Source of the DNA: Brachionus manjavacas
Lineage: Eukaryota; Rotifera; Eurotatoria; Ploima; Brachionidae
Assembly (NCBI GenBank): GCA_019054805.1
Contig: JAHQIY010000008.1
Span: 2,527,501-2,591,500 of the forward strand
Reading direction: 5' to 3'
DNA: 64,000 nt
Position 1 is the first letter of the stretch. The number at the start of each line of letters is the position of its first letter. Below are positions 1 through 64,000 of the stretch, in pieces. The notes under the pieces were generated by a model. The model made no database searches, had not been told where the DNA came from, and was given only the letters and a program-made list of their open reading frames with translations. The position numbers and the translations under genes were made by a program.

Positions 1-294
1 TCACAAAAAGTTAGAATCAAATTTTTTTTTCTATTTGATTGTTTTTTTGTTCATTATTTCAATAACTATTTCTCTTTCAGTCTTTGTCTGATTTTTCAAA
101 TGCGATTTGCCATCTCTTTTGATCAGTTATTTTATTTTTACCCACTTTTTTTCTATTTTGTCAGATTTTTAGGTAGTCTTACTTTAAAAAAGCTATTATT
201 TGAAAAAAATTCATAGTTAACGATATTTTTAAATGCAAAAAAATAATATTTATATTTTTTTAAACTTGATCCTAACTTTTTGTGACTTACTGTA
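1..294. mobile_element. Tc1/mariner-type MITE, left end cut by window
   Basis: The first 20 bases of the window (tcacaaaaagttagaatcaa) return as an inverted copy at 267-286 with one mismatch. The right arm continues outward as acttactgta to 294. Outer ends reading TACAGTAAGTCACAAAAAGT are typical of Tc1/mariner inverted repeats, which insert at TA. The interior, about 245 bp, is AT-rich and has no open frame, so this is a non-autonomous element. Its left outer end lies outside the window. Confidence 0.6.
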
Positions 295-1031
295 CAAACA
301 ACATTTCTTGTTAAAAAAACTTGAATGAATGAATTTCAATGAATTTAATTGTTTTTTTCTTTTCTTAATTTTTTAGTTGAAATTCATTTTTAAGTTGTAA
401 TATATATATTATGTAATCTAAAAAAACGGATTAAAACTATATTCAAATATTAAAGTTAGTTATCGTAAGTATATGCATGAAAATTTTACTTATTTTAACG
501 CATTTGGGTTTTAAATATTAAGATTTATTTAATTCAAATTAACCTCTATTAGGAGAAGTAAAATAAAAACAAAAATTTAAGTTTTGCTTGAAAAAGTAAA
601 ATTAAAAACAGATAAAAATAAGAAAAAAGAAAAGATACATTTATTGATAAAACCTCATCTGGACCAGAAGAAGTTGACTGATTTAATTTGGTTTTACTAA
701 TTCATTTAGTTAATTTATTTAGTTTTGTTAATTGATTTAATTTGCTTGGAAAGTTCTCTATTAGCGTTTTTGAACATTTCATGAAATATTGATCTTATTA
801 ACTTAAATATTGATTGATTACATGAAATATTGATTTAATTACATTAAAGATAACATAATTGTTCCGATTGTAACCCAAGCTTGAACTAATGAATAATTAG
901 ATCTTTTTTTTGCAGGTTTATTTCAAAGATAATATCACACCATATATTCATGTATTCGTTTCTGATCTCCATCAATTTCAAAAATTACACTTTGAGTATC
1001 AATATTTTTTAATTTGCAAGGTTTTTAATCG
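295..1031. other. AT-rich intergenic DNA, nothing recognised
   Basis: No gene, RNA or convincing repeat was seen between the MITE and the LINE 3' fragment. The short open frame beginning at 910 runs into the LINE-derived repeat and shows no protein-like composition. Confidence 0.5.
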
Positions 1032-1220
1032 GCAACTCCATTGTGTAATTGCTACCTTACTATTTCCTCCTTTTTCCTTAAACCTAAACTATGTAAACAT
1101 TTGCCACATGTAACAATCTATGTCTTCTAAACTTTCATTTTTTTTTAGCTTATTTACTAACTTTAATTTTTTTTTTGATTTTGATTTTTTAATTTATTCT
1201 GAAGGAGCCCTAGCTCGGTA
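1032..1220 (-). repeat. Dispersed repeat copy 1, probable LINE 3' end
   Basis: This stretch shares long near-identical blocks with 37263-37405, starting at gcaactccattgtgtaattg and ending at agccctagctcggta. Copy 1 is about 45 bp longer because of extra T-rich sequence near 1140-1190. Read on the minus strand, the repeat opens with codons for YRARAPSE followed by a stop, then about 150 bp without coding potential. That fits the end of a retrotransposon ORF plus its 3' UTR, as left by a strongly 5'-truncated LINE. The repeat itself is seen directly; the LINE assignment is inference. Confidence 0.6.
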
Positions 1221-1519
1221 CAGAAAACGTAATTAAACGAAATTTTATTTAATAATAAAATAAAAACAATAATGATTTAAATGAGCAATTCATGCTTTCT
1301 CTTGTTTTAGGATTAGAAAGATTAAACGATGAAACGAAGATACACTCTTTCTAGTCGTCACAAAAAAAAAAAAAATGTAAAATTAAAAGAATATTTTTCG
1401 TTTTAAATTGAAATACAATTTATAAAAACAATGGAAATTTTTCATTTGTCTCATCATTAGAATAAAGGTAAATGGGAAATAAATCATCTAAATTCTCAGG
1501 ATCTATAAACGAATTTAGA

Positions 1520-1592
1520 GCCCGTATAGCCGAATGGTTTGTATGTTAGTCATGCAAGCAGAGGATCAAGGGTTCAAAACCCTCTGAGGGTG
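1520..1592 (+). tRNA. tRNA-like sequence, degenerate or SINE head
   Basis: An internal RNA polymerase III A box (TAGCCGAATGG, from 1527) and a perfect B box (GGTTCAAAACC, 1571-1581) sit at tRNA spacing. The 5' GCCCGTA pairs imperfectly with TGAGGGT near 1586-1591, and the T stem pairs at 4 of 5 positions. No clean five-pair anticodon stem could be found, so an intact tRNA is unlikely. The compositionally different sequence downstream suggests the head of a tRNA-derived SINE or a tRNA pseudogene. Confidence 0.4.
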
Positions 1593-1860
1593 AAAAAATC
1601 TTCAAAATATCTCTGCAATACGGGGCGAATGTTTAAACCTCTTTCATCATAAAAATAGGGGCACCAGTTTCGACTGGGTAATAATTGCGGTGTAGATGAT
1701 CAACTCGATGCAGTAGCCTCTGTGTCATATCAGAGCCGTTGCTCAAAAAGGTACTTGAAAAGGAGATGAGCGCCTCTCCATTATCCACTAGGATAGAATA
1801 GGGACAATTATATAAACGAATACACACACTCAACTTCTTCAACAACAAAGCCTAAACGAA
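1593..1860 (+). repeat. Possible SINE body behind the tRNA-like head
   Basis: This segment is clearly richer in G+C than the DNA on either side and directly follows the tRNA-like unit. It has no plausible protein-coding frame: the 71-aa minus-strand frame here has no recognisable domain. The sharp drop back to AT-rich sequence near 1860 marks a likely element boundary. No second copy was found in the window, so SINE status rests on the pol III boxes and composition only. Confidence 0.3.
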
Positions 1861-2843
1861 ATTTACAATATGTAAAAATTTTAAAATCTTTGATAATATA
1901 TAAAATTTTTTCTTTTAATTTTTTTTATTCTACGTCTAATTAATTAATTAATTAATTAATTTATTCAAAAGAGCACCTCATATGGAGCAACTTTTCTGTT
2001 AAAGTGTGCACAATCCCATTACTAAACTTTTTTTCTAATTTTTATTGAATAAAGTAAATTAAACAAATAAAACAAAGACGTTCTTTTAGTAATATTGTTT
2101 ATTATTATAGGCAAAGTGATCAAAATTTAATAACCTAAAATTGAATCTGAAAAATACAATATATTGAAGGACATTTTTAATTCCTACATATTGGTCATAT
2201 TACTAAAATACTAAGTAAATGTTAAGTTTTATTCTACTACTAGTTTAAATTTTGGTGATTAAAAGACTCAAAATTAATTTTGTTAAAAAACAACATCTCT
2301 CAACAGTGTTTACAGTAAAAATCTTGTTATTAGTTACTTATTTATCTGTATTGAGCTAAAGCCTTCAGATTATTTATATGTAAATCAGTTTCGAGCTGTA
2401 GAGCTTCCTTCAGATAAAAGTAAAGAAGAAAATAAAGATAGATGCAATTCGATTATTTAAATTTCTAAAATTACCATTGACTTTTTTTTGTCCTCAATTA
2501 AAAAAAACCTTTTATTAAAGATTGGTGAATGATCGTTTTAAATTATTAAATGTGAATTTTATATCCAAAAAAAATATCTCAACTCTTTGTAAGATAAAAT
2601 TTGAATAAAGTTTTTAAAAAGTTAATTTTATTCTGATAAAATTTAAATCAAATTCAAAATACATACCTCAATTTAATAAAAAAAGCTAAATTTTCATTAA
2701 AAATATCTTGATATGACTAGTAATTTAGTGGTAATTGTATATTCATTGTTTATAACTTAAAGAAAAAAAAACATTTTCTTACCTTACAAAAAAATAATTA
2801 ATTTAGAAAAATTTTTAACTAGTCAAATCGTCTTTAGAAGAAC
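1861..2843. other. NCLN upstream region with (AATT)n tract
   Basis: AT-rich DNA upstream of the nicalin start codon. It contains an AATT simple repeat at about 1937-1963. No conserved promoter element or extra exon could be recognised. A 5' UTR and core promoter should lie just upstream of 2844. Confidence 0.5.
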
Positions 2844-5380
2844 ATGCTGGGAGATTTGAGGAAACAAATTTTTTTAATTATTGGATCTATTTTGGTATTC
2901 ATTGGTTATCATGGCCGAATAGCAAATGCATCTGAGGAGTTTCAGGTGTATCGTATGCAGCAATACGATCTCCCTTTTGGAACCCATTTTGGATCAAGAT
3001 CAAATCAAATTAGCATGGAAGCGAGGACTATAAACTCAAAACCAAGTTTTATATCTCGGCGGTGTGTTTTGATAAAACTAGATGACTTTACTTTGGAAAG
3101 ATATCGAATTCTGACTAGCCAGTATGCCGGTTCAATAATTGTTATTTTACCGGAAAACTATACCGAGTCCCAGAGACAAACCATCAAATCACTGGAAGCT
3201 CATTTACTTCATGAATCAGTCAAAATTCCTGTTTATTTTATTTTGGAATCAGCCCGAATAAATGAGTACTATGACTATATAGACAATGATAAATCGAGTC
3301 AAGACTCATCCGCATTCCAGGTCCTGGTAGATTCAATAATTTCAAATGGCTTTCAATTTGTCATTAATTCACCAAATATCAAACAATTAACTCAATCGGA
3401 TTTTCAAGCAGTGAATTTACAGGGAAAACTTATCGGAGGAGATCAATCTGATCCTAGCAAGGCCAAGCGCATTCCGACAGTAATAATTACAGCTCATTAC
3501 GATGCGTTTGGTTTGGCAACAGTATGCGTTAATTTATTTTTTTAAATTATATTAATTTTTTTTAAAAGAGTATGTCAAATGGCTGTGATTCAAATGGAAG
3601 TGGTGTTGTGGCTTTATTAGAATTGTCAAGATTATTATCATCTTTATACTCTAATCCAAAAACAATTCCTCCCCTAAATATTTTATTTTTGCTCACGGCA
3701 GAAGGAAAATTTAACTATTATGGACTTAAAAAATGGCTCGAAGAACAATCTGAAGCTGGTGAAGGTATAAAATTTTTTTTTATAATATTCTAGCAATTAG
3801 AGAAAAATGCAAAGATCACACATCTTTATAGAATAAAACTAGGCTAGTTATTATTTTTTGGGTGTCAAAAGGTTAAAAGAAATTTTTTGTTTTTATCGTT
3901 TTGATTTAAAAAATAATTAAAATTAAAATGATTAAAAATATGTCTTAAAATCATTCAGGGAAATACTTAATTTTTGGTTATTTTCTTTTTTCTTTTACAT
4001 AACCCTTAAGCCCAATAATTTACAAAAACATGTTTTATTGCTAAGCTTGCTCTAAAGATTATTTTATTCTTACATTATTTCGGTCTTTAAGGGTTCAATT
4101 TTAAGTTTTTGAAATTACTTTATTTGGTAAAAACAAAAAATCATATCAGTACTGCATTTTAAACGAATCAAAAATCAAATTTTAGTTTATTTTATATTTT
4201 ATAGAACAATTAGTATTAATTTCATAATCTATTAAATTTATAAATATTAATTATCATTTATAAATTTGCGATTAGCTATTGGCAAAGTTGATTTGGATGA
4301 TATTCAATTTGCAATATGTTTGGACAGTTTGGGAAGATCAACCCAAATTTCCGATGATGTACAAGACGGTGGTATTTTTATGCATGTATCTCGGCCGCCA
4401 AAAGAAGGTCAAGCTAGCTTTGAATTTTTGAAAACTTTGGAAACTATGGCAAACAGCACCAATGTTAGATTTGAATTAAATCACAAAAAAATTAATTTGG
4501 CTAGTGATGTGTTAGCCTGGGAACATGAACGATTTAGCTTGAGTAAAATTCCGGCAATGACTTTGTCTCACTTTCAATCACATAGAGACTCAGACCGAAA
4601 TACCATGACAGATAAAATGTAAAACTCAAAAAAGAATATTTATTATTTTTTAATTCAAATTTTTTAAGTGATAATGTTGATCGAAAAGTTTTGATGAGAA
4701 ATCTTAAACTCATTTATCAATCTTTGATTCAGTACATTTATAAAAATGACGATGTTACAAATTACATGGCTAATTCAGATTTGGTAAAACAAAAAAAACA
4801 AAAAATTTACCATTTTTTTTATTTATTATTTGATAGGATATTTCAGGTGACTTTGTTTCATCATGGATGGAAAAAGTTTGCTTTCAACCTCGAACCGCCT
4901 CTCTAATGAATAAAAATCACCCCTTAATAAACCTGTTTTTCGCTCATTTTAATAGATACATGCAAGAATCGCTTAGACAACTTGTCAAAATTCAAGCAAA
5001 GTAACCAAAAAACAAAAAAATTATTGCTATATATGTTATAATTTTTTGATTATTTTTTTAAAGGGAACCTGAGTTTGTTCTATACAATGAGGAAGAAGCA
5101 ACTCTAGTCATTTATAAGTAATTTTTGGATTCAATATTGATAAAAGAAAAAATATTTATTTTTAAAAAATTTATTTGTGTTTAGTGTAAAGCCAGCTGCT
5201 TTTGATTTTTTCTTGGCCATCATGGTTTCAAGCTATATTGGTTTGATTTACTTATCAATCACTGTAAGTTATTGTAAATAATTAAATACTAATAAATATT
5301 CATTTTTCAAAAAGAATTTTGATAAATTATTCGGATTTCTTAATCGAAAACTGTCGTCATCCAAGTTTAAAAGCAATTAA
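2844..5380 (+). CDS. NCLN: Nicalin, 8 exons, 564 aa
   Basis: Exons: 2844-3521, 3569-3764, 4276-4618, 4669-4783, 4837-5000, 5064-5117, 5185-5263, 5315-5380. Every intron is GT-AG and the sum is 1695 nt, exactly 565 codons. The 564-aa length matches animal nicalins (about 563 aa). Nicalin is an ER membrane glycoprotein of the M28 peptidase-like fold that works with NOMO and TMEM147 in membrane-protein biogenesis. Visible features are an N-terminal hydrophobic signal/anchor (about residues 8-28), the AHYDAFG motif at 217-223, DSNGSG just after the first junction, then PPKEG, INLASDVLAWEHERF and LSHFQSHRD, all near-identical to the family. A transmembrane helix lies at about 523-543 with a short basic tail. 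Five introns are 47-70 nt and one is 511 nt. The start is the first ATG ahead of the signal anchor. The gene converges on WASHC1. Confidence 0.96.
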
Positions 5381-5483
5381 GAACAAAATTTGTATTGTTA
5401 TGATTTTTATTTAATATAAATGTTTTGTCAAATCAAGAAATTATTTTCAAGCTTATCAGAAACGCTTTGACAAACAAAATTTC

Positions 5484-5489
5484 AATAAA
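5484..5489 (+). terminator. Likely NCLN polyadenylation signal
   Basis: AATAAA lies about 100 bp past the NCLN stop codon, in the 309-bp convergent gap before the WASHC1 stop. Confidence 0.45.
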
Positions 5490-5628
5490 AATTTTTAAAA
5501 TTTACTTTATTTTTTAGCTCGGACTCTGATTAATGAGTTAAGTTAGTTAAAGATGCAACTTGAATTTTTCTAATTTAAATTTCAAACATTCAAATAAAAA
5601 AATTTAAAATTTTGATTTTAAAATTAAG

Positions 5629-5634
5629 TTTATT
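5629..5634 (-). terminator. Likely WASHC1 polyadenylation signal
   Basis: TTTATT on the plus strand is AATAAA on the minus strand, about 55 bp past the WASHC1 stop. It would place the WASHC1 3' end near that of the convergent NCLN transcript. Confidence 0.45.
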
Positions 5635-5689
5635 GACTAGAAAAACCCTTTTAACTTGAAAAAAAATACAAAAAAATAATATCAAAATT

Positions 5690-7225
5690 TTATTCCCAAT
5701 CTGAATCAGACTCAGACTCATCATCATCATTTTGCTTCTTTTCACTTTTTTCTTCACCGCCACCCATAAATTTTCTTCTCATTTCCAATTCTTTTTTCAA
5801 GTGATCAGCTAAACTAATACTTCCAACCTCTTTGGCAGCTTGTTCTTTTTTCTTTTTTTCGACTTTTCTATCTTCAATATTTTTAACATTCTCTGAATTA
5901 CGCAATTTAGATTTTCCGCCAAAATTTCGAATAGCATTCATTAGTTCGTCATGCGGGTCCTCAATTGGTGCCAGTGAAGCCCTCGCTTGCGGTTGCTTTT
6001 CTTCAGATAATTCTTGTTGAGACATGTCTGAATTTGGAAGAAGAGGAGGAGGTGGCGGAGGAGGCAAATTAGGTAGTCCAGGAGGATGCTGGTCTAAAAG
6101 AGGAGGAGGCGGTGGTGGAGGTGGCGGCGCATTTGATGATATGGTCAGGGGTGGAGGGGGAGGTGGTGGAGGAATAGAACTGGCATCGGCCATCATCAGA
6201 GGTGGAGGTGGTGGAGGTGGTGGAGGACTGGCTGGGGTATTTGAAAGCATTTCAGACGCAGTTGTACTTGTTCCAGACTGGCCTACTATATCATCTGGAA
6301 GATTAGATGGAATTTCTGGAAGGATATCTGGCAAATCGTCAGTTATAAGTTTAGATGGTGCAATCGAAGGCAAATCTTGGCCATAGAAAATATCGGCTAT
6401 TCCACTCAGTTCTGGTAAAAAAGCTGGAACATTAAAATCAGGTACTTCGCCAAGTTTTGGTTTAAATGTCAGGCTTTCTTTTTTCACTCCTTCTAGTTGT
6501 TCACCTTTAAGAATACTTAATGGAGCTTCGAATATTTCGTTTTTATTCTCTTCAAATATTCCCTTTTTACTCTTTTTCAAGTCTTGTAATGGATCCTTTA
6601 GTTCATTTTGTTTGTAAGGATGCTGAGCTGTATTGAAGAGTAGTAAACTAGTTACAGAGTTGATTCGATCTTCTAATACACTTCCAAGTCCATTATGATT
6701 TTTGTCAGACTGAAAGCTGTCATACTTGAAAACATTTTCAGCCACATATTCTTGAAGCTTTTCCTTGAATGCCAAATCGTCCAGCTGAGCATATGGTGTA
6801 AGATATTTTTGAATTTTGTGCTTCATTGTAAATGGTTTATCAGTGAAGTATAAATTTTTCCAGTGATTTTGGATTCGATTTTTGTAGTCTTCAAAATTAA
6901 TGGCTTCATAAAAATTATCTTCATCATCAAAGTCATTTTTTGGTATGTATTCTTGGTCAAGTTCGATGGGATATTTGGCTGAGGAGCAAATTTTAATGGC
7001 TTTTTTGGAGCCCTTGAGTCGGTTTATTTTGGAATCTATTAATTTTATTCTTGAGTCAAATTTTTGAATTTTTTCTCTGGCTGTGTTCACCGAGTTGCCA
7101 ATTCGACCGAACACTTCGTCAAAAGTTTTTTCCAAGTACTCCAAAGTGTTGGCTATTTGACATATTGCCTCCTCCCTGTGCAAATCGTGGGAAATCGTTG
7201 AAACATTAAATGTTCGTTGGCTCAT
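5690..7225 (-). CDS. WASHC1: WASH complex subunit 1, 511 aa, intronless
   Basis: WASHC1 is the Arp2/3-activating subunit of the WASH complex, which builds branched actin on endosomes for retromer-linked sorting. The N-terminal half (about residues 1-300) resembles the WASH homology domain and includes LTPYAQLDDLAFKEKLQEYV. Residues of about 320-405 form a proline-rich zone with five poly-proline runs, which bind profilin and SH3 domains in this family. A VCA end follows: a WH2 stretch (DELMNAIRNFGGKSKLR, from about 426), a basic central segment (LADHLKKELEMRRKF) and an acidic tail ending DSDWE with the conserved penultimate tryptophan. Human WASH is about 465 aa, so this one is slightly long, mainly through the proline runs. 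The start ATG at 7225 is the first in frame. The single uninterrupted exon contrasts with its neighbours. Confidence 0.95.
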   Translation of the reverse strand: MSQRTFNVSTISHDLHREEAICQIANTLEYLEKTFDEVFGRIGNSVNTAREKIQKFDSRIKLIDSKINRLKGSKKAIKICSSAKYPIELDQEYIPKNDFDDEDNFYEAINFEDYKNRIQNHWKNLYFTDKPFTMKHKIQKYLTPYAQLDDLAFKEKLQEYVAENVFKYDSFQSDKNHNGLGSVLEDRINSVTSLLLFNTAQHPYKQNELKDPLQDLKKSKKGIFEENKNEIFEAPLSILKGEQLEGVKKESLTFKPKLGEVPDFNVPAFLPELSGIADIFYGQDLPSIAPSKLITDDLPDILPEIPSNLPDDIVGQSGTSTTASEMLSNTPASPPPPPPPPPLMMADASSIPPPPPPPPLTISSNAPPPPPPPPPLLDQHPPGLPNLPPPPPPPLLPNSDMSQQELSEEKQPQARASLAPIEDPHDELMNAIRNFGGKSKLRNSENVKNIEDRKVEKKKKEQAAKEVGSISLADHLKKELEMRRKFMGGGEEKSEKKQNDDDESESDSDWE

Positions 7226-7971
7226 TTCATTTCTTAATTAAACAATATTTTATTTTAGAGTCTAAAAATTGAAAACTTAAGTCATATGATCAAAAAAAAA
7301 GTAATGCATTCACATTTTAAATTTTATAATTTATTTATTTTGAAAGAAAAAATTTCATAAAAATAGTTATAATTGTTTAGTTTGGAAATTAAATTTTAGA
7401 TTAAAGGCATGCTAATATTGAACTGATAGAATTTTATTGATTCTTTGATTTATAAGCTAAAAAATTTTAAATTTAATTTTAGATTTCGAAGAAAAAACAT
7501 TCACTCTCTTTTCAAAAAAAGCTTATAGTTGAAATAGTTTTTATCAAAAATTAGCACGCAGTTGAATTTTTTTCAAACTAGCTAATTTTGCTAGGGTGGT
7601 GATTGACAAAAATTAGATGTATATGGCAATAAAGCATAAAATCGCCTACTTGAATTCAAAATTTTTACTTTAATAATAAGACTTGAATATTTTGATTTTG
7701 GTGGAACAAGATAAATGAATAAGCTTAAATTCAAAATGAATTTCATAAAATTCTTTTCTAAAATAAAATTTAAAAAATATTCGAACTTGTTGTCGTTACA
7801 ATAAAAAATTGTTACGCCAAATAAATTTTTTTTTTTTATCTTTTAAATAACTTAATTTATTACTGAGATCAGTATAGATAATTTGAATAGGAAATTGATC
7901 AAATTTAATTTTTCGTTTTCATGCTGGTCGAAATTTATTTGAAAATTATTTATCTTAGATTTAGAATTGTT
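7226..7971. promoter_or_regulatory. Divergent gap between WASHC1 and small + gene
   Basis: About 750 bp of AT-rich sequence separates the divergent starts of WASHC1 (minus) and the small coiled-coil gene (plus). Both promoters should lie here. No TATA box or other element stands out against the AT-rich background. Confidence 0.35.
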
Positions 7972-8857
7972 ATGATGAATTTAAATATAGACGAGATGAA
8001 CAGACGCCTGCAAAGTTAATAAATTTTTAAACAATTTTTGTTAATTTTTCAAAGTCTTTTTTTTTACTTTTTATTAGACATTGAAGAGAAGATGACTAAA
8101 ATGGATAAAACACTCATACGTAAGTGGAATTGTTTTGTCAATTGTTACTTATTTTGATAATGATTTAATAATTAAAGGCATTGAAGAAAAGTTCATTAAA
8201 ATGGACGAAACACTCACACGTTAGTGGAATTTTTTTGTAAAAAATTGTTAATTTTAATTCTAATTTTTTAATTTAAGGCATTGAAGATAAATTCACTAAC
8301 ATTGATGAAACACTCACACGTAAGTCGATTTGTCTTTTTAAATAAAAAAATTTTAAACGAATCTTATTTTTTTTAGAGATAGCAGAAAATATAGAAATAA
8401 AGGATCAAAATTTGATAGGTATTTTATTGTCATCAAGCTTAAAACAATTTAATTTTAGATTTTTTTGATAACTATGTAAAAATTCTCACACAATAACAGC
8501 TTCTATCTGATTAGGAATAATATTTTTTTATTTAGAAAAAATAAAATTTGAGTGATTTACACCTAGGACTTTCCCGAACGAACTTTCACTCACTTTTCAG
8601 TTCCCATTTGTTTGAATTTTTGTTTTAAGATATTAAAAATATTAAGAATAACTAATTAGGTTTTTTTTATAGTTTAGTTATATTAATATTAATAATTTAT
8701 TATTTTAGAACCATCGAACATGAGAAACTGGTTCTGGTACAATACTACTGAACTAAAAATTGTTATAATCCAACTTCTGACGATATATGCATTTATTTTC
8801 AGAAACATATCTAATTTTTGTAGTTCCTTTGATTCAATGAACAACAACAACCTTTAG
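7972..8857 (+). CDS. Novel small coiled-coil gene with 42-nt exons
   Basis: Proposed exons: 7972-8014 (ATG), 8078-8119, 8178-8219, 8278-8319, 8377-8418, 8709-8857 (stop TAG). All introns are GT-AG with donors such as GTAAGT and GTTAGT. The four internal exons are each exactly 42 nt and phase 1-1, and the sum is 360 nt, 119 aa. Each 42-nt exon encodes 14 residues such as IEEKFIKMDETLTR. Hydrophobics at 1, 5, 8 and 12 give exactly two heptads, so the middle should be one continuous coiled coil. The last exon adds 48 open codons with a hydrophobic run (LKIVIIQLLTIYAFIF) that could be a C-terminal membrane anchor. A shorter last exon at 8459-8496 also keeps frame (82 aa), so alternative ends are possible. 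No protein family is recognised. The gene is too fragmented for simple ORF finding, and expression is unproven. Confidence 0.6.
8078..8377 (+). repeat. Three 100-bp tandem repeats, exon plus intron
   Basis: Exons starting at 8078, 8178 and 8278 are spaced exactly 100 bp apart and closely similar, sharing TTGAAGA and, allowing one base change, AAACACTCACACG. The intervening introns (58 nt) are more diverged than the exons. A fourth 42-nt exon at 8377 sits 99 bp further on but is diverged in sequence. The pattern is recent tandem duplication of an exon-intron unit. Confidence 0.8.
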
Positions 8858-8891
8858 ATATTCGATTAACAAACATCATTTGATTATTTAA

Positions 8892-8897
8892 AATAAA
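8892..8897 (+). terminator. Likely polyadenylation signal of small gene
   Basis: AATAAA lies 35 bp after the TAG at 8855-8857, which supports 8709-8857 as a true terminal exon. Confidence 0.4.
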
Positions 8898-9941
8898 ATT
8901 TTATTTTTATATCAAAACAGTTAAATTAATAAAAAGTTTTATCACTTATTTTATTTTAAGTTCAAATTAGTAATTGTCAAAAGCAGAACAAAGCCTAAGT
9001 AAAGCTCTAGTTATACCAGTCCTGTAATTTTGCTGATTACTTATTAAACTTCAAAAGTGTTCAAATTTAGTTAACTTTGCTAGTTTTTTCTATTAATTAA
9101 AAGTTTTTTTTGTTTGACACTCAAAGTATTTGATGAGTTAATTGTACTCATCTTTTGAGTATGGAATTTTATATTAGACAATTTGAAACATGGTATTTTC
9201 TAATGCTTTGTACAGACTTTTGAATAAAATTTCTAATTATTTTCTTGTTTTATGCTTTTGAATTTTAATTTAAAAAAAAAAAATTAAGTACGATTTTTTC
9301 AAATCTAATCTAATCTGCAAATTGATGGCATAGCAATTTAATTCCTGTTCTTTTTTTGCACCCATCTGAGCTCAAAGATTTAACTTTTATATCAACTTAA
9401 AATAAACATAAAGAATAAGATTTAGGATCTTAAAAAATTGGCAAATGACTATCTTAAATCATCTTTTGAAAATAAAATTTTATCTTTTGAATTCATTAAC
9501 TGGATTCTAAACTTTAAAATACATTAAAATTTCATCAACTAGAAAAATGACCATGCACTTAAACAGTGATAATTCAAACGAGTTATTAAAAGAAAAGTTC
9601 CAAGCACAACATTCAAAGACCGCACAAAAAAAATAATTTTTATGTTAAATATTATTCATTTTTTGAGAATATATTTAGAACTAAGTTTTTTTTTTTAAAT
9701 AAAAAAAGAATACTTAACCCAATATTAGAATTTGAAAAAAAAAATCGATTAATTAAATTTTATTAGATATAAAACAAAAACTAAAAAAAGTATCTAAAAA
9801 ATAAATAAAATATTTTTTCGCCTTTCTTTAAGTGAATATAGAGAAAAAAAGTGTCTAGTAAAAAATTCAAAAAACAAACGAATGAAAAAAATATTAATTA
9901 AAAATGCCATCTAATTTTGAAATTGGAATTATTTTAAAATC
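8898..9941. other. Convergent intergenic region
   Basis: AT-rich DNA between the small + gene and the 3' end of the dynein gene. A minus-strand AATAAA at about 9758-9763 may end the dynein transcript. Nothing else was recognised. Confidence 0.4.
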
Positions 9942-12649
9942 CTATAGATTCGACGCCAAAATCGCTACACCTCTCATGAAAAAATTATTTTCAGTTTGAT
10001 CTGCATCTATGTTTAAGGTAAACAATAGCTCAGACCGAGTCGAATTCAAATAAATGGGCAAATTGATCTTTTTGTTCATAGCAGCTTGAACTTCCGCACT
10101 TGTCCTCAACCATCTAATCACCGACACATTGAAGTTATTCAAAATATTCAGCGATAAGCTTATCTTATTGTGATTGCACTCAGCTCCTTGTAATTTAAGA
10201 CCAACCAGACCAAAACTATTCTCATCAAGTTTAGCCTGAGACATGCTGTCGTAAACACTGATGTCCAAAACAAGTTCCTCAAGTGACCAGGAGTTCGCTT
10301 GGGCAACATATTGTCTAGTTGCAGTGATATAAGCCTCAGGAGTGAACAAACCACCTAGCCAGACAATGCAGTTCTTCAATCCCGGTAAACCCTCCTCGTT
10401 GAATTGCTTTGACACATTGGCCAATTGCTTGATGCGTTCAGCAAAGTCAACTATCCACGGCTGAACTATTAAATTCTTGGGCACGGTGTATTTTTTCCAA
10501 TTTTTGGGTATCAAACCTTTGGCCAGGTCTTTTAGCAGCTGTCGATGATGATTTGTCTGCTTTTTGTTGCCAGCGCAAATTTCAACCACATCATTCAAAT
10601 CCTCAAGCACTGTTTGCAGCAGCTTAATTCCAGAATTGATCTCTCTTTCGAAAAATCTGAACAATGGGTCTTTGATATTCTCCTGTGTTCGTCTAATGAA
10701 CTGGAGATTTTTTGGCAAAATAGTGAGCCATTCCTTGACCGACTGGTGAAGCTGTTTCATCCATGCTGGCCTAGTGTCGGCCAATTTTTCTTTTTGCTGT
10801 TTGTTCTTTTCCGGATCGTAGGCCAACTCCTCCTCTTCATCATCCATTATAGACAACTTGAGCAGCTTGTTGACTATTTCATAGCAATAGTTGGACAATA
10901 GGACTTTTTCAGCACTATTTGGCAAGCCTAGCCAAGACGGCGTTTGTTGCTGCTTCAAATTTTCCACCCATTCTACAAAGTTTTCTCGCTTGACCCCTTC
11001 TGGCATGCTCAATTGGCACATCTCGTCCTTGACCAATTTGAAGTCATTTTCAAAGCTGCTTATGCTGAACAGCTGCTTGAGGAATGTGTTTAGCAAGCGT
11101 CGGTCAAAAATGTTGTCAATTTTGCCACCGTAAACACATTCGGACAAGAGAGTGAAAATGGCCGGGAATGGAACTTTGTTTGGCGGCAGGTTTGTGCGTC
11201 CCATGGCAACTGTGTCGATCCAGACATCGATTGTGTCCAGGCCGCATCTCAGATCTGACTCGTTGAACTCGTAGGACTTGGACCAGCCGAGAGGGACGTA
11301 GCGGAGTCGCTCTTGGGTGACTGCGTGTAACCATGACAACAAAAAGTACAATCTTGACCTCTCCAAAGGAGCTTTGTTCATTCTGCTTGGCGGAATGAAG
11401 CTCAGTGTTCTCAACAAGTTGGCCCTGATGCCTGGCGGTGGCTCGAATACAAACGCACGGCCCAATCTCAACAAATTGCTTGGTATTTTTGGATTTATTT
11501 CCATGGATAGAAATATTCTAAAGCTCGGATGGGCCTGTAGGTTGTGAAGTTTTTTTTCCAATTGGACCAACCATTGCGGAGCTAGATGCACATTCTTGAG
11601 CAGCACCCACTTGCCAGTCTTGGACGATGTGCCAATCGACTTTTCGGCCTGGGTAAAGCCTTCGGCAGAGCCGATCGCAATCGATATTAGTTGCTTGTTG
11701 TTTTCAGCTGCTAGGTCTTCGACTCGGCCCGAGGCGTCATAGCCAGCTACTGAACACATCAAAATAGGCGTTGTAGATTTTATCTCATTTTCAACAATTT
11801 CATTTAAATCGAGCATTTTTTCAGCTTGGTTCAAAAACTCTTCACCAAATATCGAGCTGACAAACGACTCGGCAATCGATATGAATCGATCTGGTCTCAT
11901 CGCTTTCACAAACAAGAGTTTTTTTAGATGGTCTGCTATTTGGGCCAAGTCAAGTTCACTTTTTTCGCTTTTTTTTGATGCATTGATAAACTGTTCTGGC
12001 ACACACGCCTCTGGATAGCTCATTTCGAGCCACTTGAAAAATTCGCTTGAATTTTCGCTGATTAGATTTTTGATATTGGAGAATGCGGGCAATTTAAGCA
12101 AGTAATTGAGTGATTCGGTTTGATTTGAGTTTAGGGTTTTGGCAGCTGGAATGTCGTCTTTGTCACTTGTTAAACTAAGGGTGTTTGAGTTGGCCAGTGC
12201 TCTGAAATAAAGGTCCACGTCGCTTCCTTTGGAATCGAAGCCGCGAACGTAAATACGGACCAGTAGAAGAGCCAAAACAATGCGGTCTTCGTGTAGCATG
12301 CCCCTGGCCAAACGGTAATACGCCAAGTAGAATAAATCTTTGGCTAATATTTTAAGGCGTTGCTGGGGGTCTTTGACATTGGTCAAGTTAGAGTTTTGGT
12401 TTAGGACAGTGGTGAAAATTTCGAGGAAGTATTGCAAAGAGTATTGGTACAGTGTGTGTATTTGATTGAGAACATCCATGGTGAAGTAGATGCTCGAGCA
12501 AGCTTGGGACAGTGACATGTATTGGTTGATTACTGTGTCTACTTCTTTCATTATTTGATCGGTTTCAGCCACTTTGCGGCTTATTTCCGATGCTTCTTTT
12601 TTCAAGTTTTCCAAACGAGTTATAATTGTGTCATCGTTAAGGATTTTAC
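9942..12649 (-). CDS. DYNC1H1: DYNC1H1 exon 6, AAA5-AAA6 and C-terminal domain
   Basis: Residues 3833-4734 with the stop TAG at 9942-9944. It starts [16 protein letters not shown], completing the codon split by intron 5. It includes [52 protein letters not shown] and the C-terminal [20 protein letters not shown]. The end is near-collinear with animal DYNC1H1 and not truncated. Confidence 0.96.
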
Positions 12650-15600
12650 CTAAGCATAAAAGTTTATTAATCAATTTAATCATTTAGAATAGATCATCGT
12701 ATTTTTCACTGACTCTAACCTAAAAAGTACTAAAGAAATAATTTTTTAGAAATTCAAAAATTTACAAGTGAGATTTCAGAATTTTACTTTTTTAAATCAG
12801 GAAGAACTTTGCAAAATCATTACAGAAATTGTCTTAAGGTACTTCAAAATACTAAAATTAAAGAAAAAGCTTTAAAATCTACCATTTATTTCTGCAAAAA
12901 ATATGCACACTTTCAAACATCTTACAAAAATTTTGGCTTTTTTTTAAGCTACAAATCTTATGGTAATTAATTATTGTATCACCAATTTTATTGAAAAAAA
13001 AGTAAGCTACTGAATCTTCATAACTTGTATTATTAATGATAAAATTGGAATAAAAATTTTTATTAATAATTGTGAATTTTGGTACAAAAGACAAAAACAA
13101 AATATTAAAAATGCCAAAGCTTAAGTTCTGAAGGACCAAAACAAATAATTTAAATTGTTCCAAATAAGATAACCTATGAAACAACTATATACTGATTCTG
13201 CTAAACTAAAAAATTCAATATTAAATTATAAATCCAACTGAACTTAAAGTGGTGATACAGAGGATGTATCAACTGCTACAATTTACAGAACATGTTTTGA
13301 TCAATCCGAATTTAAACTGTGGCGTTTTTTATCTTTTGTTTTTGTTTTTTATACTAAAATTCACAATGCCATTTATTCTAATTTTTCAAATAAAAATTTC
13401 AAAATGATCGATTTGGAAATTAGCCACATTTTAGACTCAAATATATTTCAAATATGCCAAAAAAATAAGATCAGGTTCAAAATCTAGTAAAAAAATGCTA
13501 AGGACTGATATATTTGAGGATAAACTTATTTTAGTATTTTTATTTGTAAACAGAATTTTTATGAGAAACCTTAGAAAATAAAATATGAAAATAATCTGGT
13601 TTTTTTTTACGTTTAATTGAATTTGGTCTTATCTTAAAGGAATATTAAATAAGAAAAAAAAAACTTATTTTTTCTCCACAGCTATCGATTTATTTAGACA
13701 AACTTAATTTATTATAATATTTACTAATACTTGGGGCTAGATGTTATCAGACAGTTTTTTTTTAATCCTATTTTTTTTCTTTAATCGCAGGACTGAAAGA
13801 AGGATCCAATCTGAGCGGTCTGAGGATTTCCTCAAAATATTTAATAAATAAAAATTAAAGTAGATTGATTAATTTAATTACCCTGTTCCATTAAATTTAA
13901 CTTCAATCTTGCATTTATTTATTCAGATGCTTTTAAATTTTGAAGATTAAGCTGAAGGATGAACTTTAGACTATTCTGAAATCCTTCAATTTACTTCCCT
14001 AACTATAAAATTATATAAGTAATTGTGGAATTGAAGTTAATTTGAATCTTTATTCTCAAAAAACAGTCAAAACTTTTGATTTATAAACTAAAATTTTATT
14101 TCATGCTAGCTTAGCCATTTTAGATCAGACTTGTATAAAAACCCAAGTTAAAAAACTTTTTTTAAAATTGATTTAAATAAATTTTAAAATTTTGAATGAG
14201 GTCATGATGTAAAAACTAGTAATTTTCTAAAACTGTATAAATTGTATAAAGTAGTTTATACAAATATATGATTAGAGATGATTCGATTTAGGATCCGGTT
14301 TAGAATATTAGAATAATAAAGATAAAAAAAAGAAAAAGAATTTTTTTTCCAGAATTTAGTTTTAATAATCGTTTTATTGAAAAAAATTTAAAAAATAAAG
14401 TTAATAAAGTATAAATTTTAAAAATCTTCTTTTTATTCTGTTATAACCTATTGTACAAGTCAACCGATTTCCCACCCCTATATATAATTTTGAGAACTAT
14501 TTATATTAATTTTGAGGAAGAAATAAAAGATTAATTTTTCATTTTTTTTTAATATTCTAATTTAAATTATACTTTTAAACAGATTTTTCATAAGGCTTAT
14601 ATTTTACTCAGTACCTAAAATATTCTATTCATTACCTAATTTTATTTTATGTAGCACCAAATAAAATATAATTCTAAACCAAAAAAATTGGTACCTAATA
14701 TTTTTTACTGGTATCAAAAAATTGTTAAAAGATAGCTCGTTTGGCTAAAAAGATATAAATTTTTATTTTTTATTTTTTTTCTTATATATTCGTTAATAAA
14801 TCTTTCTATTTCTTTTTTATTATTAAACCAAGTTTTATAAAACGTCAAAAATTACATTTTTTTTTGATAAAACTGGCTAAAACTTTTTTTGGTAATGGAA
14901 AATTTAAATTTAATTAGGTACGACTTAAACATATTAGGTATGACTAGAACATATTTGGTATTTCTAAATTTTTTGGTACTTGATAAAATATAATTAGTAA
15001 AATAAAAATCTTTTTCATTTTATGGTATTTAGTGTTCCATGTGAGTTTGGTAATTTAAACCTAATTTTTTACTCATATTTTTCCTTTTTTAGAATTTTTT
15101 TAATTTTAAAAGACCTATAGCTCGAGTCATGATTAAAATTAAATATTTAAAAAAGGAAAAATAAATTTTTAAAATAGTTGTTCTACTAAATGATTAATGA
15201 AAAATTACCATTAAGAAGTAAAAAGTACTTGAAGAATTATTGGGTGTTAGACTAAAAAAGTTGATAGAACATTTGTGAAATAAAATTTCAAGTATCTCGT
15301 GATATAATCAGATTTGTGTGTTATGATAAATTTTAAAATATTTTTAAGTTAAATTCCACACCAATTATTCTGATACTATTTAAAAATAAAAAAATCTAGC
15401 TCACCTTTTGATTCGTTTAGTGCACCAAGCAGATCTTTTTCCAAATGTCTCAATCGCTGCTGATATTCGCCTTGGGTCTTGAGCAGATCAAGTCTTTTCT
15501 CTTCAACATCAGGTCGTTCACACTTGAGCACTTGATGCAAACATTGGGCTTGTAGACTAGAACGGGTCACAGTAAAGTTAACAAAAGTAACACGTGAACA

Positions 15601-18600
15601 AATGTCAGGCGGAAATTCTACAGTCGGATCTCTAGTGGATAAAAACATGGTGAACATTGGCGAAAAGTCAATATCCTGATCTCCTAAAGTGATTAAAATT
15701 CTGCCACCTGAGCGCCTTATTTCTCTATTCAAAACCGGATTCAAAATCGGATCATAATTCTCCACATCTTGTATTAGTATTGGATTGCCAAATCTGAGCG
15801 CACTTTCCAAATTTTTCCTGAACGAAGTGTCCAAAAATGATGTTTTAGTTATTTTTTTTTCCTTGTAAACATTAAGTATAAATTCAGTAGCTTGACCGGA
15901 CGGGTCTATGATCAGAGGGTATCTATTGAAGCGTTTAAGCATGATGGCATTTTCGATGCACAGATCATCGGTTGGCAGGGCATTAGCTGTCCATTGCATT
16001 CGCTCATCCGCATTGCTCAGATACTCTATCCTGGCCAGGTCATCTTTGAACTTAATATTAGCATTCTGCAAACTATATATCCAAGCATTGAACAGGTTAT
16101 TTCTCATTGCTTGGTCATAGTAGCCACCATAGGCCATCAAGGCCGAGCTAAGCAGCACGTCGCCGACAATGGTCGACATCTGAACCTTAAATGACTCGGT
16201 ACTAGACTCCCATCGTATTTGCTCATTGGACAAACTGTCCAGCAAAGCCACTGAGCGGCCTACTTTGCTCTCGACCGAGCTCAAGTCAGATTTTATTATT
16301 TGAGCTTGGCTAATCAGCTCAGCATATTCTTGTTTATATTGACTTATGGACTTTTCCAAGTGTTCAATGACACTTTCCAAATCCTTGGCCTTTGTGATGT
16401 TTACTTCAGCAGCCTCTTCCAAAGATTTCAATTCCATGCGCAGTGGCTCCACTTTATGCAGCATTTCAGCGTATTGTATTTGCGCAGTGGCCCATTTGAC
16501 CAATGGACCGCAAGCCTGACTGGCATTGTTGATTCGGTTGAAGTCATAGTCCGTGTTGGACAAGTATTTTGTCTTCATTTTTTCTTTTATTTGCGGGCTG
16601 ATGTTATCAGTCTGAAAGTTGATGATTGTGTTTATGAAGTTGTCTTTGACTATAATGCCACGGATGACTTTCCAGTCGCTGGTCTCCTGGTTCAAAATTA
16701 AGCAAATTGATTCGAGGCCGAGTTTTACGGGCGCAGGTGGATTGACCAGGCTTTTCAGTTCAACCAAATGCTGACGCTTAATTGACTTGACTGCCTGTTG
16801 AGCATCTTCAACTGCTGGCTCCACTTTGCTCAAATCTTCCATCACATCCTTTTTCTTTTTGTCTATTTGTTCCATTTGTTTGCTCAATATGGCCTGTAGT
16901 TCCTGTGAAGCGACCTTTTTTTTCTCAGCCTCTTGCTGATCGGTCATCATTTGCTTCAATTTTGAATTCGCCTCGTTGTTTTTCTTCTCCAATTCGGTTC
17001 TTTTCACTGCCAAACTCTTCTGCAGCTCTTCGACTTGTTCCAGTGTTTCTTTTATTTTGCTCAGACCAATATTCAAGTGCACTTGTTGATCTTCCAGTTC
17101 GGAGCGCTTTTCATTGTAAAGCTTGGCAAAATGGTTTATAAAGTCAAGGTAGTGGCGAGGTGTTATTGTGGTGGTGCGACCGCCTTTTTTCTGAAGACGC
17201 GAATTGGCCTCGTGTAGTGAGTCGTGTATTTGGACAAATGTGTTGACTACCGCATCACGGTGAGTTATGCTTTGAACTGCTGGATCGTGAACACATTGCA
17301 GAGTTTCTGGCGGGAAGTAGTCAGATTTTTCCAAGTCGATACGCACTGTGAACTCCTTGCCGACTTGGTAGTAGGCGTGATGGCTCCAATCGCCGAACCA
17401 GTTGAGCACACAACGATTGAACAAGGCCGGTGATGTGGATGCACGGTTTTTTAGACCGTCTTGGCTTGGATTCATCGTAAAAACTACATGCAGATTTTTC
17501 ATTACTTCATTAGTGAACCATTTGTAAAGCTCATCGGATGAATCGAGCATTAAGCCATCACGTTGAGCGCCTTCTTTACACTGGGTCATTAGTGTAGAGT
17601 ATTCATCTCCTTCGAATAGACCCGGCACTTCACCGTTGGCCAGCAATGTGTTCATTCGTTCCAAGAAACCAGAATCAAGCACATTGGATTCGTCTAGGAT
17701 AAAGACAATCTTTTCGCCTTTTGTTCCGGCACGGCGAAGCACATTTCTCAAGTCATTATCAAAATCATCACCGCTGTAATTATTATGGACCTAGAATTAA
17801 AAAAATTGATTTCGAGTTATCAAAAATTAAAAATTTTTTTTTTTTTGCTTTTATTATTTTAGATATAGTCTTTACATAAATAAAAACTGAAAAAGACTCA
17901 TTTAAATAATTAAATCTTTTAAAAAACAATAAAAAAATTAATGAATAATTTTAGAATTTTATCTAAAATTTTTAAGACAATATTTCATTCTTTTAAGAAT
18001 TTTCAAATTTTCATCAATTTTCTTCCCAAAAGAGCATAATCAAAAATAAAAAAAAAATTGTTTCTTAATTTTTCTTAAAAATTTTTTTATTATAAAACCG
18101 GTATTTTTTTTAAAGCGTAATCGCTCTCTAACATTTAATTCAATTTAAATAATATTTTCTTATCTTGTTTGATTAACCTTAAGATTTAAATGTAATAGAA
18201 GAACATTATAAATATTAGTGTTGTGGGACAGAGCCATGGTGTCATTAAATAATTAAAGATCACACCACCAAAAGCACCACTGTTCCGTTTTCCGTCTTTA
18301 ATTAAAATACTGTTCTTAAATTTTCTAGAAAATATTAATTAATTTGATTAACAAAAATATTTTCTAAAACTAACATGATCTTTATATAATACTGTTGATG
18401 TTAAAATAAACAAATAAACAAATATAATCTAATTTTTAAAAGATTTTGAAAAATAATTTTTTACCTTAATTTGAAAAACACTCAGACCATTAATCCAAGC
18501 AACAAAACGTGATAGAGTTGTTTTTCCGGCTCCGGAAACACCGATAAGCAATAAATGCCCCTGTGGTTGTCGAAATATACGGTCTATTCTTAACACATGA

Positions 18601-21600
18601 TCCAGTACTTCATTGAACAAGACCAATTGTACATCAAGTTCCTCTTCATAGAATACTTTGAGTCTTGCCTTGACATAGTCCCTTAACTCCTCTTGGTCAA
18701 CTGGCAAGTAGTCTTTTTTGAGCCAGTTCGAATAGAGTATAGGACGCTGTAGCGCCTTTTCCGAGTCCATGTTTATAAAATGCCTAACAGCCACGGCATT
18801 TATATTTTCATCAGTCCACTCTCGTTCTTCATCAGTGACCAAACGATCTTGGAACAAACGAAGCGCTTCGTGAACAAAAAGCCTGACCAAATCTTCCAAA
18901 CTCATGTGTTCCAAAGGTCTGATTGCCTCACATATTCCGCGCACCCAACGGGTCATTTCACGTGGTGAGTAAATGTAATGCGGCTGTTGGTCAACGGTGA
19001 ATCTATCCTGAGACATTAGGTAAAATTCAACCATGGCATTTGTCAACGGTTCGGCATAGATCCGCAAAGTTGGTATTATCCTGAGCATGGCCCTGTTGAA
19101 CGTGCCGTATATCTGTTTGAGTGACAGCTCTCCAGGATAATCAACATAGACCAGAGGCACGTGCCTCAAGAACCGATGGGACAGCGGCTTACGGCCAGGA
19201 TCGGTGGGCGGATTGCACGCACCAACGAATTGTATTCGCTCCAATTTCACCCAAGATTGATCCGTAGTGCGATAAAATCCGCCGTGTTCAATACATTGTC
19301 TAATAAAAGATATGACTCGTTGGGTTCCATATTTATCCTCATCAGGCAAATTGATCTCATCACAAAATATAACCAACCATTTTCCCAATTGGACCGGTGC
19401 AAGAACAATTCCATTCGGAGTTCTCTTGTACTCGCAGTAGTGGTCAAATGTTTTAAGCATGAGTTCAGGTGTAGTGGCTGACGAAAAGTTAAGACCGACT
19501 ACTTCTAGATCAGGCAGGCCTCTTAAAGCAGCAAATAGGGTCATTGTTTTGCCAGAACCGGGCGGACCACACAATAGCAATGGTTTGTGCTCGCTAAGCC
19601 ATGTGAATAGCAAACTTTCATGACGAATGGTGTCTATGGTAGGCACTACTACGTCCGGTGCGGCTACTTTGTGAGTTTCGACTTCAATTTGGGGAACTTT
19701 GGCCAACCATGGCACCCATTCACCACTGGACAGCTCAACCTCGTAGTCAATAATTGGATTTTGATCATTGGAAGGCATTTGAATGTTGGTTGATAGGCGC
19801 ACAAACTCGCCCAAATCAATTCTGTACTTGAGCTTACAGTCTCCAGCAAATGACCAAAGAATAGCCAGTATCAATGACTTGCTCATGTATTTTTCAATTG
19901 TTTCTTCAGATAGCTTGAAGTCGTGTTCTTGATTGTACATTAGGATATTTCTCACGGATTGATTGAGCATGGTGAACATGGAACCAAGGGCTCTAAGCCT
20001 AGTAAAGTCCATTATATGTTCGAATTTAGCCGCGTATTCCAAACACTTGCTTACCAAGCCTTCGTTGCTGAAATAGGATTTTATGTAAGAGGCGCATGTG
20101 CGCTGTTCAGCAAGGACCCCTTTTATTTCTGGATTTGTGGGAAAGTCAGGTATGTTGGCGGATGTGTCTAAATTAGGAGTTGTCGGATTTGACATCGATC
20201 TTTTCTTGTAGTCAATATTTATTGCCGCATTCAAGTCTTCATCATCATCAGCCTCCAAAGGCACATTGCTCAATTTGTCAAAATAATTCTCATAGATCAT
20301 CTCAAGACTAAGAACATGCTCACTGAACCATATCATGCCACAGCGAGACACAGTTGCCAAAGTGGCGTATTTGAGATCTTGAACTTCGAACATAATCCTT
20401 ACATTGGACGGTATGTTCAATCTTTCGCCATTTGGCAAAGTCAACAATTTATTATCATCCAAAACAGAGTTCAAATTTTCGACCCACTCTGGGTCAACAT
20501 CGCCATCGAAAATGATCCATTGGCGCTTATTCAGCTCGCCTCTCACATTGTCAATTATTTTGCGCAGGATATGCGTGAACAGACCATCGGTCCATTCGCG
20601 TGTATTCGGATCCATTGAGCCGTATAGGGCGTCTTTGGATATGGCTTTGGGGTCTATGATATGAGCCACACCTTCGATGTTTTCGTATCTTTCCAATGCT
20701 TTGAGAAGTATGCGCCATGCTGTTGATTTGCCAGAGCCCGACGGACCGACCATCATTAGACCGTGGTTCAGATTCGATATAGAGTAGAGTTGAAGCACTT
20801 TTTCCAGCCAATAGGCGCCCATTGAACCTGGCTCGCCGCCGAATACCAAATTTTGCTCTTGGCAAACTCGCTTAATTTCTTCCTTTAGGCGAGCTATTTC
20901 AATGGGTTCGTATTGAACGCCTGGGAATACATCATTCAGAAGGCTTTGCAGCAATGGAAGGTCTTCGTTTATTAATCTTGGCACAAAACTTTCCATTATT
21001 GACTGTATTAAGATTTCTTGTTCGTTCAAATTCTCAGCTATTTGACTTTCGTCAATAATTTGCTCATCCTCGGTCAATTTTTGCCGAATTCGCTGAATTT
21101 TTTCTCTTTTTACATTTCCGGCCATTACCAGCACGCTCTTTAGAGACCTAAGGCCAAAGTCATAATGGCTCTGGGATGATAACTGTTCATTGCATAGCTT
21201 GAAAAATGGTACAACTTTGTGAGCTAGTTTTTCGGCACTTCTGAAGCCTTGCGAGTACAGCATAACCTGAGCGATCAGAACATTGTCCGGTTGTGTCATA
21301 GCCAAAGAGCGGAAAAGCTTTTTCAAGTTATCGGGCAGATTTGAACGTCCGGCGTATCCCGGGTTCATGGTTATGAATATAGCCATGTGTGAATTGACTG
21401 ATACTTGCTTACCAACAAGTTCGATGGAAATTGATTCGGATTTTTTGCCATCTAGGACCTTATGGTTAAATTAAAATAAAATAATAAAAAATTGTTTTTT
21501 TTCAACTATTTTTTTTAAAAAATTAAATCAATTTGATGAAGATTTTTGGGTTCAAGTTGCTGCAGTGAAATTTAAATCATTTTGATTAAGAAAGAGAGCT

Positions 21601-24600
21601 GTATGTCTGATTGTTAATTTGAATTACTAGTTGAGTATTTCAAGTTTATTTTTAAGCTAATAAGTAACACCATGACCTCTAATTTAGAAAATTTTTATTT
21701 ATTTGAATTAGTAAAATTTTATTATTAATGGTATTATGAAATTCCAATGCAAATTGGGCTAAAATTCTTCCTTTTTTGTTAAATTAAAATTAACGATAAC
21801 AAACTAAATTAAAAAAATACTGCAATATAGTCCAATACTCATTGTTGCACCTTTTATAGCTAGAATAATTTTTTTAGGTAAAAACTAGACAAAAAATAAA
21901 ACATCTATAAGATTTAAGATGAATATTGACTGGAAAAAAAAAAAAATAAAGATTTTATTTTACGTAAAAAAGATGCAACAGACTACGCTACAGTATCTTT
22001 ATTTTAATTTATCAAAATAGAAAGAATTTTTGTTTAATTTGTATTTAAAAATCACAACAGCCTTTTAATTCATTAAGTGTTTTTAATTAATTAAAATTTT
22101 AATTTATTCTGTTATTTTTCTGGTTCAAAAATTTCTTTCTAAATTTAAAAAAATCTGATCACATTATTTTACATGAATTAAAATTGTATTATTTTATATC
22201 ACTAAAAAAATTTTTTAAAAATATATTTAGAAATAAATTTCAACTTATTTAAATTTCTTAAGTCTATCAAAATCTGAACTTTTAAAAATATCTCTATTAA
22301 TATTTCTTCTAAAAACTTATCTAGAAGTAGCTAAAATTTAAGATTGCTGGTCAAAAATTTGAGAACTCAGGATTCTTTTTTTGAGAAACAGAGTTATGTG
22401 TTATGCATTGAACGAACCTTATATAAATATTTTTTTTTTAAATTACTTCATCAAAAAGATTTTAAAGCTCGGACTTGAACTTGACTTGAGGCTTGTGATT
22501 TTTTAACAACTCTGAAAAATACCAAATTTCGGGTATTATTAAGATGGAAATAAATAATTCTATTTTTTAAACAGCGAACTTGCTATGAAAAAAAAATTCT
22601 AATTAAAAATAACCAAATTCAAGACCAACCAACTGGCACTTAAATAAAAATTTTAGTTTCTTTAAAGAGTTATTTTTTTAAATTTTAATAAATAATTATA
22701 ATCTTTCTGTTTAATTCAAAAAATACTAAGTGAAATTTTTCTAAAATTACCTGTAAAGAATGCTCTTTAAGAGCTTCCTGAATAGTTTGAATTTGTTGTG
22801 AAACAGCTGACAACATCCTCTCTTCGAGTCTATTAAATTCATCAAAGCAACCCCATGCACCTACTTGACACAAACCGACAAAAATACGACCCATAGCCTG
22901 AAAGTCAAATGTTTCGTCACAATTAAACACGACCACAAATCGACCCAGTTGGTTTCCCAGCGCTTTAACAGACTCAGTTTTACCAGTACCAGCAGGTCCG
23001 AACGGCGAACCGCCTAATCTTCCTTCTAGTGCTTGCGTCATGGTCAAGTAGCATCGGTCCGTGAGCGGTGTTTGAACTAGTTTATCCTGGACACCCAAAT
23101 ACTCAAAACCATAGTGAAATTTCGAATTAGCCATTTGGATAGTTAATTGTTTGAGCAAAATTGGACACTTTGGATCAAAATAAAATCTCATCTGTGACAA
23201 CCAGTCGAATGATTTGGAGTTGTTGACTTTTTTGCCTATTAAATCTCTTAAAACATCTCGCTGATGGACATGTTCTATAATTAAATGTTCCAGCTTGCGG
23301 CGTCTCAAAGCAGCCTGGTCTTGTAGAACCGAATCGGCCAAAATTTTGAGTGTATTCTCTACATTGCTCAAGGCAAGCACTAGTGGATTCTGATCCGAAT
23401 TTTCCAATTCAGGATTTGTTTCCAATTTTTTCAAAGCCGATTCGACCAATTCTGACCAGGAAATTTGCGCTGACAAAACAACCAACTGTGCCTGGTACTT
23501 TTCCACCCAATTAATGTACTCAACCGGATCGATGGAATTCAACCGGAACTGATTCGATTCTTGCACAGATTGACTCAAAAAGTGAGCTAGTGTATTGCGT
23601 ATTTCCTTCTCAACCAAAGTCAGCCAGTCGTTGATTTTCGGATGCGCTGCAATGGACACAGGAGTCTTGAACAAAACCTCTTCAGCCTCTTTACTGGACA
23701 CACCTAGCACAATTGTGTTGTCTTCATTCAACAAAATCGAATGAACACCGGCGAACATTTTTTTGAAGTGTTTTTGTAGCCGCGGCACATTTTTTGTGTT
23801 GCCAATTATTTCAAGCAAGTCCTCGTCACCAACAAAGTAAAACCTTGGAAACGAAGACCTCTCTCGCTCCAAGTATTCGCCAAGAGCTTTTTGTATTTTG
23901 GCCAACAGGTCAGCCAATCTCTCCAGAGTTTTTTGAATGCCCTGAATGTTCAAAACATCCAAGACTAGCGGCGATTTGGCCACTTTTTTCATCAAATTCA
24001 AAAATTCCGAGCTAACGTTCTGAAATTTTTGTGTCTCATTTGGCAACAAATGCTTAATGTCGGCCGATCCGCCAAAGATCCCGTCCAAATAGACCCATCT
24101 GCGCTGCACATCAATCCAAACATCGAACACAGAGTTAATTCTGTTCAGCTTGTCCTCCCAGCTAAGCGCTTCTTCCTCAAATTCCTTGTAGTATGGCGAT
24201 AGCTTCATGGCACTCACACTGTTTATATGCTCTTTTAATTTATTAAATAAATCATCCCATCCTTTGATTATTTGACATTTATTTTGATAGCTGATCAATT
24301 CAAGTGTGTAGGACTTCCACAATTCGCTCACTTCTTTCAAAAATTCTTCCAAAGCCTTTTCACCTTGAGCTACCAAAATAATTTCCTTAATGGTTGTTTC
24401 GAACACTGGCAAATTTATGTCCCACACATGACCCAATGTCAAATCGTTCAAATTCCACACCACACTCATTCTTTTCATCAATTGTTTCCAGTGGCGCTCT
24501 TTGAGTGCCTCGGATTTCAGCTCTACAATTAGAAGGTTTGCTTTCAGGTAATCTTGGAGAATTTTTTTCACATAATTGTACGAGTCGTATTGTCTCAGGC

Positions 24601-27600
24601 GGGCTGGCATGTCACGCATTTGAGTCAGCAGACCGTCAAGGGTAGCGCGCAGTTTTCTCGGTTGCACTGTGAGCCATTGTCTTTCTTTTTGCTCTTCTAT
24701 TTGGTTCCATATTTTGGTCAGTTCAGACCATACGCCTTTAAGGTCGTTCAGCTCTTCAATGGAAACTGTAATGCGCATGTCGTTTGAGTTCGACGAGTTG
24801 TCTCTTAGCTCCAAAGCGTCTTTGGCACGCATCATATTATCGCGTTCTTCTTTGATGCGGTTGAATTTCCCCTCGAATATCTGCAGGTTTTTCAAGGCAT
24901 TGTCAGGTTTTAAGCTCCCAGCCACTGGTTTTGAGCTCTCCCATTCATTTATTAACTCATTAGTTCTGTTCTCGACCACTTTTTCTTCGCTAATTATCTT
25001 TGCCTGAAGAGAGGCAACCTGATTTTGAATGGACAAGTCTTTGCGCTTGAGGATTTCATTGAAAGCACCCCATTCTCCCAGGATGTAGTCAGTGTACAAC
25101 CAGTTAGACGGAAATTGGTACCGTTGTCGCTCAAGGATTTTCTGCGAGTTTGTATAAGCTTCCACTTTTCGCTCCCAATCTTTTAGTTTTCGCTTCAATG
25201 ACTGGACATATGTAATGACGCTGACTGCCTCTGATGTACTTGAGGCCTCGACTGATTGACTTTCCAAATCCTGTCTTGATTTAGAAACTGTTGAGTGAAA
25301 ATCTTGAAGCTCATTGCCCAGGAAAGAGCCAAATTTGCTCAACACATCCTTGTGCCATGCATCGTACTTGACATTTACTTTTGATTGAACCTAAATTTAA
25401 GATTTAATCAAGAAATTTGGTTTACAATTTAATGAGTTATTTTTTTAATTAATTGAGTTAATATTTGCTAATTTTTTGTGTCTAAAAAAGAATCTTAGAA
25501 AATTTTGTTTGAAAAAAAAAAATTTAAATTAATTTCAAATCGTTTGAAAATCTCATTTTTTTGAGAAAAAGGGAAGGACGAAATTAATTTGAAAAATGAA
25601 ATGGGAAAAATTGTTTTTTCTAGATTCTTGAACATATTTTGAATTTATTACTATTTAATCTCAAATCTGAATTTATTTAAATAAATGAATTATTTTTAAA
25701 TTTAAATTTTTAATTTTTAAATGAATATTTGAATTAGCCAAATTAGATTTTTTTTTTCTAGTCACTAGTTATGTCAAAACAATTTCTCATTTTTTTTACT
25801 TTTTGGACTGGCCTTAAATTCATGTGGCCACCATCAAATTAAATTGGACTTAATTTTGGCCACTTAATAATGATTAAATTTTTTTTTACATTTAAACTAG
25901 CTTGATTTGAAAAAAATTTAAATCAATTCGTGAGCTTGACTTGATTCTAATTATTTTATCAATTTTTACATAATTAATTAAAGATGAGTTTTTTGAATTT
26001 GAATTTGACAAAAACTAAACCGAAATTAGCCATTAATATAAAAGCCAGTAAGTCGGATTTTTATATTAATTCAATTGATTTTTTTTAATTCAGAAAATTC
26101 ATCGCTAATGTATTTTATAAATATTGCTTTTTGTTTCTCAATTCTTATTAGGAATTCCATAAAAAATTTTCATGAGATTTTATATTTTTTAATTAATAAA
26201 GACAAATCGATTCTGATAAATACTAAAATTTTTTACAATTTGCTTTTTTCGAAAAAATCTGCAATTTTTTAAATTTGAACTAAATAAAAATTATTTTGAT
26301 TCCATGTATCATGTTGAACTCTGGTAAATTTTAACAGTTTGAAACATTTCGCAGAATCGATTCATCAATACTTTTAGATTTTTAAATTTATTAAAAATCT
26401 TTCTATTAAAACAACTTCATGAACCCTAAAGATGAGCAAAAATAGATTCTAATTTATGAAAAAAGATAATACAATAACTTTATATCAAAGATGATTGATT
26501 TGGAAAAAAATGAGATACATTTAATATCTAGGTTAAAAAATAATGGAAAGAAAATAAGAAATTAGAAGCAGAATAAAAATTTTAACATTTAAAAAAAATT
26601 AATTACAAACAATTATAATCAAATCATAGAAAAATATCAAAATTCTTTTAGAATTTTTTTATTTATTAAATATTTTGATGAAAAATTTTCAACTTTTTTT
26701 TGAAAAGCATTCAACGTGATTGACTAAAATCTTATTGTTATTCTTATAGATTAAAATCATTTCATTTTGGATTCGAAAATAACTCAATAGGTCCTGTATC
26801 GAATTATTCTTCAAATAGATCGCAAAAATTTTTACTAGAGATTAAAAAAATCTAAACCTATATCTCTTAAGTTAGGAACTCTATGAGGATCAGTGTTAGG
26901 TTATCTTCTCTTTTTTTTATTGTTGTTGACGATCTATTATTTGTGTTTTAAAAAATTCAATCATAAATGATAAATATGAGAAAATTATTTGAAAAATTGA
27001 ATTTCTTTTGAAGCAATAATTGAAATAAATTGGAGATTTATTATTTTATAACTGAAAATTTAACTATAATAAATAAAAAAAAAATGCTAAACTTTCATAA
27101 CTTAAATTATTGAATATAATTTTGCTTTTAGATGTTAAAATTATTTATTTAAATAGTTTTAATTAGAAAAAATAAAAACCAACTAAAAATAAAAAAAGGT
27201 AAAAATAAAAAATGATAGACCTTGAAGTTGATTTTCAGGAATATTTGGATCAAAATAAGGCTGAAACAGATTCAGGATCTGAGAATGAATAAGAGTACGA
27301 AAGTTTTCATATAAAGATTACATGTGTTTACATATCATTGTAGTATTATTAACAAATAAGACAATTCACGTACCAGAAAAGTGTTTAGATTCGATGATTG
27401 ATTCTAAACCAAAACCCGGAAGAAAAAAAAGCAATGGCTTGGAATGTTAGGCAATAGATATATCTTTTTTTAATTTTAAATAAAATTTAGAATATTTAGA
27501 AAAACTGGATTTTTATAATAAATTTTTATTTTTATCTTAATTAAATTATTTTATGAAAAGAAAGATATTTTTATTTTCATCTAGTAAAATTGGTGAAATA

Positions 27601-30600
27601 TCAGTAATTTTAGTTACATGAATTAGCACACGCCAAATAAATTGAGCAAAATATTGAAATAATTTTTTTAATTTAAAAAAAGAAATACTAGAATAAAAAA
27701 TTAATATTTACCTTATTGTAGTCGATGATTATAGGCCCGAATTTCCTGTGAGTCTCTTGTGTGTCAAATGATTTTCGTGATTCCTTCATTTCGCTCAAAC
27801 AAGAAATCCACGCATTAAGATTGGCACCAAGCTTAGAGTAAATGGTATCGGGTTGCAAGTCCCATAATGACTGAAAATGCAGCCATATTTTGACAAAGTC
27901 CTGTGCTTGTTTTAAAATTTCATCAATGGCACCGAACGCATAATCCAACAGTTTAACCCCATTTATGAACTTGTTCAAAAGATTTTTGTATGTGACTTTG
28001 TATTCGGACTCGGCCTCCATGGTCACTTGAAACCTCGAGTGCAAAATCCTCTTTTGTGTGGTCACAACTGAACTAAACTCATACAGTTGCGATATCAAGT
28101 GTTCGCGTGCATCCTCGATCGACGGATTCACGTACAGCAATTGATTTCGAATCAACATTTCCAGAATAATTTGCTTTATGTTGGGCTCGCCGCCCATTTT
28201 GGCAATCAGCTCCGTCTCATCCTGAGGCTGCTGCATATCTGACAAAAGAGCTATGCCAGACAAATTGTCCATGTCCATGTCAATAGTTTTGGCTTTTGCC
28301 CCTCGCCGAATCACAGTCTCTTCTTCCTGTCGGTTTTTCTTGTCCAGCAACACATCAATCCAAATCTTGATGGCTATGGTGAGTCGCTGGGCGAACTTTT
28401 TCTCTATTTCCTCATCCAATTTGGCAACCCATTGGGGCAAATTGGAAAATCCCTTCAAGTTCAAATAGTCTATGGACTTTTGTATTTCGTACAGGACCTC
28501 GGCAAACTTGGTCTCATTGTAGGCACAAGTATCCAGCTCTTTTAGCTGAGCATCAATGCTGGACTCGACTGAGACCAATTCGTCAACTTTTTCCCTAAAA
28601 TTGTAAATAGAATCAGCAAATTTTTGCACACTTGACTCCAATTTGTACGAGTCCCACACCAACGAAGACATTTCGGATATCAACAGTTGAATGTCTTTTT
28701 TCATACCAGCGACCAGCAGTTGACAAGTTTGCTTTTCGTTAATGCGTTCACAAATTCTCTTGTAAGTGGACACATTTTCGATAAGCGATATGGCATACGG
28801 ATACATTTGTCTGGCCGTATGGGCTTTGTTGACGATGGCCAATGGCACTCTGGACACCAGCCACTTCATGTTGCGCGCCTCTTTGGTCAAAGTGATAATG
28901 TCGGGCGAAAAATTCACTTTAAGTGTGTAGATGGTGCCTTTGGAGGCGCGCATATTTTCCACCGAAAAAATGCGCCCCGAATTCTGCAGATTTTTCTGGC
29001 TGACTTTTTTCGACCAGTCTTCGAAAATCTCCTGAGTGTTTAGCTTCATGCGAAAGCTGTCTCCGTCAGCTTTGAGCTTTTGGCCGTCAACATGGGTCTC
29101 CCATCCTTTGCCGAGCACGGCTTCGACACGGCCCATGTACATGTTTAGCTGTCGCTCGATCTGCTTGGCCCATATGATGCTACCAGCCACAGTGGGTATG
29201 TCGCGCACTTTGCTCATTCTGTAGCACCTGCTCTGAATGTACTGGGCTTTGAACTTTTCCTGCAAGGCCTCTATGTCGTCTTTGACGCGCTGGATCAGCT
29301 GAGTTTGGTACTCACGGATTGCGCCACGGATGTGTGGACGAACGAATAGGGCATTGAAGCGCGAGAATATTCTGAACATTTCATTTGCATTTTTTGCTGT
29401 ACCCAGTTGGTCGCGAAGTCTGGCGGTCATTCGGGCCTCGACTCTTTCGATGCGCTCATCATAGCGCCGAATAGTCGACTCCCACAGCTCCTGGCCCTCC
29501 TCAGAAATGTCCAAAGCGTCAACTTCCTTTACTTTTTCATAGGCAAGACGAACTTCTTCTATGGCGTTGGCGTCAGCCACGTCCAGCCCTGCATCAACTG
29601 CTGTTCTTTGCGATTGATTTTGGCTGTTTTCTTCCGAGTCGCCTGAATTTACTGGTCTGAGAACACGGCTTATTACCGAGCTTAGTTGCTCGTGTTGGCG
29701 CCGAAAATTTTGCATTATCTGAAGCCGGTTCTGTAATCGCTTATGGGACGCGTTTATACGCCAAACTATTTTGTTCTCGTCTCGTTTGCGCTTGGCCAAG
29801 TCTCTGAGAGTGGCCTGTAGGCGTTCGAACTCGTCATCCCACGCCTGGAACACCCCGAAGCACGCTTTCATTATTTTTTCAAAGTCGTCAAAGTTGATTA
29901 TCATTAGCCGCTGTGTGGACAATACTTTGAGAATTTGGGTCGTGAGGTCCTTGGATATGGCTTCGATTAGCTTCAGTGCCCGGTTCATTGGGTATCTTGT
30001 GTTCCGGATTCGTCTCATGTGATTGAATATGCTCTGAATGGCCAGAGTTATTTTGGTCAGCTCAGTGGCTGAGATTAGCTCGTTGAGCGGAAAATCTTTC
30101 ATCAAAATGTTGTAGTCTTTGGCTGTTTCGAACGCTTCTTTTAGGCCTGTGTCCGAGTCGAAGCTTACAGTTGCCATGAAACGTTTTCCATGGCGAAGAA
30201 TGTCTAGTGTTAGTGTCACTTCGATTGACTCACGTTTTTCCGATATTCGGTTCAAGGCTCGCTCTAAATTCAGCCAGAAGCTTATTTCTTGCAGGGCGGT
30301 TCCCGTAGATGGATCGCGGTCCAATTTTGTCACCTTTAAAAAAATTAGATTAATAAAAAATAAGGTTTAAAATTGAATTTTTATTTTAATTTAAAGATAA
30401 AAGAAAACAAATTTTTTTTTAATTCCTTTTATGGCTGATTTTAAAAGATAATTATTTTATGCTATTCTTTAAAAAAATTTTATTAATTAAAATTCTTATG
30501 TTTTTTTTGATTTAAGTAAAATTTTCAAAATAATAATAAATATTATAAAACTTTTTCAATAAATTCTACATTTTTACATCGAAAAAATCTCTTAACTACA

Positions 30601-32557
30601 ATTAGTATTTTTATCTTAAAAAATTGTTTTATACTCTAAAATTTATCTTATATAGATATAAGTAAATAAATACAGGTGAATTTAAATTATTAATAAATAA
30701 GTGCATAATTAATAAAACTGAACACTATTCAAATGATTGATTCTTTAACTATTTTTTAGGTTTTTAAATTTTTTAAATCAAAGAATTTAGACTCTGGTCG
30801 ACATGGGTGAAGGTGACGCAATGGCATATTTATTTATAAGAAAAGTCCAAGTCAAAGAATTTAATAGTTTTTTTAAGTCCGGTCTTTGACTTTAATTAAA
30901 AATAAAAAATAAAAAAACCTTAATTCTTTAAGTTTAAAATTGATTTTGTAATTTTAATTGTTCTAATTTCATGATTTCTTATTAGTCTCAATTTTTAATT
31001 TAAGGGACTAATATTTCTGAGGGAAATTCTGGAAAAATGATAGATATCAAATTTATTAAATTTTAAGATTAAATCTTGAATGCCAAAATCATGTAACTTA
31101 GAATTTTTGGAGATAGATTAATTTGAAATTAGTAAATGAAAAAATGAAGCTTTTATTCGTGATAATTTCAATGATAGAAAAAGTATTATATTATTAAATA
31201 AAAAATTTATGAACTTTTAATAAAAAATTTATTTTATTTCAAATTAGAAAATAATTTAAATCGAAAGTTTTTGGAGCGAAAGTTTCTAAATTTTAGCTAA
31301 ATTTTTGAGTACTTAAATCTTAGTTTGTTGGCCCTTGCTGAAAATTATCAATAGGTTTAAGCCTATTTAATTTTTTTTCTAAATAAATTTTTTTTCCCAT
31401 TCTTTAAAAAAGGATTTCGCTGAATAAAAATTGTAAACTAATAACAAAAGATAAAAATTAACATGATCACAAGACCCAAAGAAAAGCTCATAAAATTTTT
31501 ACCAAATTTCTGTAAAAAAAAACAGCAATTAAAAGTAATAGTAATAATAATACTGTATGGTTTTCATCATAAGTTTTTCGGTCATTAAAGAACTGTTACA
31601 GTCTGTACTTCCTTATCATCTTAAACAGTTTCCTTTATTTCAATAATAAGCTCATAACTATATGCAATTAATTTCCTATTTAAATCAAAAGCTAAAATTT
31701 ACTTTTTTTATTTCTCTGATCCATCTATTGACGCCCGATTGGAGCTGATTTAAAAAGTTGGTATCATCGACTTTATCTGAAAAATCGTCGACTTTAGGCT
31801 TTCTATTTTCATCAGTAGATTTTTTTATCATTTGTAAAACAGTCGGATGAATGACAAGATTAATTTCAGGTATCTCAATATTCTGCTGCAAGTGAAGCAA
31901 ACCCATCTCTACTTCAGCAATTTTTTTTTCCATTTGAGTTGCAAATTGATCACCACCATACAAACTCTGTGTCGAGCCGGATGGAATGTCGCCGGCACCG
32001 CCGGAACTTAGCTTTGAGTCAGCTGCCGGATTGGAGTCCATGTGACCTCGCTTGATGTAGCTCTTAAAATAGGGCGCTAATGTATTGCTTACGTAGGAAT
32101 GAAGGGTTTCGTATGGTGACGAATCAGACAAGGAAATAACTCTGACTTGGTTGTGAAATTTTTTGTCACTTTCAACAACTGCGCCGCGCTTTATTACCTG
32201 CACACTTAGGCACTTTGGATTTGTGTAGTTCACTTCTGTCGAGATCAAAAATTGACTGATCACGGACTCGTCCGAGTTTTGTTCCGATTCTTCCTCATCT
32301 TTGAGTGTAAATCGTTGAATTATCAGCGTTCTACACTGGCTGTCACCGAGAAATTTCTTGATACATTCAATACTTGATTTTTCATTAAAACACTTTTCAA
32401 GTTCTGGCAAAGAGACCAAGTTGGCGTCCAAAAGAGCTGGAATGAATTGTCTAAGATAGTTTATAAATGAGACATGGTCGGCTATGCTTGCTGGTTGAGT
32501 CCCTGCGCCGGGCTGTTGAGGAGATGATGATTGATCATTGTCATTTGGCTCGATCAT
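9942..32557 (-). CDS. DYNC1H1: Cytoplasmic dynein 1 heavy chain, 6 exons, 4734 aa
   Basis: Exons in transcript order: 32557-31703, 30333-27712, 25390-22751, 21458-18465, 17790-15405, 12649-9942. All five introns are GT-AG; the first four are phase 0 and the last is phase 1. The sum from the ATG is 14205 nt, exactly 4735 codons. Length and sequence match animal DYNC1H1 (about 4646 aa in human) end to end. The product is the motor of the minus-end-directed dynein-dynactin complex. P-loops lie at about residues 1957 (AAA1, GPAGTGKT), 2277 (AAA2, GPSGSGKS), 2670 (AAA3, GPPGSGKT) and 3011 (AAA4, GVSGAGKT). The stalk and microtubule-binding domain follow, then AAA5, AAA6 and the C-terminal domain. 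No frameshift or internal stop was seen. The start is uncertain: ATG at 32557 is chosen, but the frame stays open up to an AG at 32579-32580 that could be a splice acceptor, so an upstream exon is possible. Confidence 0.97.
12650..15404 (-). other. DYNC1H1 intron 5 (2755 nt)
   Basis: This is the longest dynein intron and is AT-rich. Several scattered tacctaa and ttaggta motifs occur at about 14600-15000 in both orientations, perhaps a decayed short element. The 101-aa minus-strand open frame at 12879-13184 has low-complexity composition and no domain, and is regarded as chance. Confidence 0.6.
15405..17790 (-). CDS. DYNC1H1: DYNC1H1 exon 5, AAA4, stalk, MTBD and AAA5 start
   Basis: Residues 3038 to about 3833. 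It holds the end of AAA4 ([20 protein letters not shown]), the two coiled-coil halves of the stalk (heptads rich in E, K and Q), and the microtubule-binding domain around [15 protein letters not shown] (near residue 3383). AAA5 follows with [16 protein letters not shown]. The exon ends in phase 1 after ALNESK at a GTGAGC donor. Confidence 0.95.
17791..18464 (-). other. DYNC1H1 intron 4 (674 nt)
   Basis: AT-rich except for a G+C-richer core at about 18215-18300. That core contains an imperfect inverted repeat: taattaaagat near 18250 faces gtctttaatta near 18295, with a CACCACC-type loop. Its role is unknown. Confidence 0.5.
18465..21458 (-). CDS. DYNC1H1: DYNC1H1 exon 4, rest of AAA1 to AAA4 P-loop
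   Basis: Residues 2040-3037, 2994 nt. It continues AAA1 ([19 protein letters not shown]), then AAA2 (GPSGSGKS, near 20724-20747), AAA3 (GPPGSGKT, near 19545-19568) with [10 protein letters not shown]-type Walker B (here [12 protein letters not shown]), and the AAA4 P-loop GVSGAGKT near 18520-18543. AAA3 gates motor activity in the family. The first 24 residues, before AIFITMNP, are a short link to exon 3 that differs from the vertebrate form. Confidence 0.95.
21459..22750 (-). other. DYNC1H1 intron 3 (1292 nt)
   Basis: AT-rich. A short stretch near 22470-22515 (cggacttgaacttgacttg ... aacaactctg) resembles pieces at 33385-33460 and may be a dispersed short repeat. Nothing else was seen. Confidence 0.5.
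22751..25390 (-). CDS. DYNC1H1: DYNC1H1 exon 3, linker and AAA1 P-loop
   Basis: Residues 1160-2039, 2640 nt. It holds the end of the tail, the linker that performs the power stroke and the first part of AAA1. The AAA1 Walker A GPAGTGKT lies near 22976-22999 and Walker B is in [16 protein letters not shown]1 is the main ATPase site, and its key residues are present. The exon starts [20 protein letters not shown] and ends EALKEHSLQ at a GTAATT donor. Confidence 0.95.
25391..27711 (-). other. DYNC1H1 intron 2 (2321 nt)
   Basis: AT-rich. It holds a decayed reverse transcriptase fragment on the plus strand (about 26790-26950, listed separately). A short open frame at 27211-27291 on the plus strand ([19 protein letters not shown] ...) may be another mobile-element remnant. 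Confidence 0.5.
26790..26950 (+). pseudogene. Reverse transcriptase fossil in dynein intron 2
   Basis: Plus-strand conceptual translation gives [17 protein letters not shown] and, after a frameshift, [12 protein letters not shown] followed by a further shift into a stretch resembling VVDDL. Together these match the consecutive reverse transcriptase blocks of non-LTR elements (YLSNRxQ, then GVPQGSVLGPLLF, then NDL). At least one stop and two frameshifts show it is dead. It lies antisense to the dynein transcript. Confidence 0.6.
27712..30333 (-). CDS. DYNC1H1: DYNC1H1 exon 2, tail (DHC_N1)
   Basis: Residues 286-1159, 2622 nt. It encodes the tail that binds the intermediate and light intermediate chains. 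[49 protein letters not shown] and [15 protein letters not shown] are strongly conserved. The first codon is GTG (Val) directly after the acceptor. The exon ends IIIDYNK at a GTAAAT donor. Confidence 0.95.
30334..31702 (-). other. DYNC1H1 intron 1 (1369 nt)
   Basis: AT-rich with no open frames of note. A motif aagtccaagtcaaag near 30844-30858 is related to the repeated GACTTGGACT units at 33385-33440. Confidence 0.5.
31703..32557 (-). CDS. DYNC1H1: DYNC1H1 exon 1, N-terminal tail
   Basis: Residues 1-285. This is the N-terminal dimerisation part of the tail. It has a variable start and then conserved blocks such as [38 protein letters not shown] and [18 protein letters not shown]. The donor AAAAAAG-TAAAT at 31701-31702 is phase 0 and joins [20 protein letters not shown] of exon 2, which reproduces the known family sequence across the junction. 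Confidence 0.93.
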
Positions 32558-32806
32558 TACTCCCAATCTTTCTATTTTCTAAATAATTGATTATTATCTA
32601 TAAAGGAAAAAACATAAAATTTTAAGCTTTAAAATAAAATTCGAGTATCATATGGCGATAAAGGGGGGTACATTAGAGCTAGTTCTAAAAAGAGAGAAAT
32701 AAAATTTGAATTAATTACTAAGCTCTGAACTTAACTGAACTGAATACATTTCAAAATTCGAATCTTTATTTATACATATTCATCGTCTCGTGATTGAGGT
32801 CTTTAG

Positions 32807-32937
32807 TTAAGTTAGAATCTTTGAGGTCTTGTGTTGCATAGCATCGATGGTTAGAGGAGTATGGCACGCATTATTCCAGAGGGTGAATATGTCTTTTGTA
32901 TTGGATGCGATATTGTCCTAGATTAGTGTTTTTTATC
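32807..32937 (-). other. Coding-like island of unknown identity
   Basis: On the minus strand about 43 codons are open and read DNIASNTKDIFTLWNNACH, then TPLTIDAMQHKTSKILT, before a TAA. The composition is protein-like and the G+C is higher than around it, unlike the chance frames nearby. It could be an exon of an unseen gene, an upstream dynein exon or a mobile-element remnant. No family is recognised. Confidence 0.3.
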
Positions 32938-33324
32938 ATTTTTTTATTATAATCTTTTTTTTTGCTTGACATAAAGACGACTCATTTTATAAAATAATTT
33001 CAAATAATTTATTAAATTTGTGAAAAGATTTGATGCAAATAAATTAAAATATGCATCAAAGACCGCAATTTTGTTAAATATAGACTTTCAATTTTGAATT
33101 TCCGAGAAAAAATTAAAAATCGAATTAACATGTCTTCAGAAGGAAACAAAATAATCTTAATTTTTTTTCAGTTTTTTAATTCATAGGTCAATTAGAAATA
33201 AATATTAAATTTAATTTAGCTATGTGGTTTAGAATTAAAAAGCGATTTTTGAAGCTTTGTTTTGTTTTTATTTGTGTTTTTAAATTCAATGTTAGTTTAA
33301 AATTAATAAAAGAATTTATTATGC

Positions 33325-33381
33325 TTTTTTTTTAAAATAAATTGGTTAAATAATTTAACCAATTTATTTAAAAAAAAAAAA
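33325..33381. repeat. Long near-perfect hairpin
   Basis: Two arms of about 25 nt flank a 3-nt centre. The left arm ends ataaattggttaaa and the right arm starts tttaaccaatttat, each extended by a T or A tract. The hairpin could extrude as a cruciform or be the centre of a small foldback element. Confidence 0.6.
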
Positions 33382-33460
33382 GTCCTGACTTGGACTTTTT
33401 TTTGACTTGGACTTTTTTTTTTGATGACTTAGACTTTTTTTTGGGACTTTTAAACAACTC
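33382..33460 (+). repeat. Short GACTTGGACTTTTTTTT tandem units
   Basis: About three imperfect units of GACTTGGACT followed by a T run, ending in a related gggactttt, directly after the hairpin. Similar fragments occur in dynein introns 1 and 3, so this is probably part of a small dispersed element. Confidence 0.4.
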
Positions 33461-34435
33461 TGGTTAAATTTTAAAAACCCTTCAAAAATTTTTCTGCATT
33501 TGTAACATCTAGGCTTTGGGTTATTGGAATTTTCAAAAAATTATAAAGCTTCATAGCTGTCTAGATCTAAAAACTAAAAAGAAATCTGATTTGAATCTTT
33601 TTGAAGAATTTATTCGAAAATGCCTGAGCTGAAAAAGAAATGGTAGGATTAAGAATGGACAATTTTATTGACGATAGTAAAAGCCAGACCGACATAAAAA
33701 AAATTTAGTTTCTTTAATTTAATTTTTTTTGACAGAATTTTAACTTTGTTCTGTATTATTTCATTTTGTTCCTTGCATGAATTTATCTCGTATATTAATT
33801 TGGTAACAATTATATAATAATTTGGTATCATCTTGAAAATTTTTCATTCTTTCGATTTGAGAACAAATTATAAAAAAAATCCAAAGATGTTGATGGCAGT
33901 TGTAATACCAAAGGTTACAATTTATAAGATTTAATCAATTTATTTCTCAAAACATTTTCAATGAAGAAGCATAGAGACATTTTGAATTTGATCATGGTAT
34001 TTTTAAGCTTTAAAAAATACAAAAAATTATTAAAAAATATTCGGAAACTATTTAGTTTAAAAAATATAAATTTACGTTTTTACACAACAGTGAATACTTA
34101 AATTTAAAATTATCAAAAAAAATTTAACAAACGGACAATTGTAAAATGGAAAATGTTCGATTGAAAAATAATATCTAAAATATTAGATGACATCAAGAGA
34201 TGAAAGATGAACTTTTATATTAAATGATTTTCATTAGAATGAAAATTATCAATTTAATTTTGTCTAAAATATTTTGGCATGTTATTTTTATTAAAGAAAT
34301 TAAAATATTTCCTTTTTTTATTTTCCCTAGCTATTAAATTTTTCGTTAATTTTAAGTGAGAATCTTCTCTTAATTCCAACAAATAATAATATTTTCGAGG
34401 CTAAAGTTTTCTATTTTTGTGTGAATATTCAAATT
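33461..34435. other. AT-rich intergenic DNA
   Basis: No convincing gene. A 60-aa minus-strand frame at 33649-33831 has weak protein-like character near its end only, and is not called. Confidence 0.4.
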
Positions 34436-34683
34436 TTATACTTTAAAAAATTCTTCCGTGCTCATATTGCGATCACGATTAGTATTTTCATTAATCTGAA
34501 AACCAATTTGGGTGAGATTATTAAAAACAGTGAAAAATTTGAATCATAGATTTCCCATTCCTGACATTTTGATGTAGACTGTGAATTGTCTATGGAATTT
34601 TGTATAGATTCGCTTATGTTGTACCATGGGTTTAAATTAATGTAGTGCAAAAATTTACTTACATGTATAAATTTGGATATCAT
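34436..34683 (-). pseudogene. Decayed open reading frame, family unknown
   Basis: The minus strand has a 73-aa frame (34683-34462) with protein-like stretches such as STSKCQEWEIYDSNF. An overlapping second frame continues as FNNLTQIGFQINENTNRDRN and then MSTEEFFKV before TAA at 34436-34438. The frame jump suggests one original gene broken by an indel, probably a mobile-element gene given its surroundings. No domain is recognised. Confidence 0.3.
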
Positions 34684-35312
34684 TTAAACCTGAAACACAA
34701 TTGTTCGATTGATTTTCGTTCTTTTAGACTGGTATTTGATGGGATAATGGACAAGTTGGGCGAGCATGTAAAAATCGGGTCAAAAAAAATCATATGAACA
34801 AAAAATCGGGTGTGTAAAAATCTGATTTATAATTAAATAAAAATTAGCTAATTGAGTTTGATAAATTTTTTATTGATAAAATTATAATATATCATTAATA
34901 TAATAAAAAAATATTAGGAATTGATAATATAATTAGATTGCTACAAATGTGGTTTTTTTTCGCCAATATTTAAAGTTTCCGATTTAAAATTAGAAAGATA
35001 AGAAGTTTTAATGTACATGCTATGATTTTCATGCTATCGTTTTTATTTCTAATTTGTATCATTATTTTTGTCTTACATTTTAATTTTACATTTTTTAATT
35101 TTAATTTTTTCGAATTAACGTTCCTTTTTATTTTAATAATTTTATTTTTAGGTAATAAGTATTATTTTTCATTTTTTAAAAAAACAAAAAAACACAAAAA
35201 AATTTATTTTTTATCTCTTTTTTAGTTTTTTACTTCTCCTTAAAGGAAGCTAATTCAATTCAATAAATAAAAAAAAAAGGGCAGAATTGGTCCTAAATAA
35301 AAAAAAAATAAT
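34684..35312. other. AT-rich intergenic DNA
   Basis: The plus-strand frame at 35022-35225 is almost only F, L, I and K and looks like chance in T-rich sequence. Nothing else was recognised. Confidence 0.4.
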
Positions 35313-35489
35313 TTAAAACCTTGGACAAATCTTAAATTTGGAAGGGTCTATTTTCAGTGACAAATCATAAGCATAAGCTAAAGCCAATAAACCACAGTCG
35401 TTGTCACCATCTTTTTCAGCAACTTAGGCTATTTGAACTGTAAGTACCGAACGTTCTGGGTTCTCATGTCCAAAAAGTCCAAGTTCACT
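35313..35489 (-). pseudogene. Ulp1-like cysteine protease fragment, mobile-element type
   Basis: Minus-strand translation reads SELGLFGHENPERSVLTVQIA, stop, then VAEKDGDNDCGLLALAYAYD and LSLKIDPSKF. The DxNDCGLxALAYA block is the catalytic-cysteine region of Ulp1/C48-type peptidases often carried by large transposons. One in-frame TAA and the short length show a dead fragment. Confidence 0.5.
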
Positions 35490-35659
35490 TAAAATTTTTG
35501 ATATAATTTTTAATTATTCATTTTAATTTAAGTCAATTTACAGGAAGTACTTTACTTGATAAATATTTTAAAGTCTTTTAAGTTTAATGAGAACTTTTCC
35601 CGAAAGATGAGAACTATTTTCGGTTTTTGTTATTATGAGATTAATTTAAATTAATTAGC

Positions 35660-37050
35660 AAAAATTTAAATTAAAAAATTCTTTTTATGGTCTCTAAAAG
35701 GACGGCTCGCTATTTCAACTCGTATGAATATTTTAAATAATAAGAACCTTCGTTTAATTTCTGATATAAATATTACTAGGACTGGTGTTTTATTAAGAAA
35801 TTCTAATTGTATAATCTTGAGTCTACTATTCTTTCCAGTAACTTTCCTAGACAACTCGTTATGCTAATTGGTCTATAATTTAAACAGTAGAGGTCTTTTT
35901 TTGAATCAGAGTAATGTTCCAAGTTTTCCACGCTTTCGGGACTTAACCTTCTCTAAGAGATAAATTAAAAAGTTCTAAGATTTCTATTAATGAATTTCTT
36001 GGTAAATTTTTTTGCATCAAATTATGAATTTGGCCAGGTCCTGATGCAGCTTCATTTTTCAATCTTTTAACAAGAATAATTAATTCATTTAATCAAATTG
36101 GATCATTAAAATTAGACTGATCATAATTTCTAAAGAATTCAGAATTAGAATTAAGTATTTCGAAATCTTTATCACGATCTATTAAATCAGAATTAGGACT
36201 AAATATTGAAGACAGGAGTTCTCCAAAGCATTTTCCCTTTTCTTCATTAGTTTTGAATTCCTTGTCATTTAAAATCAAATTTGTGATTAAATTTGATCCT
36301 TTTTTTGATCTAAATTTATTTATTTTTTCCAGAATGGTCTACTTGTCAGTGGGTTTTTTCCCATCTTCTCGATAAAATTAAACCGATTTTGATTCCAGAA
36401 TTTTTTAAAGAGACTTTTAATTCAAATGTAAGTTGATTAAATTTTTGCTTGAGCAGCGAATTTTTCGGAAGTTTCTTCTTACTTTCCTACATTCTTTAAT
36501 TAAATTAACAATGTCAGGGGGAAGACTGGATTTGTAGATTTTCTGAGAAAGGTAAGGAATACTTTTATGTGATGCATAAATGATTTTTTCTGTAATTTTA
36601 TCATTTATTTGATCAATAGTGAGGGGACTTTCAGTGATATTAACTATTTGAGAATTTAAAATCTCGCTAAAGAATTGCCAGTTTGCTTTCTTAAGGTTAA
36701 GTTTTTTAGCTGTAGATTTATTTTTTAATTTAAGGCCCATATATATTGATGCTTTGATTGGGAAATGGTCACTAGTCATGTCTTGACTATTTAAGACATT
36801 AAAGTCGGTAATTTTGTCAATTAATGAAGTTGAAACTAAAAAAAGTAATTTCTATTGAAAATATTGAAAGTAGGGCGCTTATCATTGATTACTGAAAAGT
36901 CTTGCTCATTAATTAAATTTTCCAGCATTATTCCATTTTCATTTTCCCCTACGCAGCCTATTTGCTTTGTTCTAGCGTTTAGATCACCACCTAAAATGTA
37001 GTTTTTACATTTATTATTAATTGTTTTAAAAAAGTAGATTAAATAAATAG
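35660..37050 (-). mobile_element. Degenerate LINE, endonuclease plus reverse transcriptase
   Basis: Read on the minus strand from about 37050, NYILGGDLNARTKQIGC and then VINDKRPTF are the APE-type endonuclease core. After a stop and frameshift near 36840, SDHFPIKASI (36778-36749) is the endonuclease end. A linker follows with frames 36779-36417 and 36278-36093, then ASGPGQIHNLMQKNL and WKTWNITLIQKK. NYRPISITSCLGKLLERIV (about 35825-35900) is the classic reverse transcriptase block of CR1/Jockey-like non-LTR elements. Several stops and at least three frameshifts make it dead. The 5' part (endonuclease start, ORF1) and the catalytic YxDD region of the reverse transcriptase are missing. It runs opposite to the satellite's candidate exon. 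Confidence 0.85.
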
Positions 37051-37262
37051 TTGATAAATAATTTTTATCATAAGATAAAAAGAGTATTCAGAAGATATTT
37101 TTATTCAAATGTAGATAATTATTTTCTGAAGTAGATATTTATCATAAAAGTGCTATTTTTTTGTTTTATGACACTTACAGTTCTAAAAATTACCAGTTTT
37201 AAATAAATTAATTTCTTGATTGCGTAATAAGCTTAACATATTTGATATACTATATTGAATAC
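37051..37262. other. AT-rich spacer between mobile-element remnants
   Basis: Nothing recognised between the truncated 5' side of the LINE and the dispersed repeat. Confidence 0.4.
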
Positions 37263-37405
37263 GCAACTCCATTGTGTAATTGCTACCTTAATATTTCCTC
37301 CTTTTTTCCTGAAACCTGAACTATGTTACAATTTGCCACATGTAACAATCTATGTATTCTAAACTTTCATTTTTTAATTTATTCCGAAGGAGCCCTAGCT
37401 CGGTA
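37263..37405 (-). repeat. Dispersed repeat copy 2, probable LINE 3' end
   Basis: Second copy of the repeat at 1032-1220, from gcaactccattgtgtaattg to agccctagctcggta, with about 90 percent identity over the shared part by eye. On the minus strand it again reads YRARAPSE then a stop. It lies upstream of the neighbouring LINE endonuclease in that element's reading direction, so it is a separate insertion and not that element's own 3' end. Confidence 0.65.
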
Positions 37406-37559
37406 AGAAAAAAAATAAATAAAAAAAAAATAATACTATTGATTGAATTATGCACTCAGTTCTACATGTGTACAACTTCTGAATCGACGTCCGATATTAC
37501 AAGGCACAGTGCAAAGAGTTTTGGATAAATGAAGATGGTTGGCATGATCTTGATGAGTT

Positions 37560-38002
37560 GTTGGAATAGAGTATGACATAGTGTAAGTGTCGAAAAACAA
37601 AAAAATCGATTCGGAAAATTGGGAATCGAGTACTTGTTCATGCCATTATGGGAAAAAAACTTCAAATACAAGCACACAATCGGAACTTCGCACTTTTTGA
37701 ATTTAAATAAATTCCCAGGTTTGGACTAAGCGATCGAAGGCAATGCAAATCGAGGTCGAAAAAAAAAAGCCAGATCAGCTTTAGAAAGAAATTCGATTGC
37801 TCCGATTAAAAGGCAGTTAGACAATCTAAATCAACACGAACTTCAACAAGATGTATCAAGTACGGTTCTAAGTGTTAACTATTCATTCGTTAATGTCTCT
37901 CATCAAAATCAACTTGTTTTAGCTTCAAATTCAGCAGTCCAAGATCTAGCCGAAAACGATATTCAAATTTCTGAGAAACGTAAACGTGGAAGAACAAAAT
38001 AA
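37560..38002 (+). pseudogene. Mutator-like transposase remnant with SWIM zinc finger
   Basis: Plus-strand translation gives WESSTCSC in one frame. Shifted by one base, PLWEKNFKYKHTIGTSHFLN and LNKFPGLD follow, then a stop and AIEGNANRGRKKKARSALER. From 37730 to the TAA at 38000-38002 the frame is open for 90 codons and ends KRKRGRTK. The CxC ... CxH pattern followed by a basic GRKKKA ... AL segment is characteristic of the C-terminus of MULE-type transposases with a SWIM finger. Here the second finger cysteine appears as tyrosine (KYKH). One frameshift, one stop and loss of that cysteine mark it as non-functional. Confidence 0.6.
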
Positions 38003-38516
38003 TCTAATAATGAAAGTGAGCAGCGGTCAATAAGGTTTAGAAATTAAGTATCAATTACTTTATTTGTTTTTTTCAAGGTAATTTTTTTTACTGTTTTTCT
38101 TATGTAAAATTATCTATGTTTGAAAAATAAACATCTTCTATTAAAATCTATTATCTACTTCTTATTGATTTTATCTAATTTTTTATTAAAAAAAATATCT
38201 ACTAAAAATAACATTTATCTACTGACAAAAAAATATACCCTATATTTAATTATTTAATTGAAATAATCTCCATTGTAAAGAAGTTAATGTAAAGAAGAAA
38301 AATTAAAATTCTATGAATAAATAAATAAAAGAAAAAAATATAATGAAAAAAAATTTAAAAACAATCAAAAAAATAGTGGAGTAATTTATTAAATAGTCGA
38401 GACAAATAAAAGTCGAGTAATTTCAATATTTTCTTAATTCCATTTGGCGTAATTTATTTCGGGTATAGAAATTTTTCGTCATTTTTTTTATCTAGTCCAA
38501 GTTCGTTAGTAATTAA
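38003..38516. other. AT-rich intergenic DNA before the array edge
   Basis: No gene was recognised. Some of the right part (about 38460-38516) may belong to the oldest diverged monomer. Confidence 0.4.
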
Positions 38517-38800
38517 TGTAGTACATTGTTGGATTGAATAATTATAAAAAAGAAGAAATTTCATAAAATTCGTATTATTTCTCGTTGCTTTAATTCAAAA
38601 TAAAAAAAATAAAACTAGAATTTTTGAAACAAAATGATCTAAATAAATTAGAATTATTTTTTTTAAGGAAAAAGATAATCCAGATACGAGTTGGATTCGT
38701 GCCTGAAAGAAAAAGAAAAATTACTGAATGATTTTTCCACAAAGAGATCAAAAGAATTCTGAATAGAGGTAAAAATATCTTTACCAACCTGAATCAATAT
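38517..38800 (+). repeat. Diverged edge monomer 1 of the 523-bp satellite
   Basis: The order of blocks matches the satellite: a gtacattgttggattgaa block (monomer: gcacattgttgcattgaa), then an A tract with gaaattt, a Tattcaaaat block, a gatctaaat-type block and ttttttaagg. It then carries the exon-like segment 38668-38768. Identity is far lower than between array copies, as expected of an old array edge that escaped homogenisation. Confidence 0.7.
38668..38768 (+). pseudogene. Diverged, dead copy of the satellite exon
   Basis: After a TTTTAAG acceptor the relevant frame reads EKR, stop, SRYELDSC, then LKEKEKLLNDF. The array version is NRLSKYE, LDSCQ, MENEKLQNE. Over the six codons YELDSC the nucleotides differ at three positions (TAT/TAC, TTA/TTG, TGT/TGC), all synonymous. 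The segment extends to a possible donor at 38769, 101 nt in all, longer than the 66-nt array form. It contains stop codons, so it is not functional now. Confidence 0.6.
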
Positions 38801-38891
38801 ATCCTTTTCTGTAATTTTAATACAAAAGATTAATTTTAAATTTTTTGAAAAAATAATTATCTTTTAAATATTTTTCGACCACAATTAACTA

Positions 38892-39038
38892 ATGGCTGAC
38901 AAAATTCAAAGCCTTGAAAATTAAATTAAGATTTTCCTCGAGCAGGAGAGGTATTTCGAGATTGAAAATCTAATGCTCACCAAGGATCTAGAGTTATGTC
39001 GAAGCGCTAATGATCCTCAAAAGAAACAGCTTTTATAA
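38892..39038 (+). pseudogene. Small coiled-coil ORF with one nonsense codon
   Basis: From ATG at 38892: MADKIQSLEN, TAA at 38922-38924, then IKIFLEQERYFEIENLM and LTKDLELCRSANDPQKKQLL to a TAA at 39036-39038. Apart from that single codon (one base from GAA) all 48 codons are open. The G+C is higher than around it and the sequence is strongly coiled-coil-like. It lies just left of the array on the same strand and could be an old 5' or 3' exon of the gene that gave rise to the satellite. No family is recognised. Confidence 0.4.
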
Positions 39039-39098
39039 TTTCGAAAATTTAAAAACAAAAAAAAAATATAATATATTATTTTAATTTTTTTGAAACAG

Positions 39099-39176
39099 CA
39101 GAAAATGCAAATACGAGATAGATTCATGAAAGAAAAAAACAGATTTTTCAGAAGAAGATCAAGAGATTTTAGAATA
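39099..39176 (+). pseudogene. Second diverged copy of the satellite exon
   Basis: After an AAACAG acceptor the frame reads CKYEIDS, a TGA, then KKKTDFSEEDQEILE and TAA. KYEIDS matches the array motif KYE(L/V/I)DS, with synonymous differences in TAC and TCA. The tail aligns with the extension in the first diverged copy (ttttt-c-agaagatcaagag against ttttt-cc-acaaagagatcaaaag). It is dead because of the TGA. Confidence 0.5.
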
Positions 39177-39318
39177 AACTAAATGATTTATTTATTTCTC
39201 AATATTCATGTCAATTACATACTTAGGAGACGCGCTGTCCAACTCCGACCAAAACGTCGTTTTCAAATGTTTAAAAAAGAAAATTAAATTATACATCCTA
39301 TAATCCTAAATCATCTGA

Positions 39319-39364
39319 GGCAATTCTCGTAGACTGATGGCGGTCCAATTTTGTCACCTTTAAA
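39319..39364. repeat. Small duplicate of dynein exon 2/intron 1 boundary
   Basis: Positions 39341-39364 are identical over 24 nt to 30317-30340, which spans the start of DYNC1H1 exon 2 and its splice acceptor. Similarity continues with gaps leftward to 39319 (30295). A shorter echo, aattttgtcacctttt, occurs at 39386-39401. The copy sits between the diverged monomers and the homogeneous array. Confidence 0.6.
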
Positions 39365-39822
39365 CAAATCAAAATTAAAAACAAATTTTGTCACCTTTTG
39401 ATTGCTTTCTCTTCGGTAGAAATTAAATTTATAGCTAAATTGATATTTTTAATCAATAAAGGAATTTTTTTTTTAAAATGCTTTAAGGATTAAAAATAAT
39501 TTTGTAAAGGAAATTTTTGAATAAAGAATAATTTTCAAAAAAATAAATTATTTTAGAATCTAGAGAAAAAAGGCTGTGAATTCTCTCAATTTTAATTTTA
39601 TATCATTCTTGGTTCATCATTTTTTTCTAAATAATTTTTATAACAAAATAAACAAAAGATTTTTGGCCACCTGTTATGAATGAAGCACATTGTTGCATTG
39701 AAAATCATTAAAAAAAAAGAGAAATTTTATATTATTTGTCTATTTTCTTGATACTTTTATTCAAAATTTAAAAAAAGCTTTCTAAAATACTTTAAAACAA
39801 TATGATTCTAAATTTTTTTAAG

Positions 39823-39888
39823 GGAATAGATTAAGCAAGTATGAGTTAGATTCGTGTCAGATGGAAAATGAAAAATTACAGAATGAAG
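39823..39888 (+). CDS. Candidate 66-nt symmetric exon, array copy 1
   Basis: The segment lies between TTTTTTTAAG and the donor GTAAAT. With a phase-1 start and end it joins head to tail without breaking frame. It encodes 22 residues: a junction Gly, then NRLSKYELDSC, then QMENEKLQNE. The charged, leucine-bearing sequence is coiled-coil-like. All 47 copies keep the 66-nt length, the splice signals and an open frame. If all were spliced together the window alone would encode about 1030 residues. No start exon or terminal exon is identified (the right end is outside the window), and transcription is unproven. The protein family is not recognised. Confidence 0.45.
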
Positions 39889-42800
39889 GTAAATTAAATT
39901 AAAAAAATTAGAGAACAATTATATGTATTCTAAAATTTTAAAAACAAGTCATTTTTTATTATCAGTATCTTACCTTTTTTCTTATCATTTTGAGAACAAT
40001 CTATGTCGCAGGTAGGGTAAATTAATTGCCCAGAGAAAACTAAATTGAAAAGGCAGTTTAAAAGATAAATGAATTTTAGAATCTAGAGAAAAAAGGCTGT
40101 GAATTCTCTCAATTTTAATTTTATATCATTCTTGGTTCATCATTTTTTTCTAAATAATTTTTATAACAAAATAAACAAAAGATTTTTGGCCACCTGTTAT
40201 GAATGAAGCACATTGTTGCATTGAAAATCATTAAAAAAAAAGAGAAATTTTATATTATTTGTCTATTTTCTTGATACTTTTATTCAAAATTTAAAAAAGC
40301 TTTCTAAAATTCTTTAAAACAATATGATTCTAAATTTTTTTAAGGGAATAGATTAAGCAAGTATGAGTTAGATTCGTGTCAGATGGAAAATGAAAAATTA
40401 CAGAATGAAGGTAAATTAAATTAAAAAAATTAGAGAACAATTATATGTATTCTAAAATTTTAAAAACAAGTCATTTTTTATTATCAGTATCTTACCTTTT
40501 TTCTTATCATTTTGAGAACAATCTATGTCGCAGGTAGGGTAAATTAATTGCCCAGAGAAAACTAAATTGAAAAGGCAGTTTAAAAGATAAATGAATTTTA
40601 GAATCTAGAGAAAAAAGGCTGTGAATTCTCTCAATTTTAATTTTATATCATTCTTGGTTCATCATTTTTTTCTAAATAATTTTTATAACAAAATAAACAA
40701 AAGATTTTTGGCCACCTGTTATGAATGAAGCACATTGTTGCATTGAAAATCATTAAAAAAAAAGAGAAATTTTATATTATTTGTCTATTTTCTTGATACT
40801 TTTATTCAAAATTTAAAAAAAGCTTTCTAAAATTCTTTAAAACAATATGATTCTAAATTTTTTTAAGGGAATAGATTAAGCAAGTATGAGGTAGATTCGT
40901 GTCAGATGGAAAATGAAAAATTACAGAATGAAGGTAAATTAAATTAAAAAAATTAGAGAACAATTATATGTATTCTAAAATTTTAAAAACAAGTCATTTT
41001 TTATTATCAGTATCTTACCTTTTTTTCTTATCATTTTGAGAACAATCTATGTCGCAGGTAGGGTAAATTAATTGCCCAGAGAAAACTAAATTGAAAAGGC
41101 AGTTTAAAAGATAAATGAATTTTAGAATCTAGAGAAAAAAGGCTGTGAATTCTCTCAATTTTAATTTTATATCATTCTTGGTTCATCATTTTTTTCTAAA
41201 TAATTTTTATAACAAAATAAACAAAAGATTTTTGGCCACCTGTTATGAATGAAGCACATTGTTGCATTGAAAATCATTAAAAAAAAAGAGAAATTTTATA
41301 TTATTTGTCTATTTTCTTGATACTTTTATTCAAAATTTAAAAAAAGCTTTCTAAAATTCTTTAAAACAATATGATTCTAAATTTTTTTAAGGGAATAGAT
41401 TAAGCAAGTATGAGTTAGATTCGTGTCAGATGGAAAATGAAAAATTACAGAATGAAGGTAAATTAAATTAAAAAAATTAGAGAACAATTATATGTATTCT
41501 AAAATTAAAAACAAGTCATTTTTTATTATCAGTATCTTACCTTTTTTCTTATCATTTTGAGAACAATCTATGTCGCAGGTAGGGTAAATTAATTGCCCAG
41601 AGAAAACTAAATTGAAAAGGCAGTTTAAAAGATAAATGAATTTTAGAATCTAGAGAAAAAGGCTGTGAATTCTCTCAATTTTAATTTTATATCATTCTTG
41701 GTTCTTCATTTTTTTCTAAATAATTTTTATAACAAAATAAACAAAAGATTTTTGGCCACCTGTTATGAATGAAGCACATTGTTGCATTGAAAATCATTAA
41801 AAAAAAAAGAGAAATTTTATATTATTTGTCTATTTTCTTGATACTTTTATTCAAAATTTAAAAAAGCTTTCTAAAATTCTTTAAAACAATATGATTCTAA
41901 ATTTTTTTAAGGGAATAGATTAAGCAAGTATGAGTTAGATTCGTGTCAGATGGAAAATGAAAAATTACAGAATGAAGGTAAATTAAATTAAAAAAATTAG
42001 AGAACAATTATATGTATTCTAAAATTTTAAAAACAAGTCATTTTTTATTATCAGTATCTTACCTTTTTCTTATCATTTTGAGAACAATCTATGTCGCAGG
42101 TAGGGTAAATTAATTGCCCAGAGAAAACTAAATTGAAAAGGCAGTTTAAAAGATAAATGAATTTTAGAATCTAGAGAAAAAAGGCTGTGAATTCTCTCAA
42201 TTTTAATTTTATATCATTCTTGGTTCATCATTTTTTTCTAAATAATTTTTATAACAAAATAAACAAAAGATTTTTGGCCACCTGTTATGAATGAAGCACA
42301 TTGTTGCATTGAAAATCATTAAAAAAAAGAGAAATTTTATATTATTTGTCTATTTTCTTGATACTTTTATTCAAAATTTAAAAAAAGCTTTCTAAAATTC
42401 TTTAAAACAATATGATTCTAAATTTTTTTTAAGGGAATAGATTAAGCAAGTATGAGGTAGATTCGTGTCAGATGGAAAATGAAAAATTACAGAATGAAGG
42501 TAAATTAAATTAAAAAAATTAGAGAACAATTATATGTATTCTAAAATTTTAAAAACAAGTCATTTTTTATTATCAGTATCTTACCTTTTTTCTTATCATT
42601 TTGAGAACAATCTATGTCGCAGGTAGGGTAAATTAATTGCCCAGAGAAAACTAAATTGAAAAGGCAGTTTAAAAGATAAATGAATTTTAGAATCTAGAGA
42701 AAAAAGGCTGTGAATTCTCTCAATTTTAATTTTATATCATTCTTGGTTCATCATTTTTTTCTAAATAATTTTTATAACAAAATAAACAAAAGATTTTTGG

Positions 42801-45800
42801 CCACCTGTTATGAATGAAGCACATTGTTGCATTGAAAATCATTAAAAAAACGAGAAATTTTATATTATTTGTCTATTTTCTTGATACTTTTATTCAAAAT
42901 TTAAAAAAGCTTTCTAAAATTCTTTAAAACAATATGATTCTAAATTTTTTTTAAGGGAATAGATTAAGCAAGTATGAGGTAGATTCGTGTCAGATGGAAA
43001 ATGAAAAATTACAGAATGAAGGTAAATTAAATTAAAAAAATTAGAGAACAATTATATGTATTCTAAAATTTTAAAAACAAGTCATTTTTTATTATCAGTA
43101 TCTTACCTTTTTTCTTATCATTTTGAGAACAATCTATGTCGCAGGTAGGGTAAATTAATTGCCCAGAGAAAACTAAATTGAAAAGGCAGTTTAAAAGATA
43201 AATGAATTTTAGAATCTAGAGAAAAAAGGCTGTGAATTCTCTCAATTTTAATTTTATATCATTCTTGGTTCATCATTTTTTTCTAAATAATTTTTATAAC
43301 AAAATAAACAAAAGATTTTTGGCCACCTGTTATGAATGAAGCACATTGTTGCATTGAAAATCATTAAAAAAAAGAGAAATTTTATATTATTTGTCTATTT
43401 TCTTGATACTTTTATTCAAAATTTAAAAAAAGCTTTCTAAAATTCTTTAAAACAATATGATTCTAAATTTTTTTAAGGGAATAGATTAAGCAAGTATGAG
43501 TTAGATTCGTGTCAGATGGAAAATGAAAAATTACAGAATGAAGGTAAATTAAATTAAAAAAATTAGAGAACAATTATATGTATTCTAAAATTAAAAACAA
43601 GTCATTTTTTATTATCAGTATCTTACCTTTTTCTTATCATTTTGAGAACAATCTATGTCGCAGGTAGGGTAAATTAATTGCCCAGAGAAAACTAAATTGA
43701 AAAGGCAGTTTAAAAGATAAATGAATTTTAGAATCTAGAGAAAAAAGGCTGTGAATTCTCTCAATTTTAATTTTATATCATTCTTGGTTCATCATTTTTT
43801 TCTAAATAATTTTTATAACAAAATAAACAAAAGATTTTTGGCCACCTGTTATGAATGAAGCACATTGTTGCATTGAAAATCATTAAAAAAAAAAAGAGAA
43901 ATTTTATATTATTTGTCTATTTTCTTGATACTTTTATTCAAAATTTAAAAAAGCTTTCTAAAATTCTTTAAAACAATATGATTCTAAATTTTTTTAAGGG
44001 AATAGATTAAGCAAGTATGAGGTAGATTCGTGTCAGATGGAAAATGAAAAATTACAGAATGAAGGTAAATTAAATTAAAAAAATTAGAGAACAATTATAT
44101 GTATTCTAAAATTTTAAAAACAAGTCATTTTTTATTATCAGTATCTTACCTTTTTTCTTATCATTTTGAGAACAATCTATGTCGCAGGTAGGGTAAATTA
44201 ATTGCCCAGAGAAAACTAAATTGAAAAGGCAGTTTAAAAGATAAATGAATTTTAGAATCTAGAGAAAAAAGGCTGTGAATTCTCTCAATTTTAATTTTAT
44301 ATCATTCTTGGTTCATCATTTTTTTCTAAATAATTTTTATAACAAAATAAACAAAAGATTTTTGGCCACCTGTTATGAATGAAGCACATTGTTGCATTGA
44401 AAATCATTAAAAAAAAAGAGAAATTTTATATTATTTGTCTATTTTCTTGATACTTTTATTCAAAATTTTAAAAAAAGCTTTCTAAAATTCTTTAAAACAA
44501 TATGATTCTAAATTTTTTTTAAGGGAATAGATTAAGCAAGTATGAGTTAGATTCGTGTCAGATGGAAAATGAAAAATTACAGAATGAAGGTAAATTAAAT
44601 TAAAAAAATTAGAGAACAATTATATGTATTCTAAAATTTTAAAAACAAGTCATTTTTTATTATCAGTATCTTACCTTTTTTCTTATCATTTTGAGAACAA
44701 TCTATGTCGCAGGTAGGGTAAATTAATTGCCCAGAGAAAACTAAATTGAAAAGGCAGTTTAAAAGATAAATGAATTTTAGAATCTAGAGAAAAAGGCTGT
44801 GAATTCTCTCAATTTTAATTTTATATCATTCTTGGTTCATCATTTTTTCTAAATAATTTTTATAACAAAATAAACAAAAGATTTTTGGCCACCTGTTATG
44901 AATGAAGCACATTGTTGCATTGAAAATCATTAAAAAAAAAGAGAAATTTTATATTATTTGTCTATTTTCTTGATACTTTTATTCAAAATTTAAAAAAAGC
45001 TTTCTAAAATTCTTTAAAACAATATGATTCTAAATTTTTTTTAAGGGAATAGATTAAGCAAGTATGAGGTAGATTCGTGTCAGATGGAAAATGAAAAATT
45101 ACAGAATGAAGGTAAATTAAATTAAAAAAATTAGAGAACAATTATATGTATTCTAAAATTTTAAAAACAAGTCATTTTTTATTATCAGTATCTTACCTTT
45201 TTTCTTATCATTTTGAGAACAATCTATGTCGCAGGTAGGGTAAATTAATTGCCCAGAGAAAACTAAATTGAAAAGGCAGTTTAAAAGATAAATGAATTTT
45301 AGAATCTAGAGAAAAAAGGCTGTGAATTCTCTCAATTTTAATTTTATATCATTCTTGGTTCATCATTTTTTTCTAAATAATTTTTATAACAAAATAAACA
45401 AAAGATTTTTGGCCACCTGTTATGAATGAAGCACATTGTTGCATTGAAAATCATTAAAAAAAACGAGAAATTTTATATTATTTGTCTATTTTCTTGATAC
45501 TTTTATTCAAAATTTAAAAAAGCTTTCTAAAATTCTTTAAAACAATATGATTCTAAATTTTTTTAAGGGAATAGATTAAGCAAGTATGAGGTAGATTCGT
45601 GTCAGATGGAAAATGAAAAATTACAGAATGAAGGTAAATTAAATTAAAAAAATTAGAGAACAATTATATGTATTCTAAAATTTTAAAAACAAGTCATTTT
45701 TTATTATCAGTATCTTACCTTTTTTCTTATCATTTTGAGAACAATCTATGTCGCAGGTAGGGTAAATTAATTGCCCAGAGAAAACTAAATTGAAAAGGCA

Positions 45801-48800
45801 GTTTAAAAGATAAATGAATTTTAGAATCTAGAGAAAAAGGCTGTGAATTCTCTCAATTTTAATTTTATATAATTCTTGGTTCATCATTTTTTTCTAAATA
45901 ATTTTTATAACAAAATAAACAAAAAGATTTTTGGCCACCTGTTATGAATGAAGCACATTGTTGCATTGAAAATCATTAAAAAAAGAGAAATTTTATATTA
46001 TTTGTCTATTTTCTTGATACTTTTATTCAAAATTTAAAAAAAGCTTTCTAAAATTCTTTAAAACAATATGATTCTAAATTTTTTTTAAGGGAATAGATTA
46101 AGCAAGTATGAGGTAGATTCGTGTCAGATGGAAAATGAAAAATTACAGAATGAAGGTAAATTAAATTAAAAAAATTAGAGAACAATTATATGTATTCTAA
46201 AATTTTAAAAACAAGTCATTTTTTATTATCAGTATCTTACCTTTTTTCTTATCATTTTGAGAACAATCTATGTCGCAGGTAGGGTAAATTAATTGCCCAG
46301 AGAAAACTAAATTGAAAAGGCAGTTTAAAAGATAAATGAATTTTAGAATCTAGAGAAAAAGGCTGTGAATTCTCTCAATTTTAATTTTATATCATTCTTG
46401 GTTCATCATTTTTTTCTAAATAATTTTTATAACAAAATAAACAAAAGATTTTTGGCCACCTGTTATGAATGAAGCACATTGTTGCATTGAAAATCATTAA
46501 AAAAAAAGAGAAATTTTATATTATTTGTCTATTTTCTTGATACTTTTATTCAAAATTTTAAAAAAAGCTTTCTAAAATTCTTTAAAACAATATGATTCTA
46601 AATTTTTTTTTTAAGGGAATAGATTAAGCAAGTATGAGTTAGATTCGTGTCAGATGGAAAATGAAAAATTACAGAATGAAGGTAAATTAAATTAAAAAAA
46701 TTAGAGAACAATTATATGTATTCTAAAATTTTAAAAACAAGTCATTTTTTATTATCAGTATCTTACCTTTTTCTTATCATTTTGAGAACAATCTATGTCG
46801 CAGGTAGGGTAAATTAATTGCCCAGAGAAAACTAAATTGAAAAGGCAGTTTAAAAGATAAATGAATTTTAGAATCTAGAGAAAAAAGGCTGTGAATTCTC
46901 TCAATTTTAATTTTATATCATTCTTGGTTCATCATTTTTTCTAAATAATTTTTATAACAAAATAAACAAAAGTTTTTTGGCCACCTGTTATGAATGAAGC
47001 ACATTGTTGCATTGAAAATCATTAAAAAAAAAGAGAAATTTTATATTATTTGTCTATTTTCTTGATACTTTTATTCAAAATTTAAAAAAAGCTTTCTAAA
47101 ATTCTTTAAAACAATATGATTCTAAATTTTTTTAAGGGAATAGATTAAGCAAGTATGAGGTAGATTCGTGTCAGATGGAAAATGAAAAATTACAGAATGA
47201 AGGTAAATTAAATTAAAAAAATTAGAGAACAATTATATGTATTCTAAAATTTTAAAAACAAGTCATTTTTTATTATCAGTATCTTACCTTTTTTCTTATC
47301 ATTTTGAGAACAATCTATGTCGCAGGTAGGGTAAATTAATTGCCCAGAGAAAACTAAATTGAAAAGGCAGTTTAAAAGATAAATGAATTTTAGAATCTAG
47401 AGAAAAAAGGCTGTGAATTCTCTCAATTTTAATTTTATATCATTCTTGGTTCATCATTTTTCTAAATAATTTTTATAACAAAATAAACAAAAGATTTTTG
47501 GCCACCTGTTATGAATGAAGCACATTGTTGCATTGAAAATCATTAAAAAAAACGAGAAATTTTATATTATTTGTCTATTTTCTTGATACTTTTATTCAAA
47601 ATTTAAAAAAAGCTTTCTAAAATTCTTTAAAACAATATGATTCTAAATTTTTTTTAAGGGAATAGATTAAGCAAGTATGAGGTAGATTCGTGTCAGATGG
47701 AAAATGAAAAATTACAGAATGAAGGTAAATTAAATTAAAAAAATTAGAGAACAATTATATGTATTCTAAAATTTTAAAAACAAGTCATTTTTTATTATCA
47801 GTATCTTACCTTTTTTCTTATCATTTTGAGAACAATCTATGTCGCAGGTAGGGTAAATTAATTGCCCAGAGAAAACTAAATTGAAAAGGCAGTTTAAAAG
47901 ATAAATGAATTTTAGAATCTAGAGAAAAAAGGCTGTGAATTCTCTCAATTTTAATTTTATATCATTCTTGGTTCATCATTTTTTTCTAAATAATTTTTAT
48001 AACAAAATAAACAAAATATTTTTTGGCCACCTGTTATGAATGAAGCACATTGTTGCATTGAAAATCATTAAAAAAAAGAGAAATTTTATATTATTTGTCT
48101 ATTTTCTTGATACTTTTATTCAAAATTTAAAAAAAAGCTTTCTAAAATTCTTTAAAACAATATGATTCTAAATTTTTTTTAAGGGAATAGATTAAGCAAG
48201 TATGAGGTAGATTCGTGTCAGATGGAAAATGAAAAATTACAGAATGAAGGTAAATTAAATTAAAAAAATTAGAGAACAATTATATGTATTCTAAAATTTT
48301 AAAAACAAGTCATTTTTTATTATCAGTATCTTACCTTTTTTCTTATCATTTTGAGAACAATCTATGTCGCAGGTAGGGTAAATTAATTGCCCAGAGAAAA
48401 CTAAATTGAAAAGGCAGTTTAAAAGATAAATGAATTTTAGAATCTAGAGAAAAAAGGCTGTGAATTCTCTCAATTTTAATTTTATATCATTCTTGGTTCA
48501 TCATTTTTTTCTAAATAATTTTTATAACAAAATAAACAAAAGATTTTTGGCCACCTGTTATGAATGAAGCACATTGTTGCATTGAAAATCATTAAAAAAA
48601 AAGAGAAATTTTATATTATTTGTCTATTTTCTTGATACTTTTATTCAAAATTTAAAAAAAGCTTTCTAAAATTCTTTAAAACAATATGATTCTAAATTTT
48701 TTTTTAAGGGAATAGATTAAGCAAGTATGAGTTAGATTCGTGTCAGATGGAAAATGAAAAATTACAGAATGAAGGTAAATTAAATTAAAAAAATTAGAGA

Positions 48801-51800
48801 ACAATTATATGTATTCTAAAATTTTAAAAACAAGTCATTTTTTATTATCAGTATCTTACCTTTTTTCTTATCATTTTGAGAACAATCTATGTCGCAGGTA
48901 GGGTAAATTAATTGCCCAGAGAAAACTAAATTGAAAAGGCAGTTTAAAAGATAAATGAATTTTAGAATCTAGAGAAAAAAGGCTGTGAATTCTCTCAATT
49001 TTAATTTTATATCATTCTTGGTTCATCATTTTTTTCTAAATAATTTTTATAACAAAATAAACAAAAGATTTTTGGCCACCTGTTATGAATGAAGCACATT
49101 GTTGCATTGAAAATCATTAAAAAAAAAGAGAAATTTTATATTATTTGTCTATTTTCTTGATACTTTTATTCAAAATTTAAAAAAAGCTTTCTAAAATTCT
49201 TTAAAACAATATGATTCTAAATTTTTTTTAAGGGAATAGATTAAGCAAGTATGAGGTAGATTCGTGTCAGATGGAAAATGAAAAATTACAGAATGAAGGT
49301 AAATTAAATTAAAAAAATTAGAGAACAATTATATGTATTCTAAAATTTTAAAAACAAGTCATTTTTTATTATCAGTATCTTACCTTTTTTCTTATCATTT
49401 TGAGAACAATCTATGTCGCAGGTAGGGTAAATTAATTGCCCAGAGAAAACTAAATTGAAAAGGCAGTTTAAAAGATAAATGAATTTTAGAATCTATAGAA
49501 AAAGGCTGTGAATTCTCTCAATTTTAATTTTATATCATTCTTGGTTCATCATTTTTTTCTAAATAATTTTTATAACAAAATAAACAAAAGATTTTTGGCC
49601 ACCTGTTATGAATGAAGAACATTGTTGCATTGAAAATCATTAAAAAAAAGAGAAATTTTATATTATTTGTCTATTTTCTTGATACTTTTATTCAAAATTT
49701 AAAAAAAGCTTTCTAAAATTCTTTAAAACAATATGATTCTAAATTTTTTTAAGGGAATAGATTAAGCAAGTATGAGTTAGATTCGTGTCAGATGGAAAAT
49801 GAAAAATTACAGAATGAAGGTAAATTAAATTAAAAAAATTAGAGAACAATTATATGTATTCTAAAATTTTAAAAACAAGTCATTTTTTATTATCAGTATC
49901 TTACCTTTTTTCTTATCATTTTGAGAACAATCTATGTCGCAGGTAGGGTAAATTAATTGCCCAGAGAAAACTAAATTGAAAAGGCAGTTTAAAAGATAAA
50001 TGAATTTTAGAATCTAGAGAAAAAAGGCTGTGAATTCTCTCAATTTTAATTTTATATCATTCTTGGTTCATCATTTTTTTCTAAATAATTTTTATAACAA
50101 AATAAACAAAAGATTTTTGGCCACCTGTTATGAATGAAGCACATTGTTGCATTGAAAATCATTAAAAAAAAAGAGAAATTTTATATTATTTGTCTATTTT
50201 CTTGATACTTTTATTCAAAATTTAAAAAAAGCTTTCTAAAATTCTTTAAAACAATATGATTCTAAATTTTTTAAGGGAATAGATTAAGCAAGTATGAGTT
50301 AGATTCGTGTCAGATGGAAAATGAAAAATTACAGAATGAAGGTAAATTAAATTAAAAAAATTAGAGAACAATTATATGTATTCTAAAATTTTAAAAACAA
50401 GTCATTTTTTATTATCAGTATCTTACCTTTTTTCTTATCATTTTGAGAACAATCTATGTCGCAGGTAGGGTAAATTAATTGCCCAGAGAAAACTAAATTG
50501 AAAAGGCAGTTTAAAAGATAAATGAATTTTAGAATCTAGAGAAAAAAGGCTGTGAATTCTCTCAATTTTAATTTTATATCATTCTTGGTTCATCATTTTT
50601 TTCTAAATAATTTTTATAACAAAATAAACAAAAGATTTTTGGCCACCTGTTATGAATGAAGCACATTGTTGCATTGAAAATCATTAAAAAAAAAGAGAAA
50701 TTTTATATTATTTGTCTATTTTCTTGATACTTTTATTCAAAATTTAAAAAAAGATTTCTAAAATTCTTTAAAACAATATGATTCTAAATTTTTTTTAAGG
50801 GAATAGATTAAGCAAGTATGAGGTAGATTCGTGTCAGATGGAAAATGAAAAATTACAGAATGAAGGTAAATTAAATTAAAAAAATTAGAGAACAATTATA
50901 TGTATTCTAAAATTTTAAAAACAAGTCATTTTTTATTATCAGTATCTTACCTTTTTTCTTATCATTTTGAGAACAATCTATGTCGCAGGTAGGGTAAATT
51001 AATTGCCCAGAGAAAACTAAATTGAAAAGGCAGTTTAAAAGATAAATGAATTTTAGAATCTAGAGAAAAAGGCTGTGAATTCTCTCAATTTTAATTTTAT
51101 ATCATTCTTGGTTCATCATTTTTTTCTAAATAATTTTTATAACAAAATAAACAAAAGATTTTTGGCCACCTATTATGAATGAAGCACATTGTTGCATTGA
51201 AAATCATTAAAAAAAAAAGAGAAATTTTATATTATTTGTCTATTTTCTTGATACTTTTATTCAAAATTTAAAAAAAGCTTTCTAAAATTCTTTAAAACAA
51301 TATGATTCTAAATTTTTTTTAAGGGAATAGATTAAGCAAGTATGAGGTAGATTCGTGTCAGATGGAAAATGAAAAATTACAGAATGAAGGTAAATTAAAT
51401 TAAAAAAATTAGAGAACAATTATATGTATTCTAAAATTTTAAAAACAAGTCATTTTTTATTATCAGTATCTTACCTTTTTTCTTATCATTTTGAGAACAA
51501 TCTATGTCGCAGGTAGGGTAAATTAATTGCCCAGAGAAAACTAAATTGAAAAGGCAGTTTAAAAGATAAATGAATTTTAGAATCTAGAGAAAAAAGGCTG
51601 TGAATTCTCTCAATTTTAATTTTATATCATTCTTGGTTCATCATTTTTTTCTAAATAATTTTTATAACAAAATAAACAAAAGATTTTTGGCCACCTGTTA
51701 TGAATGAAGCACATTGTTGCATTGAAAATCATTAAAAAAAAAGAGAAATTTTATATTATTTGTCTATTTTCTTGATACTTTTATTCAAAATTTAAAAAAA

Positions 51801-54800
51801 GCTTTCTAAAATTCTTTAAAACAATATGATTCTAAATTTTTTTTAAGGGAATAGATTAAGCAAGTATGAGGTAGATTCGTGTCAGATGGAAAATGAAAAA
51901 TTACAGAATGAAGGTAAATATAAATTAAAAAAATTAGAGAACAATTATATGTATTCTAAAATTTTAAAAACAAGTCATTTTTTATTATCAGTATCTTACC
52001 TTTTTTCTTATCATTTTGAGAACAATCTATGTCGCAGGTAGGGTAAATTAATTGCCCAGAGAAAACTAAATTGAAAAGGCAGTTTAAAAGATAAATGAAT
52101 TTTAGAATCTAGAGAAAAAAGGCTGTGAATTCTCTCAATTTTAATTTTATATCATTCTTGGTTCATCATTTTTTCTAAATAATTTTTATAACAAAATAAA
52201 CAAAAGATTTTTGGCCACCTGTTATGAATGAAGCACATTGTTGCATTGAAAATCATTAAAAAAAAAGAGAAATTTTATATTATTTGTCTATTTTCTTGAT
52301 ACTTTTATTCAAAATTTAAAAAAAGCTTTCTAAAATTCTTTAAAACAATATGATTCTAAATTTTTTTAAGGGAATAGATTAAGCAAGTATGAGGTAGATT
52401 CGTGTCAGATGGAAAATGAAAAATTACAGAATGAAGGTAAATTAAATTAAAAAATTAGAGAACAATTATATGTATTCTAAAATTTTAAAAACAAGTCATT
52501 TTTTATTATCAGTATCTTACCTTTTTTCTTATCATTTTGAGAACAATCTATGTCGCAGGTAGGGTAAATTAATTGCCCAGAGAAAACTAAATTGAAAAGG
52601 CAGTTTAAAAGATAAATGAATTTTAGAATCTAGAGAAAAAAGGCTGTGAATTCTCTCAATTTTAATTTTATATCATTCTTGGTTCATCATTTTTTTCTAA
52701 ATAATTTTTATAACAAAATAAACAAAAGATTTTTGGCCACCTGTTATGAATGAAGCACATTGTTGCATTGAAAATCATTAAAAAAAACGAGAAATTTTAT
52801 ATTATTTGTCTATTTTCTTGATACTTTTATTCAAAATTTAAAAAAAGCTTTCTAAAATTCTTTAAAACAATATGATTCTAAATTTTTTTTAAGGGAATAG
52901 ATTAAGCAAGTATGAGGTAGATTCGTGTCAGATGGAAAATGAAAAATTACAGAATGAAGGTAAATTAAATTAAAAAAATTAGAGAACAATTATATGTATT
53001 CTAAAATTTTAAAAACAAGTCATTTTTTATTATCAGTATCTTACCTTTTTTCTTATCATTTTGAGAACAATCTATGTCGCAGGTAGGGTAAATTAATTGC
53101 CCAGAGAAAACTAAATTGAAAAGGCAGTTTAAAAGATAAATGAATTTTAGAATCTAGAGAAAAAAGGTTGTGAATTCTCTCAATTTTAATTTTATATCAT
53201 TCTTGGTTCATCATTTTTTTCTAAATAATTTTTATAACAAAATAAACAAAAGATTTTTGGCCACCTGTTATGAATGAAGCACATTGTTGCATTGAAAATC
53301 ATTAAAAAAAAGAGAAATTTTATATTATTTGTCTATTTTCTTGATACTTTTTATTCATAATTTAAAAAAGCTTTCTAAAATTATTTAAAACAATATGATT
53401 CTAAATTTTTTTAAGGGAATAGATTAAGCAAGTATGAGGTAGATTCGTGTCAGATGGAAAATGAAAAATTACAGAATGAAGGTAAATTAAATTAAAAAAA
53501 TTAGAGAACAATTATATGTATTCTAAAATTTTAAAAACAAGTCATTTTTTATTATCAGTATCTTACCTTTTTTCTTATCATTTTGAGAACAATCTATGTC
53601 GCAGGGAGGGTAAATTAATTGCCCAGAGAAAACTAAATTGAAAAGGCAGTTTAAAAGATAAATGAATTTTAGAATCTAGAGAAAAAAGGCTGTGAATTCT
53701 CTCAATTTTAATTTTATATCATTCTTGGTTCTTCATTTTTTTCTAAATAATTTTTATAACAAAATAAACAAAAGATTTTTGGCCACCTGTTATGAATGAA
53801 GCACATTGTTGCATTGAAAATCATTAAAAAAAAAGAGAAATTTTATATTATTTGTCTATTTTCTTGATACTTTTATTCAAAATTTAAAAAAGCTTTCTAA
53901 AATTCTTTAAAACAATATGATTCTAAATTTTTTTAAGGGAATAGATTAAGCAAGTATGAGGTAGATTCGTGTCAGATGGAAAATGAAAAATTACAGAATG
54001 AAGGTAAATTAAATTAAAAAAATTAGAGAACAATTATATGTATTCTAAAATTTTAAAAACAAGTCATTTTTTATTATCAGTATCTTACCTTTTTTCTTAT
54101 CATTTTGAGAACAATCTATGTCGCAGGTAGGGTAAATTAATTGCCCAGAGAAAACTAAATTGAAAAGGCAGTTTAAAAGATAAATGAATTTTAGAATCTA
54201 GAGAAAAAAGGTTGTGAATTCTCTCAATTTTAATTTTATATCATTCTTGGTTCATCATTTTTTTCTAAATAATTTTTATAACAAAATAAACAAAAGATTT
54301 TTGGCCACCTGTTATGAATGAAGCACATTGTTGCATTGAAAATCATTAAAAAAAAAGAGAAATTTTATATTATTTGTCTATTTTCTTGATACTTTTATTC
54401 ATAATTTAAAAAGCTTTCTAAAATTCTTTAAAACAATATGATTCTAAATTTTTTTAAGGGAATAGATTAAGCAAGTATGAGGTAGATTCGTGTCAGATGG
54501 AAAATGAAAAATTACAGAATGAAGGTAAATTAAATTAAAAAAATTAGAGAACAATTATATGTATTCTAAAATTTTAAAAACAAGTCATTTTTTATTATCA
54601 GTATCTTACCTTTTTCTTATCATTTTGAGAACAATCTATGTCGCAGGGAGGGTAAATTAATTGCCCAGAGAAAACTAAATTGAAAAGGCAGTTTAAAAGA
54701 TAAATGAATTTTAGAATCTAGAGAAAAAAGGCTGTGAATTCTCTCAATTTTAATTTTATATCATTCTTGGTTCATCATTTTTTCTAAATAATTTTTATAA

Positions 54801-57800
54801 CAAAATAAATAAAAGATTTTTGGCCACCTGTTATGAATGAAGCACATTGTTGCATTGAAAATCATTAAAAAAAAAGAGAAATTTTATATTATTTGTCTAT
54901 TTTCTTGATACTTTTATTCATAATTTAAAAAAAGCTTTCTAAAATTCTTTAAAACAATATGATTCTAAATTTTTTTTAAGGGAATAGATTAAGCAAGTAT
55001 GAGGTAGATTCGTGTCAGATGGAAAATGAAAAATTACAGAATGAAGGTAAATTAAATTAAAAAAATTAGAGAACAATTATATGTATTCTAAAATTTTAAA
55101 AACAAGTCATTTTTTATTATCAGTATCTTACCTTTTTTCTTATCATTTTGAGAACAATCTATGTCGCGGGTAGGGTAAATTAATTGTCCAGAGAAAGCTA
55201 AATTGAAAAGGCAGTTTAAAAGATAAATGAATTTTAGAATCTAGAGAAAAAAGGCTGTGAATTCTCTCAATTTTAATTTTATATCATTCTTGGTTCATCA
55301 TTTTTTTCTAAATAATTTTTAAAACAAAATAAACAAAAGATTTTTGGCCACCTGTTATGAATGAAGCACATTGTTGCATTGAAAATCATTAAAAAAAAAG
55401 AGAAATTTTATATTATTTGTCTATTTTCTTGATACTTTTATTCAAAATTTAAAAAAAGCTTTCTAAAATTCTTTAAAAAAATATGATTCTAAATTTTTTT
55501 TAAGGGAATAGATTAAGCAAGTATGAGTTAGATTCGTGTCAGATGGAAAATGAAAAATTACAGAATGAAGGTAAATTAAATTAAAAAAATTAGAGAACAA
55601 TTATATGTATTCTAAAATTTTAAAAACAAGTCATTTTTTATTATCAGTATCTTACCTTTTTTCTTATCATTTTGAGAACAATCTATGTCGCAGGTAGGGT
55701 AAATTAATTGCCCAGAGAAAACTAAATTGAAAAGGCAGTTTAAAAGATGAATGAATTTTAGAATCTAGAGAAAAAAGGCTGTGAATTCTCTCAATTTTAA
55801 TTTTATATCATTCTTGGTTCTTCATTTTTTCTAAATAATTTTTATAACAAAATAAACAAAAGATTTTTGGCCACCTGTTATGAATGAAGCACATTGTTGC
55901 ATTGAAAATCATTAAAAAAAAGAGAAATTTTATATTATTTGTCTATTTTCTTGATACTTTTATTCAAAATTTAAAAAAAGCTTTCTAAAATTCTTTAAAA
56001 CAATATGATTCTAAATTTTTTTTAAGGGAATAGATTAAGCAAGTATGAGGTAGATTCGTGTCAGATGGAAAATGAAAAATTACAGAATGAAGGTAAATTA
56101 AATTAAAAAAATTAGAGAACAATTATATGTATTCTAAAATTTTAAAAACAAGTCATTTTTTATTATCAGTATCTTACCTTTTTTCTTATCATTTTGAGAA
56201 CAATCTATGTCGCAGGTAGGGTAAATTAATTGCCCAGAGAAAACTAAATTGAAAAGGCAGTTTAAAAGATAAATGAATTTTAGAATCTAGAGAAAGAAGG
56301 CTGTGAATTCTCTCAATTTTAATTTTATATCATTCCTGGTTCATCATTTTTTTCTAAATAATTTTTATAACAAAATAAACAAAAGATTTTTGGCCGCCTG
56401 TTATGAATGAAGCACATTGTTGCATTGAAAATCATTAAAAAAAAAGAGAAATTTTATATTATTTGTCAATTTTCTTGATACTTTTATTCAAAATTTAAAA
56501 AAAGCTTTCTAAAATTCTTTGAAACAATATGATTCTAAATTTTTTTTAAGGGAATAGATTAAGCAAGTATGAGATAGATTCGTGTCAGATGGAAAATGAA
56601 AAATTACAGAATGAAGGTAAATTAAATTAAAAAAATTAGAGAACAATTATATGTATTCTAAAATTTTAAAAACAAGTCATTTTTTATTATCAGTATCTTA
56701 CCTTTTTTCTTATCATTTTGAGAACAATCTATGTCGCAGGTAGGGTAAATTAATTGCCCAGAGAAAACTAAATTGAAAAGGCAGTTTAAAAGATAAATGA
56801 ATTTTAGAATCTAGAGAAAAAAGGCTGTGAATTCTCTCAATTTTAATTTTATATCATTCTTGGTTCATCATTTTTTTCTAAATAATTTTTATAACAAAAT
56901 AAACAAAAGATTTTTGGCCGCCTGTTATGAATGAAGCACATTGTTGCATTGAAAATCATTAAAAAAAGAGAAATTTTATATTATTTGTCTATTTTCTTGA
57001 TACTTTTATTCAAAATTTAAAAAAAGCTTTCTAAAATTCTTTAAAACAATATGATTCTAAATTTTTTTTAAGGGAAAAGATTAAGCAAGTATGAGATAGA
57101 TTCGTGTCAGATGGAAAATGAAAAATTACAGAATGAAGGTAAATTAAATTAAAAAAATTAGAGAACAATTATATGTATTCTAAAATTTTAAAAAAAAGTC
57201 ATTTTTTATTATCAGTATCTTACCTTTTTTCTTATCATTTTGAGAACAATCTATGTCGCAGGTAGGGTAAATTAATTGCCCAGAGAAAACTAAATTGAAA
57301 AGGCAGTTTAAAAGATAAATGAATTTTAGAATCTAGAGAAAAAAGGCTGTGAATTCTCTCAATTTTAATTTTATATCATTCTTGGTTCATCATTTTTTCT
57401 AAATAATTTTTATAACAAAATAAACAAAAGATTTTTGGCCGCCTGTTATGAATGAAGCACATTGTTGCATTGAAAATCATTAAAAAAAAGAGAAATTTTA
57501 TATTATTTGTCAATTTTCTTGATACTTTTATTCAAAATTTAAAAAAAGCTTTCTAAAATTCTTTAAAACAATATGATTCTAAATTTTTTTTAAGGGAATA
57601 GATTAAGCAAGTATGAGATAGATTCGTGTCAGATGGAAAATGAAAAATTACAGAATGAAGGTAAATTAAATTAAAAAAATTAGAGAACAATTATATGTAT
57701 TCTAAAATTTTAAAAACAAGTCATTTTTTATTATCAGTATCTTACCTTTTTTCTTATCATTTTGAGAACAATCTATGTCGCAGGTAGGGTAAATTAATTG

Positions 57801-58118
57801 CCCAGAGAAAACTAAATTGAAAAGGCAGTTTAAAAGATAAATGAATTTTAGAATCTAGAGAAAAAAGGCTGTGAATTCTCTCAATTTTAATTTTATATCA
57901 TTCTTGGTTCATCATTTTTTTCTAAATAATTTTTATAACAAAATAAACAAAAGATTTTTGGCCGCCTGTTATGAATGAAGCACATTGTTGCATTGAAAAT
58001 CATTAAAAAAAAAGAGAAATTTTATATTATTTGTCTATTTTCTTGATACTTTTATTCAAAATTTAAAAAAAGCTTTCTAAAATTCTTTAAAACAATATGA
58101 TTCTAAATTTTTTTTAAG

Positions 58119-58184
58119 GGATTAGATTAAGCAAGTATGAGTTAGATTCGTGTCAGATGGAAAATGAAAAATTACAGAATGAAG
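58119..58184 (+). CDS. Candidate exon, array copy 36 (Asn to Ile variant)
   Basis: Same 66-nt segment with the first full codon ATT instead of AAT. The next copy (exon near 58643) has the same change, so the two adjacent copies share a recent origin. Frame and splice signals are intact. Confidence 0.4.
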
Positions 58185-61100
58185 GTAAATTAAATTAAAA
58201 AAATTAGAGAACAATTATATGTATTCTAAAATTTTAAAAACAAGTCATTTTTTATTATCAGTATCTTACCTTTTTTCTTATCATTTTGAGAACAATCTAT
58301 GTCGCAGGTAGGGTAAATTAATTGCCCAGAGAAAACTAAATTGAAAAGGCAGTTTAAAAGATAAATGAATTTTAGAATCTAGAGAAAAAGGCTGTGAATT
58401 CTCTCAATTTTAATTTTATATCATTCTTGGTTCATCATTTTTTTCTAAATAATTTTTATAACAAAATAAACAAAAGATTTTTGGCCACCTGTTATGAATG
58501 AAGCACATTGTTGCATTGAAAATCATTAAAAAAAAAGAGAAATTTTATATTATTTGTCTATTTTCTTGATACTTTTATTCAAAATTTAAAAAAAGCTTTC
58601 TAAAATTCTTTAAAACAATATGATTCTAAATTTTTTTAAGGGATTAGATTAAGCAAGTATGAGTTAGATTCGTGTCAGATGGAAAATGAAAAATTACAGA
58701 ATGAAGGTAAATTAAATTAAAAAAATTAGAGAACAATTATATGTATTCTAAAATTTTAAAAACAAGTCATTTTTTATTATCAGTATCTTACCTTTTTTCT
58801 TATCATTTTGAGAACAATCTATGTCGCAGGTAGGGTAAATTAATTGCCCAGAGAAAACTAAATTGAAAAGGCAGTTTAAAAGATAAATGAATTTTAGAAT
58901 CTAGAGAAAAAAGGCTGTGAATTCTCTCAATTTTAATTTTATATCATTCTTGGTTCATCATTTTTTTCTAAATAATTTTTATAACAAAATAAACAAAAGA
59001 TTTTTGGCCGCCTGTTATGAATGAAGCACATTGTTGCATTGAAAATCATTAAAAAAAAAGAGAAATTTTATATTATTTGTCTATTTTCTTGATACTTTTA
59101 TTCAAAATTTAAAAAAAGCTTTCTAAAATTCTTTAAAACAATATGATTCTAAATTTTTTTTAAGGGAATAGATTAAGCAAGTATGAGATAGATTCGTGTC
59201 AGATGGAAAATGAAAAATTACAGAATGAAGGTAAATTAAATTAAAAAAATTAGAGAACAATTATATGTATTCTAAAATTTTAAAAACAAGTCATTTTTTA
59301 TTATCAGTATCTTACCTTTTTTCTTATCATTTTGAGAACAATCTATGTCGCAGGTAGGGTAAATTAATTGCCCAGAGAAAACTAAATTGAAAAGGCAGTT
59401 TAAAAGATAAATGAATTTTAGAATCTAGAGAAAAAAGGCTGTGAATTCTCTCAATTTTAATTTTATATCATTCTTGGTTCATCATTTTTTTCTAAATAAT
59501 TTTTATAACAAAATAAACAAAAGATTTTTGGCCGCCTGTTATGAATGAAGCACATTGTTGCATTGAAAATCATTAAAAAAAAAAGAGAAATTTTATATTA
59601 TTTGTCAATTTTCTTGATACTTTTATTCAAAATTTAAAAAAGCTTTCTAAAATTCTTTAAAACAATATGATTCTAAATTTTTTTAAGGGAATAGATTAAG
59701 CAAGTATGAGATAGATTCGTGTCAGATGGAAAATGAAAAATTACAGAATGAAGGTAAATTAAATTAAAAAATTAGAGAACAATTATATGTATTCTAAAAT
59801 TTTAAAAACAAGTCATTTTTTATTATCAGTATCTTACCTTTTTCTTATCATTTTGAGAACAATCTATGTCGCAGGTAGGGTAAATTAATTGCCCAGAGAA
59901 AACTAAATTGAAAAGGCAGTTTAAAAGATAAATGAATTTTAGAATCTAGAGAAAAAAGGCTGTGAATTCTCTCAATTTTAATTTTATATCATTCTTGGTT
60001 CATCATTTTTTTCTAAATAATTTTTATAACAAAATAAACAAAAGATTTTTGGCCACCTGTTATGAATGAAGCACATTGTTGCATTGAAAATCATTAAAAA
60101 AAAGAGAAATTTTATATTATTTGTCTATTTTCTTGATACTTTTATTCAAAATTTAAAAAAGCTTTCTAAAATTCTTTAAAACAATATGATTCTAAATTTT
60201 TTTTAAGGGAATAGATCAAGCAAGTATGAGGTAGATTCGTGTCAGATGGAAAATGAAAAATTACAGAATGAAGGTAAATTAAATTAAAAAAATTAGAGAA
60301 CAATTATATGTATTCTAAAATTTTAAAAACAAGTCATTTTTTATTATCAGTATCTTACCTTTTTTCTTATCATTTTGAGAACAATCTATGTCGCAGGTAG
60401 GGTAAATTAATTGCCCAGAGAAAACTAAATTGAAAAGGCAGTTTAAAAGATAAATGAATTTTAGAATCTAGAGAAAAAAGGCTGTGAATTCTCTCAATTT
60501 TAATTTTATATCATTCTTGGTTCTTCATTTTTTTCTAAATAATTTTTATAACAAAATAAACAAAAGATTTTTGGCCACCTGTTATGAATGAAGCACATTG
60601 TTGCATTGAAAATCATTAAAAAAAAAGAGAAATTTTATATTATTTGTCTATTTTCTTGATACTTTTATTCAAAATTTAAAAAGCTTTCTAAAATTCTTTA
60701 AAACAATATGATTCTAAATTTTTTTAAGGGAATAGATTAAGCAAGTATGAGTTAGATTCGTGTCAGATGGAAAATGAAAAATTACAGAATGAAGGTAAAT
60801 TAAATTAAAAAAATTAGAGAACAATTATATGTATTCTAAAATTTTAAAAACAAGTCATTTTTTATTATCAGTATCTTACCTTTTTCTTATCATTTTGAGA
60901 ACAATCTATGTCGCAGGTAGGGTAAATTAATTGCCCAGAGAAAACTAAATTGAAAAGGCAGTTTAAAAGATAAATGAATTTTAGAATCTAGAGAAAAAAG
61001 GCTGTGAATTCTCTCAATTTTAATTTTATATCATTCTTGGTTCTTCATTTTTTTCTAAATAATTTTTATAACAAAATAAACAAAAGATTTTTGGCCACCT

Positions 61101-63866
61101 GTTATGAATGAAGCACATTGTTGCATTGAAAATCATTAAAAAAAAAGAGAAATTTTATATTATTTGTCTATTTTCTTGATACTTTTATTCAAAATTTAAA
61201 AAAAGCTTTCTAAAATTCTTTAAAACAATATGATTCTAAATTTTTTTTAAGGGAATAGATTAAGCAAGTATGAGTTAGATTCGTGTCAGATGGAAAATGA
61301 AAAATTACAGAATGAAGGTAAATTAAATTAAAAAAATTAGAGAACAATTATATGTATTCTAAAATTTTAAAAACAAGTCATTTTTTATTATCAGTATCTT
61401 ACCTTTTTCTTATCATTTTGAGAACAATCTATGTCGCAGGTAGGGTAAATTAATTGCCCAGAGAAAACTAAATTGAAAAGGCAGTTTAAAAGATAAATGA
61501 ATTTTAGAATCTAGAGAAAAAAGGCTGTGAATTCTCTCAATTTTAATTTTATATCATTCTTGGTTCTTCATTTTTTCTAAATAATTTTTATAACAAAATA
61601 AACAAAAGATTTTTGGCCACCTGTTATGAATGAAGCACATTGTTGCATTGAAAATCATTAAAAAAAAAAGAGAAATTTTATATTATTTGTCTATTTTCTT
61701 GATACTTTTATTCAAAATTTAAAAAAAGCTTTCTAAAATTCTTTAAAACAATATGATTCTAAATTTTTTTTAAGGGAATAGATTAAGCAAGTATGAGTTA
61801 GATTCGTGTCAGATGGAAAATGAAAAATTACAGAATGAAGGTAAATTAAATTAAAAAAATTAGAGAACAATTATATGTATTCTAAAATTTTAAAAACAAG
61901 TCATTTTTATTATCAGTATCTTACCTTTTTCTTATCATTTTGAGAACAATCTATGTCGCAGGTAGGGTAAATTAATTGCCCAGAGAAAACTAAATTGAAA
62001 AGGCAGTTTAAAAGATAAATGAATTTTAGAATCTAGAGAAAAAAGGCTGTGAATTCTCTCAATTTTAATTTTATATCATTCCTGGTTCATCATTTTTTCT
62101 AAATAATTTTTATAACAAAATAAACAAAAGATTTTTGGCCGCCTGTTATGAATGAAGCACATTGTTGCATTGAAAATCATTAAAAAAAAAGAGAAATTTT
62201 ATATTATTTGTCTATTTTCTTGATACTTTTATTCAAAATTTAAAAAAAGCTTTCTAAAATTCTTTAAAACAATATGATTCTAAATTTTTTTAAGGGAATA
62301 GATTAAGCAAGTATGAGTTAGATTCGTGTCAGATGGAAAATGAAAAATTACAGAATGAAGGTAAATTAAATTAAAAAAATTAGAGAACAATTATATGTAT
62401 TCTAAAATTTTAAAAACAAGTCATTTTTTATTATCAGTATCTTACCTTTTTTCTTATCATTTTGAGAACAATCTATGTCGCAGGTAGGGTAAATTAATTG
62501 CCCAGAGAAAACTAAATTGAAAAGGCAGTTTAAAAGATAAATGAATTTTAGAATCTAGAGAAAAAAGGCTGTGAATTCTCTCAATTTTAATTTTATATCA
62601 TTCCTGGTTCATCATTTTTTTCTAAATAATTTTTATAACAAAATAAACAAAAGATTTTTGGCCACCTGTTATGAATGAAGCACATTGTTGCATTGAAAAT
62701 CATTAAAAAAAAAGAGAAATTTTATATTATTTGTCTATTTTCTTGATACTTTTATTCAAAATTTAAAAAAGCTTTCTAAAATACTTTAAAACAATATGAT
62801 TCTAAATTTTTTTAAGGGAATAGATTAAGCAAGTATGAGTTAGATTCGTGTCAGATGGAAAATGAAAAATTACAGAATGAAGGTAAATTAAATTAAAAAA
62901 TTAGAGAACAATTATATGTATTCTAAAATTTTAAAAAACAAGTCATTTTTTATTATCAGTATCTTACCTTTTTTCTTATCATTTTGAGAACAATCTATGT
63001 CGCAGGTAGGGTAAATTAATTGCCCAGAGAAAACTAAATTGAAAAGGCAGTTTAAAAGATAAATGAATTTTTAGAATCTAGAGAAAAAAGGCTGTGAATT
63101 CTCTCAATTTTAATTTTATATCATTCCTGGTTCATCATTTTTTTCTAAATAATTTTTATAACAAAATAAACAAAAGATTTTTGGCCGCCTGTTATGAATG
63201 AAGCACATTGTTGCATTGAAAATCATTAAAAAAAAAAAGAGAAATTTTATATTATTTGTCAATTTTCTTGATACTTTTATTCAAAATTTAAAAAAAGCTT
63301 TCTAAAATTCTTTAAAACAATATGATTCTAAATTTTTTTTAAGGGAATAGATTAAGCAAGTATGAGATAGATTCGTGTCAGATGGAAAATGAAAAATTAC
63401 AGAATGAAGGTAAATTAAATTAAAAAAATTAGAGAACAATTATATGTATTCTAAAATTTTAAAAACAAGTCATTTTTTATTATCAGTATCTTACCTTTTT
63501 TCTTATCATTTTGAGAACAATCTATGTCGCAGGTAGGGTAAATTAATTGCCCAGAGAAAACTAAATTGAAAAGGCAGTTTAAAAGATAAATGAATTTTAG
63601 AATCTAGAGAAAAAAGGCTGTGAATTCTCTCAATTTTAATTTTATATCATTCCTGGTTCATCATTTTTTTCTAAATAATTTTTATAACAAAATAAACAAA
63701 AGATTTTTGGCCAACTGTTTTGAATGAAGCACATTGTTGCATTGAAAATCATTAAAAAAAAAGAGAAATTTTATATTATTTGTCTATTTTCTTGATACTT
63801 TTATTCAAAATTTAAAAAAAGCTTTCTAAAATTCTTTAAAACAATATGATTCTAAATTTTTTTAAG

Positions 63867-63932
63867 GGAATAGATTAAGCAAGTATGAGTTAGATTCGTG
63901 TCAGATGGAAAATGAAAAATTACAGAATGAAG
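63867..63932 (+). CDS. Candidate exon, array copy 47 (last in window)
   Basis: Intact 66-nt segment with acceptor AAG ending at 63866 and donor GT at 63933-63934. It carries the Leu form (GAG TTA GAT). It shows that the candidate exon and its signals are preserved at both ends of the visible array. Confidence 0.4.
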
Positions 63933-64000
63933 GTAAATTAAATTAAAAAAAATTAGAGAACAATTATATGTATTCTAAAATTTTAAAAACAAGTCATTTT

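Follow-up and report, generated by a model that had tools for sequence, protein, structure and literature searches.

The tandem array that occupies the right part of the window is probably, at a likelihood of roughly two in three, a young and still splice-competent satellite that arose when a decapitated gene had one of its exon-intron units amplified, and carries no present selection on the encoded peptide. The window is the whole stretch of DNA analyzed (64,000 nt, G000:C8:2,527,501-2,591,500). Its coordinates are used here and continued past 64,000, and the genome that was searched comprises 114 Mb.

Structure of the array

The array shows the following features in the window.

39549..64000, + strand: left 47 copies of the array, monomer of ~523 bp
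39823..39888, + strand: first exon of the array (66 nt, phase 1-1), with the acceptor AAG at 39820-39822 and the donor GTAAAT at 39889-39894
40001..40200, + strand: stretch of the monomer intron with 69-84% identity to an old dispersed repeat

The first array exon is followed by 46 more in the window at steps of ~523 bp. The initial annotation had described an acceptor, an open segment of 66 nt and a donor in each monomer, and T(6-10)-AAG, 66 nt and GTAAAT are indeed present in all 47 window copies. The array is cut by the window edge and extends from 39.55 to ~75.3 kb (G000:C8 to ~2,602,800) with a total of 61 intact exon copies. Length and frame of the segment, which had been reported as preserved in 47 copies, are also preserved in the right part of the array, and each of the 61 units harbors a 66-nt exon in symmetric phase 1-1 with both splice sites. 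Of 60 exon-to-exon gaps, 59 correspond to one monomer (520-527 nt) and one measures ~4.4 kb. As the latter holds a retrotransposon, no monomer lacks the exon. The inserted element (~3.8 kb, ~66,655-70,490) lies in one array intron on the strand of the array, contains an open frame of 784 residues and by inspection appears to be a non-LTR retrotransposon. The mean pairwise substitution divergence among the units is 0.7% (59 of the 61 units aligned). The locus thus consists of many homogenised head-to-tail copies (n=61), as is typical of a satellite or macrosatellite.

The array lies at 49% of the length of its 5.25-Mb contig, close to the center, a position that would suit a chromosomal role, for example as a centromere-like repeat. 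However, among the matches listed in a genome search with the monomer, those covering most of it occur only at this locus and the others are short pieces of the intron repeat (the counts are lower bounds), which makes such a role very improbable. The dispersed intron repeat of ~200 bp has at least 31 matches outside the locus, some of them in inverted pairs, and is probably a MITE.

The 66-nt exon and its peptide

A single + frame is open in all 61 exons and translates into GNRLSKYELDSCQMENEKLQNE with few variants. Residue 9 is leucine in the commonest form (28 exons), whereas valine is the sole change in 22 exons and isoleucine in seven; rarer changes occur in four. The commonest exon variant is therefore a conservative Leu/Val/Ile exchange. 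Every unit exon contains an in-frame ATG (MENEKLQNE), so transcripts that start within the array would be translatable despite the loss of the 5' part. Peptides predicted from the array gene include KYELDSCQMENEK, KYEVDSCQMENEK and KYEIDSCQMENEK. A Pfam search with two peptides returned 18 weak rows, none above its curated cut-off, a PDB search of peptides gave no match at E up to 1, and none of 17 pattern matches in viral contigs was a relative.

Of 500 dinucleotide-shuffled monomers, ~22% also had, under a loose definition, an exon-like open segment between acceptor-like and GTAA sites. Because shuffled monomers often give a similar segment, the exon form alone is weak evidence. The codon usage of the 66-nt exon resembles that of neighboring genes only weakly (17% of 20,000 reached its score), and its reading frame scores best of all six. 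The GTAAAT donor is shared with a ribosomal-protein gene at ~92.6 kb, which we take to be RPL36-like. Since diverged partial copies, most of them adjoining a terminal exon, surround the array, the 66-nt segment is a true exon, which belongs to a small gene of coiled-coil type. Pieces of this gene were recognised only at this locus in genome searches, which give lower bounds; the best matches elsewhere had E=2.7 and E=0.48.

The terminal exon of the array itself lies past the window edge. Extension of the sequence to the right, as proposed in the initial annotation, yielded two further features.

75,391-75,456, + strand: 62nd unit exon, with an in-frame TAA
75,509-75,663, + strand: terminal exon, open, 51 residues, AEKIADKIQSLENQIKIFLEQERYFEIENQMLTKDIELCRSSYDPQKSQLL

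Both exons are separated by an intron of 52 nt, and an AATAAA is located at ~75,720, ~57 nt past the stop of the terminal exon. The codon usage of the terminal exon resembles that of neighboring genes, and an equal score was reached by 2 of 500 open non-coding segments. The 62nd exon, if included, would end a protein before the terminal exon due to its in-frame TAA.

These features bear on an alternative in which the array functions as a gene and encodes, by splicing in series, a giant repeat protein of ~1,340 residues (61 x 22). Translation would begin within the array, or else in a 5' exon that was not recognised, and would end at the stop of the 62nd exon or, with that exon skipped, in the terminal exon. 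The 61 open and symmetric exons, the donors of a type also used in the ribosomal-protein gene, the ATG in each unit, the prevalence of Leu/Val/Ile among the variants, and an open terminal exon with coding-like score and nearby AATAAA are all consistent with this alternative, whereas the TAA in the 62nd exon argues against it.

Gene copies and duplicated segments around the array

Partial unit-exon copies, most with a terminal exon, are located at 38.7-39.0, 78.9-79.3 and 82.7-82.9 kb on the + strand and at 81.4-82.1 kb on the - strand. The features on the left side of the array are as follows.

33745..33973, - strand: most diverged, degenerate copy of the membrane segment plus coiled-coil exon
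34372..35808, + strand: segment B; a copy with 99.5% identity lies across the array at 77206-78643
38407..39552, + strand: segment C, holding the dead 3' gene fragment; second copy at 78650-79992 in two matching pieces, 86-92% identity
38667..38732, + strand: degenerate unit-exon copy just 5' of the array, interrupted by an in-frame TAA
38892..39035, + strand: degenerate terminal-exon copy, likewise interrupted by an in-frame TAA; by eye, an AG acceptor is missing where expected

Judged from these degenerate copies, the segment just 5' of the array is a dead 3' fragment of the array's own gene. Segments B and C differ much in the identity of their copies (99.5% versus 86-92%); gene conversion may account for this, or else separate duplications.

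The opposite-strand copy at 81.4-82.5 kb comprises, in this order, a hydrophobic segment, FGIVTVFNIIGFVVLFCALIGG, a unit-exon copy, an array-like intron, a unit exon, a short intron like the one of 52 nt and a truncated terminal exon. By eye, a frame-consistent candidate intron of 55 nt with a poor GTGCTT donor was placed between the membrane segment and the first unit exon; if it is disregarded, the two are in different frames. Array positions 39538-39900 match 81862-81484 at 92%, which places a homologous intron in the opposite-strand copy. Two unit exons around a homologous intron form an arrangement that would be able to seed unequal exchange.

Pieces of the membrane segment could be recognised on the minus strand only (33.8-34.0, 75.96-76.27 and 82.1-82.5 kb). 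The piece at 75.96 kb faces the terminal exon of the array from a distance of ~300 bp on the opposite strand. Inspection by eye revealed neither a first exon 5' of the membrane segment nor a + strand 5' exon left of the array; a distant or unrecognisable 5' exon may exist. Dispersed matches at positions 648-758 of one search query were considered as paralogous membrane exons and rejected, as their letters show another, apparently non-coding repeat. An Rfam search at gathering scores over window positions 30000-42000 led nowhere.

The translated frames of the window look like animal genes, presumably with a dynein heavy chain among them, and the genes flanking the locus are in our assignment a dynein heavy chain and a TCP11L1-like gene. 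Pieces of these flanking genes are copied between them (32097-32210 and 80594-80706; 81053-81260 and 83656-83868, the second inverted).

The lack of a recognised 5' part on the strand of the array and the dead 3' fragment directly upstream stand against a gene for a giant protein. The same separation from the 5' part would, along with the preserved splice sites and the premature end set by the 62nd exon, fit an array that is transcribed and partly spliced without yielding a stable protein, as a long non-coding RNA or nonsense-decay RNA from a decapitated gene. This possibility is considered quite improbable.

Other coiled-coil repeat genes

Further genes of coiled-coil character were observed in the same genome. 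At window positions 7972-8857 (+), a model made by eye comprises three tandem 42-nt phase-1 symmetric exons with introns of ~58 nt, which encode 14-residue heptad units such as IEEKFIKMDETLTR; the last exon contains a hydrophobic stretch and ends with TAG. The only other genome match of this gene-like model had E=0.08. At C8:2,864,980-2,865,648 (+), one open frame combines a membrane segment with 14-residue coiled-coil repeats, EKLSEMKIEKEELN, and relatives of its membrane segment are found, as matches only, at C8:2,854,627, C8:2,838,161 and C11:2,799,789. Both the gene-like model and the C8 frame with its relatives share a hydrophobic segment and short heptad-type repeats with the array gene, but their repeats are of 14 residues in few copies, whereas those of the array are of 22 residues. 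Kinship with the array gene was rejected as unproven (best match 30% identity, E=0.48).

Searches for an arthropod cuticle domain found none, a result of little weight because the search controls were prokaryotes. Neither the nematode SL1 nor the bdelloid spliced leader, with patterns that we presume to be correct, was found within 2 mismatches. A match to the COX1 family in a 667-residue open frame at C21:120555-121901 (-) possibly marks a bacterial contaminant contig in the assembly.

Selection on the array exons

Variation in exon and intron was compared in 59 of the 61 units, with the last 12 columns of the alignment omitted. The exon is variable at 4 of its 66 sites and the intron at 47 of 448 (Fisher P=0.38); if change events are compared instead, the numbers are 5 versus 47 (P=0.66). 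Among 449 stretches of 66 sites, 107 contain as few or fewer variable sites. All five exon changes are nonsynonymous, including N to I, N to K and L to S, and with so few events the absence of synonymous changes has a chance probability of 0.50. From the intron rates 7.0 changes would be expected in the exon, including 0.9 synonymous changes and 0.95 stops, versus 5 changes and 0 stops seen; the chance of no stop among 5 changes is 0.48. With less than one stop expected, the absence of indels and stops was rejected as evidence for selection, and the caution in the initial annotation that an indel-free exon is by itself uninformative was well placed. The array exons show no sign of constraint, in numbers so small that a strong one could not have been detected.

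The lack of a significant constraint signal speaks against a gene for a giant protein, whereas in units 1-31 only 1 exon site is variable versus 27 other sites, which is in its favor. The same holds for the low substitution ratios between gene copies. The terminal exon of the array and its copy at 82.8 kb differ by 3 synonymous and 3 nonsynonymous changes (ratio 0.21, 6 changes only), and the array unit exon and an opposite-strand unit exon by 2 synonymous and 2 nonsynonymous changes (ratio 0.17, 4 changes only). Ratios versus degenerate copies are 0.76 and 0.81. Despite their tiny counts, the low ratios between non-degenerate copies hint at a formerly constrained gene.

Origin of the array

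The initial annotation had left two explanations side by side, a giant repeat protein encoded by amplified exons and a satellite born from a gene. The latter is the better supported: the 3' terminal exon, the surrounding partial copies and the confinement to the locus, among the matches listed, of those over most of the monomer argue for it. Besides the evidence discussed above, the presence of further genes with coiled-coil repeats in this genome is compatible with a giant protein. Nevertheless, the missing constraint, the stop in the 62nd exon, the dead upstream fragment and the lack of a recognised + strand 5' part render a working gene unlikely. Slightly less probable still is its fuller version, in which the array is expressed and spliced into a coiled-coil protein of well over 1,000 residues that changes its length by unequal exchange, is translated from an ATG found in every unit and tolerates mainly Leu/Val/Ile variation.

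For a satellite born from a gene, the source would be a small orphan gene with a membrane segment, one or two coiled-coil exons and a terminal exon of 51 residues. A local inverted duplication may have separated the array segment from its 5' part, as a piece of the membrane segment lies in opposite orientation ~300 bp past the terminal exon. The unit would then have been multiplied by unequal crossing-over or by slippage during replication, and the intact frame and splice sites in all copies would be due to a recent and homogenised amplification. If transcribed, the array could still be spliced in series and would therefore represent raw material for a repeat protein, not a demonstrated one.

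The array thus offers a snapshot of the boundary between satellite and gene, in which 61 monomers each carry a complete exon, with the seed arrangement and the terminal exon readable alongside. Transcription of the array would make it an example of the speed at which a single exon can give rise to a giant repeat protein. A silent array would instead be a warning that exon-bearing tandem arrays in perfect frame need not be genes.

Comparison with known systems

A narrow literature search was directed at tandem exons and at satellites that carry exons or were born from genes. None of the titles and abstract openings listed describes such an array, and a precedent may well be in print. The KIV-2 repeat of LPA is described as a tandem unit of 5.6 kb with 1 to >40 copies that contains two exons (160 and 182 bp) and gives rise to isoforms of many lengths (PMC6314250). 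The array resembles it in a large tandem unit holding exon and intron, and a complete symmetric exon with splice sites is present in 61 of 61 units. KIV-2 is part of an expressed gene with known isoforms, whereas the array has a 523-bp unit with one exon and no recognised 5' part of the gene. With respect to constant exons, the array has a 3' terminal exon, but membrane pieces were recognised only on the opposite strand and a dead fragment lies 5'; an unrecognised 5' exon may exist. If spliced, the array would work like the LPA KIV-2 repeat; membership in this kind is not claimed, because no constant 5' part was recognised.

The coding region of schistosome micro-exon genes (MEGs) consists mostly of very small symmetrical exons that permit splicing variants; alternative splicing and the detection of MEG proteins in secretions are also described (PMC4350168). 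The array shares only symmetric short exons with them. To our knowledge, a MEG is not built from near-identical copies of a single exon unit.

Satellites or macrosatellites that originated from pieces of genes form a further kind. The array resembles them in being head-to-tail, homogenised and locally confined, and its included exon may likewise be free of selection. It differs from them in that it keeps an intact exon, both splice sites and an adjoining terminal exon, which is the anatomy of a spliced gene.
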